Assembly (NCBI GenBank): GCA_036497565.1
Contig: DASXJE010000306.1
Location: 1-42,850, forward strand
Length of the DNA: 42,850 nt
Direction: 5' to 3'
Origin: Mycobacteriales bacterium
GTDB lineage: Bacteria > Actinomycetota > Actinomycetes > Mycobacteriales > QHCD01
Position numbers and translations under genes: made by a program
Shown here: piece by piece, positions 1 to 42,850 of the stretch
Layout: each line of letters opens with the position of its first letter
Numbering within the stretch: the first letter of the stretch is position 1
Notes under the pieces: generated by a model
What the model was told of the DNA's origin: nothing
Databases searched by the model: none
Seen by the model: the letters and a program-made list of their open reading frames with translations, nothing else

Positions 1-743
1 GGAAGGGTCCACGCCGCCGGGTCGGGGTTCGTCACGTTTCGATGTCCGGCCGGATCCAGGAATCGGTCGAGCGTGCGGGGTAGCTTCGTGCCGGGCGCGA
101 GGTGCGGGGCGCCGTCGAGCAGGAGACGTTCGTGCGTGCGCTGGTCGAGGAAGAACAGTTCGTCGGAGTGGGTGATGTCATAGGTCAGCGGCTTGCCTGT
201 GAGCCAGTCCCTCGGGGCCGGCGGCTTGTCCGGCACCTTCTTGGTATAGACGCCGAGGTGCTTCCAGAGCGCGGCGAGCCCTGCCGGCGTTCCGGTGAGC
301 GTGACCCAGTCCGCGGGTACGGGCGTGAACAGGCGGCGATAGGCGGCCAGCCGGGTCGGGGTGTCGCGAACCGGGTCGACCGTGATGCTGAGGAACTCCA
401 CCCTGCTCCCCAGCCCGGCCCGTTCGACGGCGCGGGCGGCTGCGACGACGTTCGCGGTGTCCAGCGGGCAGGTCTCCTGGCAGAGCGTCATGACGTCCGA
501 GATCACGACCACCTTGCCGGCGAACAACCTCAGATTTACGTGCCTGCCGTTGTCCTCAACCAGGGTCTGATCCAGCAGCCGCGTCGGCAGCGGAGCGTCG
601 AGGCGCTGGCCGACAGATGGCGCTGGCGCGGGTGGTGGCGCTGCCCGGGCAGGTCCGCCACACCCGGTCAATACGGCCGCGACGCCCACGACTGCAGCGA
701 CCAGCGCCCAGCAGCGCCGCCGCCGGCTACGGACCACCTGCAC
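1..743 (-). CDS. Sco1/SenC-family copper-binding lipoprotein (3' end outside window)
   Basis: Members of this thioredoxin-fold family sit on the outer face of the membrane and deliver copper to, or reduce, the Cu-A site of cytochrome c oxidase. I see a basic N-terminus, a hydrophobic stretch and a lipobox LTGC (Cys28), then the copper motif CQETCP (Cys88 and Cys92) and the distal His192 in YDITHSDELFFLD. All three metal ligands expected for Sco1 are present. The GTG start was chosen because GAGAGG lies 6 nt upstream; an in-frame GTG 24 nt further up is the alternative. The frame stays open to base 1, so the C-terminus is missing. It starts 40 nt after bacterioferritin on the same strand and may be co-transcribed with it. 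Confidence 0.85.
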   Translation of the reverse strand, partial: MQVVRSRRRRCWALVAAVVGVAAVLTGCGGPARAAPPPAPAPSVGQRLDAPLPTRLLDQTLVEDNGRHVNLRLFAGKVVVISDVMTLCQETCPLDTANVVAAARAVERAGLGSRVEFLSITVDPVRDTPTRLAAYRRLFTPVPADWVTLTGTPAGLAALWKHLGVYTKKVPDKPPAPRDWLTGKPLTYDITHSDELFFLDQRTHERLLLDGAPHLAPGTKLPRTLDRFLDPAGHRNVTNPDPAAWTL

Positions 744-783
744 AGGACACCTCTCGCGCAGAACCACGCCGTCAGGCTTGGGA

Positions 784-1263
784 TCAGTCTCCGGGTTGCT
801 CGACGAGCTGGGCTAGGTACAGCGGCTCACCGAGCGAGCCGAGCAGACCAAGCTGGGTCTCAAGGTAGTCGACGTGTTCCTCTTCGTCGGCGAGGATGCG
901 CTCGAAGAGTGTGGCGCTGGTGACGTCACCGACGCCGCGCATGTAGTCGATACCGCCGCGGAGCCGGTCGATGGCCTCGACTTCGACAGCCATGTCTGCC
1001 TCGAACATCTCCCCGATGGTCTGGCCGACGCGGACCCGGAAGAGCCGCTGGTAGTTGGGGAGACCGTCGAGGAAGAGGATGCGGTCGGTCAGCAACTCGG
1101 CGTGGCGCATCTCGTCGATCGACTCGTCGCGGGTGTGGGCGGCAAGCCGCACCCACCCGGCGTTCTTCTGCATCCTCGCGTGCAGGAAGTATTGGTTGAT
1201 CGCGGTGAGCTCAGCGGTCAGTTGCTCGTTGAGCAACTCCAGCACTCGTTCGTCGCCACGCAC
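784..1263 (-). CDS. bfr: Bacterioferritin
   Basis: Iron-storage protein that forms a 24-subunit shell, oxidises Fe2+ at a di-iron centre and usually binds haem between subunit pairs. The 159 aa length is typical. The N-terminus closely resembles E. coli Bfr, with NQYFLHARM. The ferroxidase ligands Glu18, Glu51 and His54 and a later EEEH motif are present, and the haem-ligating Met52 is kept. The gene lies 24 nt downstream of the ferredoxin gene, which fits one operon for iron storage and release. The iron box upstream of the ferredoxin would control both. Confidence 0.95.
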   Translation of the reverse strand: MRGDERVLELLNEQLTAELTAINQYFLHARMQKNAGWVRLAAHTRDESIDEMRHAELLTDRILFLDGLPNYQRLFRVRVGQTIGEMFEADMAVEVEAIDRLRGGIDYMRGVGDVTSATLFERILADEEEHVDYLETQLGLLGSLGEPLYLAQLVEQPGD

Positions 1264-1287
1264 GTCCGGCCGTCCCTTTCGCCGTTG

Positions 1288-1476
1288 TCAGGCGACGAGG
1301 CCGGCAATGGGACACGTCGCGCACGAGGTGATGATCTCTTCAATCGTGTCATGACACCCGCCGCACCCGGTGCCGGCGCGGGTTCTGTCACCCACCGCTT
1401 CCACCGTGGTCGCGCCGTCTTCGACGGCGGCGGTCACAGTCTCGTCGGTGACCGCGCGACAGATGCAGGCATACAT
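1288..1476 (-). CDS. bfd: Bacterioferritin-associated ferredoxin
   Basis: Small [2Fe-2S] protein that passes electrons to bacterioferritin to release stored iron. The 62 aa carry the BFD cysteine pattern: Cys4-x-Cys6 near the start (YACICRAVTDE) and Cys38-x2-Cys41 (GCGGCHDTIEEI). A purine-rich ribosome site (GGAGGGG) lies just upstream of the ATG. It is the first gene of a bfd-bfr-(sco1-like) run, and the iron box at 1497-1515 is about 20 nt upstream of its start codon, where it would cover the promoter. Confidence 0.94.
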   Translation of the reverse strand: MYACICRAVTDETVTAAVEDGATTVEAVGDRTRAGTGCGGCHDTIEEIITSCATCPIAGLVA

Positions 1477-1496
1477 GACGGCCCCTCCAGCCAGGA

Positions 1497-1515
1497 TTAG
1501 GTTAGGCTACACTAA
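1497..1515. promoter_or_regulatory. DtxR/IdeR-type iron box
   Basis: The 19-bp sequence TTAGGTTAGGCTACACTAA agrees at 17 of 19 positions with the classical DtxR/IdeR operator TTAGGTTAGGCTAACCTAA. It sits between bfd (minus strand) and the small membrane protein gene (plus strand), just upstream of the bfd ATG. The likely role is iron-dependent control of bfd-bfr. Whether the regulator represses or activates here depends on the transcription start, which I cannot fix. Confidence 0.85.
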
Positions 1516-1574
1516 GTCCCGCGCCGCGGTGGCAGTGCGGGTTACCGGCCCACCCCCCGGGTAGGTTTCCATGC

Positions 1575-1913
1575 GTGAGCGATCCGACCCGGCCGGACGC
1601 GCGGGCGACCGCGACCGACGACTCAGCCGAGCGTCGAAGCGACGCCGGCCGGCCACGTCGGCGACGGAGCGGTCTCGGCGTACCGAGGTTGAGCCGATCA
1701 TCAGCCAAGGGCGCCGCGTCGGGTCGCCGTCGACGGGATCGCGACGATGCGGCGTTGCCGGTGCATCCATGGATAGTGTGGCTTGTCGCGGTGCTGATGC
1801 TGGCCGGTGCGACGCTGCTGCTGGCCGGACTGTCGTGGATCGGTGCGGTGGTGGTCGCCAGTGCCGTGTTGTGCGTGGTCGCGTCGATCGTCCGGGCCCG
1901 TTCAGATACCTAG
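1575..1913 (+). CDS. Small membrane protein with two predicted TM helices
   Basis: I do not recognise a family. The 112 aa begin with about 60 polar, Arg/Asp/Ser-rich residues of low complexity, followed by PWIVWLVAVLMLAGATLLLAG and a second hydrophobic stretch, WIGAVVVASAVLCVVASIV, and a short basic tail. This suggests two transmembrane helices with a cytoplasmic N-terminus. It starts with GTG and diverges from bfd. Its stop overlaps the end of the convergent S51-type gene by 4 nt. It may be a real small actinobacterial membrane protein; the function is unknown. Confidence 0.55.
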   Translation: MSDPTRPDARATATDDSAERRSDAGRPRRRRSGLGVPRLSRSSAKGAASGRRRRDRDDAALPVHPWIVWLVAVLMLAGATLLLAGLSWIGAVVVASAVLCVVASIVRARSDT

Positions 1914-2557
1914 CCGGAGCAAGAGGCAAGGTAGAGCGGTTGGCCCCCGACCGACCGGACTTTGCGTCCGTGGACGACCAGCGCCATGGTGTCGTCGGGA
2001 ATGCCGAGGACCACGCATTCAGGGAACGACCGTAGCCATGGCTCGATGTCGTAGCGGCCGAAATGCGGTGCGACAACGGTCCGCCGGATCAGCTCCCAGA
2101 ATCGGCCTGGCCGTCGGTCATCCGCTGCGCCAACCGGCATTCCGGCACCGACGACGATCGCCCCGGCGCTGCAGCCTGCGATCACGGCGCCTCGGTCGGA
2201 GGCGACGCGTAATGCGTGAAGAGCTGGAGTATCGACGGTGCAGTCGTACAGACGTTCCGGTGACCCGCCCGTGATCAGAACGAGGTCGGCGGTCTCGAGT
2301 CGTCGAACCACACCCGGCTCGTACGCGTCCCGCCTGTTCACGAGGCCGGAGTCGTGCATCGCGATGTCGACGTCCTGTGTGCAGAAGTGTGCGTGGAGCG
2401 CGTCGACCTCGGCCTGGGAGGGGTCGCTCAGCGCTGTCTGCATCACGACGGCGGCGACTGGGCGACTCTGGTCCGGTTGGTGACACCGTGCCCACGCCAG
2501 AATCGTGCGTTCATGTGGCGACGGCGTGGTGCTGTAGAGAAACAGTGGACCGACCAC
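1910..2557 (-). CDS. Peptidase S51 / class I glutamine amidotransferase-like protein
   Basis: The S51 family includes alpha-aspartyl dipeptidase (PepE) and cyanophycinase, serine peptidases with an amidotransferase-like fold. The 215 aa contain the nucleophile elbow AGCSAGA (Ser130), the preceding strand LVLITGGSPERL and a PHF motif (His165) placed like the family's catalytic His. The GTG at 2557 is 4 nt past the stop of the acetolactate decarboxylase gene; a longer frame continues upstream but would run inside that gene. The substrate is unknown. It is most likely a cytoplasmic dipeptidase-like hydrolase. Confidence 0.75.
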   Translation of the reverse strand: MVGPLFLYSTTPSPHERTILAWARCHQPDQSRPVAAVVMQTALSDPSQAEVDALHAHFCTQDVDIAMHDSGLVNRRDAYEPGVVRRLETADLVLITGGSPERLYDCTVDTPALHALRVASDRGAVIAGCSAGAIVVGAGMPVGAADDRRPGRFWELIRRTVVAPHFGRYDIEPWLRSFPECVVLGIPDDTMALVVHGRKVRSVGGQPLYLASCSG

Positions 2558-2561
2558 GAGC

Positions 2562-3236
2562 TCAGTAGTACGGAGTGAGATCGAGGGCGCGGAATTCGTC
2601 GGTCCTCGGCACGTCGACCGCGTAGCCGGTCGCCTCGCAGACCTCGATGCTGGCGCGGAGGAGCCGGAAGTCAGCGACGTGGCCGCCTTGGCCATGGTCG
2701 TCGGAAAGCCAATGGTAGTGCGCGCCGACGAAGTCGGTGCCGGTCAGGAAGACCGGGCAGTGGAACGCGACGAGTGTTCCCGTCGTGTCGGTGTGGGTGA
2801 GGTTGTTGTACGTCGGCATGATCTCGGCGAGCGGCCGGTAGGGCGGGTGTTGTCGCGCGCTGGCCCCAGCGGTCACTCGCGAGAACTGGCCGTGGATGCG
2901 CAGCGCCCAGATCCGGTTGGCCAGCGGCAGCAGGCCGGCCAGCCGGCGTTCGAAGGCGGCTCTGTCGAGCGGATCGTCGATACCGAAGGTCTGCTCGACG
3001 CGGAACGGAATGACGGTCGCGTAGGGCGTGCCGACCACGCCGTCGAGTTCGGCGGTGGTCCCGTCTTCGGCGGTCCGGTAGGCGACACCACGATCGATGA
3101 CGAGTTCCCCGTCGTTTCCGGCGAGCGCTCCGAGGCCGGTGTCACCGTGGGCCAGGACATCGGCGACCCGGTGGGACCCGGTGAAGTAGCCGGCCTGGTA
3201 AGCCGACCGGACGTTCGCGTTGAAGAGCACGGACAC
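2562..3236 (-). CDS. Alpha-acetolactate decarboxylase
   Basis: Converts (S)-2-acetolactate to (R)-acetoin and CO2, the second step of the acetoin/butanediol branch. The 224 aa match the family along their length: a VSVLFNANVRSAYQAG start, a GDTGLGAL strand, and the zinc site AHYHWLSDDHGQGGH with His173, His175 and His186 spaced as in Bacillus AlsD. The GTG start has GAGGA about 5 nt upstream; an open frame continues upstream but overlaps the phosphatase gene. It is followed closely by the S51-type gene and preceded by the histidine phosphatase on the same strand. No acetolactate synthase or butanediol dehydrogenase is in the window, so its metabolic partner lies elsewhere. Confidence 0.88.
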   Translation of the reverse strand: MSVLFNANVRSAYQAGYFTGSHRVADVLAHGDTGLGALAGNDGELVIDRGVAYRTAEDGTTAELDGVVGTPYATVIPFRVEQTFGIDDPLDRAAFERRLAGLLPLANRIWALRIHGQFSRVTAGASARQHPPYRPLAEIMPTYNNLTHTDTTGTLVAFHCPVFLTGTDFVGAHYHWLSDDHGQGGHVADFRLLRASIEVCEATGYAVDVPRTDEFRALDLTPYY

Positions 3237-3271
3237 GCGGATCCTCGCTGTCGTTCTGCCGTTGTGGTCGG

Positions 3272-3790
3272 CTAGCCGGGCCAGGTCTGGGTGGCCGGTT
3301 CGGCCGGTCCGGAGAGCGAGAGCGCGGCCCGATGCGACGGCCCGTAGTGGGCCGTGGCGCGCGGGCCGGGATATCCGCTGAGGATCCACATCGCACCCTT
3401 GGCCGTCCGCGCGCCCACCGGGACGCGGGGAGAGCCGTCTGCGCGCCACCGATTGAGCAGACCGGTGAGCACCTCGCCATGCGTGCAGAGGGCGCAGCCG
3501 TCCGTCGACAGGTCGGTGATCAGGGCCAGCGTCTCCTCCAGAGTCGCATCCGGCGTCAGCGCCGCACTCAGCTCGATCGGCAGATCGAGGGCGGCCGCGA
3601 TGGGCTCCAACGTCTGTCGGCACCGGATCAGTGGGCTGGAGATCAGCCGGTACGGCGGTTGCGCACGCATCCGCTGCGCGATCCCGTGCGCCTCAGCCAG
3701 ACCACGTTCGGTGAGCGGGCGTTGCTCGTCCGGACCGGTCCAGCGCCGCTTGCTGCCGGCGTGTGCGTGACGTACCAAGGTGAGCACCAT
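3272..3790 (-). CDS. Histidine phosphatase superfamily protein (SixA-like)
   Basis: The 172 aa carry the phosphohistidine motif RHAHAG (His8) at the N-terminus and a second catalytic His in CTHGE (His104), with the intervening arginines of the superfamily. The short length and the single alpha/beta domain resemble SixA phosphohistidine phosphatases or short phosphoglycerate mutase-like proteins. The ATG directly before VLTLVRH was chosen; an in-frame extension upstream looks like non-coding sequence. It is first in a minus-strand run with acetolactate decarboxylase and the S51-type gene, with a 35-nt gap. The substrate is unknown. Confidence 0.8.
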   Translation of the reverse strand: MVLTLVRHAHAGSKRRWTGPDEQRPLTERGLAEAHGIAQRMRAQPPYRLISSPLIRCRQTLEPIAAALDLPIELSAALTPDATLEETLALITDLSTDGCALCTHGEVLTGLLNRWRADGSPRVPVGARTAKGAMWILSGYPGPRATAHYGPSHRAALSLSGPAEPATQTWPG

Positions 3791-3908
3791 GGTCTCCCAT
3801 GCAATCGCAGAGAGGTCATCGTCGACGTACGAGTTCATCCAGCATATTCGCCGCGGGTGCGTGCCGGAGCCGGCACCCTCGATTCCGATTGGACACCGGG
3901 AGGAACGG

Positions 3909-4301
3909 ATGAGCGCCGAAGTCTCCGCCGAGGTCAACGACCTGTTGGCGAAGCCGCTGTTCGCGGTCGTCGGCCTGAATAGGCCGGATGCCGCGCCTCA
4001 ACTCACCGTCGTCTGGTACGAGTGGGACGGCTCGACCTTCCGGTTCTCCACCACGCGATCGCGCGCGAAGTTCGCCAACATCCGGCGGGACCCGGCAATC
4101 TCGCTGCTGATCAACGACCCTGAGTCGACGTCCTACGTCGTGGCCTACGGCAGGGCGGAGGCCGAGGAGTCCGGCCATGCCGAGTTGAGCCGTCGCCTCT
4201 TCGCCAGATACCTGCCCGGAACGGATCCCGGGGGCCGCCCGACGGATCCCGATCGGGTCGTCATCGCCGTCACCCCCGAACGGATACTCGCCGGCCGGTA
4301 G
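3909..4301 (+). CDS. PPOX-class (flavin/F420-binding split-barrel) protein
   Basis: The 130 aa show the split beta-barrel signature of pyridoxamine-phosphate-oxidase-like proteins: LLAKPLFAVVGLNRPDAAPQ, then VVWYEWDG and FRFSTTRSRAKFANIRRDPAISLLI, where the Arg/Lys-rich segment contacts the cofactor phosphate. In actinobacteria, proteins of this size often use F420 rather than FMN. GGGAGGA lies 5 nt upstream of the ATG. The gene diverges from the histidine phosphatase; the 118 nt between them show no clear signal. The substrate is unknown. Confidence 0.8.
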   Translation: MSAEVSAEVNDLLAKPLFAVVGLNRPDAAPQLTVVWYEWDGSTFRFSTTRSRAKFANIRRDPAISLLINDPESTSYVVAYGRAEAEESGHAELSRRLFARYLPGTDPGGRPTDPDRVVIAVTPERILAGR

Positions 4302-4344
4302 CCCCGACCCGACGGCCGGTCCGACGTTGACCACCCGGCAGACC

Positions 4345-4360
4345 TCTGACTAAAGTCAGA
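4345..4360. promoter_or_regulatory. Inverted repeat over the MarR-GNAT start; likely autoregulatory operator
   Basis: TCTGACT-AA-AGTCAGA is a perfect 7-bp inverted repeat with a 2-nt spacer, and its last base is the A of the ATG at 4360. MarR proteins bind short dyads and usually control their own gene, so this is a good operator candidate. No ribosome-binding site is visible upstream of the tandem ATGATG, which suggests a leaderless transcript starting within or next to the dyad. Confidence 0.65.
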
Positions 4361-5250
4361 TGATGGACGCAGGGTTGGTCGGGCAGGTCCGTCGCTTCGA
4401 CCGCATCGTCACCCAGCGGATCGGCGCTCTCGACGACGGATTCCTGGCCCGTAGTCGGCCGCTCGGGCAGGCCCGAGTGCTGTGGGAGATCGGTGCCGAG
4501 GGGACCGAGGTGCGGTCACTCCGCTCGCGGCTGGATCTCGATTCCGGCTATCTGAGCCGGCTGCTGCGCTCTCTGGAGTCCGACGGCCTGGTCGCGGTCG
4601 CGGCCGACGGGACCGACGCTCGGGTGCGAACGGTGCGGCTGACCCGGGCGGGTCGGGCCGAGCGGGACGAACTCGACCGGCGCTCCGACGACCTGGCCAC
4701 CTCGATCCTCACACCGCTGAGCGATCAGCAGCGCAGCCGCCTGGTCGCGGCGATGGGTGAGGTCGAGCGTCTGCTGGTTGCCTCGATGGTGCAGATCGCC
4801 GTGGTCGATCCCCGCGAGGCGGCGGCCCGTCGTTGCATCCGGGCGTACGTCGACGAACTCGCGCGGCGGTTCGACTCGGGCTTCGATCCGGCCCGCAGTC
4901 TGTCCGCCGAAGACGCCGAGCTGACACCACCATCGGGACTGCTGCTGGTCGCCACCCTGCACTCGGACCCGGTCGGGTGCGGCGCGCTGAAGTTCCATGA
5001 CCACGCCCCGGCAGAGCTCAAGCGGATGTGGGTGGCACCCGCGGCCCGTGGCCTGGGCCTGGGGCGGCGGCTGCTCGCCGAACTCGAAACCCGCGCGGCC
5101 GCCCACGGCGTACACACCCTGCACCTCGAGACCAACCGCGCACTCACCGAAGCAATCGGCCTCTACCGGTCGGCCGGTTACCGCCAGGTCGAGCCGTTCA
5201 ACAACGAGCCCTACGCACACCACTGGTTCGAGAAGTCGATCGATCCCTGA
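4360..5250 (+). CDS. MarR-type HTH domain fused to GNAT acetyltransferase
   Basis: The 296 aa hold two domains. Residues 1 to about 145 are a MarR winged helix with the recognition region RSRLDLDSGYLSRLLRSLESDGLV and the wing DARVRTVRLT. Residues about 150 to 296 are a GNAT fold with the acetyl-CoA loop VAPAARGLGLGRRLL and the C-terminal ALTEAIGLYRSAGYRQV. Such fusions are known in actinobacteria; the acetylated substrate and the inducer are usually unknown. A second ATG lies 3 nt inside. The perfect dyad at the start codon fits autoregulation. The next gene begins some 40 nt downstream. Confidence 0.9.
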   Translation: MMDAGLVGQVRRFDRIVTQRIGALDDGFLARSRPLGQARVLWEIGAEGTEVRSLRSRLDLDSGYLSRLLRSLESDGLVAVAADGTDARVRTVRLTRAGRAERDELDRRSDDLATSILTPLSDQQRSRLVAAMGEVERLLVASMVQIAVVDPREAAARRCIRAYVDELARRFDSGFDPARSLSAEDAELTPPSGLLLVATLHSDPVGCGALKFHDHAPAELKRMWVAPAARGLGLGRRLLAELETRAAAHGVHTLHLETNRALTEAIGLYRSAGYRQVEPFNNEPYAHHWFEKSIDP

Positions 5251-5293
5251 GGTCGCGGCCGCTCCTCGCCGGTCCCGGTGCAGACTGGTGGGC

Positions 5294-6277
5294 GTGCTCG
5301 TGTTGACCGGAGCCGAGACCCGCGCGTTGCTCGACCTTGACGAGCTGCGCGCCGGACTTGCTACGGCGATGCGGGAGGTGAGTGAGGGACGGGCATCGAT
5401 GCCGGCCCGGATCGCCGCGCTGGTGCCCGAGCGTGGCATGCTCGCCGCGATGCCGGCCTATGTCCAGGGCAACGGTGGGCTCGCCGCGAAGCTGGTGAGC
5501 CTGTTTCCCGGCAACGCCGGCACCGCGGTCCCGACCCACCAGGCAGTCGTCGTCGTCTTCGACCCGGACACGGGACAGCCGCTCGCGCTGCTCGACGGCA
5601 CGTCGATCACCACAGTCCGGACCGCCGCCGGGTCGGCGCTTTCCGCCGATCTGCTGGCAGTTCCGAACGCAGCGATCATGGCAATTCTCGGCACCGGAGT
5701 GCAGGCCCGCGCCCACGCACACGCGATGGTCCGGGTACGGCCGATTCGCCAGATCCGGATCGCCGGACGGGATCGGGAGCGGGCAGCTGCGCTCGCCGCC
5801 GACCTACAGGCGGAGCTGCACATCGACGTGGAAGCACGGGACAGTTACGTCGCCGCGTGTGCGGACGCTGACATCGTCTGCGCCGCCACGCATTCGCCGA
5901 CGCCCGTCGTACACCGCGATGCGCTCCGGCCCGGGGTGCACGTGACCTCGGTCGGCTACAACACGGCCGGGCATGAGCTCGACACGGCGACCGTGGCTGA
6001 CTCCGTGCTCGTCGTCGAATCCCGCGACGCCGTCCTCGCACCACCACCGGCGGGCGCCCAGGATCTGCTTGTGCCGATCGAGCAGGGCCTCATCGGGCCC
6101 GGGCACATCCACGCCGAGATCGGAGAGCTGCTCTCCGGCGCCAGACCGGGGCGCACCTCCGCCGACCAGATCACGCTGTACAAATCGGTCGGGATCGCCG
6201 CGCAGGACGTCGTGGCCGCGAACCTCGTCCTGACCGCCGCCAGGTCCGCCGGGGTCGGCGTCGAGGTGGACCTCTAA
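5294..6277 (+). CDS. Ornithine cyclodeaminase / mu-crystallin family protein
   Basis: NAD(P)-dependent family that includes ornithine cyclodeaminase, alanine dehydrogenase and delta1-pyrroline-2-carboxylate reductase. The roughly 327 aa contain the N-terminal MPARIAA strand, the substrate region LAAKLVSLFPGN, TVRTAAGSALSADLL, the dinucleotide motif ILGTGVQARAHAHA and a late GYNTAGHELD region. Three in-frame GTGs (5288, 5294, 5300) compete for the start; a weak GGTGGG favours the later ones. Given the hydroxyproline operon 2 kb away, a pyrroline-2-carboxylate reductase role is plausible but not shown by the sequence. It converges on the phosphatase gene with a 1-nt gap. Confidence 0.85.
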   Translation: MLVLTGAETRALLDLDELRAGLATAMREVSEGRASMPARIAALVPERGMLAAMPAYVQGNGGLAAKLVSLFPGNAGTAVPTHQAVVVVFDPDTGQPLALLDGTSITTVRTAAGSALSADLLAVPNAAIMAILGTGVQARAHAHAMVRVRPIRQIRIAGRDRERAAALAADLQAELHIDVEARDSYVAACADADIVCAATHSPTPVVHRDALRPGVHVTSVGYNTAGHELDTATVADSVLVVESRDAVLAPPPAGAQDLLVPIEQGLIGPGHIHAEIGELLSGARPGRTSADQITLYKSVGIAAQDVVAANLVLTAARSAGVGVEVDL

Positions 6278-6278
6278 G

Positions 6279-7019
6279 TCAAACGGCCAGGCGGTCGTGG
6301 ACCGCGGCGAGCTGGCTGTCGTTCACCCCGGCGGCCACCAGGTAGGCCCGCACCCCGCCGTGCCGTTCGCGTATGTGGGCGAGGGTGTCGAGCATGACGG
6401 TCGGCGGAGTCGGCTGCAGGCCGGCGACGATGGTGCGCAGCTTCGGATCATCGATCAATTCGAGATACGCGGCACTGTCCTCGCGCAGCCGCTCCTCGGT
6501 CAGCGCGTAGTCGGCGGCGATGACGTCGTCGGCGACACCGGCGACGGACAGCGCGAACGCGGTGATGATCCCGGTGCGGTCCTTGCCGCCGGCGCAATGC
6601 ACGACGACCGCTCCGGGCGGCGCATCCGCCACCGCCGCGAATGCCTGCGCAAACAGGTCCGGGCGCAGGTCGAGCATGGTGCAGTAGATCTCGGTGAGGG
6701 TCAGCCACTGGTGGTCCGGGTCGGCCGGGTTCTGGACCGGTATGTTGCGATAGACCGGGTCGGCGCCGAACGGGTGGGCCGCGCTCCCCGCCTCGGCCGG
6801 GCGCCGGAGGTCGATGATCCGGCTCACGCCGGCCGCCCGCGCCGCCGCCACACCGTCGTCGGTCAGCCGGCTCAACGCATCGGCCCGGATGAGTGCACCG
6901 CGCCGGATCACGCCGCCGTCCTGCGTCGGCAGGCCACCGAGGTCGCGGACGTTGAGGCAATCCGGCCAGTGCAGGTCGCGCTCGGCGTGCTCGACGATCT
7001 CGCGCCCGGTGTCCGTCAC
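6279..7019 (-). CDS. Tyrosine phosphatase-like protein (MptpB / Y_phosphatase3 type)
   Basis: The 246 aa carry the P-loop HCAGGKDRTG with catalytic Cys142 and Arg148. The N-terminal NVRDLGGLPTQDGGVIRRGALIRADAL is the hallmark of the MptpB-like family, which removes phosphate from tyrosine, serine or phosphoinositides. The length fits. There is no signal peptide, so it is cytoplasmic or released by another route. It diverges from the PucR-type regulator gene, with 99 nt between the starts. Confidence 0.9.
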   Translation of the reverse strand: MTDTGREIVEHAERDLHWPDCLNVRDLGGLPTQDGGVIRRGALIRADALSRLTDDGVAAARAAGVSRIIDLRRPAEAGSAAHPFGADPVYRNIPVQNPADPDHQWLTLTEIYCTMLDLRPDLFAQAFAAVADAPPGAVVVHCAGGKDRTGIITAFALSVAGVADDVIAADYALTEERLREDSAAYLELIDDPKLRTIVAGLQPTPPTVMLDTLAHIRERHGGVRAYLVAAGVNDSQLAAVHDRLAV

Positions 7020-7118
7020 GGCGAGTCAGTCTACGGGTCGGCGGGAGCGGGGAGCAGGGCAGCAAAAACGTGCTCTCTCCGTAACGTCACCGACTCGATT
7101 CGCAGGTATCTTCCGGCG

Positions 7119-8309
7119 ATGTTCTCCGGAGACCTGCAGGTGCTGGTGGACGACCTGGCCGAGCGGCTGGGCCGCTCGGCGACCATCGAGGACGACAATC
7201 ACCGGGTCATCGTCTACTCGTCCCAGCAGCACCAGATCGACGACGTACGCCGTGATTCGATCCTGCAACGCAGGACCAGCCCCGAAGTCCGGACGTGGTT
7301 CCGGAAGTTCGGCATCGTGTCGTGCAACGACCCGGTGCGGATCCCGCCCGACCGGGCGCGCGGCATTCTGGGGCGGCTGTGCATCCCGGTCCGGCATCGT
7401 GACCGGCTGGACGGGTTCTTGTGGCTCATCGACGACGACGAGTCGTTGACGGCGCCCCAGGTCACCGTCGCCGAGACAACGGCCCGGCACGCCGCGATCC
7501 TGATGCACGAAGAGATGCTCGCCGAGCGGCTCGCGAGCACAGCCCTGGCCCATCTGTTGGTCCAGTCGGAGGAGGTCCGCACCCTCGCCGCCGCGCAGGT
7601 GGTCGACGACGGAATCGTTCCGGCGGGCTCGCCGGTCGTCGTCAGCGTTCTCGTTCCGGAGTCGACCGACGCCGGGACCAGGACGCTCATCGGCGACTGC
7701 ATCCGCGATGTCAGCCGCCTGCATGTCCGCGGGGAGGTCCTCGGGGTCGCACACGCCGACCACGGCGCGGTGCTGACCTTCGCACCCGGGGGTGATCGTG
7801 CCGGGCACGCGATGCGGATCGCGCGGGAGCTGCGGGACTGCATGCGCCGGCGGACGGGCGACGTGCGGACCGTCGTCGGGATCGGCGAGGTGAAGGAACG
7901 GCTCGTGGACGCCCAGGTCTCCTACCGCCAGGCTCGGCTCAGCGCCCGGGCGGCGACGCGGCTGCCCGGTGTCGGCGACATCGCGGCGTGGTCCGCGCTG
8001 GGTGCGCTCCGTGCCGTCGTCCAGCTGCCGATCGAGGCGATGGTCGACTCGATCGACCCGAGGATGGCTGCACTCTTCGCAGCCGGAGACGATCGGATCC
8101 TCGACACGCTCGAGTGCTATCTCGACGGTGGCTGTGATGCGCAGGTGACGGCGGGCAAGCTGCACCTGCACCGCGGCACCCTCTACTACCGGCTACAGAA
8201 GGCGCAGGAGGCCGCCGACATCGACCTCCGCAACGGCGAGGACCGGCTGTCTGCGCACGTGGGTTTCAAGCTGGCTCGTCTGGCCGGCCGCTATCCGCTG
8301 CAGGCCTGA
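7119..8309 (+). CDS. PucR/CdaR-type transcriptional regulator
   Basis: The 396 aa end with the PucR C-terminal helix-turn-helix, ALECYLDGGCDAQVTAGKLHLHRGTLYYRL-like in layout, with the diagnostic HLHRGTLYYRL segment. The middle resembles a degenerate GGDEF-like domain, and the N-terminal 140 residues look like a sensor domain (TIEDDNHRVIVYSS). Regulators of this family often control amino-acid, purine or sugar-acid catabolism. The start is the ATG before FSGDLQVL; the frame continues upstream without need. Its 3' end overlaps the convergent FAD subunit gene by 44 nt. It is the nearest regulator to the hydroxyproline operon and a plausible controller of it. Confidence 0.86.
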   Translation: MFSGDLQVLVDDLAERLGRSATIEDDNHRVIVYSSQQHQIDDVRRDSILQRRTSPEVRTWFRKFGIVSCNDPVRIPPDRARGILGRLCIPVRHRDRLDGFLWLIDDDESLTAPQVTVAETTARHAAILMHEEMLAERLASTALAHLLVQSEEVRTLAAAQVVDDGIVPAGSPVVVSVLVPESTDAGTRTLIGDCIRDVSRLHVRGEVLGVAHADHGAVLTFAPGGDRAGHAMRIARELRDCMRRRTGDVRTVVGIGEVKERLVDAQVSYRQARLSARAATRLPGVGDIAAWSALGALRAVVQLPIEAMVDSIDPRMAALFAAGDDRILDTLECYLDGGCDAQVTAGKLHLHRGTLYYRLQKAQEAADIDLRNGEDRLSAHVGFKLARLAGRYPLQA

Positions 8310-9675
8310 CAGCGGCGCCGGCGATCACACCGAGCGGTGTCGGCGTCACGACGGTCCGCCATTGCAGGTCGCCGACGGCCGGCGAGGCCGCGCCGCGGTC
8401 CCGGGCGAGGGCGGCCTGCAGGGCGGGGCCGCAGATCCGGCCCTGGCAGTAGCCCATGCCGCACCGGGTGATGGCGCGGATCGCGCGGGCGGTCGCCGTG
8501 CCGGTGGCGGCGGACGTGACGGTGGCCCAGGACACCTCCTCGCAGCGGCAGAACGTCGTCTCGGGGTCGAGCCAGTCCAGCCAGCCGGTCCGCATGGGGT
8601 AGAGCCGGTCGAGTAGGTCGGCGAACCGGCGCCGCCGCCGGAGCGCGGGTCGCAGCGGACGTACGGCGGCGGCGTGGTCGCGGTTCGATATCGCTTCGAG
8701 CAGCCGGGCCGCGGAGAGGCCGGCGAGTCGTCCCTCGAGTTCGGCGATCTCGGCGCCGCCGACGCCGGTCGCCTCGCCGGCGGCGAAGACCCCGGCGACG
8801 CTCGTAGCCTGGTCGGCGTCGTGCCACACCGCGCCGGTCGGCCGCGCCGGGTGCGGGACGTCGCGGCAGCCGAGGTTGCGCGACACGTCCAGTGCGGGAG
8901 CGAAGCCGAAGGAGACGCAGACCGCATCGGCGGCGATCGTGCGCTCGGTGCCGGGGATCGGGCGCCATTCGGGATCGACCTCGGCGACCACAGCCGCCTC
9001 CACCCGGTCCGCCCCTTCGCACCGGATCACCACGCGACCACCCCGCGGGCGTACGCCGGCCCGGGCCAGTCGCCGTAGATACCCCGCCGCCTCACGGATC
9101 CGCGCCGGATGCGACAGCGTGGGAAGTGCCGCGCCGAGGACCGAACGCGGCCGGGTCGCCTCGACCAGCGCCTCGATCCGAGCGCCCGCGCCGGCCAGCC
9201 CGGCGGCCACCGGCAACAGGAACGGGCCCGAGCCGCCGACCACCACGCGTCGACCCACCCGCAGGTCGTGACCCTTCAGCAGCGCCTGCGCCGCGCCCGG
9301 GGTGAGCACGCCGGGCAGCGTCCAGCCGGGGAAGGGCAGCGCCAACTCCGCCGAGCCGGTGGCGACCACCGCGGCTGCGGCAGTGACTGTGTCGGCCCGC
9401 GGACCACCGACGTACACCTGCACCCGGCCACCGGCCCGCGCGGCATGCCAGACCCAGCTGTGCGCGACGACGGTCACCTTCGGGTGGGTGGCGACCCGGG
9501 CGAGGCGATCGGGCGGCCCGCTCGACCCGGTCCCGTCCAGTCGTCGGCGGTAGTACTGGCCACCGACCGCGGCGTTCCCGTCCACCAGGACGACGTGCAG
9601 CCCGGCGTCGGCGGCCGCTGCGGCGGCGGCCATTCCGGCCGGCCCGCCGCCGATCACGACGACGTCAGCGCGCAC
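8266..9675 (-). CDS. FAD/[2Fe-2S] dehydrogenase alpha subunit (D-hydroxyproline dehydrogenase / HcnB-like)
   Basis: The 469 aa begin with the FAD motif VVVIGGGPAGMAAA and contain a second Rossmann motif (VVVGGSGPFLLP) and an FAAGEATGVGG flavin motif. The C-terminal region has CRCEEV followed by GYCQGRICG, a BFD-like four-cysteine cluster. This layout matches the alpha subunit of three-part amino-acid dehydrogenases related to HcnB and sarcosine oxidase, including D-hydroxyproline dehydrogenase. Its start overlaps the gamma subunit gene by 11 nt, so the pair is probably translated together. The substrate assignment comes from the neighbouring epimerase and deaminase genes. Confidence 0.85.
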   Translation of the reverse strand: MRADVVVIGGGPAGMAAAAAAADAGLHVVLVDGNAAVGGQYYRRRLDGTGSSGPPDRLARVATHPKVTVVAHSWVWHAARAGGRVQVYVGGPRADTVTAAAAVVATGSAELALPFPGWTLPGVLTPGAAQALLKGHDLRVGRRVVVGGSGPFLLPVAAGLAGAGARIEALVEATRPRSVLGAALPTLSHPARIREAAGYLRRLARAGVRPRGGRVVIRCEGADRVEAAVVAEVDPEWRPIPGTERTIAADAVCVSFGFAPALDVSRNLGCRDVPHPARPTGAVWHDADQATSVAGVFAAGEATGVGGAEIAELEGRLAGLSAARLLEAISNRDHAAAVRPLRPALRRRRRFADLLDRLYPMRTGWLDWLDPETTFCRCEEVSWATVTSAATGTATARAIRAITRCGMGYCQGRICGPALQAALARDRGAASPAVGDLQWRTVVTPTPLGVIAGAAVRPAADSGRPDEPA

Positions 9676-9940
9676 GACGCCCGCCTACCGAGCCCGACCG
9701 GCGTACGTCGGCGCCGGCCGCGAGCGGGGTGATGCAGGCGCGCACCGAGGTCTCCTCGTCGACGTCGACGAGACAGTCGAAGCACCACCCGATGCCGCAG
9801 AAGATGCCCCGCGGCCGATCGTCTGCGCGGGTCGTCCGGAACGCGGACACCCCGTTGGTGATCAGTCCCGTGGCGACGGTCGACCCTCGGGGGGCGGTCA
9901 TCGGCACGCCGTCGAAGCGGAAGGACACCGGTTCGCTCAC
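9665..9940 (-). CDS. [2Fe-2S] gamma subunit of the dehydrogenase (HcnA-like)
   Basis: A 91 aa plant-type ferredoxin-like protein with cysteines at 48, 53, 56 and 69 (pattern C-x4-C-x2-C-x12-C, within FCGIGWCFDCLVDVDE). It matches the small iron-sulfur subunit of HcnABC-like and D-hydroxyproline dehydrogenases, which moves electrons between the flavins of the two larger subunits. The ATG overlaps the stop of the beta subunit gene by 4 nt, and its end overlaps the alpha subunit start. The tight packing supports a 1:1:1 complex. Confidence 0.87.
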   Translation of the reverse strand: MSEPVSFRFDGVPMTAPRGSTVATGLITNGVSAFRTTRADDRPRGIFCGIGWCFDCLVDVDEETSVRACITPLAAGADVRRSGSVGGRRAR

Positions 9941-11106
9941 GCAGGCTCACCGACCGCAGTGGTCCGCGTGAACCGGGCCGGGGCGAAGGCCGCGGGATCG
10001 ACGGCGTGCCGTGCGCCGGTGACGAACGCAGTGACGAGTTCGGCCGTCGCGGGGGCGAGGCCGATGCCGGCGCCTTCGTGTCCGCTGGCGTAGAGCAGGC
10101 CGGCCACTTCGGGATCGGGCCCGATGAGCGGAAGGTTGTCCGGGGTCGCCGGCCGGAATCCGGTGTAGGAACGGATCGCCCGGACGCCGTACAGCGCGGG
10201 GAACAGCGCGATCGCCCGCCGGGCCAGCTCGCCGAGCACCGCGACGTCGGGGGAGGAGTCGAAGCCGACGAACTCCCGACTTGACCCGATCAGCACGGTG
10301 CCGCTCAGCGTCGACTCGACGACCGCCGAGCACGACCTACCCTCCGGTGTGGCGATGGTGTCGACGTAGCCGGCTTCGTAGACCTTGTGTCGCACGATCG
10401 GGCGCACCGGCTCGGTGACGAGAATGTGGCCGCGGCGGGGGGCGACCGGGGCGTGACGTCCCAGCCGTTGCGCGAGCTCGCCGGTCCAGGCGCCGGTAGC
10501 GAGGACGACCGTGCCGGTGTCGATCGTCCCCTTGCCGGTGCGCACCGCCGTACATCGACCGGAGCGCACCTCGAGCCCGAGCACCGGCGCATCACTCACC
10601 ACCGTCGCGCCGCGGTCGACGGCTCGGCCGAGGTACGCCGTCGCGGCGGCCATGGGCTGCACCTGGCTGTCCTGTGGAAACCACATCCCCCCGGGCAGAT
10701 CGGGGGAGAGGTCCGGTTCGAGAGCCCGCAACGCGTCGGCGTCGCACGGCTCCGCACGGACCCCGCCGGCCCGTAGCCCTGCGGCGGCGGCGTCGAGGGC
10801 ACCAAACTGCGTCTGGTCGGCCGCCACCACCAGACCGCCCTTGCCTTCGAACTCGATGCCGGGTCCCAGCTCCTCGGCCGCCGTGTGCCACAAGTCGAGG
10901 CTGCGCAGCGCCAGCTCCAGCTCCGGACCCGGTGCTTTGTCGGAGACGAGGATGTTGCCTTCACCGGCTGCGGTTGTTCCCGCCAGGGGACCCGTCCGGT
11001 CGACGACGCATACCCCCGCACCAATCGCCGTGAGTGCCGCCGCGGTGGCGGCTCCGATCATGCCGGCTCCCACGACGACGACATCGACCGAGCGCGGCAC
11101 CGTCAC
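9937..11106 (-). CDS. FAD-dependent dehydrogenase beta subunit (D-amino-acid oxidase-like, HcnC-like)
   Basis: The roughly 389 aa belong to the DAO/glycine oxidase fold: VDVVVVGAGMIGAATAAAL at the N-terminus, VVLATGAWTGELAQ in the middle and GFRPATPDNLPLIGP with GHEGAGIGLAPATAELV at the C-terminus. In D-hydroxyproline dehydrogenases the beta subunit carries out the actual oxidation of cis-4-hydroxy-D-proline to the cyclic imine. The GTG at 11106 overlaps the epimerase stop as GTGA; a second GTG 6 nt later is possible. The frame stays open upstream but runs inside the epimerase gene. Confidence 0.87.
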   Translation of the reverse strand: MTVPRSVDVVVVGAGMIGAATAAALTAIGAGVCVVDRTGPLAGTTAAGEGNILVSDKAPGPELELALRSLDLWHTAAEELGPGIEFEGKGGLVVAADQTQFGALDAAAAGLRAGGVRAEPCDADALRALEPDLSPDLPGGMWFPQDSQVQPMAAATAYLGRAVDRGATVVSDAPVLGLEVRSGRCTAVRTGKGTIDTGTVVLATGAWTGELAQRLGRHAPVAPRRGHILVTEPVRPIVRHKVYEAGYVDTIATPEGRSCSAVVESTLSGTVLIGSSREFVGFDSSPDVAVLGELARRAIALFPALYGVRAIRSYTGFRPATPDNLPLIGPDPEVAGLLYASGHEGAGIGLAPATAELVTAFVTGARHAVDPAAFAPARFTRTTAVGEPA

Positions 11107-12116
11107 CCGCGGGCGCCCATGAGGAATCCGCCGGGAAACGGATCGTCCGGGTCGAGCAGGTAGGTCGCGAGTCCGGTCAACCAGGCCCGCCCGCGGACGA
11201 TCGGCAGGACGGCGCGTACGTCGCCGACGGACGACTCGGCGGACAACCGGCCCTCGAAGCGGGTCCCGATCAGCGACTCGTGGACGAACGGTTCTCCCAG
11301 GGATAGCCGACCGCGTGCGTGGAGGGCAGCCATCCGGGCCGATGTGCCTGTGCCGCAGGGGGATCGGTCGATCCACCCGGGGTGGATGACGACCGCTCCC
11401 CGGCTGCTCGCCCCGGCACCGCCGGGTGCGGTGAAGATGACGTGCCCGCAGCGGTCGACGTCGGGCATCTCCGGGTGCACGAAGGACAGTTGGTCATTGA
11501 CGGCGTCCATGACGCGGAGTCCGTCGGCGACGAGCCGGTCGTGCTCGGCCGGCACCACGTCGAACCCCAGCGCCGCGCCCGGCAGGATCGCGTAGAAGTT
11601 CCCGCCCCACGCGACGTCGACGGTGAGCGACGGTGCGCCGGGCAGGTCGACGACGGCATCGGCCAACGCGAGGAAGGAGGGGACGTTGCGCAGTTCGACC
11701 GCCGTGGCCCGGCCGTCCTCGACGTCGACGCGCGCCTCGACGAGCCCGGCCGGGGTGTCCAGCCGGATCGTGGTGACCGGTTCGGCCACCTCGACCATGC
11801 CGGTCTCGACGAGGACCGTCGCCACCCCGATCGTCCCGTGCCCGCACATCGGTAGGCAGCCGGAGACCTCGATGAAGACGACGCCGATGTCGGCGTCATC
11901 GCGGGTCGGTGGCTGCAGGATGGCTCCCGACATGGCCGAGTGGCCACGCGGCTCGTACATGAGCAGCGTGCGCAGTTCGTCGCGCTTGTCGATGACGTGT
12001 CGCCGCCGTTCGGCCATCGTGGCACCGGGCAGGGTGCCGACGCCGGAGGTGACGACGCGGGTGGGCATGCCTTCGGTGTGGCTGTCGACCGCGGTGAAGG
12101 CCAGGCGGGCTCTCAT
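11103..12116 (-). CDS. 4-hydroxyproline 2-epimerase (proline racemase family)
   Basis: Converts trans-4-hydroxy-L-proline to cis-4-hydroxy-D-proline by a two-base mechanism. The 337 aa keep both catalytic cysteines: Cys91 in MCGHGTIG and Cys254 in SPCGTGTSA. This separates it from trans-3-hydroxyproline dehydratases, which have Thr at the second site. The N-terminal DSHTEGMPTRVV and the PRGHSAMSGA segment are family hallmarks. It overlaps the deaminase gene before it (ATGA) and the dehydrogenase gene after it. Proline racemase is the main alternative; the surrounding genes favour hydroxyproline. Confidence 0.9.
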   Translation of the reverse strand: MRARLAFTAVDSHTEGMPTRVVTSGVGTLPGATMAERRRHVIDKRDELRTLLMYEPRGHSAMSGAILQPPTRDDADIGVVFIEVSGCLPMCGHGTIGVATVLVETGMVEVAEPVTTIRLDTPAGLVEARVDVEDGRATAVELRNVPSFLALADAVVDLPGAPSLTVDVAWGGNFYAILPGAALGFDVVPAEHDRLVADGLRVMDAVNDQLSFVHPEMPDVDRCGHVIFTAPGGAGASSRGAVVIHPGWIDRSPCGTGTSARMAALHARGRLSLGEPFVHESLIGTRFEGRLSAESSVGDVRAVLPIVRGRAWLTGLATYLLDPDDPFPGGFLMGARG

Positions 12117-13009
12117 CGACCGGCGGCGAGGAGGAAGTCGCGGGTCGCCTGCCGGACGTGCTTGTCGACGTCCGGAGCGAGCGGGAGCCGCGGCAGCCGG
12201 ACTGGTCCGCCCGGCCGGCCGGCTTCTTCCTGCGCGGCCTTGATCGCCTGTACGAAGGTCGGGAGCGCGTCATAGCGCAGCATGGGCAGCATCTGCCGGT
12301 AGGTGGCGACGGCGTCGTCCCATTGGCCGTCGACGCACAGTTGGTACATCGCCACGGTCTCGGCCGGGATGGCGTTGACAAAGCCGGCGATCCAGCCGGT
12401 CGCCCCCATCAGCATCGATTCGACGAAGACGTCGTCGCATCCGCAGAGAACCTCCAGGCGCGGCGCGGTTTCCCTGATTGCGGCGACCCGGCGTACGTCC
12501 TGGGAGAACTCCTTCACCGCGGTGACGAGCGGCACCTCGTCGGCCACCCGCGCCAGCAGCGCCGGGGTCAGGTCGACCCTGGTGGAGAACGGGTTGTTGT
12601 AGACGACGATCGGCAATCCGGCGCGGGCGACCTCGGTGAAGTGTGCGACGACCTCCTCGGCGGTCGGCGCGTGCGAGGTCGGCGGGAGACACATGACGGC
12701 ACCCGCGCCGGCCGCGCCCGCGTGCTCGGCCCAGCGCCGGGCCTCGGCACCCGATTTGCCCGAAACGCCCGGCACGACCGCGGCATCGCCGGCCGCTTGG
12801 ACGGTGGCCTCGACGACCGCGATCCGCTCCATATCGGTCAGCGCCTCGTATTCACCCAGCGATCCGCAGGGGACCAACCCGGCGACGCCCGACTCGACCA
12901 GCCACCTGCAGTGGCTCGTGTGGGCATCGAGGTCGAGGTCACCCTGCTCGTCGAAGGTCGTCGTGCTGGCTACATAGACCCCGCCGAAGCGCGGTAGTGG
13001 TGCGGGCAC
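12113..13009 (-). CDS. DapA/NAL-family lyase, probable pyrroline-4-hydroxy-2-carboxylate deaminase
   Basis: The 298 aa are a class I aldolase-type TIM barrel. The Schiff-base lysine is Lys166 (VTAVKEFSQD) and the partner tyrosine Tyr137 (VVYNNPFSTR); GSLGEYEAL stands where the family has its GTTGE-like motif. In hydroxyproline clusters the DapA homologue deaminates the cyclic imine made by the dehydrogenase to 2-oxoglutarate semialdehyde. The GTG start follows GGGGGG at a usable distance; the frame continues upstream without need. It ends with an ATGA overlap into the epimerase gene and begins 62 nt after the ATPase gene. Confidence 0.85.
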   Translation of the reverse strand: MPAPLPRFGGVYVASTTTFDEQGDLDLDAHTSHCRWLVESGVAGLVPCGSLGEYEALTDMERIAVVEATVQAAGDAAVVPGVSGKSGAEARRWAEHAGAAGAGAVMCLPPTSHAPTAEEVVAHFTEVARAGLPIVVYNNPFSTRVDLTPALLARVADEVPLVTAVKEFSQDVRRVAAIRETAPRLEVLCGCDDVFVESMLMGATGWIAGFVNAIPAETVAMYQLCVDGQWDDAVATYRQMLPMLRYDALPTFVQAIKAAQEEAGRPGGPVRLPRLPLAPDVDKHVRQATRDFLLAAGR

Positions 13010-13071
13010 CTGGGGCCCCCCTTTGTCGATATCTGGACGGATGACACGCGTGTGTGCCCCTGGCGCCGAAG

Positions 13072-15135
13072 CTACGCCGCAGGGGACTTCTCCATCTCCC
13101 CGAGCGGGAAGTGGCAGGCGACCGCGTGGCGCGGGTCGGCGGCCGGCTGCATCGGCGGCTCGACCTGGGCACAAATCTCCTGCGCCTGCGGGCACCGGGT
13201 GCGAAACCGGCAACCCGACGGGGGATCGGCGGCCGACGGAAGCTCGCCTCCGACCGCGACACCCTTCTTGGCCCGCTCGACGTCGGGGTCCGGTACCGGT
13301 GCGGCGTCGATGAGGCCGCGCGTGTACGGGTGCAGCGGTGCGTGGTAGACGCCGTCCCGCGGGCCGAGCTCGACCAGCTTGCCGAGGTACATCACGCCGA
13401 TGCGGTCGGCGAGGTAACGGACCACGGAGAGGTCGTGTGAGATGAAGACGTAGGTGAGGTCGTGTTCGCGTTGCAGCGAGGCCATCAGGTTGAGGATCTG
13501 TGCCTGCACCGACACGTCGAGTGCCGAAACGGGTTCGTCGGCGACGACGACCTTCGGGCGCAGCGCCAACGCGCGCGCCAGCGCGATGCGTTGTCGCTGC
13601 CCGCCGGAGAATTCGTGCGGATAGCGCTCGATTGCGCCGGCCGGGAGTCCGACCTCAGCGAGCAGTTCGTCCACGACCTGCCGCTGGTGCGCCCGGGTGC
13701 CGGAGCGCTGCACGCGAAGCGGTTCGGCGAGGATCGACCCGACCCGCATCCGCGGGTCGAGGGCGGCGGATGCGTCCTGGAAGACCAGCTGCAGCTCGTG
13801 TCGTCTCGCCCGCAAGGCCCGGTTGCCGCACTTGGCCAGATCGGTGTCGCCGAGCAAAACCGACCCGCTCGTCGGCCGCTCCAGCGCGACCAGCAGCCGG
13901 CTCAGCGTCGACTTCCCGCAGCCGGATTCACCGACCAGGCCGAGGGTCTCGCCGCGGAGTACGTCGAGGGAGACGTCGGCGACAGCGCTGATCGTGGACC
14001 CGCCGCGGGTGCCGAACAGCTGTCCGCCCGATCGGTAGTCGCGTACGACGTGGCGACAGGAGAGGACGACGTCGACCGGACCGGCTGCCTCCTCGCCGGT
14101 CGCCGGTGCGACGTCCTCGACGTGGGCCGTTCGGGGCGTGGGTGTCGGTGGGTGGATGCAAGCGAACTCGTGCTCCGGCCCCAGCGCGTCGGTGTCGGCA
14201 CCGTCCACGACGGACAGCAGGGCCGGTTCGCTGCTCACGCAGTCGTCGGTGCGGTGGGCACAGCGCGGGGCGAACCGGCAGCCCGCGGGCGGATGAGCCA
14301 GATCCGGCGGCAGGCCGGGAATACTCGTCAACTCCCGCTCACTGCGGCGTACGCCGTCGGGCAGCGCGCGGAACAGTGCCTCGGTGTAGCGGTGGCGCGG
14401 ATCGGCGAAGAGGTCGGAGGCATCCGCCGTCTCCACGATCTTCCCGGCGTACATGACGTTGACCCGATCGGCCCGCCCGGCGATCACGCCGAGGTCGTGG
14501 GTGACCAGGATCATCGCCATCTGCAGAGTGGTCCGCAGCTCGTCGAACAGCGTGAGCAGCTGCTGCTGGGTGGTGACGTCGAGGGCTGTGGTCGGCTCGT
14601 CGGCGATCAGCAGATCGGGTTCGCAGGCGAGCGCCATGGCGATCATGGCCCGCTGCCGCATTCCACCGGAGAACTGATGCGGATAGTCACCGAGGCGCCG
14701 CGCTGCGGACGGGATCCGCACCAGGTCGAAGACGTCCTCCGCCCGCTTGCGGGCCACCGACCGCGCCACGTTCTGGTGCAGGAGGACCGCCTCGATGATC
14801 TGGGCGCCGACCGTCATCGTCGGGTTGAGCGCGGCCAGCGGATCCTGGAAGACCATGGCGATCCGGGCGGCCCGGATCGCCGCCATCTCCCGCTGGGAGC
14901 GCCCGGTGAGATCCTCGCCGTCGAAGACGACGCGACCTGAGGTGATCTCACCTCCCGGCGGCAGCAGCTGCATCACCGATAACGCGGTCATGGTCTTGCC
15001 GCAGCCCGATTCGCCGACCAGGCCGAGCACCTCACCCCGGTCGACCTTGAGGGACACGCCGTCCACGGCATGAACCGCGTCGTTGCGGCGTCTGATCCGC
15101 GTATGCAGATCGGTGAGCTCGAGCAGCGCTGACAT
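13072..15135 (-). CDS. Fused two-domain ATPase of a dipeptide/oligopeptide ABC importer (DppD-DppF type)
   Basis: The 687 aa hold two complete nucleotide-binding domains. The first has Walker A GESGCGKT (41-48), signature FSGGMRQR and Walker [13 protein letters not shown]. The second has Walker A GESGCGKS (402-409), FSGGQRQR and [12 protein letters not shown]. Each ends with the oligopeptide-transporter tail holding a cysteine cluster (GCRFAPRC and GCRFRTRC). A single chain therefore replaces the usual DppD and DppF. AAGG lies 5 nt before the ATG. It leads the hydroxyproline operon, while its binding protein and permeases are on the opposite strand across a 182-nt promoter region. Confidence 0.93.
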
Positions 15136-15317
15136 AGTGCCTTCACTGGGCCAGAAGAGGAACCGGTAGCAGCGCGAGCGTAGAGGCCGCTGGGTGCGAC
15201 GACTGTCTTATATGGGCGGCGATCTCTTCGACAGATGTGGATACGACTCGGCCGATGTCTCGTCTAGCGTCGTCCCGTCATATGGGGACACGTGTCGGGT
15301 CGGGAGGCAGCGCCTTG
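15136..15317. promoter_or_regulatory. Divergent promoter region of the peptide/hydroxyproline locus
   Basis: This 182-nt gap separates the ATPase-hydroxyproline operon (minus) from the binding protein-peptidase operon (plus), so both promoters must lie here or close by. I see an AT-rich TCTTATATGGG at about 15206-15216 and a related GTCATATGGGG at about 15277-15287, plus the perfect 10-bp palindrome GACACGTGTC at 15287-15296, about 20 nt upstream of the plus-strand start codon. No convincing -35/-10 pair stands out. The ribosome site for the plus-strand gene is GGGAGG near 15302. Confidence 0.5.
15287..15296. promoter_or_regulatory. Perfect palindrome GACACGTGTC, candidate operator
   Basis: A perfect 10-bp palindrome next to the AT-rich CATATGGG element and just upstream of the ribosome site of the binding-protein gene. 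Its place in a divergent promoter region suggests a regulator site, perhaps for the PucR-type protein, but a 10-bp palindrome can also arise by chance in GC-rich DNA. Confidence 0.35.
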
Positions 15318-17123
15318 ATGAAGAACGCCGGACTACGGCACAGGGGACAGCGGTTCGGTGTCGCCGTGGCGGCAATCGCCTTGGCCGCAGGCGGTGTGGC
15401 CGCCTGCGGGAGTTCGACGTCGTCGGCGAACAAGGACGTCATCCGATTCGCCGAGTTCCCCGGCTCCATTCCCAACTGGATCTTGCCGATCACCGACCCC
15501 GGGCACACCGGCTCGCCCAACACCGAGCAATTCTCGTATCTCATGTGGCGTCCCCTCTACTGGGAGGGCAAGGGCGCGACGCCGCCGGTCGACGAATCGT
15601 TGAGTCTCGCCGGCGCGCCGACGTACGGCGACGGCAACCGCACCGTGACGGTGAAGCTCGGCAACTACCACTGGTCGGACGGGAAACCGGTGACCACGCG
15701 AGACGTGGAGTTCTGGTACGACCTGATCAAGAACAACACCGACCAATGGTCGAGCTACGTCGCCGGCAACCTCCCGGACAACGTCGCGAAGTTCACGGTG
15801 GTCAATGACAAGACCTTCACGCTCACCCTGAAGAAGCCGACCTCACCGCAGTGGTTCACCGCCAACCAGCTCACGCTCATCACCCCCATGCCCCAGCACA
15901 TGTGGGACAAGGACAGCGACGGCGGCACCGTGGGCGATCTCGACCGCTCGAGCGCCGGGGCGAAGAAGGTCTTCACCTACCTGATCGACAAGTCGAAGAA
16001 GTTGGCGGCGTACGACAAGGATCCGTTGTGGAAGACCGTCGACGGGCCGTGGAAACTGTCCAACTACGACACGGACGGCCACATCACCTTCGTGCCCAAC
16101 ACTGCCTACACGGGCCCGACCAAGGCGACTGTCAAGAGGTTCGAGGAGGTGCCGTTCGCGACCGACGACGCCGAATTCAACAGCCTGCTTGCGGGCAGCG
16201 TGGACTACGGCTACCTCCCGTTCAGCGACCTGAAGCAGAAGAGCCGCGTCTCCTCCCAGGGGTATCACTTCTCGGCGTGGAACCTGTGGACGGTCAACTA
16301 CATCGCGATCAACTACAACAACGCGACGACGGGCCCGCTCGTCCGGCAGCTCTACCTGCGCAAGGCGCTGGAATCGCTGGTCAATCAGCAGCAGATCATC
16401 AAGAACATCTTCCAGGGCCAGGGCGCGCAGAACTACGGACCGATCGCCTTGGATCCGCAGAACCCGTATGTCACGGTCAAGGCCAACCCCAACCCGTTCG
16501 ACCCGAAGGCCGGTGCCGCGTTGCTGCGGAGCCACGGGTGGACCGTGAAGCCGGGCGGGGTGAGTGTCTGTGCCAGAGCCGGCTCGGGCCCGACGCAGTG
16601 CGGCGCGGGGATCAAGGCCGGGACGAAGCTGTCCTTCTCGCTCCTGGTGAACAGCGGCAACCACCCGGTCAATCTCGAGATGCAGGCGCTGAAGTCCCAG
16701 TTCTCCCAGTCCGCCGGTGTCGACCTGCAGGTGCGCCCGCAACCGTTCACCCAGGTCATCTCCGACGCATTCGCGAGCTGCACACGCAGCAAGGCGGCCA
16801 GTTGTCCCTGGCAGATGGCTGACTGGGGCGGCGGTTCCAACCTTCTTCCGTACCCGACGGGTGAACAGCTCTTCGCCTCCGGTGGCGCCTCCAACGCCGG
16901 GCACTACGCCGATCCGCAGGCGGACAAGCTGATCGCGGCCACGCAGACCGGTGGTCCGGGGGCGCTGGCCGCCTACGAGCGCTACGTCGTCCAGCAGGTA
17001 CCGGAGATCTGGGTGCCCAACCTGACCTATCAGCTGTCGATGATCAGTAACAAGCTGAAGGGCGCCGACGCGCAGAACCCCTACATCGGGATCACCCCGG
17101 AGGACTGGCACTGGCAGGGCTGA
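15318..17123 (+). CDS. Peptide-binding lipoprotein of an ABC importer (SBP family 5)
   Basis: The 601 aa carry a lipoprotein signal: basic MKNAGLRHRGQR, a hydrophobic core and a VAAC lipobox followed by GSSTSSANK. The body has family 5 traits (YLMWRPLYWEGKG, LGNYHWSDGKPVTTRDVEFWYD), as in DppA/OppA. The mature protein would be anchored outside the membrane and pass peptides to the two permeases encoded downstream. The ATG was chosen for GGGAGG about 10 nt upstream. The binding pocket cannot be read from sequence; the operon points to proline- or hydroxyproline-containing peptides. Confidence 0.92.
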   Translation: MKNAGLRHRGQRFGVAVAAIALAAGGVAACGSSTSSANKDVIRFAEFPGSIPNWILPITDPGHTGSPNTEQFSYLMWRPLYWEGKGATPPVDESLSLAGAPTYGDGNRTVTVKLGNYHWSDGKPVTTRDVEFWYDLIKNNTDQWSSYVAGNLPDNVAKFTVVNDKTFTLTLKKPTSPQWFTANQLTLITPMPQHMWDKDSDGGTVGDLDRSSAGAKKVFTYLIDKSKKLAAYDKDPLWKTVDGPWKLSNYDTDGHITFVPNTAYTGPTKATVKRFEEVPFATDDAEFNSLLAGSVDYGYLPFSDLKQKSRVSSQGYHFSAWNLWTVNYIAINYNNATTGPLVRQLYLRKALESLVNQQQIIKNIFQGQGAQNYGPIALDPQNPYVTVKANPNPFDPKAGAALLRSHGWTVKPGGVSVCARAGSGPTQCGAGIKAGTKLSFSLLVNSGNHPVNLEMQALKSQFSQSAGVDLQVRPQPFTQVISDAFASCTRSKAASCPWQMADWGGGSNLLPYPTGEQLFASGGASNAGHYADPQADKLIAATQTGGPGALAAYERYVVQQVPEIWVPNLTYQLSMISNKLKGADAQNPYIGITPEDWHWQG

Positions 17124-17143
17124 GCCCGGTCCGGCACGGTCCG

Positions 17144-17166
17144 CCAGTCCGACGTCCAGTCCGACG
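17144..17166 (+). repeat. Short tandem repeat, two copies of CCAGTCCGACG
   Basis: Two copies of an 11-nt unit lie one base apart between the binding-protein stop and the AGGAGG of the DUF885 gene. They could mark a slipped duplication or a weak intra-operon RNA element. No function is evident. Confidence 0.4.
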
Positions 17167-17187
17167 CTCAGGAGGCAGTACACAGTC

Positions 17188-18909
17188 ATGCAGGACACCC
17201 CGAGCGCCGCGCTCCGAGACGACGCGGCCGGAATGCTCGACGCCGCGGCCCAGGAGATGTTTGATCAGGATCTACGGTGGAACCCCCTCTACGCCAGCCA
17301 GCGCGGGTATTCGCAGTTCATCGCCGACGTTCCCGATCTGAGTACGGAGGCGCGTGACGCCCGCCGCCTGGAACTCGAGCGGCTCGCTTCTGATGTGCGG
17401 CAGATCGATCCCTCGGCGCTCGACGCAGAGCGCCGGATCACGCGGGAGATCCTGCTCCGCAAGGTCGGCGACGCCCTGCTCGGGCTGACCGTCGGTGCAT
17501 ACGACTTCACCGTCACCCCCATCCCGCAGACCGGGATCGGTGCATCGGTGATCATCGGGTTCCCGAAGGCCGCTCTCCGCGACGCACGCGACGCGGACCG
17601 CTACGTGCAGCGGTGCCTGCGCGTGGCCGGCCTGTTGAAGCAGGCCTCGGTGCAGTTGGGTGACGGTCGGGCTGCGCATCGCACCCCGGTCCGGCGGCTC
17701 GTCGAGCGATCGATCGAGCAGCTCGACGCCTATCTGAACGCGCCACTGGCGAGCGATCCGCTGCTGGCGATCGCGGATCCGGCCGAGGACGCCGACCCGG
17801 GCTGGCGGGATGGGCTGGCGCGGGTGGTCCGCGACGACGTGCGGCCCGCGATCGCGGAGTACCGCAACGAACTGGCCGATGTCGTCGCTCCCGGTGCCCG
17901 CCCTGACGCCGAGGTGGGTCTGGCCCATCTGCCCGGCGGTGTCGAGCTGTATTCGCGGCTCGCCGCCGAACACACCACGACCGACGTCCCGGTCGAGGAG
18001 ATCCACCGCACCGGCATCGAGCTGGTCGCGACGCTGACCGACGAGATGCGGGAGCTCGGGGAGAAGACGCTGGGTACGGCGGACTTCGCCGAGATCATCG
18101 GGCGCCTGCGGAATGACCCCGACCTGTATTTCCGCACCCCGGACGAGGTCGCCGATGCCGCGCGCGACGGCTTGCGGCGCGCGCAGGAGGCGCTGCCACA
18201 GTGGCTCGGCCGGTTGCCCAGGGCGGAGTGCGTCGTCGTACCGATGACGCCGTACGAGGTGGAGAACGGCGACCTCGGCCACTACCAGTGGCCGACCCGG
18301 GACGGCTCCCGGCCGGGTACCTACTGGATCAACACCTACCGGCCGACCACCCGGCCGCGGTTCGAGTCGCAGACCCTCGCCTTCCACGAGTCGGTGCCGG
18401 GGCACCACACGCAGCTGGCCCTGGCGGGCGAGCTGAGTGACCTGCCGGAGTTCCGCCGGCACGTCCATGTCACGGCCTTCAGCGAGGGTTGGGCGCTCTA
18501 CTGCGAGCGGCTCGGCGACGAAATGGGCCTCTACAGCGGCGATATGAACCGGCTCGGCATGATCTCTTTCGACTTCTGGCGCGCCTGCCGACTGGTCGTC
18601 GATACGGGCATGCATGCCATGGGGTGGTCCCGCGACCGGGCTGTCGGCTACATGGCTGAGCACAGCGCGCTCACCACGAAGAACATCGAGAACGAGGTCG
18701 ACCGTTACATCGGCTGGCCCGGGCAGGCGTTGGGCTACATGATGGGGCGGCTGGAGATCGCGCGGATCCGGGCGGAGGCGGAGCGGCGGCTCGGTGACCG
18801 TCTCGTGCTCCGGGACTTCCACAGCGAGCTGATCGGCCACGGCTCGCTGCCGCTGTCCGTGCTGCGGTCGGTCATGACCGACTGGATCGACCGGCAGGTG
18901 ACGGCGTGA
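17188..18909 (+). CDS. DUF885-family putative zinc metallopeptidase
   Basis: The 573 aa match the DUF885 family, thought to be zinc peptidases. The diagnostic HESVPGHH motif is at residues 400-407, within LAFHESVPGHHTQLALAG, and a second family segment, FSEGWALYCERLGDEMGLY, follows 70 residues later. No signal peptide is visible, so it should be cytoplasmic and act on imported peptides. AGGAGG lies 12 nt upstream of the ATG, a rather long spacing. The last codons overlap the DUF1028 gene as GTGA. Its peptide specificity is not known. Confidence 0.88.
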   Translation: MQDTPSAALRDDAAGMLDAAAQEMFDQDLRWNPLYASQRGYSQFIADVPDLSTEARDARRLELERLASDVRQIDPSALDAERRITREILLRKVGDALLGLTVGAYDFTVTPIPQTGIGASVIIGFPKAALRDARDADRYVQRCLRVAGLLKQASVQLGDGRAAHRTPVRRLVERSIEQLDAYLNAPLASDPLLAIADPAEDADPGWRDGLARVVRDDVRPAIAEYRNELADVVAPGARPDAEVGLAHLPGGVELYSRLAAEHTTTDVPVEEIHRTGIELVATLTDEMRELGEKTLGTADFAEIIGRLRNDPDLYFRTPDEVADAARDGLRRAQEALPQWLGRLPRAECVVVPMTPYEVENGDLGHYQWPTRDGSRPGTYWINTYRPTTRPRFESQTLAFHESVPGHHTQLALAGELSDLPEFRRHVHVTAFSEGWALYCERLGDEMGLYSGDMNRLGMISFDFWRACRLVVDTGMHAMGWSRDRAVGYMAEHSALTTKNIENEVDRYIGWPGQALGYMMGRLEIARIRAEAERRLGDRLVLRDFHSELIGHGSLPLSVLRSVMTDWIDRQVTA

Positions 18910-19793
18910 CCTACTCGCTGACCGCCGTCGATCCGGCGACCGGGCGATTCGGTGTCGCGGTGCAGAGCTGCGTGTTCGCGGTCGGCACGAGGGTGCCCGC
19001 GCTCGCCGACCCGCACGGCGCGGTCGCGGTGCAGGCGGGTTTCGCCTCCTGGTACCGGCGACCGGCGACCGAACTGCTGTCCCGGGGCATGTCCGCCCCC
19101 GATGTGGTGGCGGCGATCGCGGCTCTCCCGGGCGCCGACAGCGGCCAGGTGGCGGTGGTGAGCCAGGACGGCCGGGCCGCCGCGCACACCGGCGGCTCGT
19201 GTATCGATGCCGCCGGGCATGTGGTCAAAGATGGCGCCGCGGCTGCGGGCAACCTGCTCACCAGATCGGCGGTGTGGCACGACATGCTCGACGCGTACGA
19301 CGGCGCGCAGGGCAGGTTCGAGCAGCGCCTCGTCGCGGCGCTGCAGGCGGGTGAGGCCGCCGGCGGCGATGTCCGCGGCCGGCAGTCAGCGGCGATCCTC
19401 ATCTCCGCCGCCGCCGACCGCACGACGCTCGAGGTCGACCTCCGGGTCGACGACTCACCGGCGCCCGTGGACGAGATCGAGCGTCTGGCGAACGTCCGGG
19501 CGGCCCACGACGAACTGCGCCGGGTCCTCTCCGACGAGTCGGTGGACGCCTGGACCCCGGCGGCGGCCGAGCGGCTCGTGGCCGCGGCGGCGACGGTGCC
19601 CGGCGATCCGCTGCTCACTGTCTGGACCGCGATCGCGGCCGCGAGCGCCGGCCTCGACGACCACGCCGCGGCGCACCTGGCCCGGGCGCGTACCCAGAAC
19701 GCCTCGCTGGAGGACTACCTGATGCGCGAGCCCGCGCTGTCGGTGGACGACCGGCGGGACCGCGTGCTGCGTCTGCTGGGCGGACCGAGGTGA
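18906..19793 (+). CDS. DUF1028-family protein (Ntn-hydrolase-like)
   Basis: The 295 aa start with MTYSLTAVDPATGRFGVAVQSC, typical of DUF1028, a family with an Ntn-hydrolase-like fold and no settled role. The first ~210 residues are the family domain. The rest is helical and Ala-rich (ERLVAAAATVPGDPLLTVWTAIAAASAGL), like the C-terminal extension seen in some members. It is overlapped by 4 nt at both ends with the DUF885 and permease genes, so it is translationally coupled to a peptide importer. A peptide- or amide-related hydrolase role is inferred only. Confidence 0.85.
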   Translation: MTYSLTAVDPATGRFGVAVQSCVFAVGTRVPALADPHGAVAVQAGFASWYRRPATELLSRGMSAPDVVAAIAALPGADSGQVAVVSQDGRAAAHTGGSCIDAAGHVVKDGAAAAGNLLTRSAVWHDMLDAYDGAQGRFEQRLVAALQAGEAAGGDVRGRQSAAILISAAADRTTLEVDLRVDDSPAPVDEIERLANVRAAHDELRRVLSDESVDAWTPAAAERLVAAAATVPGDPLLTVWTAIAAASAGLDDHAAAHLARARTQNASLEDYLMREPALSVDDRRDRVLRLLGGPR

Positions 19794-20743
19794 CGAGTTT
19801 CCTGCTGCGCCGTGTCCTGCAGGCGATCGCCGTCGTGCTGCTCGTCACCATCATCGTCTTCATCCTTTTGCGGCTGCTTCCCGGCGGGCCGGCCCGGGCA
19901 ATTCTCGGGCAGCAGGCGACGGCGGCGCAGGTCACGGCGTTCAACCACCAGCAGGGTTACGACAAGCCGATCGTCGTGCAGTACGGCCACTACCTCGTGC
20001 GGTTGCTGCACGGCGACCTCGGCTACTCCTACAAGCTCAACCAGAGCGTCACGTCACTGCTGGCACAGCGGCTACCCAAGACCCTGGTGCTCACCGTGCT
20101 CGCCACCGTCGTCGCCCTGGCCGTCGCGATCCCGCTCGGCCTGCTCCAGGCGACCCGGCGCAACAAGCCGACCGACTACGTCGTCACCGGCCTTGCGTTC
20201 GTGCTCTACGCCATGCCGATCTTCTTCCTCGGCCTCATTCTCATCATCGTCTTCGCCCAGACCCTGCACTGGTTCCCGTCCGAGGCCCCGCAGGGCAACT
20301 CGGTCTCCGCGGTGCTGTCCCAGGGAAACGCCCTGGTGCTGCCGGTCGCGACCTTGTCGCTGATCACGATTGCGGCGTTCAGCCGCTACGCCCGGTCCGC
20401 GACGCTGGACAACCTCGGTGAGGACTACGTGCGTACGGCGCGCGCCAAGGGTGCGCTCGAGCGCCGGGTGCTGGCCAGGCACGTCGCGCCCAACGCCCTG
20501 GTGCCGGTCGTCACCCTGCTCGGCCTTTACGTCCCCTACCTCTTCGGCGGGTCGCTGGTGACCGAGGCGATGTTCAACTACCCGGGCATGGGGCTGCTGT
20601 TCTGGAACGCCGCCCAGACCCGCGACTACCCGATCCTGCTCGCGGTCGCCCTCATCGTCGCGATCGCCACGGTGGCCGCCTCCCTCGTCGTCGATCTGAT
20701 CTACGCGGTGCTCGACCCGCGGGTGAGGTATGTGCCGGCATGA
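19790..20743 (+). CDS. Peptide ABC importer permease, DppB type
   Basis: The 317 aa have the DppB/OppB layout: an N-terminal helix FLLRRVLQAIAVVLLVTIIVFILLRLLPGGPA, a periplasmic loop and five further membrane helices. The EAA-type loop that docks the ATPase is DNLGEDYVRTARAKGALERRVLARHVAPNAL. The GTG start forms a GTGA overlap with the DUF1028 gene, and the end overlaps the second permease by 4 nt. It pairs with the fused ATPase encoded on the other strand. Confidence 0.93.
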   Translation: MTSFLLRRVLQAIAVVLLVTIIVFILLRLLPGGPARAILGQQATAAQVTAFNHQQGYDKPIVVQYGHYLVRLLHGDLGYSYKLNQSVTSLLAQRLPKTLVLTVLATVVALAVAIPLGLLQATRRNKPTDYVVTGLAFVLYAMPIFFLGLILIIVFAQTLHWFPSEAPQGNSVSAVLSQGNALVLPVATLSLITIAAFSRYARSATLDNLGEDYVRTARAKGALERRVLARHVAPNALVPVVTLLGLYVPYLFGGSLVTEAMFNYPGMGLLFWNAAQTRDYPILLAVALIVAIATVAASLVVDLIYAVLDPRVRYVPA

Positions 20744-21687
20744 CGATCGAACGATCGGCCATCAGCGGCCCGCCCTCCGGGGGCGGCGCACCGCCCGACG
20801 CGCCTCCCACGGCCGAGATCGAGGGAGCCGCCCCGCCGACGAGCAACGCCAGGCTTCTGATCGCGACCTTCGTCGACGACAAGTTCGCCATCATCGGCCT
20901 GGCCATCGTCGTACTGCTCGCGCTGTTCAGCTTCGTCGGTCCGCTCGTCTACCACACCGACCAGGTGCACACGAACCTGTCCGCGGTCAATCTGCCCCCT
21001 GGCACCGGCGGCCACCCGCTGGGCACCGACCAGGTCGGTTACGACCAGCTCGGCCGGCTGATGGCCGGCGGCCGGACCTCGCTCGAGATCGGTCTCGGAG
21101 CCGGTCTGCTCGCCACCGTGGTGGGAAGTCTGTGGGGCGCGGTCGCGGGCTACTTCGGCGGTGTCGTCGACGCGGTCATGATGCGCGTGGTCGACGCCCT
21201 GCTGTCGATCCCGGCCCTCTTCCTGCTGCTCGTGGTCGCCGCGATCTGGACCCCCAGCGTGCCGCTGCTGGTCGTCCTGATCGGGCTGATCGCCTGGCTG
21301 GTGCCGGCCCGGCTGGTCCGCGGCGAGGCGCTGACGCTGCGCTCCCGCGAATACGTGCAGGCGGTGCGGCTGATGGGCGGCGGCCGCTGGCGCGTGGTCA
21401 GCCGGCACATCGTGCCCAACACGCTCGGCACGATCGTGGTCAACGCGAGCTTCCAGGTCGCGGATGCGATCCTCTACGTCGCGTACCTGAGCTTCCTGGG
21501 GCTCGGCCTGCCGCCGCCGGACACCAACTGGGGTGCCATGCTCACCGACGGTGTGCAATATTCCTATGACGGCTACTGGTGGCTGATCTACCCACCCGGT
21601 GTGGCGATCGTGCTCGTGGTCATCGCCTTCAACTTCATCGGCGACGGGCTGCGGGACTCGTTCGACGCCCGGTTGCGCCGTCGCTGA
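20740..21687 (+). CDS. Peptide ABC importer permease, DppC type
   Basis: The 315 aa begin with a polar, Pro/Ala-rich cytoplasmic stretch and then follow the DppC pattern: a first helix AIIGLAIVVLLALFSFVGPLVY, the GTDQVGYDQLGRLMAGGRTSLEIGL segment, and the EAA loop SREYVQAVRLMGGGRWRVVSRHIVPN. A conserved SFLGLGLPPPDTNWGAML near the end is typical of DppC/OppC. It forms the membrane channel with the preceding DppB-type permease. Confidence 0.93.
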   Translation: MTIERSAISGPPSGGGAPPDAPPTAEIEGAAPPTSNARLLIATFVDDKFAIIGLAIVVLLALFSFVGPLVYHTDQVHTNLSAVNLPPGTGGHPLGTDQVGYDQLGRLMAGGRTSLEIGLGAGLLATVVGSLWGAVAGYFGGVVDAVMMRVVDALLSIPALFLLLVVAAIWTPSVPLLVVLIGLIAWLVPARLVRGEALTLRSREYVQAVRLMGGGRWRVVSRHIVPNTLGTIVVNASFQVADAILYVAYLSFLGLGLPPPDTNWGAMLTDGVQYSYDGYWWLIYPPGVAIVLVVIAFNFIGDGLRDSFDARLRRR

Positions 21688-21709
21688 CCGACCCTGGCAG
21701 GGAGCAGAC

Positions 21710-22939
21710 GTGAGCGTCACGATCTTCACGAACACCACCATCGTGCCGTGCACGGGCGCCGAGCCGATCGAGGGATCCGTCGTCGTCGAGGACGGCGTGA
21801 TCCGGGAGGTCACTGCGGGCGGGGCGGGCGCGGTCACCGGCGACGTCGTCGACTGCCGCGGACGCACCCTGATGCCCGGCCTGATCGACGCGCACGTGCA
21901 CGTCTCCTCCCTCGACGTCGAGATACCTCGCCAGCGCCGGGAGTATCCGACCAGCCTGTTGGCCTTCGCCATCGGGCGGGTCATCCGCGAGACCCTCGAC
22001 CAGGGCTACACCACGGTGCGGGACGCGGGCGGCGCCGACTGGGGGATGAAGGAGGCCGTCGCCCGCGGGCTGCTCGCCGGACCCCGGATGTTCGTCAGCG
22101 GTCGCCCGCTGTCGCAGACCGGCGGTCACGGCGACGGTCGCGCCCGGGCCGAGGACGACGAGGGCTGCGGCTGCGGCGCGCACATCGGAATGGTGCATCA
22201 CATCGCCGACGGCCCGGACGCGGTCCTCCGCGCGGCGCGGGAGGAACTCCGCCGCGGCGCCGACGCCATCAAGGTCATGGCCGGCGGTGGTGTGGCCTCA
22301 CCGACCGACAGCCTCGAGTCGATCCAGTACACGCCGGAGGAGTTGCGCGCCGCGGTCACCGCGGCCGAGGGCGCGGGCACCTACGTGCTCGCCCACGCAT
22401 ATACGCCGACCGCGATCCGCAACGCGGTCGAGGCCGGGGTCCGCTCGATCGAGCACGGCAACTTCCTCGACCCCGTGACGGCCGACCTGATGGCGCAGCG
22501 CGGCACCTATCTCGTCCCGACCTTCGTGGCCTACGAAAAGCTGCACGAGGAGGGCCGGCAGCACGGCTTCGCCCCGGACAAGCTCGACAAGCTGGACCGG
22601 GTCCTGGGTGAAGGGCTCGACAGCCTCAAACGCGCCAAGGACGCCGGCGTCGCGATCGGTTCGGGCTCGGACCTGCTGGGCCCGCTCGCCCGGCACAAGA
22701 CCCGCGAGCTCGCGATCAAGGCGAAGGTGCTGGGCAACCACGAAACCCTCATCGCCACGACCCGGACCAACGCCGAGCTGCTCGGGATCGCGGGGGAGGT
22801 CGGCACCATCGAGCCGGGCAAGCGCGCCGATCTGCTCCTCGTCGACGGCGATCCGCTCACTGACATCTCGGTGCTCCAGGACCGCGACCGCCTGCACGCG
22901 ATCGTGGTCGGCGGCCGATTCCACACCCGCCGGATCTGA
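21710..22939 (+). CDS. Amidohydrolase, Xaa-Pro dipeptidase (prolidase)-like
   Basis: The 409 aa belong to the metal-dependent amidohydrolase superfamily. Visible metal ligands are DAHVHV near residue 60, the probable carboxylated lysine in AIKVMAGGGVAS, and histidines in LAHAYTP and SIEHGNF; GSGSDLLGPL holds the catalytic Asp. The closest described subgroup includes bacterial prolidases and Xaa-Arg carboxypeptidases of the amidohydrolase type, not the pita-bread type. GGGAG lies 6 nt before the GTG. A prolidase could release free hydroxyproline from Xaa-Hyp dipeptides, which fits the locus. Other cyclic amides remain possible. Confidence 0.83.
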   Translation: MSVTIFTNTTIVPCTGAEPIEGSVVVEDGVIREVTAGGAGAVTGDVVDCRGRTLMPGLIDAHVHVSSLDVEIPRQRREYPTSLLAFAIGRVIRETLDQGYTTVRDAGGADWGMKEAVARGLLAGPRMFVSGRPLSQTGGHGDGRARAEDDEGCGCGAHIGMVHHIADGPDAVLRAAREELRRGADAIKVMAGGGVASPTDSLESIQYTPEELRAAVTAAEGAGTYVLAHAYTPTAIRNAVEAGVRSIEHGNFLDPVTADLMAQRGTYLVPTFVAYEKLHEEGRQHGFAPDKLDKLDRVLGEGLDSLKRAKDAGVAIGSGSDLLGPLARHKTRELAIKAKVLGNHETLIATTRTNAELLGIAGEVGTIEPGKRADLLLVDGDPLTDISVLQDRDRLHAIVVGGRFHTRRI

Positions 22940-22974
22940 TCCGGCCCGACCCAGCAACAGGAGACGACCCACCC

Positions 22975-24453
22975 GTGAGCTCGCCGGACGCCGCCGCCCG
23001 TGACGACACCCACGCCGACCGCGAGAAGCCGGTCGACGACACCACCTCGACGCATCACACCCTGCATACGGCCGACGGCGAGCTCGCCTACACCGCCACC
23101 GCCGGACGGGTCGTGCTGCGCGAGGAGGTGCACACCGACGGCGCATTCGACGGCCACGTGCCCAAGGCCGAGCTCTTCGTGGTCTCCTACGTCCGCGACG
23201 ACGCCCCGGTCGACCGGCCGGTGACCTTCGCCTTCAACGGCGGCCCTGGATCGTCGAGTGCCTGGCTGCACCTCGGCGTGCTCGGGCCGCGCCGGGTCGT
23301 GATGGGCGACGCCGGAGACCTGCTGCCGCCGCCGTACGGCATCGCGGACAACCTGGAGACCCTGCTCACCCACTCCGACCTGGTCTTCATCGACCCGGTG
23401 TCCACCGGCTACTCACGTATCACCGAGGGCGGCAAGCCCGAGGAGTTCCACGGATTCCAGCGCGACATCGAGGCCGTGGGGGAAATGATCCGGCTGTGGA
23501 CCACGCGCCACCGGCGGTGGCTGTCCCCGAAGTACGTAGCCGGGGAGTCCTACGGCACCGTCCGGGCGTCGGCGCTCGCGGCGCACCTGCAGCGGCGCTA
23601 CGGGCTCTTCCTCAACGGCGTTGCGCTGATCTCCTCCGTGCTGGACTTCGGCACGATCCGCTTCACCGAGGGGAACGACGTCGTCCACGCGTTGTATCTG
23701 CCGACGTACGCCTGCCTCGCCCACTACCACGGCCTGCTCGGTGACCGGTCGTTGGACGAGGTGCGGGCAGAGGCGGAAGAGCTCGCCACCCGCGACTACC
23801 CCTACGCACTGGCCCGGGGCAGCCGCATGTCGGTCGTCGAGCGAGCCGACATCGTGCGCCGGATCGCCGGGGTGACCGGTCTGTCGCCGGATTACGTCGA
23901 CCGGGCGGATCTGCGTATCGAGCACAAGCGGTTCTTCCGGGAACTGCTCCGCGACCGTGGGCAGGTCATCGGCCGGCTCGACGGCCGCTTCACCGGGTGG
24001 GAGAGCGACGACGTCGGTGAACAGACGAGTCACGACCCGAGCGAGGTCGCGATCCGCGGGCCGTATTCCGCGGCGATGAACCACTACGCCAACGCCGAAC
24101 TCGACTACCACAACGAGTTGCCTTACGAACTGCTGACCGGACGCGTGCAGCCGTGGAGCTACCACGAGTTCGAGGGCCGGCACGTGAGCGTCGCAGGTCA
24201 GCTCTCCGAGGCGATGCGGCACAACCCCCACCTGCGGATCTACGTCGCCTGCGGCCGGTACGACGGCGCCACGCCGTACTTCGCCGCCGAGCACGCCCTC
24301 GCCCACGTCGCGTTGCCGGACGAGCTCAGGGACAACGTCGCCTTTCACTACTACGATGCCGGCCACATGATGTACGTCCATGAACCCAGCAGGCTCCGGC
24401 AGTCCGCCGACCTCGCCGAGTTCGTCACCGCGACGGAGACCCGACATGGCTGA
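22975..24453 (+). CDS. Cytoplasmic serine carboxypeptidase-like protein (peptidase S10)
   Basis: The 492 aa have the S10 motifs in order: FAFNGGPGSSSAWLHLG (oxyanion region), AGESYGT with nucleophile Ser192, GRYDGATPY with Asp430 and AGHMMY with His464. There is no signal peptide, in contrast to most S10 carboxypeptidases, so it should work inside the cell on imported peptides. S10 enzymes take single residues from the C-terminus. It starts with GTG after CAGGAGACGA, and its end overlaps the hydroxyacid dehydrogenase gene by 8 nt. Confidence 0.9.
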   Translation: MSSPDAAARDDTHADREKPVDDTTSTHHTLHTADGELAYTATAGRVVLREEVHTDGAFDGHVPKAELFVVSYVRDDAPVDRPVTFAFNGGPGSSSAWLHLGVLGPRRVVMGDAGDLLPPPYGIADNLETLLTHSDLVFIDPVSTGYSRITEGGKPEEFHGFQRDIEAVGEMIRLWTTRHRRWLSPKYVAGESYGTVRASALAAHLQRRYGLFLNGVALISSVLDFGTIRFTEGNDVVHALYLPTYACLAHYHGLLGDRSLDEVRAEAEELATRDYPYALARGSRMSVVERADIVRRIAGVTGLSPDYVDRADLRIEHKRFFRELLRDRGQVIGRLDGRFTGWESDDVGEQTSHDPSEVAIRGPYSAAMNHYANAELDYHNELPYELLTGRVQPWSYHEFEGRHVSVAGQLSEAMRHNPHLRIYVACGRYDGATPYFAAEHALAHVALPDELRDNVAFHYYDAGHMMYVHEPSRLRQSADLAEFVTATETRHG

Positions 24454-25402
24454 GGCGGCACCCACCTCGGTCTTCCTGGTCGGCCCGCTCCCGGCCGCCC
24501 GGGTCGACCGGATCCGCGCGCAGGCGCCCGCCGGGGTGCGGATCGAATACCTGGACGAGCCGGGGGAGTTGCTGGACCGGGTCGGGGACGCCGACGTGGT
24601 CGCCGGCCATGTGCCGGCCGAGGCGCTGGCGAAGGCCGGCCGGCTCCGGTGGCTGCACACCTGGGCGGCCGGGCCGGACCGGGCGCTGTACCCGGAGATG
24701 GTGGCGAGCCCGGTGCTGGTCACCTGTTCGAAGGGCAACGGCGCGGTCCCGCTGGCCGAGCAGGCGATGCTGCTCATGCTCATGCTCAACCGCGACGCGC
24801 TGCGGTGGGTCCGGGCACAGCAGGACCGGCGGTGGGAGCGCTTCACCCATCCGGAGCTCGCCGGCCTGACCTGCGGGATCATCGGGCTCGGATACTCCGG
24901 CGTCGACCTCGCCCTGAAGGCCAAGGCATTCCACATGCGGGTGCACGGGCTGCGCCGTACCTCTGCGCCGGCCGAGCACGTCGACCGGATGTTCTCCCGC
25001 GACCAGCTGCACGAATTCCTCGGGTCCTGCGACGTGGTGGTCGTCACGGCACCGCTGACCGGCGAGACCCGCGGCATGCTGGGCGAGCCGGAGTTCCGGG
25101 CGATGAAATCCTCGGCGCTGTTCATCTGCTTCTCCCGCGGCGGGATCGCCGACGACGCGGCGCTGCTGCGAGCCCTCGAGGAGGGGTGGATAGCCGGCGC
25201 CGGCCTCGATGCGCACGCGACCGAGCCACTGCCGCCGGACAGCCCGTTCTGGACCGCGCCCAACACGATCGTCACGCCGCACAACGGCGCGACGAGCCCG
25301 CAGACTCCGGAGCGCGGAGTCGACATCTTTCTCGACAACCTGCGCCGCTTCACCGCCGGGCGGGAGTTGATCAACGTGGTCGACAAGGACGCCGGGTACT
25401 AA
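24446..25402 (+). CDS. D-2-hydroxyacid dehydrogenase family protein
   Basis: The 318 aa have the NAD-binding motif GIIGLGYSGVDLAL, the AEQAMLLMLMLNR helix and the catalytic set: Arg/Gly in CFSRGGIADDAAL, Glu in ATEPLPPDSPFW and His in VTPHNGATSP. The usual NVARG and HISG sequences are replaced by CFSRGG and PHNGA, as in divergent members. The substrate is unknown; a 2-oxoacid from amino-acid breakdown is plausible. The ATG lies inside the end of the S10 gene, in a different frame, so the two are coupled. Confidence 0.87.
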   Translation: MAEAAPTSVFLVGPLPAARVDRIRAQAPAGVRIEYLDEPGELLDRVGDADVVAGHVPAEALAKAGRLRWLHTWAAGPDRALYPEMVASPVLVTCSKGNGAVPLAEQAMLLMLMLNRDALRWVRAQQDRRWERFTHPELAGLTCGIIGLGYSGVDLALKAKAFHMRVHGLRRTSAPAEHVDRMFSRDQLHEFLGSCDVVVVTAPLTGETRGMLGEPEFRAMKSSALFICFSRGGIADDAALLRALEEGWIAGAGLDAHATEPLPPDSPFWTAPNTIVTPHNGATSPQTPERGVDIFLDNLRRFTAGRELINVVDKDAGY

Positions 25403-25452
25403 GGCGCAACCGCCCCTTCGTTACGGTCAAGGCGGAAGGAGCGGTGATATCG

Positions 25453-26034
25453 GTGCGGGTTGCGTTGTTCACCGGCTCGAGGGACGGCCCGGCCTCCCAC
25501 CAGCGGGCCGCCCGCGAGTTCGCGAGCGGGCTGGCCGAGTCCGGGGTCGGCGTGGTCTACGGCGGTGGCCGGGTCGGGCTGATGGGAATCGTCGCCGATG
25601 CGGCGTTGGCCGCCGGAGGCGAGGTCATCGGGGTGATGCCCCAGCACCTGGTCGACCGGGAGATCGAGCACCCCGGGCTCACCCGCTTCGACATCGTCAC
25701 GACGATGCACGAGCGGAAAGCTCGGATGGCTGACCTCTCCGATGCGTTCGTGGCGCTGCCCGGTGGGGCGGGGACGCTGGAGGAGTTGTTCGAGGTGTGG
25801 ACCTGGGGACAGTTGGGTCTGCACAGCAAACCGACCGCACTGCTCGACGTCGACGGCTTCTACGGCCCGCTGCTCGACCACCTGCGGCAGGCCAGCGATG
25901 CCGGCTACATCACGCCGCCGTACCTCCGTTCCCTCGGAGTGGTGCACACCGCCAAGGAGTTCCTCCGCTTCGTCGCCGACTACCGCCATCCGGCGCGGAA
26001 ATGGTCCGAGCGCGGACCGGAATCACCCGCCTGA
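25453..26034 (+). CDS. LOG family protein (nucleotide 5'-monophosphate phosphoribohydrolase-like)
   Basis: The 193 aa carry the lysine-decarboxylase-like/LOG motif PGGAGTLEELFEVWTWGQLGLHSKP and the N-terminal VYGGGRVGLMG. Characterised LOG proteins split cytokinin or adenosine monophosphates into base and ribose 5-phosphate. The GTG at 25453 is preceded by AAGGAG at 11 nt; a GTG 9 nt upstream is too close to that site. It lies 50 nt after the dehydrogenase gene and is probably the last gene of the plus-strand operon. Its link to peptide catabolism is unclear. Confidence 0.87.
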   Translation: MRVALFTGSRDGPASHQRAAREFASGLAESGVGVVYGGGRVGLMGIVADAALAAGGEVIGVMPQHLVDREIEHPGLTRFDIVTTMHERKARMADLSDAFVALPGGAGTLEELFEVWTWGQLGLHSKPTALLDVDGFYGPLLDHLRQASDAGYITPPYLRSLGVVHTAKEFLRFVADYRHPARKWSERGPESPA

Positions 26035-26040
26035 GCGGGT
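26025..26040. terminator. Hairpin between convergent genes, weak terminator candidate
   Basis: ACCCGC-ctga-GCGGGT forms a perfect 6-bp stem with a 4-nt loop across the LOG stop codon, 4 nt before the end of the convergent ribokinase gene. No T-tract follows on either strand, so intrinsic termination is uncertain; the site could serve both directions. Confidence 0.4.
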
Positions 26041-26043
26041 CGG

Positions 26044-26964
26044 TCAACCACCGCCGATGAGACGGTCGATGTCGCGCGGGCCCGGGAGGCTCGACCGGGC
26101 ACCGGTGGCGCGGGTCGCGAGGGCTCCCGCCGCCGCACCGACCAGTACGGCGCGATCGACGTCGTCACCACGGGCGAGCGCCCACGCCAACCCGCCGCAG
26201 AACGCATCACCGGCTCCGGTCGTGTCCGCCGCGTCGACGGGGAATGCCGCCTGGTGATGAGGCTCCCGGTCGGCACGCCACACGTCGGCACCGCGGCGGC
26301 CGTGGGTCACGACGACGACTTCGGGCCCGGACCGTAGAAGTGCTGCCACGTCGACCACTCCGAGGTAGTCGACCTCGTGCTGGTTGGGGACCAGGATGTT
26401 GCACGCGCGCAGCAACTCCGGGGCGAGCGGGTGAGCCGGCGCCGGATTGACGACGACCGTGAATCCGCGTTCGGCGGCGCGGACGGCGGCGGCGATCGCC
26501 GTCTCGGACGGAATCTCGAGCGAGATGAGGACGACGGCATCGTCGAAACGCTCGAGGACGTCGCGGACGTATTCGGGGGAGAGCAGGGCATTGGCCCCCG
26601 GGTCGACGACGATCACGTTCTCCCCGTCGTCGGCGACGAGAACCGTGGCGGTTCCGGTACGACGGTTTCCAACCTGCAGGGCCGAGACATCCACGCCGGC
26701 GGCCCGCAGGCCGGCGTCGGCGTCCTTGCCCGCGTCGTCGGCGCCGACGCATCCGATCATCGTCGTGGGCGCCCCGAGCCGGGCGGCCGCGCAGGCCTGG
26801 TTTCCGCCCTTGCCGCCATCGCGGGTCTCCACCGAGGTCGCAAGAACCGTTTCGCCCGGACGGGGAATGGCCGGCACCCGCATCACGACATCAGCGTTGA
26901 GGGAACCGACGACGACCACCGGCAAGGTCGTCGTCGTCGGCAGGCCGGACGCGGTGTTGCTCAC
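26044..26964 (-). CDS. rbsK: Ribokinase (PfkB family)
   Basis: Phosphorylates ribose, or a related sugar, at the 5-hydroxyl using ATP. The 306 aa contain the ribokinase segments VVGSLNADVVMRVPAIPRPGET, GGKGGNQACAAARLGA and the C-terminal ATP/anion-hole signature DTTGAGDAFCGGLAWALARG with the catalytic Asp. GGKGGNQA is the classical ribokinase substrate motif, although deoxyribokinases and related enzymes share it. The ATG overlaps the stop of the 701-aa ADP-ribosylglycohydrolase-family gene by 4 nt, so the two are made together. That coupling suggests that the glycohydrolase frees a pentose which this enzyme then phosphorylates. Confidence 0.88.
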   Translation of the reverse strand: MSNTASGLPTTTTLPVVVVGSLNADVVMRVPAIPRPGETVLATSVETRDGGKGGNQACAAARLGAPTTMIGCVGADDAGKDADAGLRAAGVDVSALQVGNRRTGTATVLVADDGENVIVVDPGANALLSPEYVRDVLERFDDAVVLISLEIPSETAIAAAVRAAERGFTVVVNPAPAHPLAPELLRACNILVPNQHEVDYLGVVDVAALLRSGPEVVVVTHGRRGADVWRADREPHHQAAFPVDAADTTGAGDAFCGGLAWALARGDDVDRAVLVGAAAGALATRATGARSSLPGPRDIDRLIGGG

Positions 26965-29066
26965 CTCTGCGCAGCGGGTTGAGCGCGTACGTAGTCGCAG
27001 CCGACCCGGCCCTCATCGCAGATCAGGGCGATTCCCCCACCGTCGAGCGGCCGCTGCGCGTCTTCGACGTCGAACAAGCTCTGCCCGTCGACCGATGCCT
27101 GCACGCGGGAACCGTGGACCTGAACGGTCAGGGTGTAGCTGCGGCCGAGCTCCCAGTCGAGGGACGACTCCGCGAGTACGCGCTCCCCGTCGAGTGACTT
27201 GATCAACTCGACGCGGCCGGTGTTCCGGACGACCAGCGCGTAGTAGCGACGCAGCCCCTGGACCCGCGCGGCGAGACCGAACGCCTCGGCCATGTGGGGC
27301 GTGAACGTCGCCGTGACCTGGTAATCCCGCCACTCGCCGGTGCCATGGAGGAGCAGCCCGCGTCCGTCGTTCTGGATCAGGCGATACGCCTCGGGCCATC
27401 GGGGACTGAACTGGTCGAGGCCGTCGACCCATGCGCGCCGCCACATCGTGCCGCCGTCGGCGGGTCGGGTGAGTGTGACATCGGGCGCACCCTGCCAGCT
27501 CACCTGATCGAGGTAGATCGCCCCCGGTGTGCTGGCGCCGCCCTCGAGGACCAGGCCGACCGACTGGATCGGCTGACCGGCCGTGTCGGGGACCGACCAG
27601 GTCACCTCACCCACCGCTCCGGGCCGCAGGGTCATCGCCGGGCCGTCGATCGCGACCAGTTCGTCGTTGCCGTCGTAGTGCCTGATCGTCAGCCGGCATA
27701 CGGTGTCGTGCTCGTTGCCGGCGTCCGCGGATAGAACGGCCCGGACGCGCTGCCCGCTGTAGAGCGTCGGCGACGCCAGCAGCTGATAACCCGGCATGTT
27801 CGCCGCCTCGGGCGGGATGAAGGTCGGCGTCGAGACCTCGACCGCCGCGCTGCCGGACGAGGGACGGATCGCCAGGCTCCGGTCGCCGTCCGAGCTGTGT
27901 CCCTCGACGTTCTCGAGATCGGCGCTGCCCCGCTCGACATGGAAGCCCTGCACCGAGCCCGGCAACTCGAAATGGAATCTGGCGCCGTCCTTCGGACGGC
28001 TCGGCGGTTCACCGACCAGGGCGCGGCCGACGTTGGCGATGTGGACCGCCTCGGTGGCAATGTCGGTGATGGATCGGCCGCCGTCCGCGGTGGGCAGGTA
28101 GATCCGGTCGGCGACCGGACCACGCCAGTCGCGGTCACTGTCGAAACCGCTGAGGCCGTTGCGGATCCCGAGCAGGCAACCCAGGTTGCCGGAGTTGCAG
28201 TCGGTGTCCCAGCCGCAGGTGTTGACGATCATCATCGAGCGGTCCCACTCGCCGGCGCCGTAGAGCAGCGCAAGGACGATCAGACCGTGGTTCGGAATGA
28301 CGTGACAATTTCCGCCGTAGACGTCGTAGCCGTATTTCGCGGCGAGAAGCTCCCGCGCCTTGCGCCAGTCCGGTTCGCTCGCATGCCACCCGCGGATGTC
28401 GCGCACCATCGTGGCGATGATGCAGTCGGCCGGGATGACCGACAGTCCCGTGTCGAGAAGGAGATCGATGTCGCTCTCGACGAATGCCTGTGCCTCCATC
28501 GCCGCGAGAGCCTGCGCCGCGTAGACCGCCTCGCCGTCATGACTCACGGTGCCCGCACGGCGGGCCAACTCGGCCGCCAGCTCGGGGCGGCCGGGGGCCA
28601 CCATCGCCCACCCGTCGATGAAGATCTGTGCCCCGATCTGCTCGGCGACGATCTGGCCGTTCAGCTCCATCGCCCCGCTGCGGGGAGCCTCGATACCGCG
28701 TTTGAGCCGGAGAAACGCGGTGTGCTCCGTCGAGTTGCCCAAGCCTCCCCACCAGAGGATGGCGCGATTCTCGACGATGTAGTTCAGCCAGGTCTGGCCG
28801 ATCTGAGCCGGGGTGATCCCGACGTCGTTGCCGTAGTCGGGGAGTGCCCGCAGAAACGTGAAGGTGCCGGCGATGTCGTCGTCGGTGACCAGCAGCGGCA
28901 CGCCGACCTTCTCGTGGACGTAGTAGTCGATCTCGCCGAGCTGGGCCATGATGCGCTCGTAGGACCAGCCTTCGAATGGCCGGCCCAGGTACACACCGAG
29001 GGACTTGCCGAGAGCACCGGAATACACGCGGTCGGCGTAGTCGGCAGGAAGCGAAGTCTGAGCCAC
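26961..29066 (-). CDS. ADP-ribosylglycohydrolase-family protein with C-terminal jelly-roll domain
   Basis: The 701 aa have an N-terminal ADP-ribosylglycohydrolase (ARH/DraG) domain: metal-binding TDDDIAGTF near residue 63 and WDTDCNSGNLGCLLG near residue 290, where the family has its two Mg-site acidic clusters. Residues about 365 to 701 are beta-rich. The last 130 residues (WRDYQVTATFTPHMAEAFGLAARVQG and onward) resemble a concanavalin/DUF1080-like jelly roll, suggesting carbohydrate binding. No signal peptide is present. The GTG was chosen for GGAG 9 nt upstream; a TTG 15 nt further up is possible. A LacI-type operator lies about 70 nt upstream. It is coupled to ribokinase by an ATGA overlap. 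Confidence 0.85.
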   Translation of the reverse strand: MAQTSLPADYADRVYSGALGKSLGVYLGRPFEGWSYERIMAQLGEIDYYVHEKVGVPLLVTDDDIAGTFTFLRALPDYGNDVGITPAQIGQTWLNYIVENRAILWWGGLGNSTEHTAFLRLKRGIEAPRSGAMELNGQIVAEQIGAQIFIDGWAMVAPGRPELAAELARRAGTVSHDGEAVYAAQALAAMEAQAFVESDIDLLLDTGLSVIPADCIIATMVRDIRGWHASEPDWRKARELLAAKYGYDVYGGNCHVIPNHGLIVLALLYGAGEWDRSMMIVNTCGWDTDCNSGNLGCLLGIRNGLSGFDSDRDWRGPVADRIYLPTADGGRSITDIATEAVHIANVGRALVGEPPSRPKDGARFHFELPGSVQGFHVERGSADLENVEGHSSDGDRSLAIRPSSGSAAVEVSTPTFIPPEAANMPGYQLLASPTLYSGQRVRAVLSADAGNEHDTVCRLTIRHYDGNDELVAIDGPAMTLRPGAVGEVTWSVPDTAGQPIQSVGLVLEGGASTPGAIYLDQVSWQGAPDVTLTRPADGGTMWRRAWVDGLDQFSPRWPEAYRLIQNDGRGLLLHGTGEWRDYQVTATFTPHMAEAFGLAARVQGLRRYYALVVRNTGRVELIKSLDGERVLAESSLDWELGRSYTLTVQVHGSRVQASVDGQSLFDVEDAQRPLDGGGIALICDEGRVGCDYVRAQPAAQR

Positions 29067-29119
29067 GCGGCGACGCTCCAATCACGGGTCGGCCGGCGCC
29101 CGCATGCGGCCCGGCCAGG

Positions 29120-29149
29120 TTGACGAGCTATGGTCTACTCGTGTAGCTG
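29120..29149 (+). promoter_or_regulatory. Predicted lacI promoter containing the operator
   Basis: TTGACG at 29120-29125 and TAGCTG at 29144-29149 are 18 bp apart. The operator palindrome lies between and over these elements, as expected if the regulator limits its own synthesis. The -10 hexamer is imperfect, so the confidence is modest. Confidence 0.45.
29134..29147. promoter_or_regulatory. LacI-type operator, copy 1 (lacI / ARH-ribokinase divergent promoter)
   Basis: TCTACTCGTGTAGC has CTAC/GTAG arms around the central CG, the usual layout of LacI-family sites. It lies between the 701-aa ARH gene (minus) and the LacI gene (plus). Its arms match three other copies near 30392, 39744 and 39868. 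Confidence 0.82.
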
Positions 29150-29157
29150 ATCGTCCG

Positions 29158-29186
29158 AAAGTAGCCGGTAGGGGCTGCCGCCACAA
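29158..29186 (-). promoter_or_regulatory. Predicted promoter of the ARH-ribokinase operon
   Basis: On the minus strand TTGTGG (29186-29181) and TACTTT (29163-29158) are 17 bp apart. The operator at 29134-29147 starts about 10 nt downstream of the -10 hexamer, so it would cover the first transcribed bases and block initiation. Confidence 0.55.
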
Positions 29187-29308
29187 GACCGAACGGCGGA
29201 CACGTCGGGGAAACCCGTGTGATACCGGCCCGCGGTACTGTCCCGGCGGCCGAAGGAATTCCGGCCGAATCGTTTGGTCGGTGGCGGCGCCATGCCGAAG
29301 GAGGCGCG

Positions 29309-30334
29309 GTGATCACGAGGAACGACGTGGCACGCCGCGCCGGCGTGTCTACCGCAGTCGTGAGCTATGTGCTCAACGACGGGCCGCGGCCGGTCGCCCC
29401 GGCCACCCGCGCGCGGGTTCTCGAGGCGATCAGCGACCTGGGCTACCGGCCCAATGGTGTGGCGCGGTCCCTGCGGACCAAGCGCACCCGCGCCGTCGGG
29501 CTGATCCTCCCCGACATCGCCAACTCCTTCTTCGCCCAGCTCTCCCGCGAGGTCGAGCTCGCCGCATTCTCGCGGGGATTCACCCTGCTGGTGGGCAATG
29601 CGATGGACGACAGCGCGCGGGAATTGCTGTATGCCCACGCCTTCGTGGAGCGTCGGGTCGACGGGGTGGTCGTCGTGTCGGCCGGCGAGGACGTCGGCGC
29701 GATCAAGGTTCTGGCTGCGGCCGACATGGCGCTGATCACCATCGACCGGAGCATTCCCGGCGCCGGGGTCTCGTCCGTGCACGTCGACAACCGGCACGGT
29801 GGTTTCCTCGCCACGAAGCACCTCATCGAGCACGGGCACCGACGAATCGCCTGCCTCGCCGGCCCCGATACCGTGAACAACGCGGTCGAACGCCGCCGAG
29901 GCTGGGAGGCCGCGCTGCAAGAGGCCGGACTGAGCGCTCCAGACGGGCTGGCGATGGCCTCGGAGAGCTTCTCGCGGGAGGCGGCCTACCGATCCACCCG
30001 CAAGGTCCTCGGTCGACGTAACCCGCCGACGGCGATCTTCGCCGGCGCGGACGAGCAGGCGCTCGGCGTATACCGTGCCGCGGCAGCCACCGGCCGGCGG
30101 GTTCCCGACGATCTGGCCGTCGTCTCCTTCGACAGCGCCGAAACCGCCCCGTATCTGGTGCCCGGCCTCACCGCCGTCCGGCAGCCGGTGGCGCTGATGG
30201 CCGGTCTTGCGATGGACCGCCTCGTCGCGCAGCTCTCCGACCTGTCCGGACCACCCACCCAGGACACCCTCTCGGTCGATCTGGTCGTCCGGGGTTCCTG
30301 CGGCTGCCCTGACTCCGAGCCCCGCAGCAGCTGA
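29309..30334 (+). CDS. LacI-family transcriptional repressor
   Basis: The 341 aa begin with the LacI helix-turn-helix (VITRNDVARRAGVSTAVVSYVLNDG) and hinge helix (NGVARSLRTKRT), followed by a periplasmic-binding-protein-like effector domain (VGLILPDIANSFFAQLSREVE, FAGADEQALGVYRAA, DLAVVSFDSAETAPYL). AAGGAGG lies 4-5 nt before the GTG; longer in-frame starts would place non-family residues before the HTH. It is surrounded by the operators it probably binds. The effector is expected to be a sugar or sugar derivative related to the imported substrate. The untranslated leader is long, about 150 nt. Confidence 0.93.
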   Translation: MITRNDVARRAGVSTAVVSYVLNDGPRPVAPATRARVLEAISDLGYRPNGVARSLRTKRTRAVGLILPDIANSFFAQLSREVELAAFSRGFTLLVGNAMDDSARELLYAHAFVERRVDGVVVVSAGEDVGAIKVLAAADMALITIDRSIPGAGVSSVHVDNRHGGFLATKHLIEHGHRRIACLAGPDTVNNAVERRRGWEAALQEAGLSAPDGLAMASESFSREAAYRSTRKVLGRRNPPTAIFAGADEQALGVYRAAAATGRRVPDDLAVVSFDSAETAPYLVPGLTAVRQPVALMAGLAMDRLVAQLSDLSGPPTQDTLSVDLVVRGSCGCPDSEPRSS

Positions 30335-30353
30335 TCTCGATTCGGCAACCCCC

Positions 30354-30382
30354 TTGCGGCGCGCCGGACACCGGCCTAATCT
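30354..30382 (+). promoter_or_regulatory. Predicted promoter of the sugar importer operon
   Basis: TTGCGG at 30354-30359 and TAATCT at 30377-30382 are 17 bp apart. The expected start is about 30389, which is the first base of operator copy 2. The leader to the binding-protein ATG would be about 140 nt. Confidence 0.62.
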
Positions 30383-30388
30383 ACGTTT

Positions 30389-30408
30389 CGATCTACTCGG
30401 GTAGATCG
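30389..30408. promoter_or_regulatory. LacI-type operator, copy 2 (importer operon)
   Basis: CGATCTACTCGGGTAGATCG has perfect 8-bp arms around TCGG with a central CG. It is the strongest of the four copies and begins at the predicted transcription start of the importer operon, 20 nt past lacI-to-SBP promoter elements. Confidence 0.88.
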
Positions 30409-30529
30409 GCAGGTGTGTCCGGGGGAGTGGCTCCAGCGCGGAACCGCAACCGATTCCCCTCCGCCCTGGCGATGCGACCCGACGGACCGACTCTCCCGAC
30501 GAGCTCACCGATTTATGCGGAGGTCCCCA

Positions 30530-31894
30530 ATGCAGGTGCCACCCGGCTTGTCACGTCGGCGCTTTCTGGCGGTCTGCGGCCAGGCGACTGCCGCCACCGG
30601 CCTGCTCGCCGCCTGCGGGAGCGGAGGACTCGGCGGCGACAGCATCGCCACCTGGGCCGCCTTCAGCGACAGCGCGACTCAGAAGTACTTCCAGTCCCAC
30701 ACGATCGACGACTACAACAAGACCGCCAAGACCAAGATCGAGCTGTCGGTCAAGCAGACCGCCACGATCAATCAGCTCATGCAGACCTCGCTCGCCTCGG
30801 GCCGTGGACCGGACGTGATCGGCAGCGACGGGCCGACGATCGTCGTCGACTTCGCCGACGCCGGCTATTTGATGCCGCTCGACGCCTACAGCAAGAAGTA
30901 CGACTGGACGTCGAAGGTCCAGAAGTGGGCGCTACAGACCGGTGTGACCGGTGGGAAGCTCTACGGGATCCCCACGTCGTACGAGTCGATGGTCATGCTC
31001 TACAACACGAAGACCTTCAAGAAGTACGGCTGGAGCCCGCCGACGACTAGGGCCGACTTCGAGAAGATCGCCAACGAGGCGAAGGCAAAGGGGATGACAC
31101 CGGTCGCGGCCGGCAACGCCGAGTTCCGGAAGGCCACCGAGTGGCATGTGACGGCGATGTTCAACAACTACGCCGGTCCGAAGGCGGTCTACGCGGCGCT
31201 CAAGGGGCAGAAGTCGTGGACCTCACCGGAGTTCGTCCAGTCGATCGCCCTGCTCCAGAAGTACTTCCAGGAGAACTGGTACGGCGGGGGCACGGAAAAC
31301 TACTTCACCTACAAGTTCGCCGATCTCTATAACCAGTTGGCCGAGGGCAAGGCGGCCATGATGTTCACCGGATCGTGGGGCTTCGACGAGATCGGCCCGT
31401 ACTTCGGCAAGGCAGCGGGCAACAACGCGGACTGGAACTGGGCCCCGGTGCCGAGGTTCTCGGCGACCGCGCCCACGGACAGCTTCGTCCTGGCCATCGG
31501 TGGCGACCAGTCGATCAACAAGAAGTCCAAGCACGCCGATGACGCCGCGGCTTTCCTGAACTGGACGCTGGACCCGAAGCGGGCGACCGCCGCGGTGGCC
31601 GCCGTGTCTGCCCAGCTTCCGCCGATCAAGGTTCAGCCGAGCGACTTCCCGGCCGGCGTGGACCCCCGGCTCAAGCAGTTCTACCTCGATCTGAACTCGG
31701 CGAAGAACGTCGGCTACGCCACCTGGTCGTCGTTCCCGCCGCAGACCGACACCTACATCTACCAGTCCATGGACAAGGTGATCACCGGCAAGATGACCCC
31801 GCAGGCCTTCTGCGCCGGTCTCGACCAGGTGTTCAAGCCGGAACTCAAGGCGGGCAAGGTGCCACCACTGGCGTTGCCCACCGCGGGTGCGTGA
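30530..31894 (+). CDS. Sugar-binding lipoprotein of ABC importer, Tat-exported (SBP family 1)
   Basis: The 454 aa start with a twin-arginine signal (SRRRFLAV, Arg9-11) that ends in the lipobox LLAAC (Cys29), so the protein would be exported folded and anchored outside the membrane. The body follows sugar-binding family 1 (TSLASGRGPDVIGSDGP, YGIPTSYESMVMLYNTKTFKKYGW, AAMMFTGSWGFDEI). GGAGG lies 6 nt before the ATG; an ATG 15 nt upstream is in frame but has no such site. It is the first gene of an eight-gene run. Confidence 0.93.
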   Translation: MQVPPGLSRRRFLAVCGQATAATGLLAACGSGGLGGDSIATWAAFSDSATQKYFQSHTIDDYNKTAKTKIELSVKQTATINQLMQTSLASGRGPDVIGSDGPTIVVDFADAGYLMPLDAYSKKYDWTSKVQKWALQTGVTGGKLYGIPTSYESMVMLYNTKTFKKYGWSPPTTRADFEKIANEAKAKGMTPVAAGNAEFRKATEWHVTAMFNNYAGPKAVYAALKGQKSWTSPEFVQSIALLQKYFQENWYGGGTENYFTYKFADLYNQLAEGKAAMMFTGSWGFDEIGPYFGKAAGNNADWNWAPVPRFSATAPTDSFVLAIGGDQSINKKSKHADDAAAFLNWTLDPKRATAAVAAVSAQLPPIKVQPSDFPAGVDPRLKQFYLDLNSAKNVGYATWSSFPPQTDTYIYQSMDKVITGKMTPQAFCAGLDQVFKPELKAGKVPPLALPTAGA

Positions 31895-32832
31895 CGGTGG
31901 CCTTCCCAGGAGGTGCGTCGGCGACCGTCGAGCCCCCCGCGACGGCGCCGGCGCGGTCGGACCGTCGGCAGGGCTCCAAGAAGGGCGGGTCCAGACGGGG
32001 TCTGATCGCCTGGCTGTTCATGCTGCCGCTCATCGTGGTCAACCTGCTGGTGATCGCGGGCCCAGGCGTCCTGAGCGTGTACTACTCGTTCACCGACTGG
32101 AGCGGCATCGGCGGTTCCCACTTCATCGGGATCGCGAACTACCGGAAGATGTTCACTGACAGTGCGTTCGGGGACGCTTTCCTGCACAACGTGTGGTGGA
32201 CGCTGTTTTTCCTGATCGTGCCGATGGGGATGGGGCTCTTCGGGGCCTATCTGCTTTCCCGGCTCCGCCGCTTCGTCACCCTCTTCCGCGTCATCTACTT
32301 CGTCCCGTACATCGTCGCCAGCGTCGTGAGCGCGAGCATCTGGCAGTCGCTGCTCTCTCCTGAGCACGGGATCGGCAAGTTCCTCGGCGTCAACTTCCTG
32401 GGCAACAGCAGCACCGCACTGCCCTCGGTCGCGGTGGTCAACACGTGGTCGTGGTGGGGATTCCTGGTTATCGTCTTTCTCGCGGCGATGCAGGGCGTCA
32501 ACCCGTCCCTCTACGAGGCCTCGGGTCTCGACGGCGCGAACTCATGGCAGCAGTTCTGGCACGTCACGCTGCCGTCCATCCGGCCGACGCTGATGTTCCT
32601 CGGGCTCATGACGATCATCTGGTCGTTCCTCGTCTTCGACTACATCTACATCCTCACCCAGGGTGGCCCGGCGGGCGCCACAGAGGTCCTCAGCACCCTG
32701 CAGTACCGGGACGCATTCGAAAACCAGCAGGCCGGCTACGCGGCCGCGATCGGAGTTGTGCTCGCCTTGATCTCGGGAGTCGTCGTCGCCTCGTACCAGA
32801 TCCTGCGCCGGCGGAGGGACTGGGACATATGA
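31891..32832 (+). CDS. Sugar ABC importer permease, MalF type
   Basis: The 313 aa have a basic N-terminus and six predicted helices, starting with LIAWLFMLPLIVVNLLVIAGPGVLSVYYSF. The ATPase-docking EAA loop is EASGLDGANSWQQFWHVTLPSIRPTL, typical of the carbohydrate CUT1 group. The GTG overlaps the binding-protein stop as GTGA, and the end overlaps the next permease as ATGA. No dedicated ATPase is encoded nearby, so a shared MsiK-like ATPase elsewhere probably drives it, as is common for CUT1 systems in actinobacteria. Confidence 0.92.
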   Translation: MTVAFPGGASATVEPPATAPARSDRRQGSKKGGSRRGLIAWLFMLPLIVVNLLVIAGPGVLSVYYSFTDWSGIGGSHFIGIANYRKMFTDSAFGDAFLHNVWWTLFFLIVPMGMGLFGAYLLSRLRRFVTLFRVIYFVPYIVASVVSASIWQSLLSPEHGIGKFLGVNFLGNSSTALPSVAVVNTWSWWGFLVIVFLAAMQGVNPSLYEASGLDGANSWQQFWHVTLPSIRPTLMFLGLMTIIWSFLVFDYIYILTQGGPAGATEVLSTLQYRDAFENQQAGYAAAIGVVLALISGVVVASYQILRRRRDWDI

Positions 32833-33704
32833 CCGTCGCCGCGCCGTCGATCCCGCGCAACGTCCGAAGCAGTCATCCCAGCCGCTCGCGGGCGCCGCAT
32901 CCGGCGTTCTACCTCGTCCTCATCGTGCTGTTCGCCTTCGCGCTCGGCCCGATCGTCATCTTCGTCTTCGATTCGCTCAAGTCGCAGAGCCAGCTCGCGG
33001 CCGACCCGCTCGGCCTGCCCTTGCACCCGCAGTGGCACAACTTCAGCGATGCGTGGAGCCAGGCCGCGATGGGTGCGGGATTCGTCAACAGCGCGGTCAT
33101 CGTCGTGGGAACGATGGTCGGCGTGTGTGTCATCGCCGGCTCCGGCGCCTACGCGATGTCCCGCCTCGACCTGCCCGGCTCCGGCGGGGTCATGGCCTAC
33201 CTGCTCGTCAGCAGCTCCCTGCCGATCCAGCTCTTTCTCGTGCCGCTCTTCTTCCTGTGGACCCGGCTCGGGCTCTACGACACGCTCTTCGGCCTGATCA
33301 TCATCTACTGGGCCATCTTCTCGCCGTTCGCAACGTTGCTGCTCCGCTCGTTCATGATCAGCATCCCGCACGACTACGACGACGCGGCCCGCATCGACGG
33401 CGCCGGCGAGTGGGCCGTCCTGTTCCGGATCGTGCTGCCGATCGCCTGGCCGGGATTCCTCACGGTCGCGCTCGTGTCGGCGCTGTCGGCGTACAACGAG
33501 TTCCTGCTCGCGGTGACTTTCATCCAGACGAATGGCAAGATGCCGATCTCCACGACGTTCTTCGCCTTCCAACAGGGCTTCACTCAGAACTATGCTCTGA
33601 TCAGTGCCGCGGGAGTGATCATGCTGGCGCCGATGGTGATCCTCTTCCTGCTCCTGCAGCGCCGCTTCGTCGACGGCATCACCGCCGCCGGACTCGGCGG
33701 CTAG
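32829..33704 (+). CDS. Sugar ABC importer permease, MalG type
   Basis: The 291 aa have six predicted helices, with an N-terminal FYLVLIVLFAFALGPIVIFVFDSLK, the family segment SSSLPIQLFLVPLFFLWTRLGLYDT and the EAA loop DAARIDGAGEWAVLFRIVLPIAWPG. Together with the MalF-type permease it forms a CUT1 carbohydrate channel. The ATG overlaps the previous stop by 4 nt. The 48 nt to the next gene show only an AGGAGG ribosome site. Confidence 0.92.
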   Translation: MTVAAPSIPRNVRSSHPSRSRAPHPAFYLVLIVLFAFALGPIVIFVFDSLKSQSQLAADPLGLPLHPQWHNFSDAWSQAAMGAGFVNSAVIVVGTMVGVCVIAGSGAYAMSRLDLPGSGGVMAYLLVSSSLPIQLFLVPLFFLWTRLGLYDTLFGLIIIYWAIFSPFATLLLRSFMISIPHDYDDAARIDGAGEWAVLFRIVLPIAWPGFLTVALVSALSAYNEFLLAVTFIQTNGKMPISTTFFAFQQGFTQNYALISAAGVIMLAPMVILFLLLQRRFVDGITAAGLGG

Positions 33705-33752
33705 CACTGCCGAAGCAGTCAGGTCCGTCCCACGCGAACAGGAGGACACCGG

Positions 33753-34163
33753 GTGAGCGTCGAGCCGCAGGCCGACAAGAACATCGATGGGGAACCCGCC
33801 CACACCACCTCGATCGACACCGCGGCCGCGGAGGAGTCCGAGTGGGGGTCGATCCGCTGGCTGTGCAACGACGCGATCCGCCCGGGCGCGGGCCTCACGG
33901 TCGGCTTCGTGCAGATCAACCCGGGCATGGCCAATCCCCGGCACTACCACCCCAACACCGAAGAATTGCTGTTCCTGATCGAGGGTGAACTCGACCACGC
34001 GGTCGGCGACGACGTCGTCCACCTGACCGCCGGGACGACCGTGCACATCCCGGCGGGGGTCGAGCACCAGGGGGTCAACCGCGGCACATCGGTCGCCCGC
34101 ATGGTGGTCTCCTACCCCACCGGCGACCGGCAGACCGTCGTCCGCGGCGGCGGGAGCGAGTAG
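33753..34163 (+). CDS. Cupin-domain protein
   Basis: The 136 aa form a single cupin barrel with a full metal site: RHYHPNTEE supplies His64, His66 and a Glu (70/71), and IPAGVEHQ supplies His105. Small cupins in sugar-catabolic operons are often isomerases, epimerases or lyases for sugars or sugar acids; I cannot tell which. The gene starts with GTG after an AGGAGG site, and its last base is the first base of the following dehydrogenase start codon. Confidence 0.86.
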   Translation: MSVEPQADKNIDGEPAHTTSIDTAAAEESEWGSIRWLCNDAIRPGAGLTVGFVQINPGMANPRHYHPNTEELLFLIEGELDHAVGDDVVHLTAGTTVHIPAGVEHQGVNRGTSVARMVVSYPTGDRQTVVRGGGSE

Positions 34164-35212
34164 TGGCCTACCAGCGGGAGTACGACCGCAGGTTGCGGGT
34201 CGGTCTCGTCGGCGCCGGGAGCCACGCCTACCGCAACGTCCTTCCGGCGCTGCACCATCTCCCCGTGACCCTGTCCGGGATCTGCGACCTCGATCGTCAG
34301 CTCGCCGAGCGCACCGCCTCCGAGTACGGCGTGCCAGCCTTCTCCGGTGCGGCGGAGATGTATGCCGCGGTCGATCTCGATGCGGTCCTGGTCTGCGCCG
34401 GCCCACGCCAGCATCCCGACCTCGCCGTGGAGGCGCTGAGTGCCGGCCTCCACGTCTGGATGGAGAAGCCGCCCGGCCTGTTCGCGGCCGACGTCGAGAA
34501 GATCATGGCCGCCAGGGGAGACCGGGTCTGCGCCGTCGGCTTCAAGAAGGCGTACCAGCCCGCGGTCCGCAAGGCCAAGGAGCTCATGGCGTTGCCCGAG
34601 TTCGGAGCGCTGCGATCGGTGCTCGCCGTTTATCCCATGACGATGCCCGCCGACGGTGCGGGCGTGCTCAGCCGGCGGGAGACCACCAACTGGCTGAACA
34701 ACGGATGCCACCCGCTCTCCCTCATGATCGAGGTCGCCGGCGACGTCGAGTCGGTCCGCACGGTCGTCGGACCCGGTGACGCCGCCGTGGGGTCGGTGAA
34801 CCTCACCTTCGCCGGCGGAGCGGTCGGCACTTTCTTTCTCGCCGGCGGCGCACCGCACGGCTACCCGATCGAGCGTTACGACCTCATCGGCGAGGGTCGG
34901 TCGATCACGATCGACAACAGCGCGCGGGTGTCCTTCCACCGCGGGATTCCGTTCGACTACACGCGGCAGACGGACTTCACCGGGCCGGGCACGGAAACCG
35001 GGAGTGTCGTGTGGGAGGCCGAGCATCGGCTGGCGACGCAGGAGAATTCCGGCCTCTTCGTGCAGGGCATGTTCTTCGAGCTGTCCGACTTCTGCGGCGC
35101 AATTCTCGATCACCGCCCGCTCCGCAGCGGTGATCTGCCTTTCGCCCTTCAGGTCATGCGGGTCTACGAAGCCGGCTTGCGGAGCACCGGCGACGTCGTA
35201 CCCGTCGGGTGA
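34163..35212 (+). CDS. Gfo/Idh/MocA-family oxidoreductase, copy 1
   Basis: The 349 aa have an N-terminal NAD(P) Rossmann fold, VGLVGAGSHAYRNVLPAL, then the family hallmark MEKPPG in HVWMEKPPGLFAADVEKIM, with the catalytic lysine. The C-terminal domain is a beta-sheet substrate lobe (RETTNWLNNGCHPLSLMIEVAGDVESV). The family oxidises or epimerises sugars, inositols and glycosides. The start GTG overlaps the cupin stop by 1 nt. A closely related gene follows, so the pair may act on one sugar at different steps or form a mixed complex. Confidence 0.9.
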   Translation: MAYQREYDRRLRVGLVGAGSHAYRNVLPALHHLPVTLSGICDLDRQLAERTASEYGVPAFSGAAEMYAAVDLDAVLVCAGPRQHPDLAVEALSAGLHVWMEKPPGLFAADVEKIMAARGDRVCAVGFKKAYQPAVRKAKELMALPEFGALRSVLAVYPMTMPADGAGVLSRRETTNWLNNGCHPLSLMIEVAGDVESVRTVVGPGDAAVGSVNLTFAGGAVGTFFLAGGAPHGYPIERYDLIGEGRSITIDNSARVSFHRGIPFDYTRQTDFTGPGTETGSVVWEAEHRLATQENSGLFVQGMFFELSDFCGAILDHRPLRSGDLPFALQVMRVYEAGLRSTGDVVPVG

Positions 35213-35237
35213 CGGTGCCCAGCCCATCGGAGGACAC

Positions 35238-36302
35238 GTGACCGACCTCACCTTCGCCTACGAGGCCAAGCAGCCGCTGCGGGTGGCCTTCCTCGGCACG
35301 TCCGGGCACGCATACCGCAACTTCCTGCCGTCGCTCGCCTACGCCGCGGTGGATCTGGTCGCCATGTGGGACCCCGATCCGGACCGGGCCGAGTCCTTCG
35401 CCCGCCAGTTCGGAGCCGGGGACGCCTACACCGACCTCGACCTGCTGCTCCGTGACGTCGAGCCTGATGCCGTACTGATCGGCGTCGACGGCTACCTCGA
35501 CGGCGATCCGTTGAACACGTCGCTGATGGCCCGCTGCCTCGAGGCGGGCTGTCACGTGTGGACGGACAAGCCCGTCGCGGCCAGCTCGGCGAGCGTGGAG
35601 AAGCTCATCGATCTGCGTGACCGGGCCGGTCGGGTGGCCGCGGTCGGCGCGAAGACCATGTACAACCCCGCCCACCTCAAGGCGCGGCAGATCATGCGCG
35701 GCCCGGACTTCGGGCGACCCGCATCGTTCTCCGGTCGCTACCCGCTGCACGTCCCCCGCCAGCCCGGGCTGCCGCTGTCCGACCCCCAGGTGCGCAGCTG
35801 CCTCAACCACATCTGGCATCCGGTCGGCGCCGCACTGGTCACGGTCGGCGAGGTGGCTGCCGTCTCCTACGTGCCCGCGCCGGTCGGCAACGGCGGGGTG
35901 GCGATTGTGACGTTCGCCGACGGCACCGTCGGCACCTTCCACTTCAGTGCCGGTCAGGCGGCGACGAGTCCGCTCGAGCGGGTCGAGATCGTGGGCGAGG
36001 GCTCGAACATCGTCATTGACAACGGCGCCCGACTGACCTGGTACCGGCGCGGAGATATCGGGCCTTACGGCAGGACACCGAGCTACATCACCGATGACGA
36101 GACCGCGCCGCTGCGGTGGGAGCCGGAGATGAGCCTCGGCCAGCTCTACAACAACAACAACTTCGTCCAGGGCTACGCCCAGAGCATCATCGCCTTCGTC
36201 GATGCCGCCCTCGGGATCGCGCCGCTCGAATTCGGCACGCTCGAGGACGCGGTGTCGATCGTGCGGGTCTTCGAGATGTTGGCGGAGCCGGCGACCGCCT
36301 AG
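35238..36302 (+). CDS. Gfo/Idh/MocA-family oxidoreductase, copy 2
   Basis: The 354 aa share the layout of copy 1: VAFLGTSGHAYRNFLPSLAY as nucleotide motif, TDKPVAASSASVEKLI as the catalytic Lys-Pro segment, and a C-terminal lobe with LNHIWHPVGAALVTVGEVAAVSY. Copies 1 and 2 share SGHAYRN/GSHAYRN and GEG-(R/N)-ITIDN/IVIDN segments, so they arose from one duplication. GGAGG lies 6 nt before the GTG. Here the usual EKP is DKP. Confidence 0.9.
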   Translation: MTDLTFAYEAKQPLRVAFLGTSGHAYRNFLPSLAYAAVDLVAMWDPDPDRAESFARQFGAGDAYTDLDLLLRDVEPDAVLIGVDGYLDGDPLNTSLMARCLEAGCHVWTDKPVAASSASVEKLIDLRDRAGRVAAVGAKTMYNPAHLKARQIMRGPDFGRPASFSGRYPLHVPRQPGLPLSDPQVRSCLNHIWHPVGAALVTVGEVAAVSYVPAPVGNGGVAIVTFADGTVGTFHFSAGQAATSPLERVEIVGEGSNIVIDNGARLTWYRRGDIGPYGRTPSYITDDETAPLRWEPEMSLGQLYNNNNFVQGYAQSIIAFVDAALGIAPLEFGTLEDAVSIVRVFEMLAEPATA

Positions 36303-36345
36303 CCGTGCGCGGTCCGAACGTCGAGCGGGAAAGGGTGAGGTAGCG

Positions 36346-37605
36346 GTGCCAAACGTGGTGCTCCTGGGGACGCTGGATACCAAGGGCCAGGAATACGCAT
36401 TCGTCCGTGACCAGATCGCGGCTGCCGGGGTCACCACGACGGTGGTCGACGCCGGAGTGTTCGACAGCCCATTCCTCGAACCGGACGTCCGCCGCGACGA
36501 GGTGGCGCAAGCGGCCGGCGTCGACCTGCAGACGCTCGCGGACGCCGGAGACCGGGGCAGCGCGGTCGAGAGCATGTCGCGCGGAGCCGAAGCGGTGGTG
36601 CGGCGGCTCCACGACGAGGGACGGCTCGACGGGATCATCGGTCTCGGGGGCACCGGTGGGACAACGCTCGTCACGCGGGCCATGCGGGCCCTGCCGGTGG
36701 GCGTGCCGAAGGTGATGGTGTCGACCGTCGCGTCGGGGGATACGCGGCCCTACGTCGGCGCCCTCGACATCACGATGATGTATTCCGTCGTCGACATCGC
36801 CGGCGTCAACAAGATCTCGCGTCGCATCCTCACCAACGCCGCGGGCGCCGTCTCCGGGATGGTGCTGGCACCGTCGGCCGACGGCCCGGCCGGAGACGAC
36901 CGGCCTCTGATCGGTGCGACGATGTTCGGTGTCACGACACCGTGCGTGCAACGGGCCCGGCAACGGCTCGAGGACAAGGGCTACGAGGTGCTGGTCTTCC
37001 ACGCCACCGGCACCGGGGGCCAGTCCATGGAGGCCCTCGCCCGGGCCGGACTGCTCGCCGGGGTGCTCGACATCACGACGACGGAGCTCGCCGACGAACT
37101 GGTCGGTGGCGTCTTCTCCGCCGGGCCGGAGCGCCTGACCGTGGCCGGGGCAGCCGGCATCCCACAGGTGGTGAGCCTGGGGGCGCTGGACATGGTGAAC
37201 TTCGGCGCCCGGGACAGCGTGCCGGTCCAGTTCGAGGACCGCAATCTCTACCAGCACAACGCGACGACCACCCTGATGCGTACCACGCCGGAGGAGACGG
37301 CGGAGCTCGGCCGCCGGGTCGCCGAGCGTCTCAACACTGCGACCGGGCCGGTCACGCTCTTCATCCCGCTGCGCGGTATCTCGATGATCGCCACCGAGGG
37401 ATCCGCCTTCTACGACGACGAGGCCGATCGCGCGCTCATCGGCGCCGTCAAGGACAACCTGACCGAGCGGATCGTCCTGTGCGAGGTCGACACCGACATC
37501 AACGACGAGGCCTTCGCCGTCGCGATGGCCGACGCGCTCGTCGACCAGCTGGCCGGTACGCCGGCCGAGGAAGGGACCCCAGGTGGACGCGCAGACCGCA
37601 CGTGA
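36346..37605 (+). CDS. UPF0261 / Tm-1-like ATP-binding domain protein
   Basis: The 419 aa match UPF0261, the family of the N-terminal half of tomato Tm-1, which binds ATP and inhibits tobamovirus replication. Visible hallmarks are [63 protein letters not shown], and [15 protein letters not shown] followed by [15 protein letters not shown]. The bacterial role is unknown. The frame overlaps the next gene by 23 nt. In Tm-1 the two domains are one chain; here they are two adjacent genes. Confidence 0.9.
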
Positions 37606-38407
37606 ACGGTTGATCGCCCAGGCTGCCAAGGGAAATGCCATCGTCGGCGCCGGTGCCGGGACCGGCCTCTCGGCCAAGTGCGCCGAGGCCGCCGGCGTCG
37701 ACCTGATCATCATCTACAACTCGGGTCGCTACCGGATGGCCGGCCTCGGTTCGTTGGCCGGCCTGCTGCCCTACGGGGACGCCAACGCTGTGGTCGTCGA
37801 CATGGCACGGGAGGTGCTCCCGATCGTCGAGTCGACACCGGTGCTGGCGGGAGTCTGCGGGACCGACCCGTTCCGCACCATGCCGGTATTCCTCCGGCAG
37901 CTGCAGGACCTCGGATTCGCCGGTGTGCAGAACTTCCCGACTGTCGGTCTTTACGACGGGCGCTTCCGGCAGAATCTCGAGGAGACCGGGATGGGTTACC
38001 ACCACGAGGTGGAGATGATCCGGGTCGCACACGAGATGGACCTGTTGACGACCCCCTACGTGTTCGACGCCGAGCAGGCGGTCGCGATGACCGCGGCCGG
38101 CGCGGACGTCGTGGTCGCTCACGTCGGTCTGACGACGTCGGGCACGATCGGGGCGCAGACCGCCGTCAGCCTGGACGAGGCCGTCGAGCTCGTCCAGGAG
38201 ATCAGGGACGCCGCCGTGAGTGTCCGCGACGATGTGCTGGTCCTCTGCCACGGAGGGCCGATCGCCATGCCCGACGACGCCGCCTACGTGTTGCGGCACA
38301 CCACGGGGGTGGCCGGCTTCTTCGGCGCATCCAGCATGGAGCGGCTCCCGACCGAGGTGGCGATGACCGAGGCAATCGCCAAGTTCAAGGCCGTGACGGT
38401 GGACTGA
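37583..38407 (+). CDS. Phosphoenolpyruvate hydrolase-like TIM-barrel protein (Tm-1 C-domain type)
   Basis: The 274 aa form a TIM barrel with [71 protein letters not shown] and [16 protein letters not shown]. This is the family of the Tm-1 C-terminal half, named for its likeness to PEP mutase/hydrolase enzymes. AGGAAGGG lies just upstream of the GTG, which is inside the end of the UPF0261 gene. The bacterial substrate is unknown. The pair presumably forms one complex or one two-step reaction. It is the last gene of the importer operon; a 5-bp hairpin at 38405-38419 spans its stop and the convergent stop. Confidence 0.88.
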
Positions 38408-38416
38408 CGCCCGCCG

Positions 38417-39721
38417 TCACAGCCGGTCGCGGAGCCGTACGGTCCGGTCGGCGAGGTCGCTGATCCGCGAGGAGTCGAAGCCGAACACCGCCGACTGCAC
38501 GGAGTCGGCCAGCGGATCGACCCAGTGCGCGGGCAGGTCGGCGGCGCCGGCGAGGACACCGGCGACCGAGCCGACCGTCGCCCCGTTGGAGTCGGTGTCC
38601 ATGCCGGCCTGGACGGTCAGCCCGATCGCCCGGGTGAAATCGCCGTCCGCCCACAACAGCCCGACCGCCACCGCCGCGGCGTTGTTGATCGTGTGGACCC
38701 AGTGGTAATGGCCGTAGCGCTTGTCGATCTCGGCCTGTGCCCGGTCCCACGACAGTCCGTCGGAGTGCCAGTCGAGTACGTCGCGCAGGGCCTCCGCCAG
38801 GCGGGACTGCGGCGGGATGTGCCGCACGGACTCCTCGATCGCTGCCCGGGCGCTGCCGGCGGTGAAGGCCGCGGCATTGAGGGCCGCCGACCACATCTCG
38901 CCGTAGATGCCGTTACCTACGTGGGACAGCGCGGCGTCGGCGTAGGCGAGCGTCGCCGCGCGGCGCGGATCGCCCGGGTTGACCCATCCGAAGATGTCGG
39001 CCCGGATCTGGGCGCCGATCCACTCGCGGTAGGGGTTGCGGTAGGTCGCCGTCTCCGGCGGCTGCAGGCCGTGGACGAGGTTGCGGATCGCGACCCGCTC
39101 GGCCGTGTAGGTCTGCAGGAACGGCAGCAGGGACAGCCATTCCTGGCCGACGTCGCGCGACGCGAACCCGGTCCCGTAGGTCTCGAGCAGGTGCAGGTTG
39201 AGGATCGGGTAGTCGATGTCGTCGTCCCGGGCCGAGCCGTGGATGTTGCCACGCGTCGTCTGCGGCCAGTTGGGCCGGAAGACGAAGCCGTCGGGCATCG
39301 GGTCCAGGACGGGGAAGTAGTCGGTGAGCGGGTAGGACTCGGCCCGCTGCAGATAGTCCCGGATGTGTGCGCGGGTCCAATGATCGCCGTTCTCCACGGG
39401 CTTACCGAGATTGCAGCCGGCACACCGGCCGAGCCAGGCACCGAGGATGCGGTTGCGGTAGTCGGTCGCGGACAGTGTGCCGACCGGACCCGCCGCGGGG
39501 AGGGTCGCCTCGATCTCGCCGAGGGCGTCCGGCTCCTCGTACGACCAGCCGTCGCGACGGGGCGCGTCGGCGAGCCGATCGACGAGCGACCACAACCGGG
39601 CCGAGTCGTCGGGATCGGTGCGGGCCGCCTCGGCCGCGACCTCGTCGACCTCGTAACCGGTCTCGCGCCGCTGGGCCAGCTCGTCGTGCAGCATGTCGGC
39701 CGCCGACAGTGCGTCGTGCAT
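38417..39721 (-). CDS. ADP-ribosylglycohydrolase-family protein (434 aa)
   Basis: After an N-terminal extension of about 85 residues (EVAAEAARTDPDDSARLW), the ARH domain begins at YRNRILGAWLGRCAGCNLGKPVE. The metal clusters are present as ARDDDIDYPILNLHLLETYG and GMDTDSNGATVGSVAGVLAG. Its DDDI/DTDxN pattern is closer to the 701-aa protein than to the 380-aa protein. It is cytoplasmic, with no signal peptide. An operator lies 23 nt upstream of the ATG, and a promoter is predicted behind it. Whether it acts on ADP-ribose or on another N- or O-glycoside is unknown. Confidence 0.87.
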   Translation of the reverse strand: MHDALSAADMLHDELAQRRETGYEVDEVAAEAARTDPDDSARLWSLVDRLADAPRRDGWSYEEPDALGEIEATLPAAGPVGTLSATDYRNRILGAWLGRCAGCNLGKPVENGDHWTRAHIRDYLQRAESYPLTDYFPVLDPMPDGFVFRPNWPQTTRGNIHGSARDDDIDYPILNLHLLETYGTGFASRDVGQEWLSLLPFLQTYTAERVAIRNLVHGLQPPETATYRNPYREWIGAQIRADIFGWVNPGDPRRAATLAYADAALSHVGNGIYGEMWSAALNAAAFTAGSARAAIEESVRHIPPQSRLAEALRDVLDWHSDGLSWDRAQAEIDKRYGHYHWVHTINNAAAVAVGLLWADGDFTRAIGLTVQAGMDTDSNGATVGSVAGVLAGAADLPAHWVDPLADSVQSAVFGFDSSRISDLADRTVRLRDRL

Positions 39722-39743
39722 GCGTCCTCCGTGGTGGCAAAGA

Positions 39744-39757
39744 TCTACGCGAGTAGA
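39744..39757. promoter_or_regulatory. LacI-type operator, copy 3 (434-aa ARH gene)
   Basis: TCTACGCGAGTAGA, or TCTACTCGCGTAGA on the other strand, has perfect 5-bp arms and a central CG. It starts 22 nt upstream of the ATG of the 434-aa ARH gene and lies at the predicted transcription start on the minus strand. Confidence 0.85.
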
Positions 39758-39764
39758 CGATGCG

Positions 39765-39794
39765 ACCGTAGGCCGTTTCCCACTGCCCCGTCAA
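39765..39794 (-). promoter_or_regulatory. Predicted promoter of the 434-aa ARH gene
   Basis: On the minus strand TTGACG (39794-39789) and TACGGT (39770-39765) are 18 bp apart. The expected start, about 7 nt beyond the -10, falls on operator copy 3. Confidence 0.62.
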
Positions 39795-39805
39795 CGGACG
39801 TCGTT

Positions 39806-39830
39806 GACCAATCCCGCGCGTGGATTGGTC
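39806..39830. repeat. Inverted repeat GACCAATCC / GGATTGGTC between divergent promoters
   Basis: Perfect 9-bp arms at 39806-39814 and 39822-39830 flank a 7-nt spacer. The repeat lies midway between the two divergent -35 elements. A further GTCAACG/CGTTGAC pair overlaps it (39790-39796, 39802-39808, 39830-39836). It is a candidate activator site, distinct in sequence from the LacI-type operators. Confidence 0.55.
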
Positions 39831-39831
39831 G

Positions 39832-39860
39832 TTGACGTGATCATCCGGCGATTCTAGAGT
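39832..39860 (+). promoter_or_regulatory. Predicted promoter of the 380-aa ARH gene and following genes
   Basis: TTGACG at 39832-39837 and TAGAGT at 39855-39860 are exactly 17 bp apart. The expected start is about 39867-39868, the first base of operator copy 4. Confidence 0.68.
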
Positions 39861-39867
39861 GTGCACC

Positions 39868-39881
39868 TCTACTCGTGTAGA
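39868..39881. promoter_or_regulatory. LacI-type operator, copy 4 (380-aa ARH gene)
   Basis: TCTACTCGTGTAGA has perfect 5-bp arms around a central CG. It lies 18 nt upstream of the ATG of the 380-aa ARH gene and begins at the predicted transcription start, where a bound repressor would block initiation. Confidence 0.87.
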
Positions 39882-39899
39882 CACAGGGGTGCGGTGGCG

Positions 39900-41042
39900 A
39901 TGACGACGCTGGCCGATCGCGCGGCGGGCTGCCTTTCCGGTGCGGCCGTCGGCGATGCGCTCGGGGGACCGACAGAGGGCTGGACCACCGATCAGATCCG
40001 CCAGCGCTATGGCGGATTCGTCGAAGACATCGTGCCGCCGTACTTCGCCGACTGGCGGGGCGCCCGGCCCAATTCGCCGTACCACAAGGGCGACGGCCAC
40101 GTCACGGATGACACGTTGATGACACAGGCCTTCGCCCGGGCCTATCTGCGTAAGCAGGACCACCTCGATGCCTACGACGTCGAGAGCCTGCTGGTGCCGC
40201 AGATGGTTGACGACTCAAGGTGGATTCCTGAGCTCGAGACCGAAGCGCCGTTGTTGCGCCGGGTCTTTCTCGCGGAGAAGTGGCTGGTGCTGCGGCTGGC
40301 CTACGGTCACGTGGATCCACGTGAGGCGGGGACCGGAAACATCGTCAACTGCGGTGCGGCCATGTACATCGCGCCGGTCGGCATCGTCAACGCCGGCGAC
40401 CCGGACGGTGCCTACGCCGAGGCCATCGACGTCACCGGAGCCCACCAGTCCAGCTACGGCCGGGAGGCGGCCGGGGTGCTGGCCGCCGCGGTCGCCGCGG
40501 CGCTCGACCCCGATGCCACCGTGGAATCGGTCGTGGCCACTTGCCTCCGAGTGGCCAAGGACGGCACCCGCGCGGCGATCGAGGCCGTGTGCGATGCGGC
40601 GGCGTCGATCACTGAGTGGTCGGCCGCCCTCGGGCCGCTCCGGGACGCGATCCGGCCGTTCGATACCGTCGCCGACGACTACCGCGAGCCGGGCCTGGCC
40701 GCCCGCCGGCCGAGCCGGCTCCATGCGATCGAGGAGTTGCCGGTGGCCCTCGGCATGCTGCTCGTGGCCCGCGGCGACTACGTCCCCACCGTGCTCGGTG
40801 GCGTCAACTACGGGCGCGACGCCGACTCGATCGCGTCGATGGGTGGCGCACTCGCCGGTGCGCTCGGCGGGCTGGCCGCGGTGCCGGAGAAATGGCGCAC
40901 CGAGGTCGCCGCCGCGAGCCGCCTCGACATCGAAGGCCAGGGGCGCCAGCTCGCCCGGCTCGCGGTCGACATCTTCACCCGCGACGACCGGAGGCATCGG
41001 GATCGGGCCGCCCGGCTGTCCCGCCTGACCGCCGACACGTAA
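39900..41042 (+). CDS. ADP-ribosylglycohydrolase-family protein (380 aa)
   Basis: The 380 aa have the classical ARH/DraG start, MTTLADRAAGCLSGAAVGDALGGPTEG, with the TDDT metal cluster in GHVTDDTLMTQAF and the second cluster in YGRDADSIASMGGALAGALGG. Both Mg-site clusters are intact, so the protein should be catalytically active. It belongs to a different branch from the other two ARH proteins, which have DDDI and DTDxN. The ATG is 18 nt after the operator; a GTG 6 nt earlier is also possible. It is followed by the LarA-like gene after 76 nt. Confidence 0.9.
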   Translation: MTTLADRAAGCLSGAAVGDALGGPTEGWTTDQIRQRYGGFVEDIVPPYFADWRGARPNSPYHKGDGHVTDDTLMTQAFARAYLRKQDHLDAYDVESLLVPQMVDDSRWIPELETEAPLLRRVFLAEKWLVLRLAYGHVDPREAGTGNIVNCGAAMYIAPVGIVNAGDPDGAYAEAIDVTGAHQSSYGREAAGVLAAAVAAALDPDATVESVVATCLRVAKDGTRAAIEAVCDAAASITEWSAALGPLRDAIRPFDTVADDYREPGLAARRPSRLHAIEELPVALGMLLVARGDYVPTVLGGVNYGRDADSIASMGGALAGALGGLAAVPEKWRTEVAAASRLDIEGQGRQLARLAVDIFTRDDRRHRDRAARLSRLTADT

Positions 41043-41118
41043 CGCCCCGGTCGTTCGCCCGGGAGGCGGCGAGTGGCACGCTGGATCAGTCGCGTCACCA
41101 CCGACTCGAAGGAACCGC

Positions 41119-42417
41119 ATGCAGGTGTCGCTCGCCTACGGGCAGACCAGGCTGGCGGTCGACCTGCCGGACGCCGCGACGACGGTCGTCGAACCGGCGT
41201 ACCAGCCGGCCGCCGCGGACCCGGCGCGGCTGCTTCGGGAGGCGGTGCGCAACCCGGTGGCCGGCAAGCCGCTGCGGGCCATCGTCCGTCCCGGCCAGAC
41301 CGTCGCGATCTCGCTGTGTGACGGCACCCGTCCCCAGCCGCGGCAACTGATGATTCCGGCGGTGCTCGAGGAGCTCGAGGGCATCGTGGGCCTGGACGAC
41401 GTCGTCCTGCTCGTCGCGACCGGCACCCACCGGGGCAACACCGACGCCGAGCTGCGGGCGATGCTCGGCGACGATCTCGTCGACACCGTACGGGTCGTCA
41501 ACCACGATTCCCGTGACGCCGGCGACCTGGTCTGGCGCGGTCACTACGGCAACGGCGTGCCGGTGTGGCTCAACCGGGAATGGGTGGCGGCCGACGTACG
41601 GATCACCACCGGCTTCGTCGAACCGCACTTCTTCGCCGGATTCTCCGGCGGTCCGAAGCTGATCGCGCCCGGCCTGGCCGCACTCGAGACCGTGCTGACC
41701 CTGCACGACGCGACCCGCATCGGCCACCCCGACGCCACCTGGGGCGTCATCGACGGCAACCCGGTGCACGACGACGTGCGGGCCATCGCCGCCGGTACTG
41801 GGGTCGACTTCGCGTTCGACGTGGTCCTCAACCGCGATCAGCAGATCGTCCAGGCGTTCGCGGGCGAGATGTTCGCGATGCACGCCGCCGCGTGCGCGGC
41901 GGCGAAGAGGGTGGCGATGCGTCCGGTGCCGGCGCCGTACGACGTCGTGGTCACGACCAACTCCGGCTACCCGCTCGACCAGAACCTCTACCAGGCGGTC
42001 AAGGGCATGTCCGCGGCCGCCAAGGTCGTGAAGCCGGGTGGGCTGATCGTCTGCGCCGCCGAGTGCCGCGACGGCTTCCCCGGCCACGGGTCCTACCGGC
42101 AGGTGCTCGCGTCCCGGCCCTCGCCCCGCGCCCTGCTCGATGCCATCGAGTCAGCCGACACGGTGACCCCCGACCAATGGCAGGTGCAGATCCAGGCCAG
42201 GATCCAGTGCCACGCCGAGGTCGTCATGCACACCGGATACCTCTCCGACGAGGAGCTGCGTACGGCGCACCTGACGCAGACCGACGACATCACCGGCACC
42301 GTCGCCGACGCGCTCGCGAAGGCCGGACCCGGTGCCCGGGTGTGCGTGCTCCCAGAGGGTCCGCAGACCATCCCCTATCTCGCGCCCGCCGCCGACTCGA
42401 CCGCGAGCCCGGCATGA
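41119..42417 (+). CDS. LarA-family nickel-pincer 2-hydroxyacid racemase/epimerase
   Basis: The 432 aa keep the residues known from Lactiplantibacillus plantarum LarA at a constant offset of four: Asp68 and Arg71 in CDGTRP (72, 75), His104 in ATGTHRG (108), His170 in EPHFFAGFSGG (174), Lys180 (184, which binds the nickel-pincer cofactor) and His196 (200, Ni ligand). The family racemises or epimerises 2-hydroxyacids, including sugar acids. AAGGA lies a few nt upstream of the ATG. The LarB/C/E cofactor genes are not in the window. It probably shares the operator-controlled transcript of the 380-aa ARH gene. Confidence 0.88.
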   Translation: MQVSLAYGQTRLAVDLPDAATTVVEPAYQPAAADPARLLREAVRNPVAGKPLRAIVRPGQTVAISLCDGTRPQPRQLMIPAVLEELEGIVGLDDVVLLVATGTHRGNTDAELRAMLGDDLVDTVRVVNHDSRDAGDLVWRGHYGNGVPVWLNREWVAADVRITTGFVEPHFFAGFSGGPKLIAPGLAALETVLTLHDATRIGHPDATWGVIDGNPVHDDVRAIAAGTGVDFAFDVVLNRDQQIVQAFAGEMFAMHAAACAAAKRVAMRPVPAPYDVVVTTNSGYPLDQNLYQAVKGMSAAAKVVKPGGLIVCAAECRDGFPGHGSYRQVLASRPSPRALLDAIESADTVTPDQWQVQIQARIQCHAEVVMHTGYLSDEELRTAHLTQTDDITGTVADALAKAGPGARVCVLPEGPQTIPYLAPAADSTASPA

Positions 42418-42430
42418 CGGCGGTGACCAG

Positions 42431-42850
42431 GTGAGCTCCTGTTGCGCGCCCAGCTCACCGTCGGCCGGCTCGGGCGAGTCGAGACAGCAGACCTTCGACG
42501 TGCCCCGACGAGATCCGGCCACGGTCCGCCGAGGCATGGCGGTGATCCCCGCCGGGACGTTTCTCATGGGTGGTGCGGATCCGGACGCCTTCGCCGACGA
42601 CGGTGAGGGGCCGGTGCGCCCGGTGCAGCTGTCGTCGTACTGCATCGACACCACGGCCGTCACCAACCGGCAGTTCGCGGCATTCGTCAAGAACACGGGC
42701 TACGTCACCGACGCCGAGCGGTTCGGCTGGTCCTTCGTCTTCCACGCGCTGGTCACCCCGCAGGCCCGATCGGCGCTCCAGGACGGGGTCGTGCGTGATG
42801 CGCCGTGGTGGCTCCCGGTCGGGGGAGCGACCTGGAGATCTCCGGACGGC
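42431..42850 (+). CDS. Formylglycine-generating enzyme-like protein (SUMF1 family; 3' end outside window)
   Basis: The first 140 residues match the formylglycine-generating enzyme family: MAVIPAGTFLMGG, PVRPVQLSSYCIDTTAVTNRQFAAFVKNTGYVTDAERFGWSFVF and the PWWLPVGGATWRSPDG segment. These enzymes turn a cysteine of type I sulfatases into formylglycine. A 35-residue polar leader with an SSCCAPS motif precedes the domain. The GTG start follows the LarA-like stop by 13 nt, so the gene is probably in the same operon. The active-site cysteines lie beyond the window, so activity cannot be judged. Other SUMF1-domain roles remain possible. Confidence 0.82.
   Translation, partial: MSSCCAPSSPSAGSGESRQQTFDVPRRDPATVRRGMAVIPAGTFLMGGADPDAFADDGEGPVRPVQLSSYCIDTTAVTNRQFAAFVKNTGYVTDAERFGWSFVFHALVTPQARSALQDGVVRDAPWWLPVGGATWRSPDG

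Follow-up and report, generated by a model that had tools for sequence, protein, structure and literature searches.

Proteins of the ADP-ribosylglycohydrolase (ARH) family are named and studied as ADP-ribose erasers. The locus described here raises the question of what such proteins do when one of their genes overlaps a ribokinase-like gene. A preliminary description of this DNA had drawn a picture of two genes, ARH1 and rbsK. The ARH1-rbsK pair is real, but that picture is too narrow: the system comprises three ARHs, an ABC importer and enzymes for acid processing. The ARH2 and ARH3 genes, the carbohydrate-binding module (CBM)-like C-terminal half of ARH1 and the common operators were all absent from the earlier account.

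Gene content, predicted operators and gene overlap

We carried out a sequence-based analysis of the window, which is one whole contig of 42850 bases (Table 1). The contig belongs to a 4.8 Mb genome assembly of 316 contigs, 97.8% complete and with 4.4% estimated contamination, and misbinning of the window contig is possible. A profile search found exactly three PF03747 genes genome-wide (ARH1, ARH2 and ARH3), all of them inside the window, with scores of 171.4, 160.1 and 170.5 bits against a curated cut-off of 26.2. For the LacI-family regulator, the GTG start given in Table 1 has a strong Shine-Dalgarno motif, and the open reading frame list begins at 29219; its top NCBIfam models are RbsR, every one below cut-off. 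An FGE-like gene at the end of the window is incomplete, as the contig stops at 42850.

Table 1. Features of the window, with positions, strand and supporting evidence
Feature	Positions	Strand	Evidence and remarks
rbsK, PfkB-family kinase, ribokinase-like	26044..26964	-	PF00294, E 1.5e-57
GTGA overlap, rbsK GTG start and ARH1 TGA stop	26961..26964	-	Sequence
ARH1, 701 aa	26961..29066	-	PF03747, E 4.5e-50; putative cytosolic ribofuranosidase
LacI-type operator 1, CTACTCGTGTAG, between ARH1 and lacI	29135..29146	none	Predicted from motif
LacI-family regulator	29309..30334	+	PF00356, PF13377
LacI-type operator 2, core of GATCTACTCGGGTAGATC, upstream of importer operon	30393..30404	none	Predicted from motif
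SBP_bac_1 sugar-binding lipoprotein	30530..31894	+	PF01547, 3.9e-29; twin-arginine signal and lipobox visible
ABC sugar permease 1, MalF/UgpA type	31891..32832	+	PF00528; UgpA/MalF models
ABC sugar permease 2	32835..33704	+	PF00528, 4.7e-19
Cupin protein	33753..34163	+	PF07883
Gfo/Idh/MocA dehydrogenase 1	34163..35212	+	PF01408
Gfo/Idh/MocA dehydrogenase 2	35238..36302	+	PF01408; start picked by eye
UPF0261 protein, Tm-1 N-terminal type	36346..37605	+	PF06792, PF23189; start picked by eye
PEP_hydrolase-like TIM-barrel protein	37583..38407	+	PF09370, 6.2e-131
ARH2, 434 aa	38417..39721	-	PF03747, 1.3e-46; type kept beside ARH3 and rbsK in relatives
LacI-type operator 3, CTACGCGAGTAG, upstream of ARH2	39745..39756	none	Predicted from motif
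LacI-type operator 4, CTACTCGTGTAG, upstream of ARH3	39869..39880	none	Predicted from motif
ARH3-type paralogue, 380 aa from ATG 39900	39900..41042	+	PF03747, 8.2e-50
LarA-like (lactate-racemase family) protein	41119..42417	+	PF09861, PF21113

The importer is an ABC system of the MalF/MalG type (CUT1), made up of a binding lipoprotein and two permeases. The usual cargo of CUT1-type importers is oligosaccharides or glycosides, not free pentose. No importer ATPase gene was identified among the annotated genes between the window ARHs and the LarA-like gene. Such ABC importers often use one common ATPase, and UgpC-type ATPase genes are present in alphaproteobacterial versions of the cluster.

Reading of the regulatory gaps revealed a palindrome, GATCTACTCGGGTAGATC, whose centre is CG, like that of LacI-family operators. 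Its core, CTACNCGNGTAG, has four matches in the 4.8 Mb genome, and all four lie in intergenic gaps of this cluster: one between ARH1 and lacI, one between lacI and the importer genes, and two between the divergent ARH2 and ARH3 genes. A reversed control pattern gave six matches in the genome, showing that the count alone is not enriched. Since a single motif occurs in all of these gaps, ARH1-rbsK, the importer operon, ARH2 and ARH3-LarA may be under one local repressor, and we infer that the four units form one predicted LacI regulon through LacI binding. The motif had no match in the other fetched loci of relatives and thus rests on one genome.

The preliminary description had also placed an ATGA overlap of 4 nt between ARH1 and rbsK. 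The length of the overlap and the positions of both reading frames stand; however, the minus strand at 26961-26964 reads GTGA. ARH1 has a GTG start, with a GGAG Shine-Dalgarno-like motif about 9 nt upstream, and a TGA stop at 26963-26961. A longer form from a TTG at 29081 exists, and homology begins near residue 6. For rbsK, the predicted GTG start is at 26964-26962. Among related genomes, an ATGA or GTGA overlap of 4 nt joins the ARH stop to the rbsK start in 32 of 45 ARH-then-rbsK loci, or in 28 of 38 distinct loci once doubly fetched loci are removed. Because the overlap is kept in related genomes and in E. coli yegU/yegV, it exceeds chance. ARH1 and rbsK are probably translationally coupled through the GTGA.

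Properties of the ARH proteins and the kinase

In characterised ARHs, the two-metal motif is E...[T/S]DDT...DTDT, and the distal ribose is contacted by both metals through its 2'' and 3'' hydroxyls (PMC6309922). Recognition of the adenosine side diverges even between characterised ARH1 and ARH3, whereas their distal ribose sites are alike (PMC6309922). Across window ARH1 and 49 orthologues (41-64% identity), residues E32, D62, D63, D64, D287, T288, D289 and H176 are invariant, and the metal ligands correspond to E32, T61-D62-D63 and D287-T-D289. At the last ligand position, window ARH1 has Cys and some orthologues have Ser. Metal ligands are also kept in ARH2 (E110, D166-D167 and D375-x-D377) and in window ARH3 (E26, T69-D70-D71 and D307-x-D309-S). 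The metal ligands of all three window ARHs are intact and fit the published motif.

The ARH fold was modelled for window ARH1 and ARH3. A sequence-only PDB search with ARH1 gave nothing useful, but its AlphaFold model (pLDDT 94.0) did give matches. In structure comparisons of this model, residues 6-356 form an ARH fold (Z 32.3 to ARH3; about 30-32 for ARH3/DraG), residues from about 358 to 526 form a CBM-type beta-sandwich (Z 17.1 to CBM 2c26), and residues from about 530 to 700 form a second beta-sandwich similar to the CBM66 domain found in B. subtilis levanase (Z 21.6; rmsd 2.0 A for 155 residues). The best PDB matches of the window ARH3 model (pLDDT 85.6) are MJ1187 and then DraG. As modelled, ARH1 is built like a glycosidase and not like a signalling ARH. 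Its N-terminus has no visible signal peptide, so the protein is probably cytosolic.

The kinase scores about 266 bits against NCBIfam TIGR02152, below the equivalog cut-off of 299.65, and is hence called ribokinase-like here. It is the sole clearly ribokinase-like protein of the genome, the next TIGR02152 score being 111 bits. In an alignment, rbsK keeps all seven of the E. coli RbsK residues N14, D16, G42, K43, N46, E143 and D255, the ribose-binding and catalytic residues of that enzyme. In order- and class-level relatives, these seven residues are retained by almost all kinases next to an ARH gene, with Ser at position 14 in two rows. This test discriminates, as E. coli YegV lacks three of the seven (V14, C43 and A143) and the kinase beside ARH1 in a Chloroflexota group also fails it (D, A and S at 14, 43 and 143).

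Conservation in related genomes

At the order level, 48 of 299 genomes have a match to ARH1. In most of the 29 order-level loci that we examined, the ARH gene is of the ARH2 type and is usually flanked on one side by ARH3, and rbsK lies within 1.5 kb of an ARH gene in 22 of them (one genus gives about 13 of these 22). The pairing noted in the preliminary description therefore does recur in related genomes. It recurs also among 36 neighbourhoods picked for their ARH genes, which contain rbsK (21), CoA-transferase III (19), HpcH/HpaI lyase (20), LacI (27) and permeases (about 30). The usual order in relatives is lacI, permease, permease, SBP, ARH3, ARH2, rbsK, (GH/FGE-like), CoA-transferase and HpcH/HpaI lyase, as exemplified by Nonomuraea gerenzanensis. 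Sinorhizobium sp. B11 has lacI, permeases, SBP, ARH3, an ARH1-like gene, UgpC, CoA-transferase and CoA lyase.

Full-length orthologues of ARH1 are widespread, with 522 confirmed relatives in Chloroflexota, Bacillota, Armatimonadota, Poribacteria and others; the following counts cover the 80 GTDB loci kept from these. Permeases are found within 8 kb of ARH1 in 36 of the 80 loci, and ARH1 often directly follows sugar permeases. For ARH1 itself, pairing with a kinase recurs but is not obligatory, as a PfkB kinase lies within 5 kb in 17 of the 80, about ten of these kinases lacking the ribose residues. In 37 loci, some on short contigs, ARH1 has no kinase, importer or LacI gene nearby. A Pfam tally of unlabelled ARH1 neighbours in the GTDB loci returned scattered families only, apart from PfkB, which makes a connection with ARH1 improbable for many of them. 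Two individual loci point to ribose or ribosides: one has the order lacI-rbsK-RbsD-ARH1-SBP-permeases (L065), and in the other ARH1 and rbsK are followed by nucleoside hydrolase and adenosine deaminase genes (L066).

FGE and sulfatases were also considered as a general part of the system and were dropped, as sulfatases are near ARH1 in few loci only. The conserved "FGE" of relatives is a protein of about 650 aa with an FGE-like C-terminal domain, and the FGE piece of the window has no match in those loci.

Putative ribofuranoside catabolism and comparison with known systems

With moderate confidence, we propose that the locus is a catabolic regulon under LacI control, serving an imported ribofuranoside whose aglycone may be a hydroxy acid. 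The CUT1-type importer would bring in a ribosyl compound, ARH1 would hold the glycoside with its two CBM-like domains, and the two-metal centre of the ARHs would hydrolyse the ribosidic bond. By analogy with characterised ARHs, which cut alpha-linked ADP-ribose, the alpha anomer is the first guess for this bond. RbsK would then convert ribose to ribose 5-phosphate. The weakest and most speculative step concerns the freed aglycone, which is probably a hydroxy- or sugar acid. Candidates for its processing are the Gfo/Idh/MocA, UPF0261/PEP_hydrolase-like and LarA-like proteins of the window and the CoA-transferase and HpcH/HpaI CoA lyase of relatives. An acid is suggested by that CoA-transferase/CoA-lyase pair together with the LarA-like and PEP_hydrolase-like proteins of the window.

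The preliminary description had proposed riboside breakdown inside a sugar regulon. The operator motif, the complete set of ribose residues, the conserved pairing and the RbsD, nucleoside hydrolase and adenosine deaminase neighbours agree with this, but the kinase falls below the ribokinase cut-off. Evidence against the ribofuranoside interpretation also includes the ARH1 loci that lack kinase, importer and LacI genes, the Chloroflexota kinases and the lack of operator matches in the other fetched loci. Furthermore, CBM66 is known from levanase, and the furanose could be another sugar.

This last point leads to an alternative in which the ARHs cleave furanosides of a non-ribose sugar, such as arabino- or fructofuranosides, and the kinase either uses this sugar or is linked to the ARHs by co-regulation only. 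In addition to the CBM66-like domain, it is favoured by the non-ribokinase PfkB kinases beside ARH1 in several Chloroflexota, by the GH2 and trehalase-family genes that adjoin ARH1 in Deinococcus aetherius, and by the alpha-L-arabinofuranosidase C-terminal, GH4 and GH42 families beside ARH1 in others. Nevertheless, we consider this alternative unlikely, as almost all kinases beside ARH genes in order- and class-level relatives retain the ribose site, RbsD and nucleoside hydrolase occur as neighbours, and characterised ARHs bind ribose.

Action on ADP-ribose derivatives (ADP-ribosylated proteins, ADP-ribose ethers or alpha-NAD), as for classical ARH/DraG, with rbsK only salvaging ribose, seems to us quite unlikely. 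While the fold and metal ligands are those of ARH3 and DraG, and H176 of window ARH1 is an invariant candidate counterpart of the pyrophosphate-contacting histidine of characterised ARH1/ARH3, the sugar importer, LacI regulator, operators and CBM-like domains all argue against it. In addition, the GAAMR-type segment of YegU/MJ1187 is altered in window ARH1 and ARH2 (GAQI), and no ADP-ribosyltransferase or nitrogenase gene is present among the annotated window genes. In our judgement, it is very unlikely that ARH1 and rbsK overlap only through the ordinary packing of an operon, with no biochemical connection. Bacterial genes often overlap by 4 nt, and ARH1 often occurs without rbsK; however, an ARH gene adjoins rbsK in most of the order-level loci, with flanks of only 1.5 kb, and with about 10 PfkB genes in 4.8 Mb, chance would place one within 5 kb in roughly 2% of cases. 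Further ARH-kinase pairs are found in E. coli and staphylococci (PMC3637587).

If ribofuranosides are indeed the substrates, many bacterial "ADP-ribosylglycohydrolases" would be carbon-scavenging glycosidases. Numerous genes would then need new annotation, and a conserved catabolic route would await discovery. The gene content gives a concrete hint to its natural substrate, namely ribose plus a carboxylic acid. A broader proposal, which we regard as possible rather than probable, is that the CBM-bearing ARH1 type and the linked ARH2/ARH3 pair represent a large unrecognised class of nutritional binuclear-metal furanosidases, which would cleave hydroxy-acid ribofuranosides as part of a conserved and so far undescribed series of steps (ABC import, hydrolysis by ARHs, RbsK, CoA-transferase and CoA lyase).

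Among known systems, the yegTUV operon of E. coli encodes the nucleoside:H+ symporter-like YegT, the ARH-family YegU and the PfkB kinase YegV, under the repressor GgaR/YegW (PMC10819704). ADP-glucose has been proposed as the effector of GgaR, and the yegUV enzymes are uncharacterised (PMC10819704). As in the window, yegU overlaps the kinase gene by 4 nt (ATGA). The window differs in having an ABC importer and LacI instead of the nucleoside:H+ symporter and a GntR-type regulator, and YegU lacks the CBM-like domains of ARH1. In S. epidermidis, SERP2218-2217-2216 place an ARH-family gene, a nucleobase-type permease and a ribokinase side by side, similar to the ARH and kinase here (PMC3637587, PMC3321955). 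This trio, known from annotation alone, differs in having a secondary permease rather than an ABC importer and only one ARH. The rus locus of B. thetaiotaomicron, which combines ribokinases, a nucleoside hydrolase and an ARH-family protein for ribose scavenging, relies on SusC/D uptake in place of an ABC importer. The BT2804 locus contains ribokinase, SusC/D-type and nucleoside hydrolase genes (PMC10434189).

The ARH3/DraG (ADP-ribosyl)hydrolases share the fold and the two-metal motif with the window ARHs but differ in sequence (13-16% identity), in their signalling or repair role, and in having no CBM domains and no sugar regulon. The literature searched contained no ARH with a carbohydrate-binding module and none linked biochemically to a ribokinase. 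ARH-PfkB pairing is already known from E. coli yegUV and staphylococcal SERP2216-2218. The locus adds to it a regulon with three ARHs, an ARH1 family that carries CBMs, and conserved genes for acid processing, all of them new.

The ARH3-ARH2-rbsK operon in relatives

In related genomes, the ADP-ribosylglycohydrolase-family genes ARH3 and ARH2 and the ribokinase-like gene rbsK belong to a strongly conserved operon with the order lacI-permease-permease-SBP (sugar-binding protein)-ARH3-ARH2-rbsK-CoA-transferase III-HpcH/HpaI lyase. The operon, from lacI to the lyase gene, is seen at loci L067-L070, L072-L074, L166, L168-L170, L173-L175, L180, L181, and L185. A protein of ~650 aa with a C-terminal domain resembling formylglycine-generating enzyme (FGE) is its frequent companion.

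ARH1 loci in Chloroflexota and on a plasmid

At nine Chloroflexota loci (L131, L135, L137, L138, L140-L143, and L149), ARH1 is accompanied by a PfkB kinase of non-ribokinase type. By Pfam, L142 also carries a histidinol-dehydrogenase-family gene and an aminotransferase gene, relatives of which are present at most of the remaining loci of this set. The loci with the non-ribokinase kinase perhaps represent a related pathway for a different sugar. The lacI-ARH1-SBP genes of the large Enterobacter hormaechei plasmid pMB8072_1 (L162), flanked by chitoporin and glnS genes, are a plasmid version of the module.

Other genes of the window

The peptide transporter region looks like a hydroxyproline/peptide catabolism gene set. 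The LOG-family gene and rbsK are convergent, with 10 bp between their ends, and the D-2-hydroxyacid dehydrogenase gene overlaps the LOG-family gene by 4 nt. The UPF0261 and PEP_hydrolase-like genes overlap by ~23 nt; each corresponds to one half of a Tm-1-type protein, here encoded by two separate genes within a sugar operon.

Additional features of the window
Feature	Position	Strand	Remarks
Peptide-type ABC transporter, proline racemase, DHDPS-family, FAD oxidoreductase, DUF885, DUF1028, and amidohydrolase genes	9937-22939		
D-2-hydroxyacid dehydrogenase gene	24380-25402		
LOG-family gene	25399-26034	+	TIGR00730; cytokinin riboside 5'-monophosphate phosphoribohydrolase-like
UPF0261 and PEP_hydrolase-like genes	36346-38407	+	
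FGE/SUMF1-like gene, 5' part	~42434-42850	+	Downstream of LarA (lactate-racemase family); truncated by contig end
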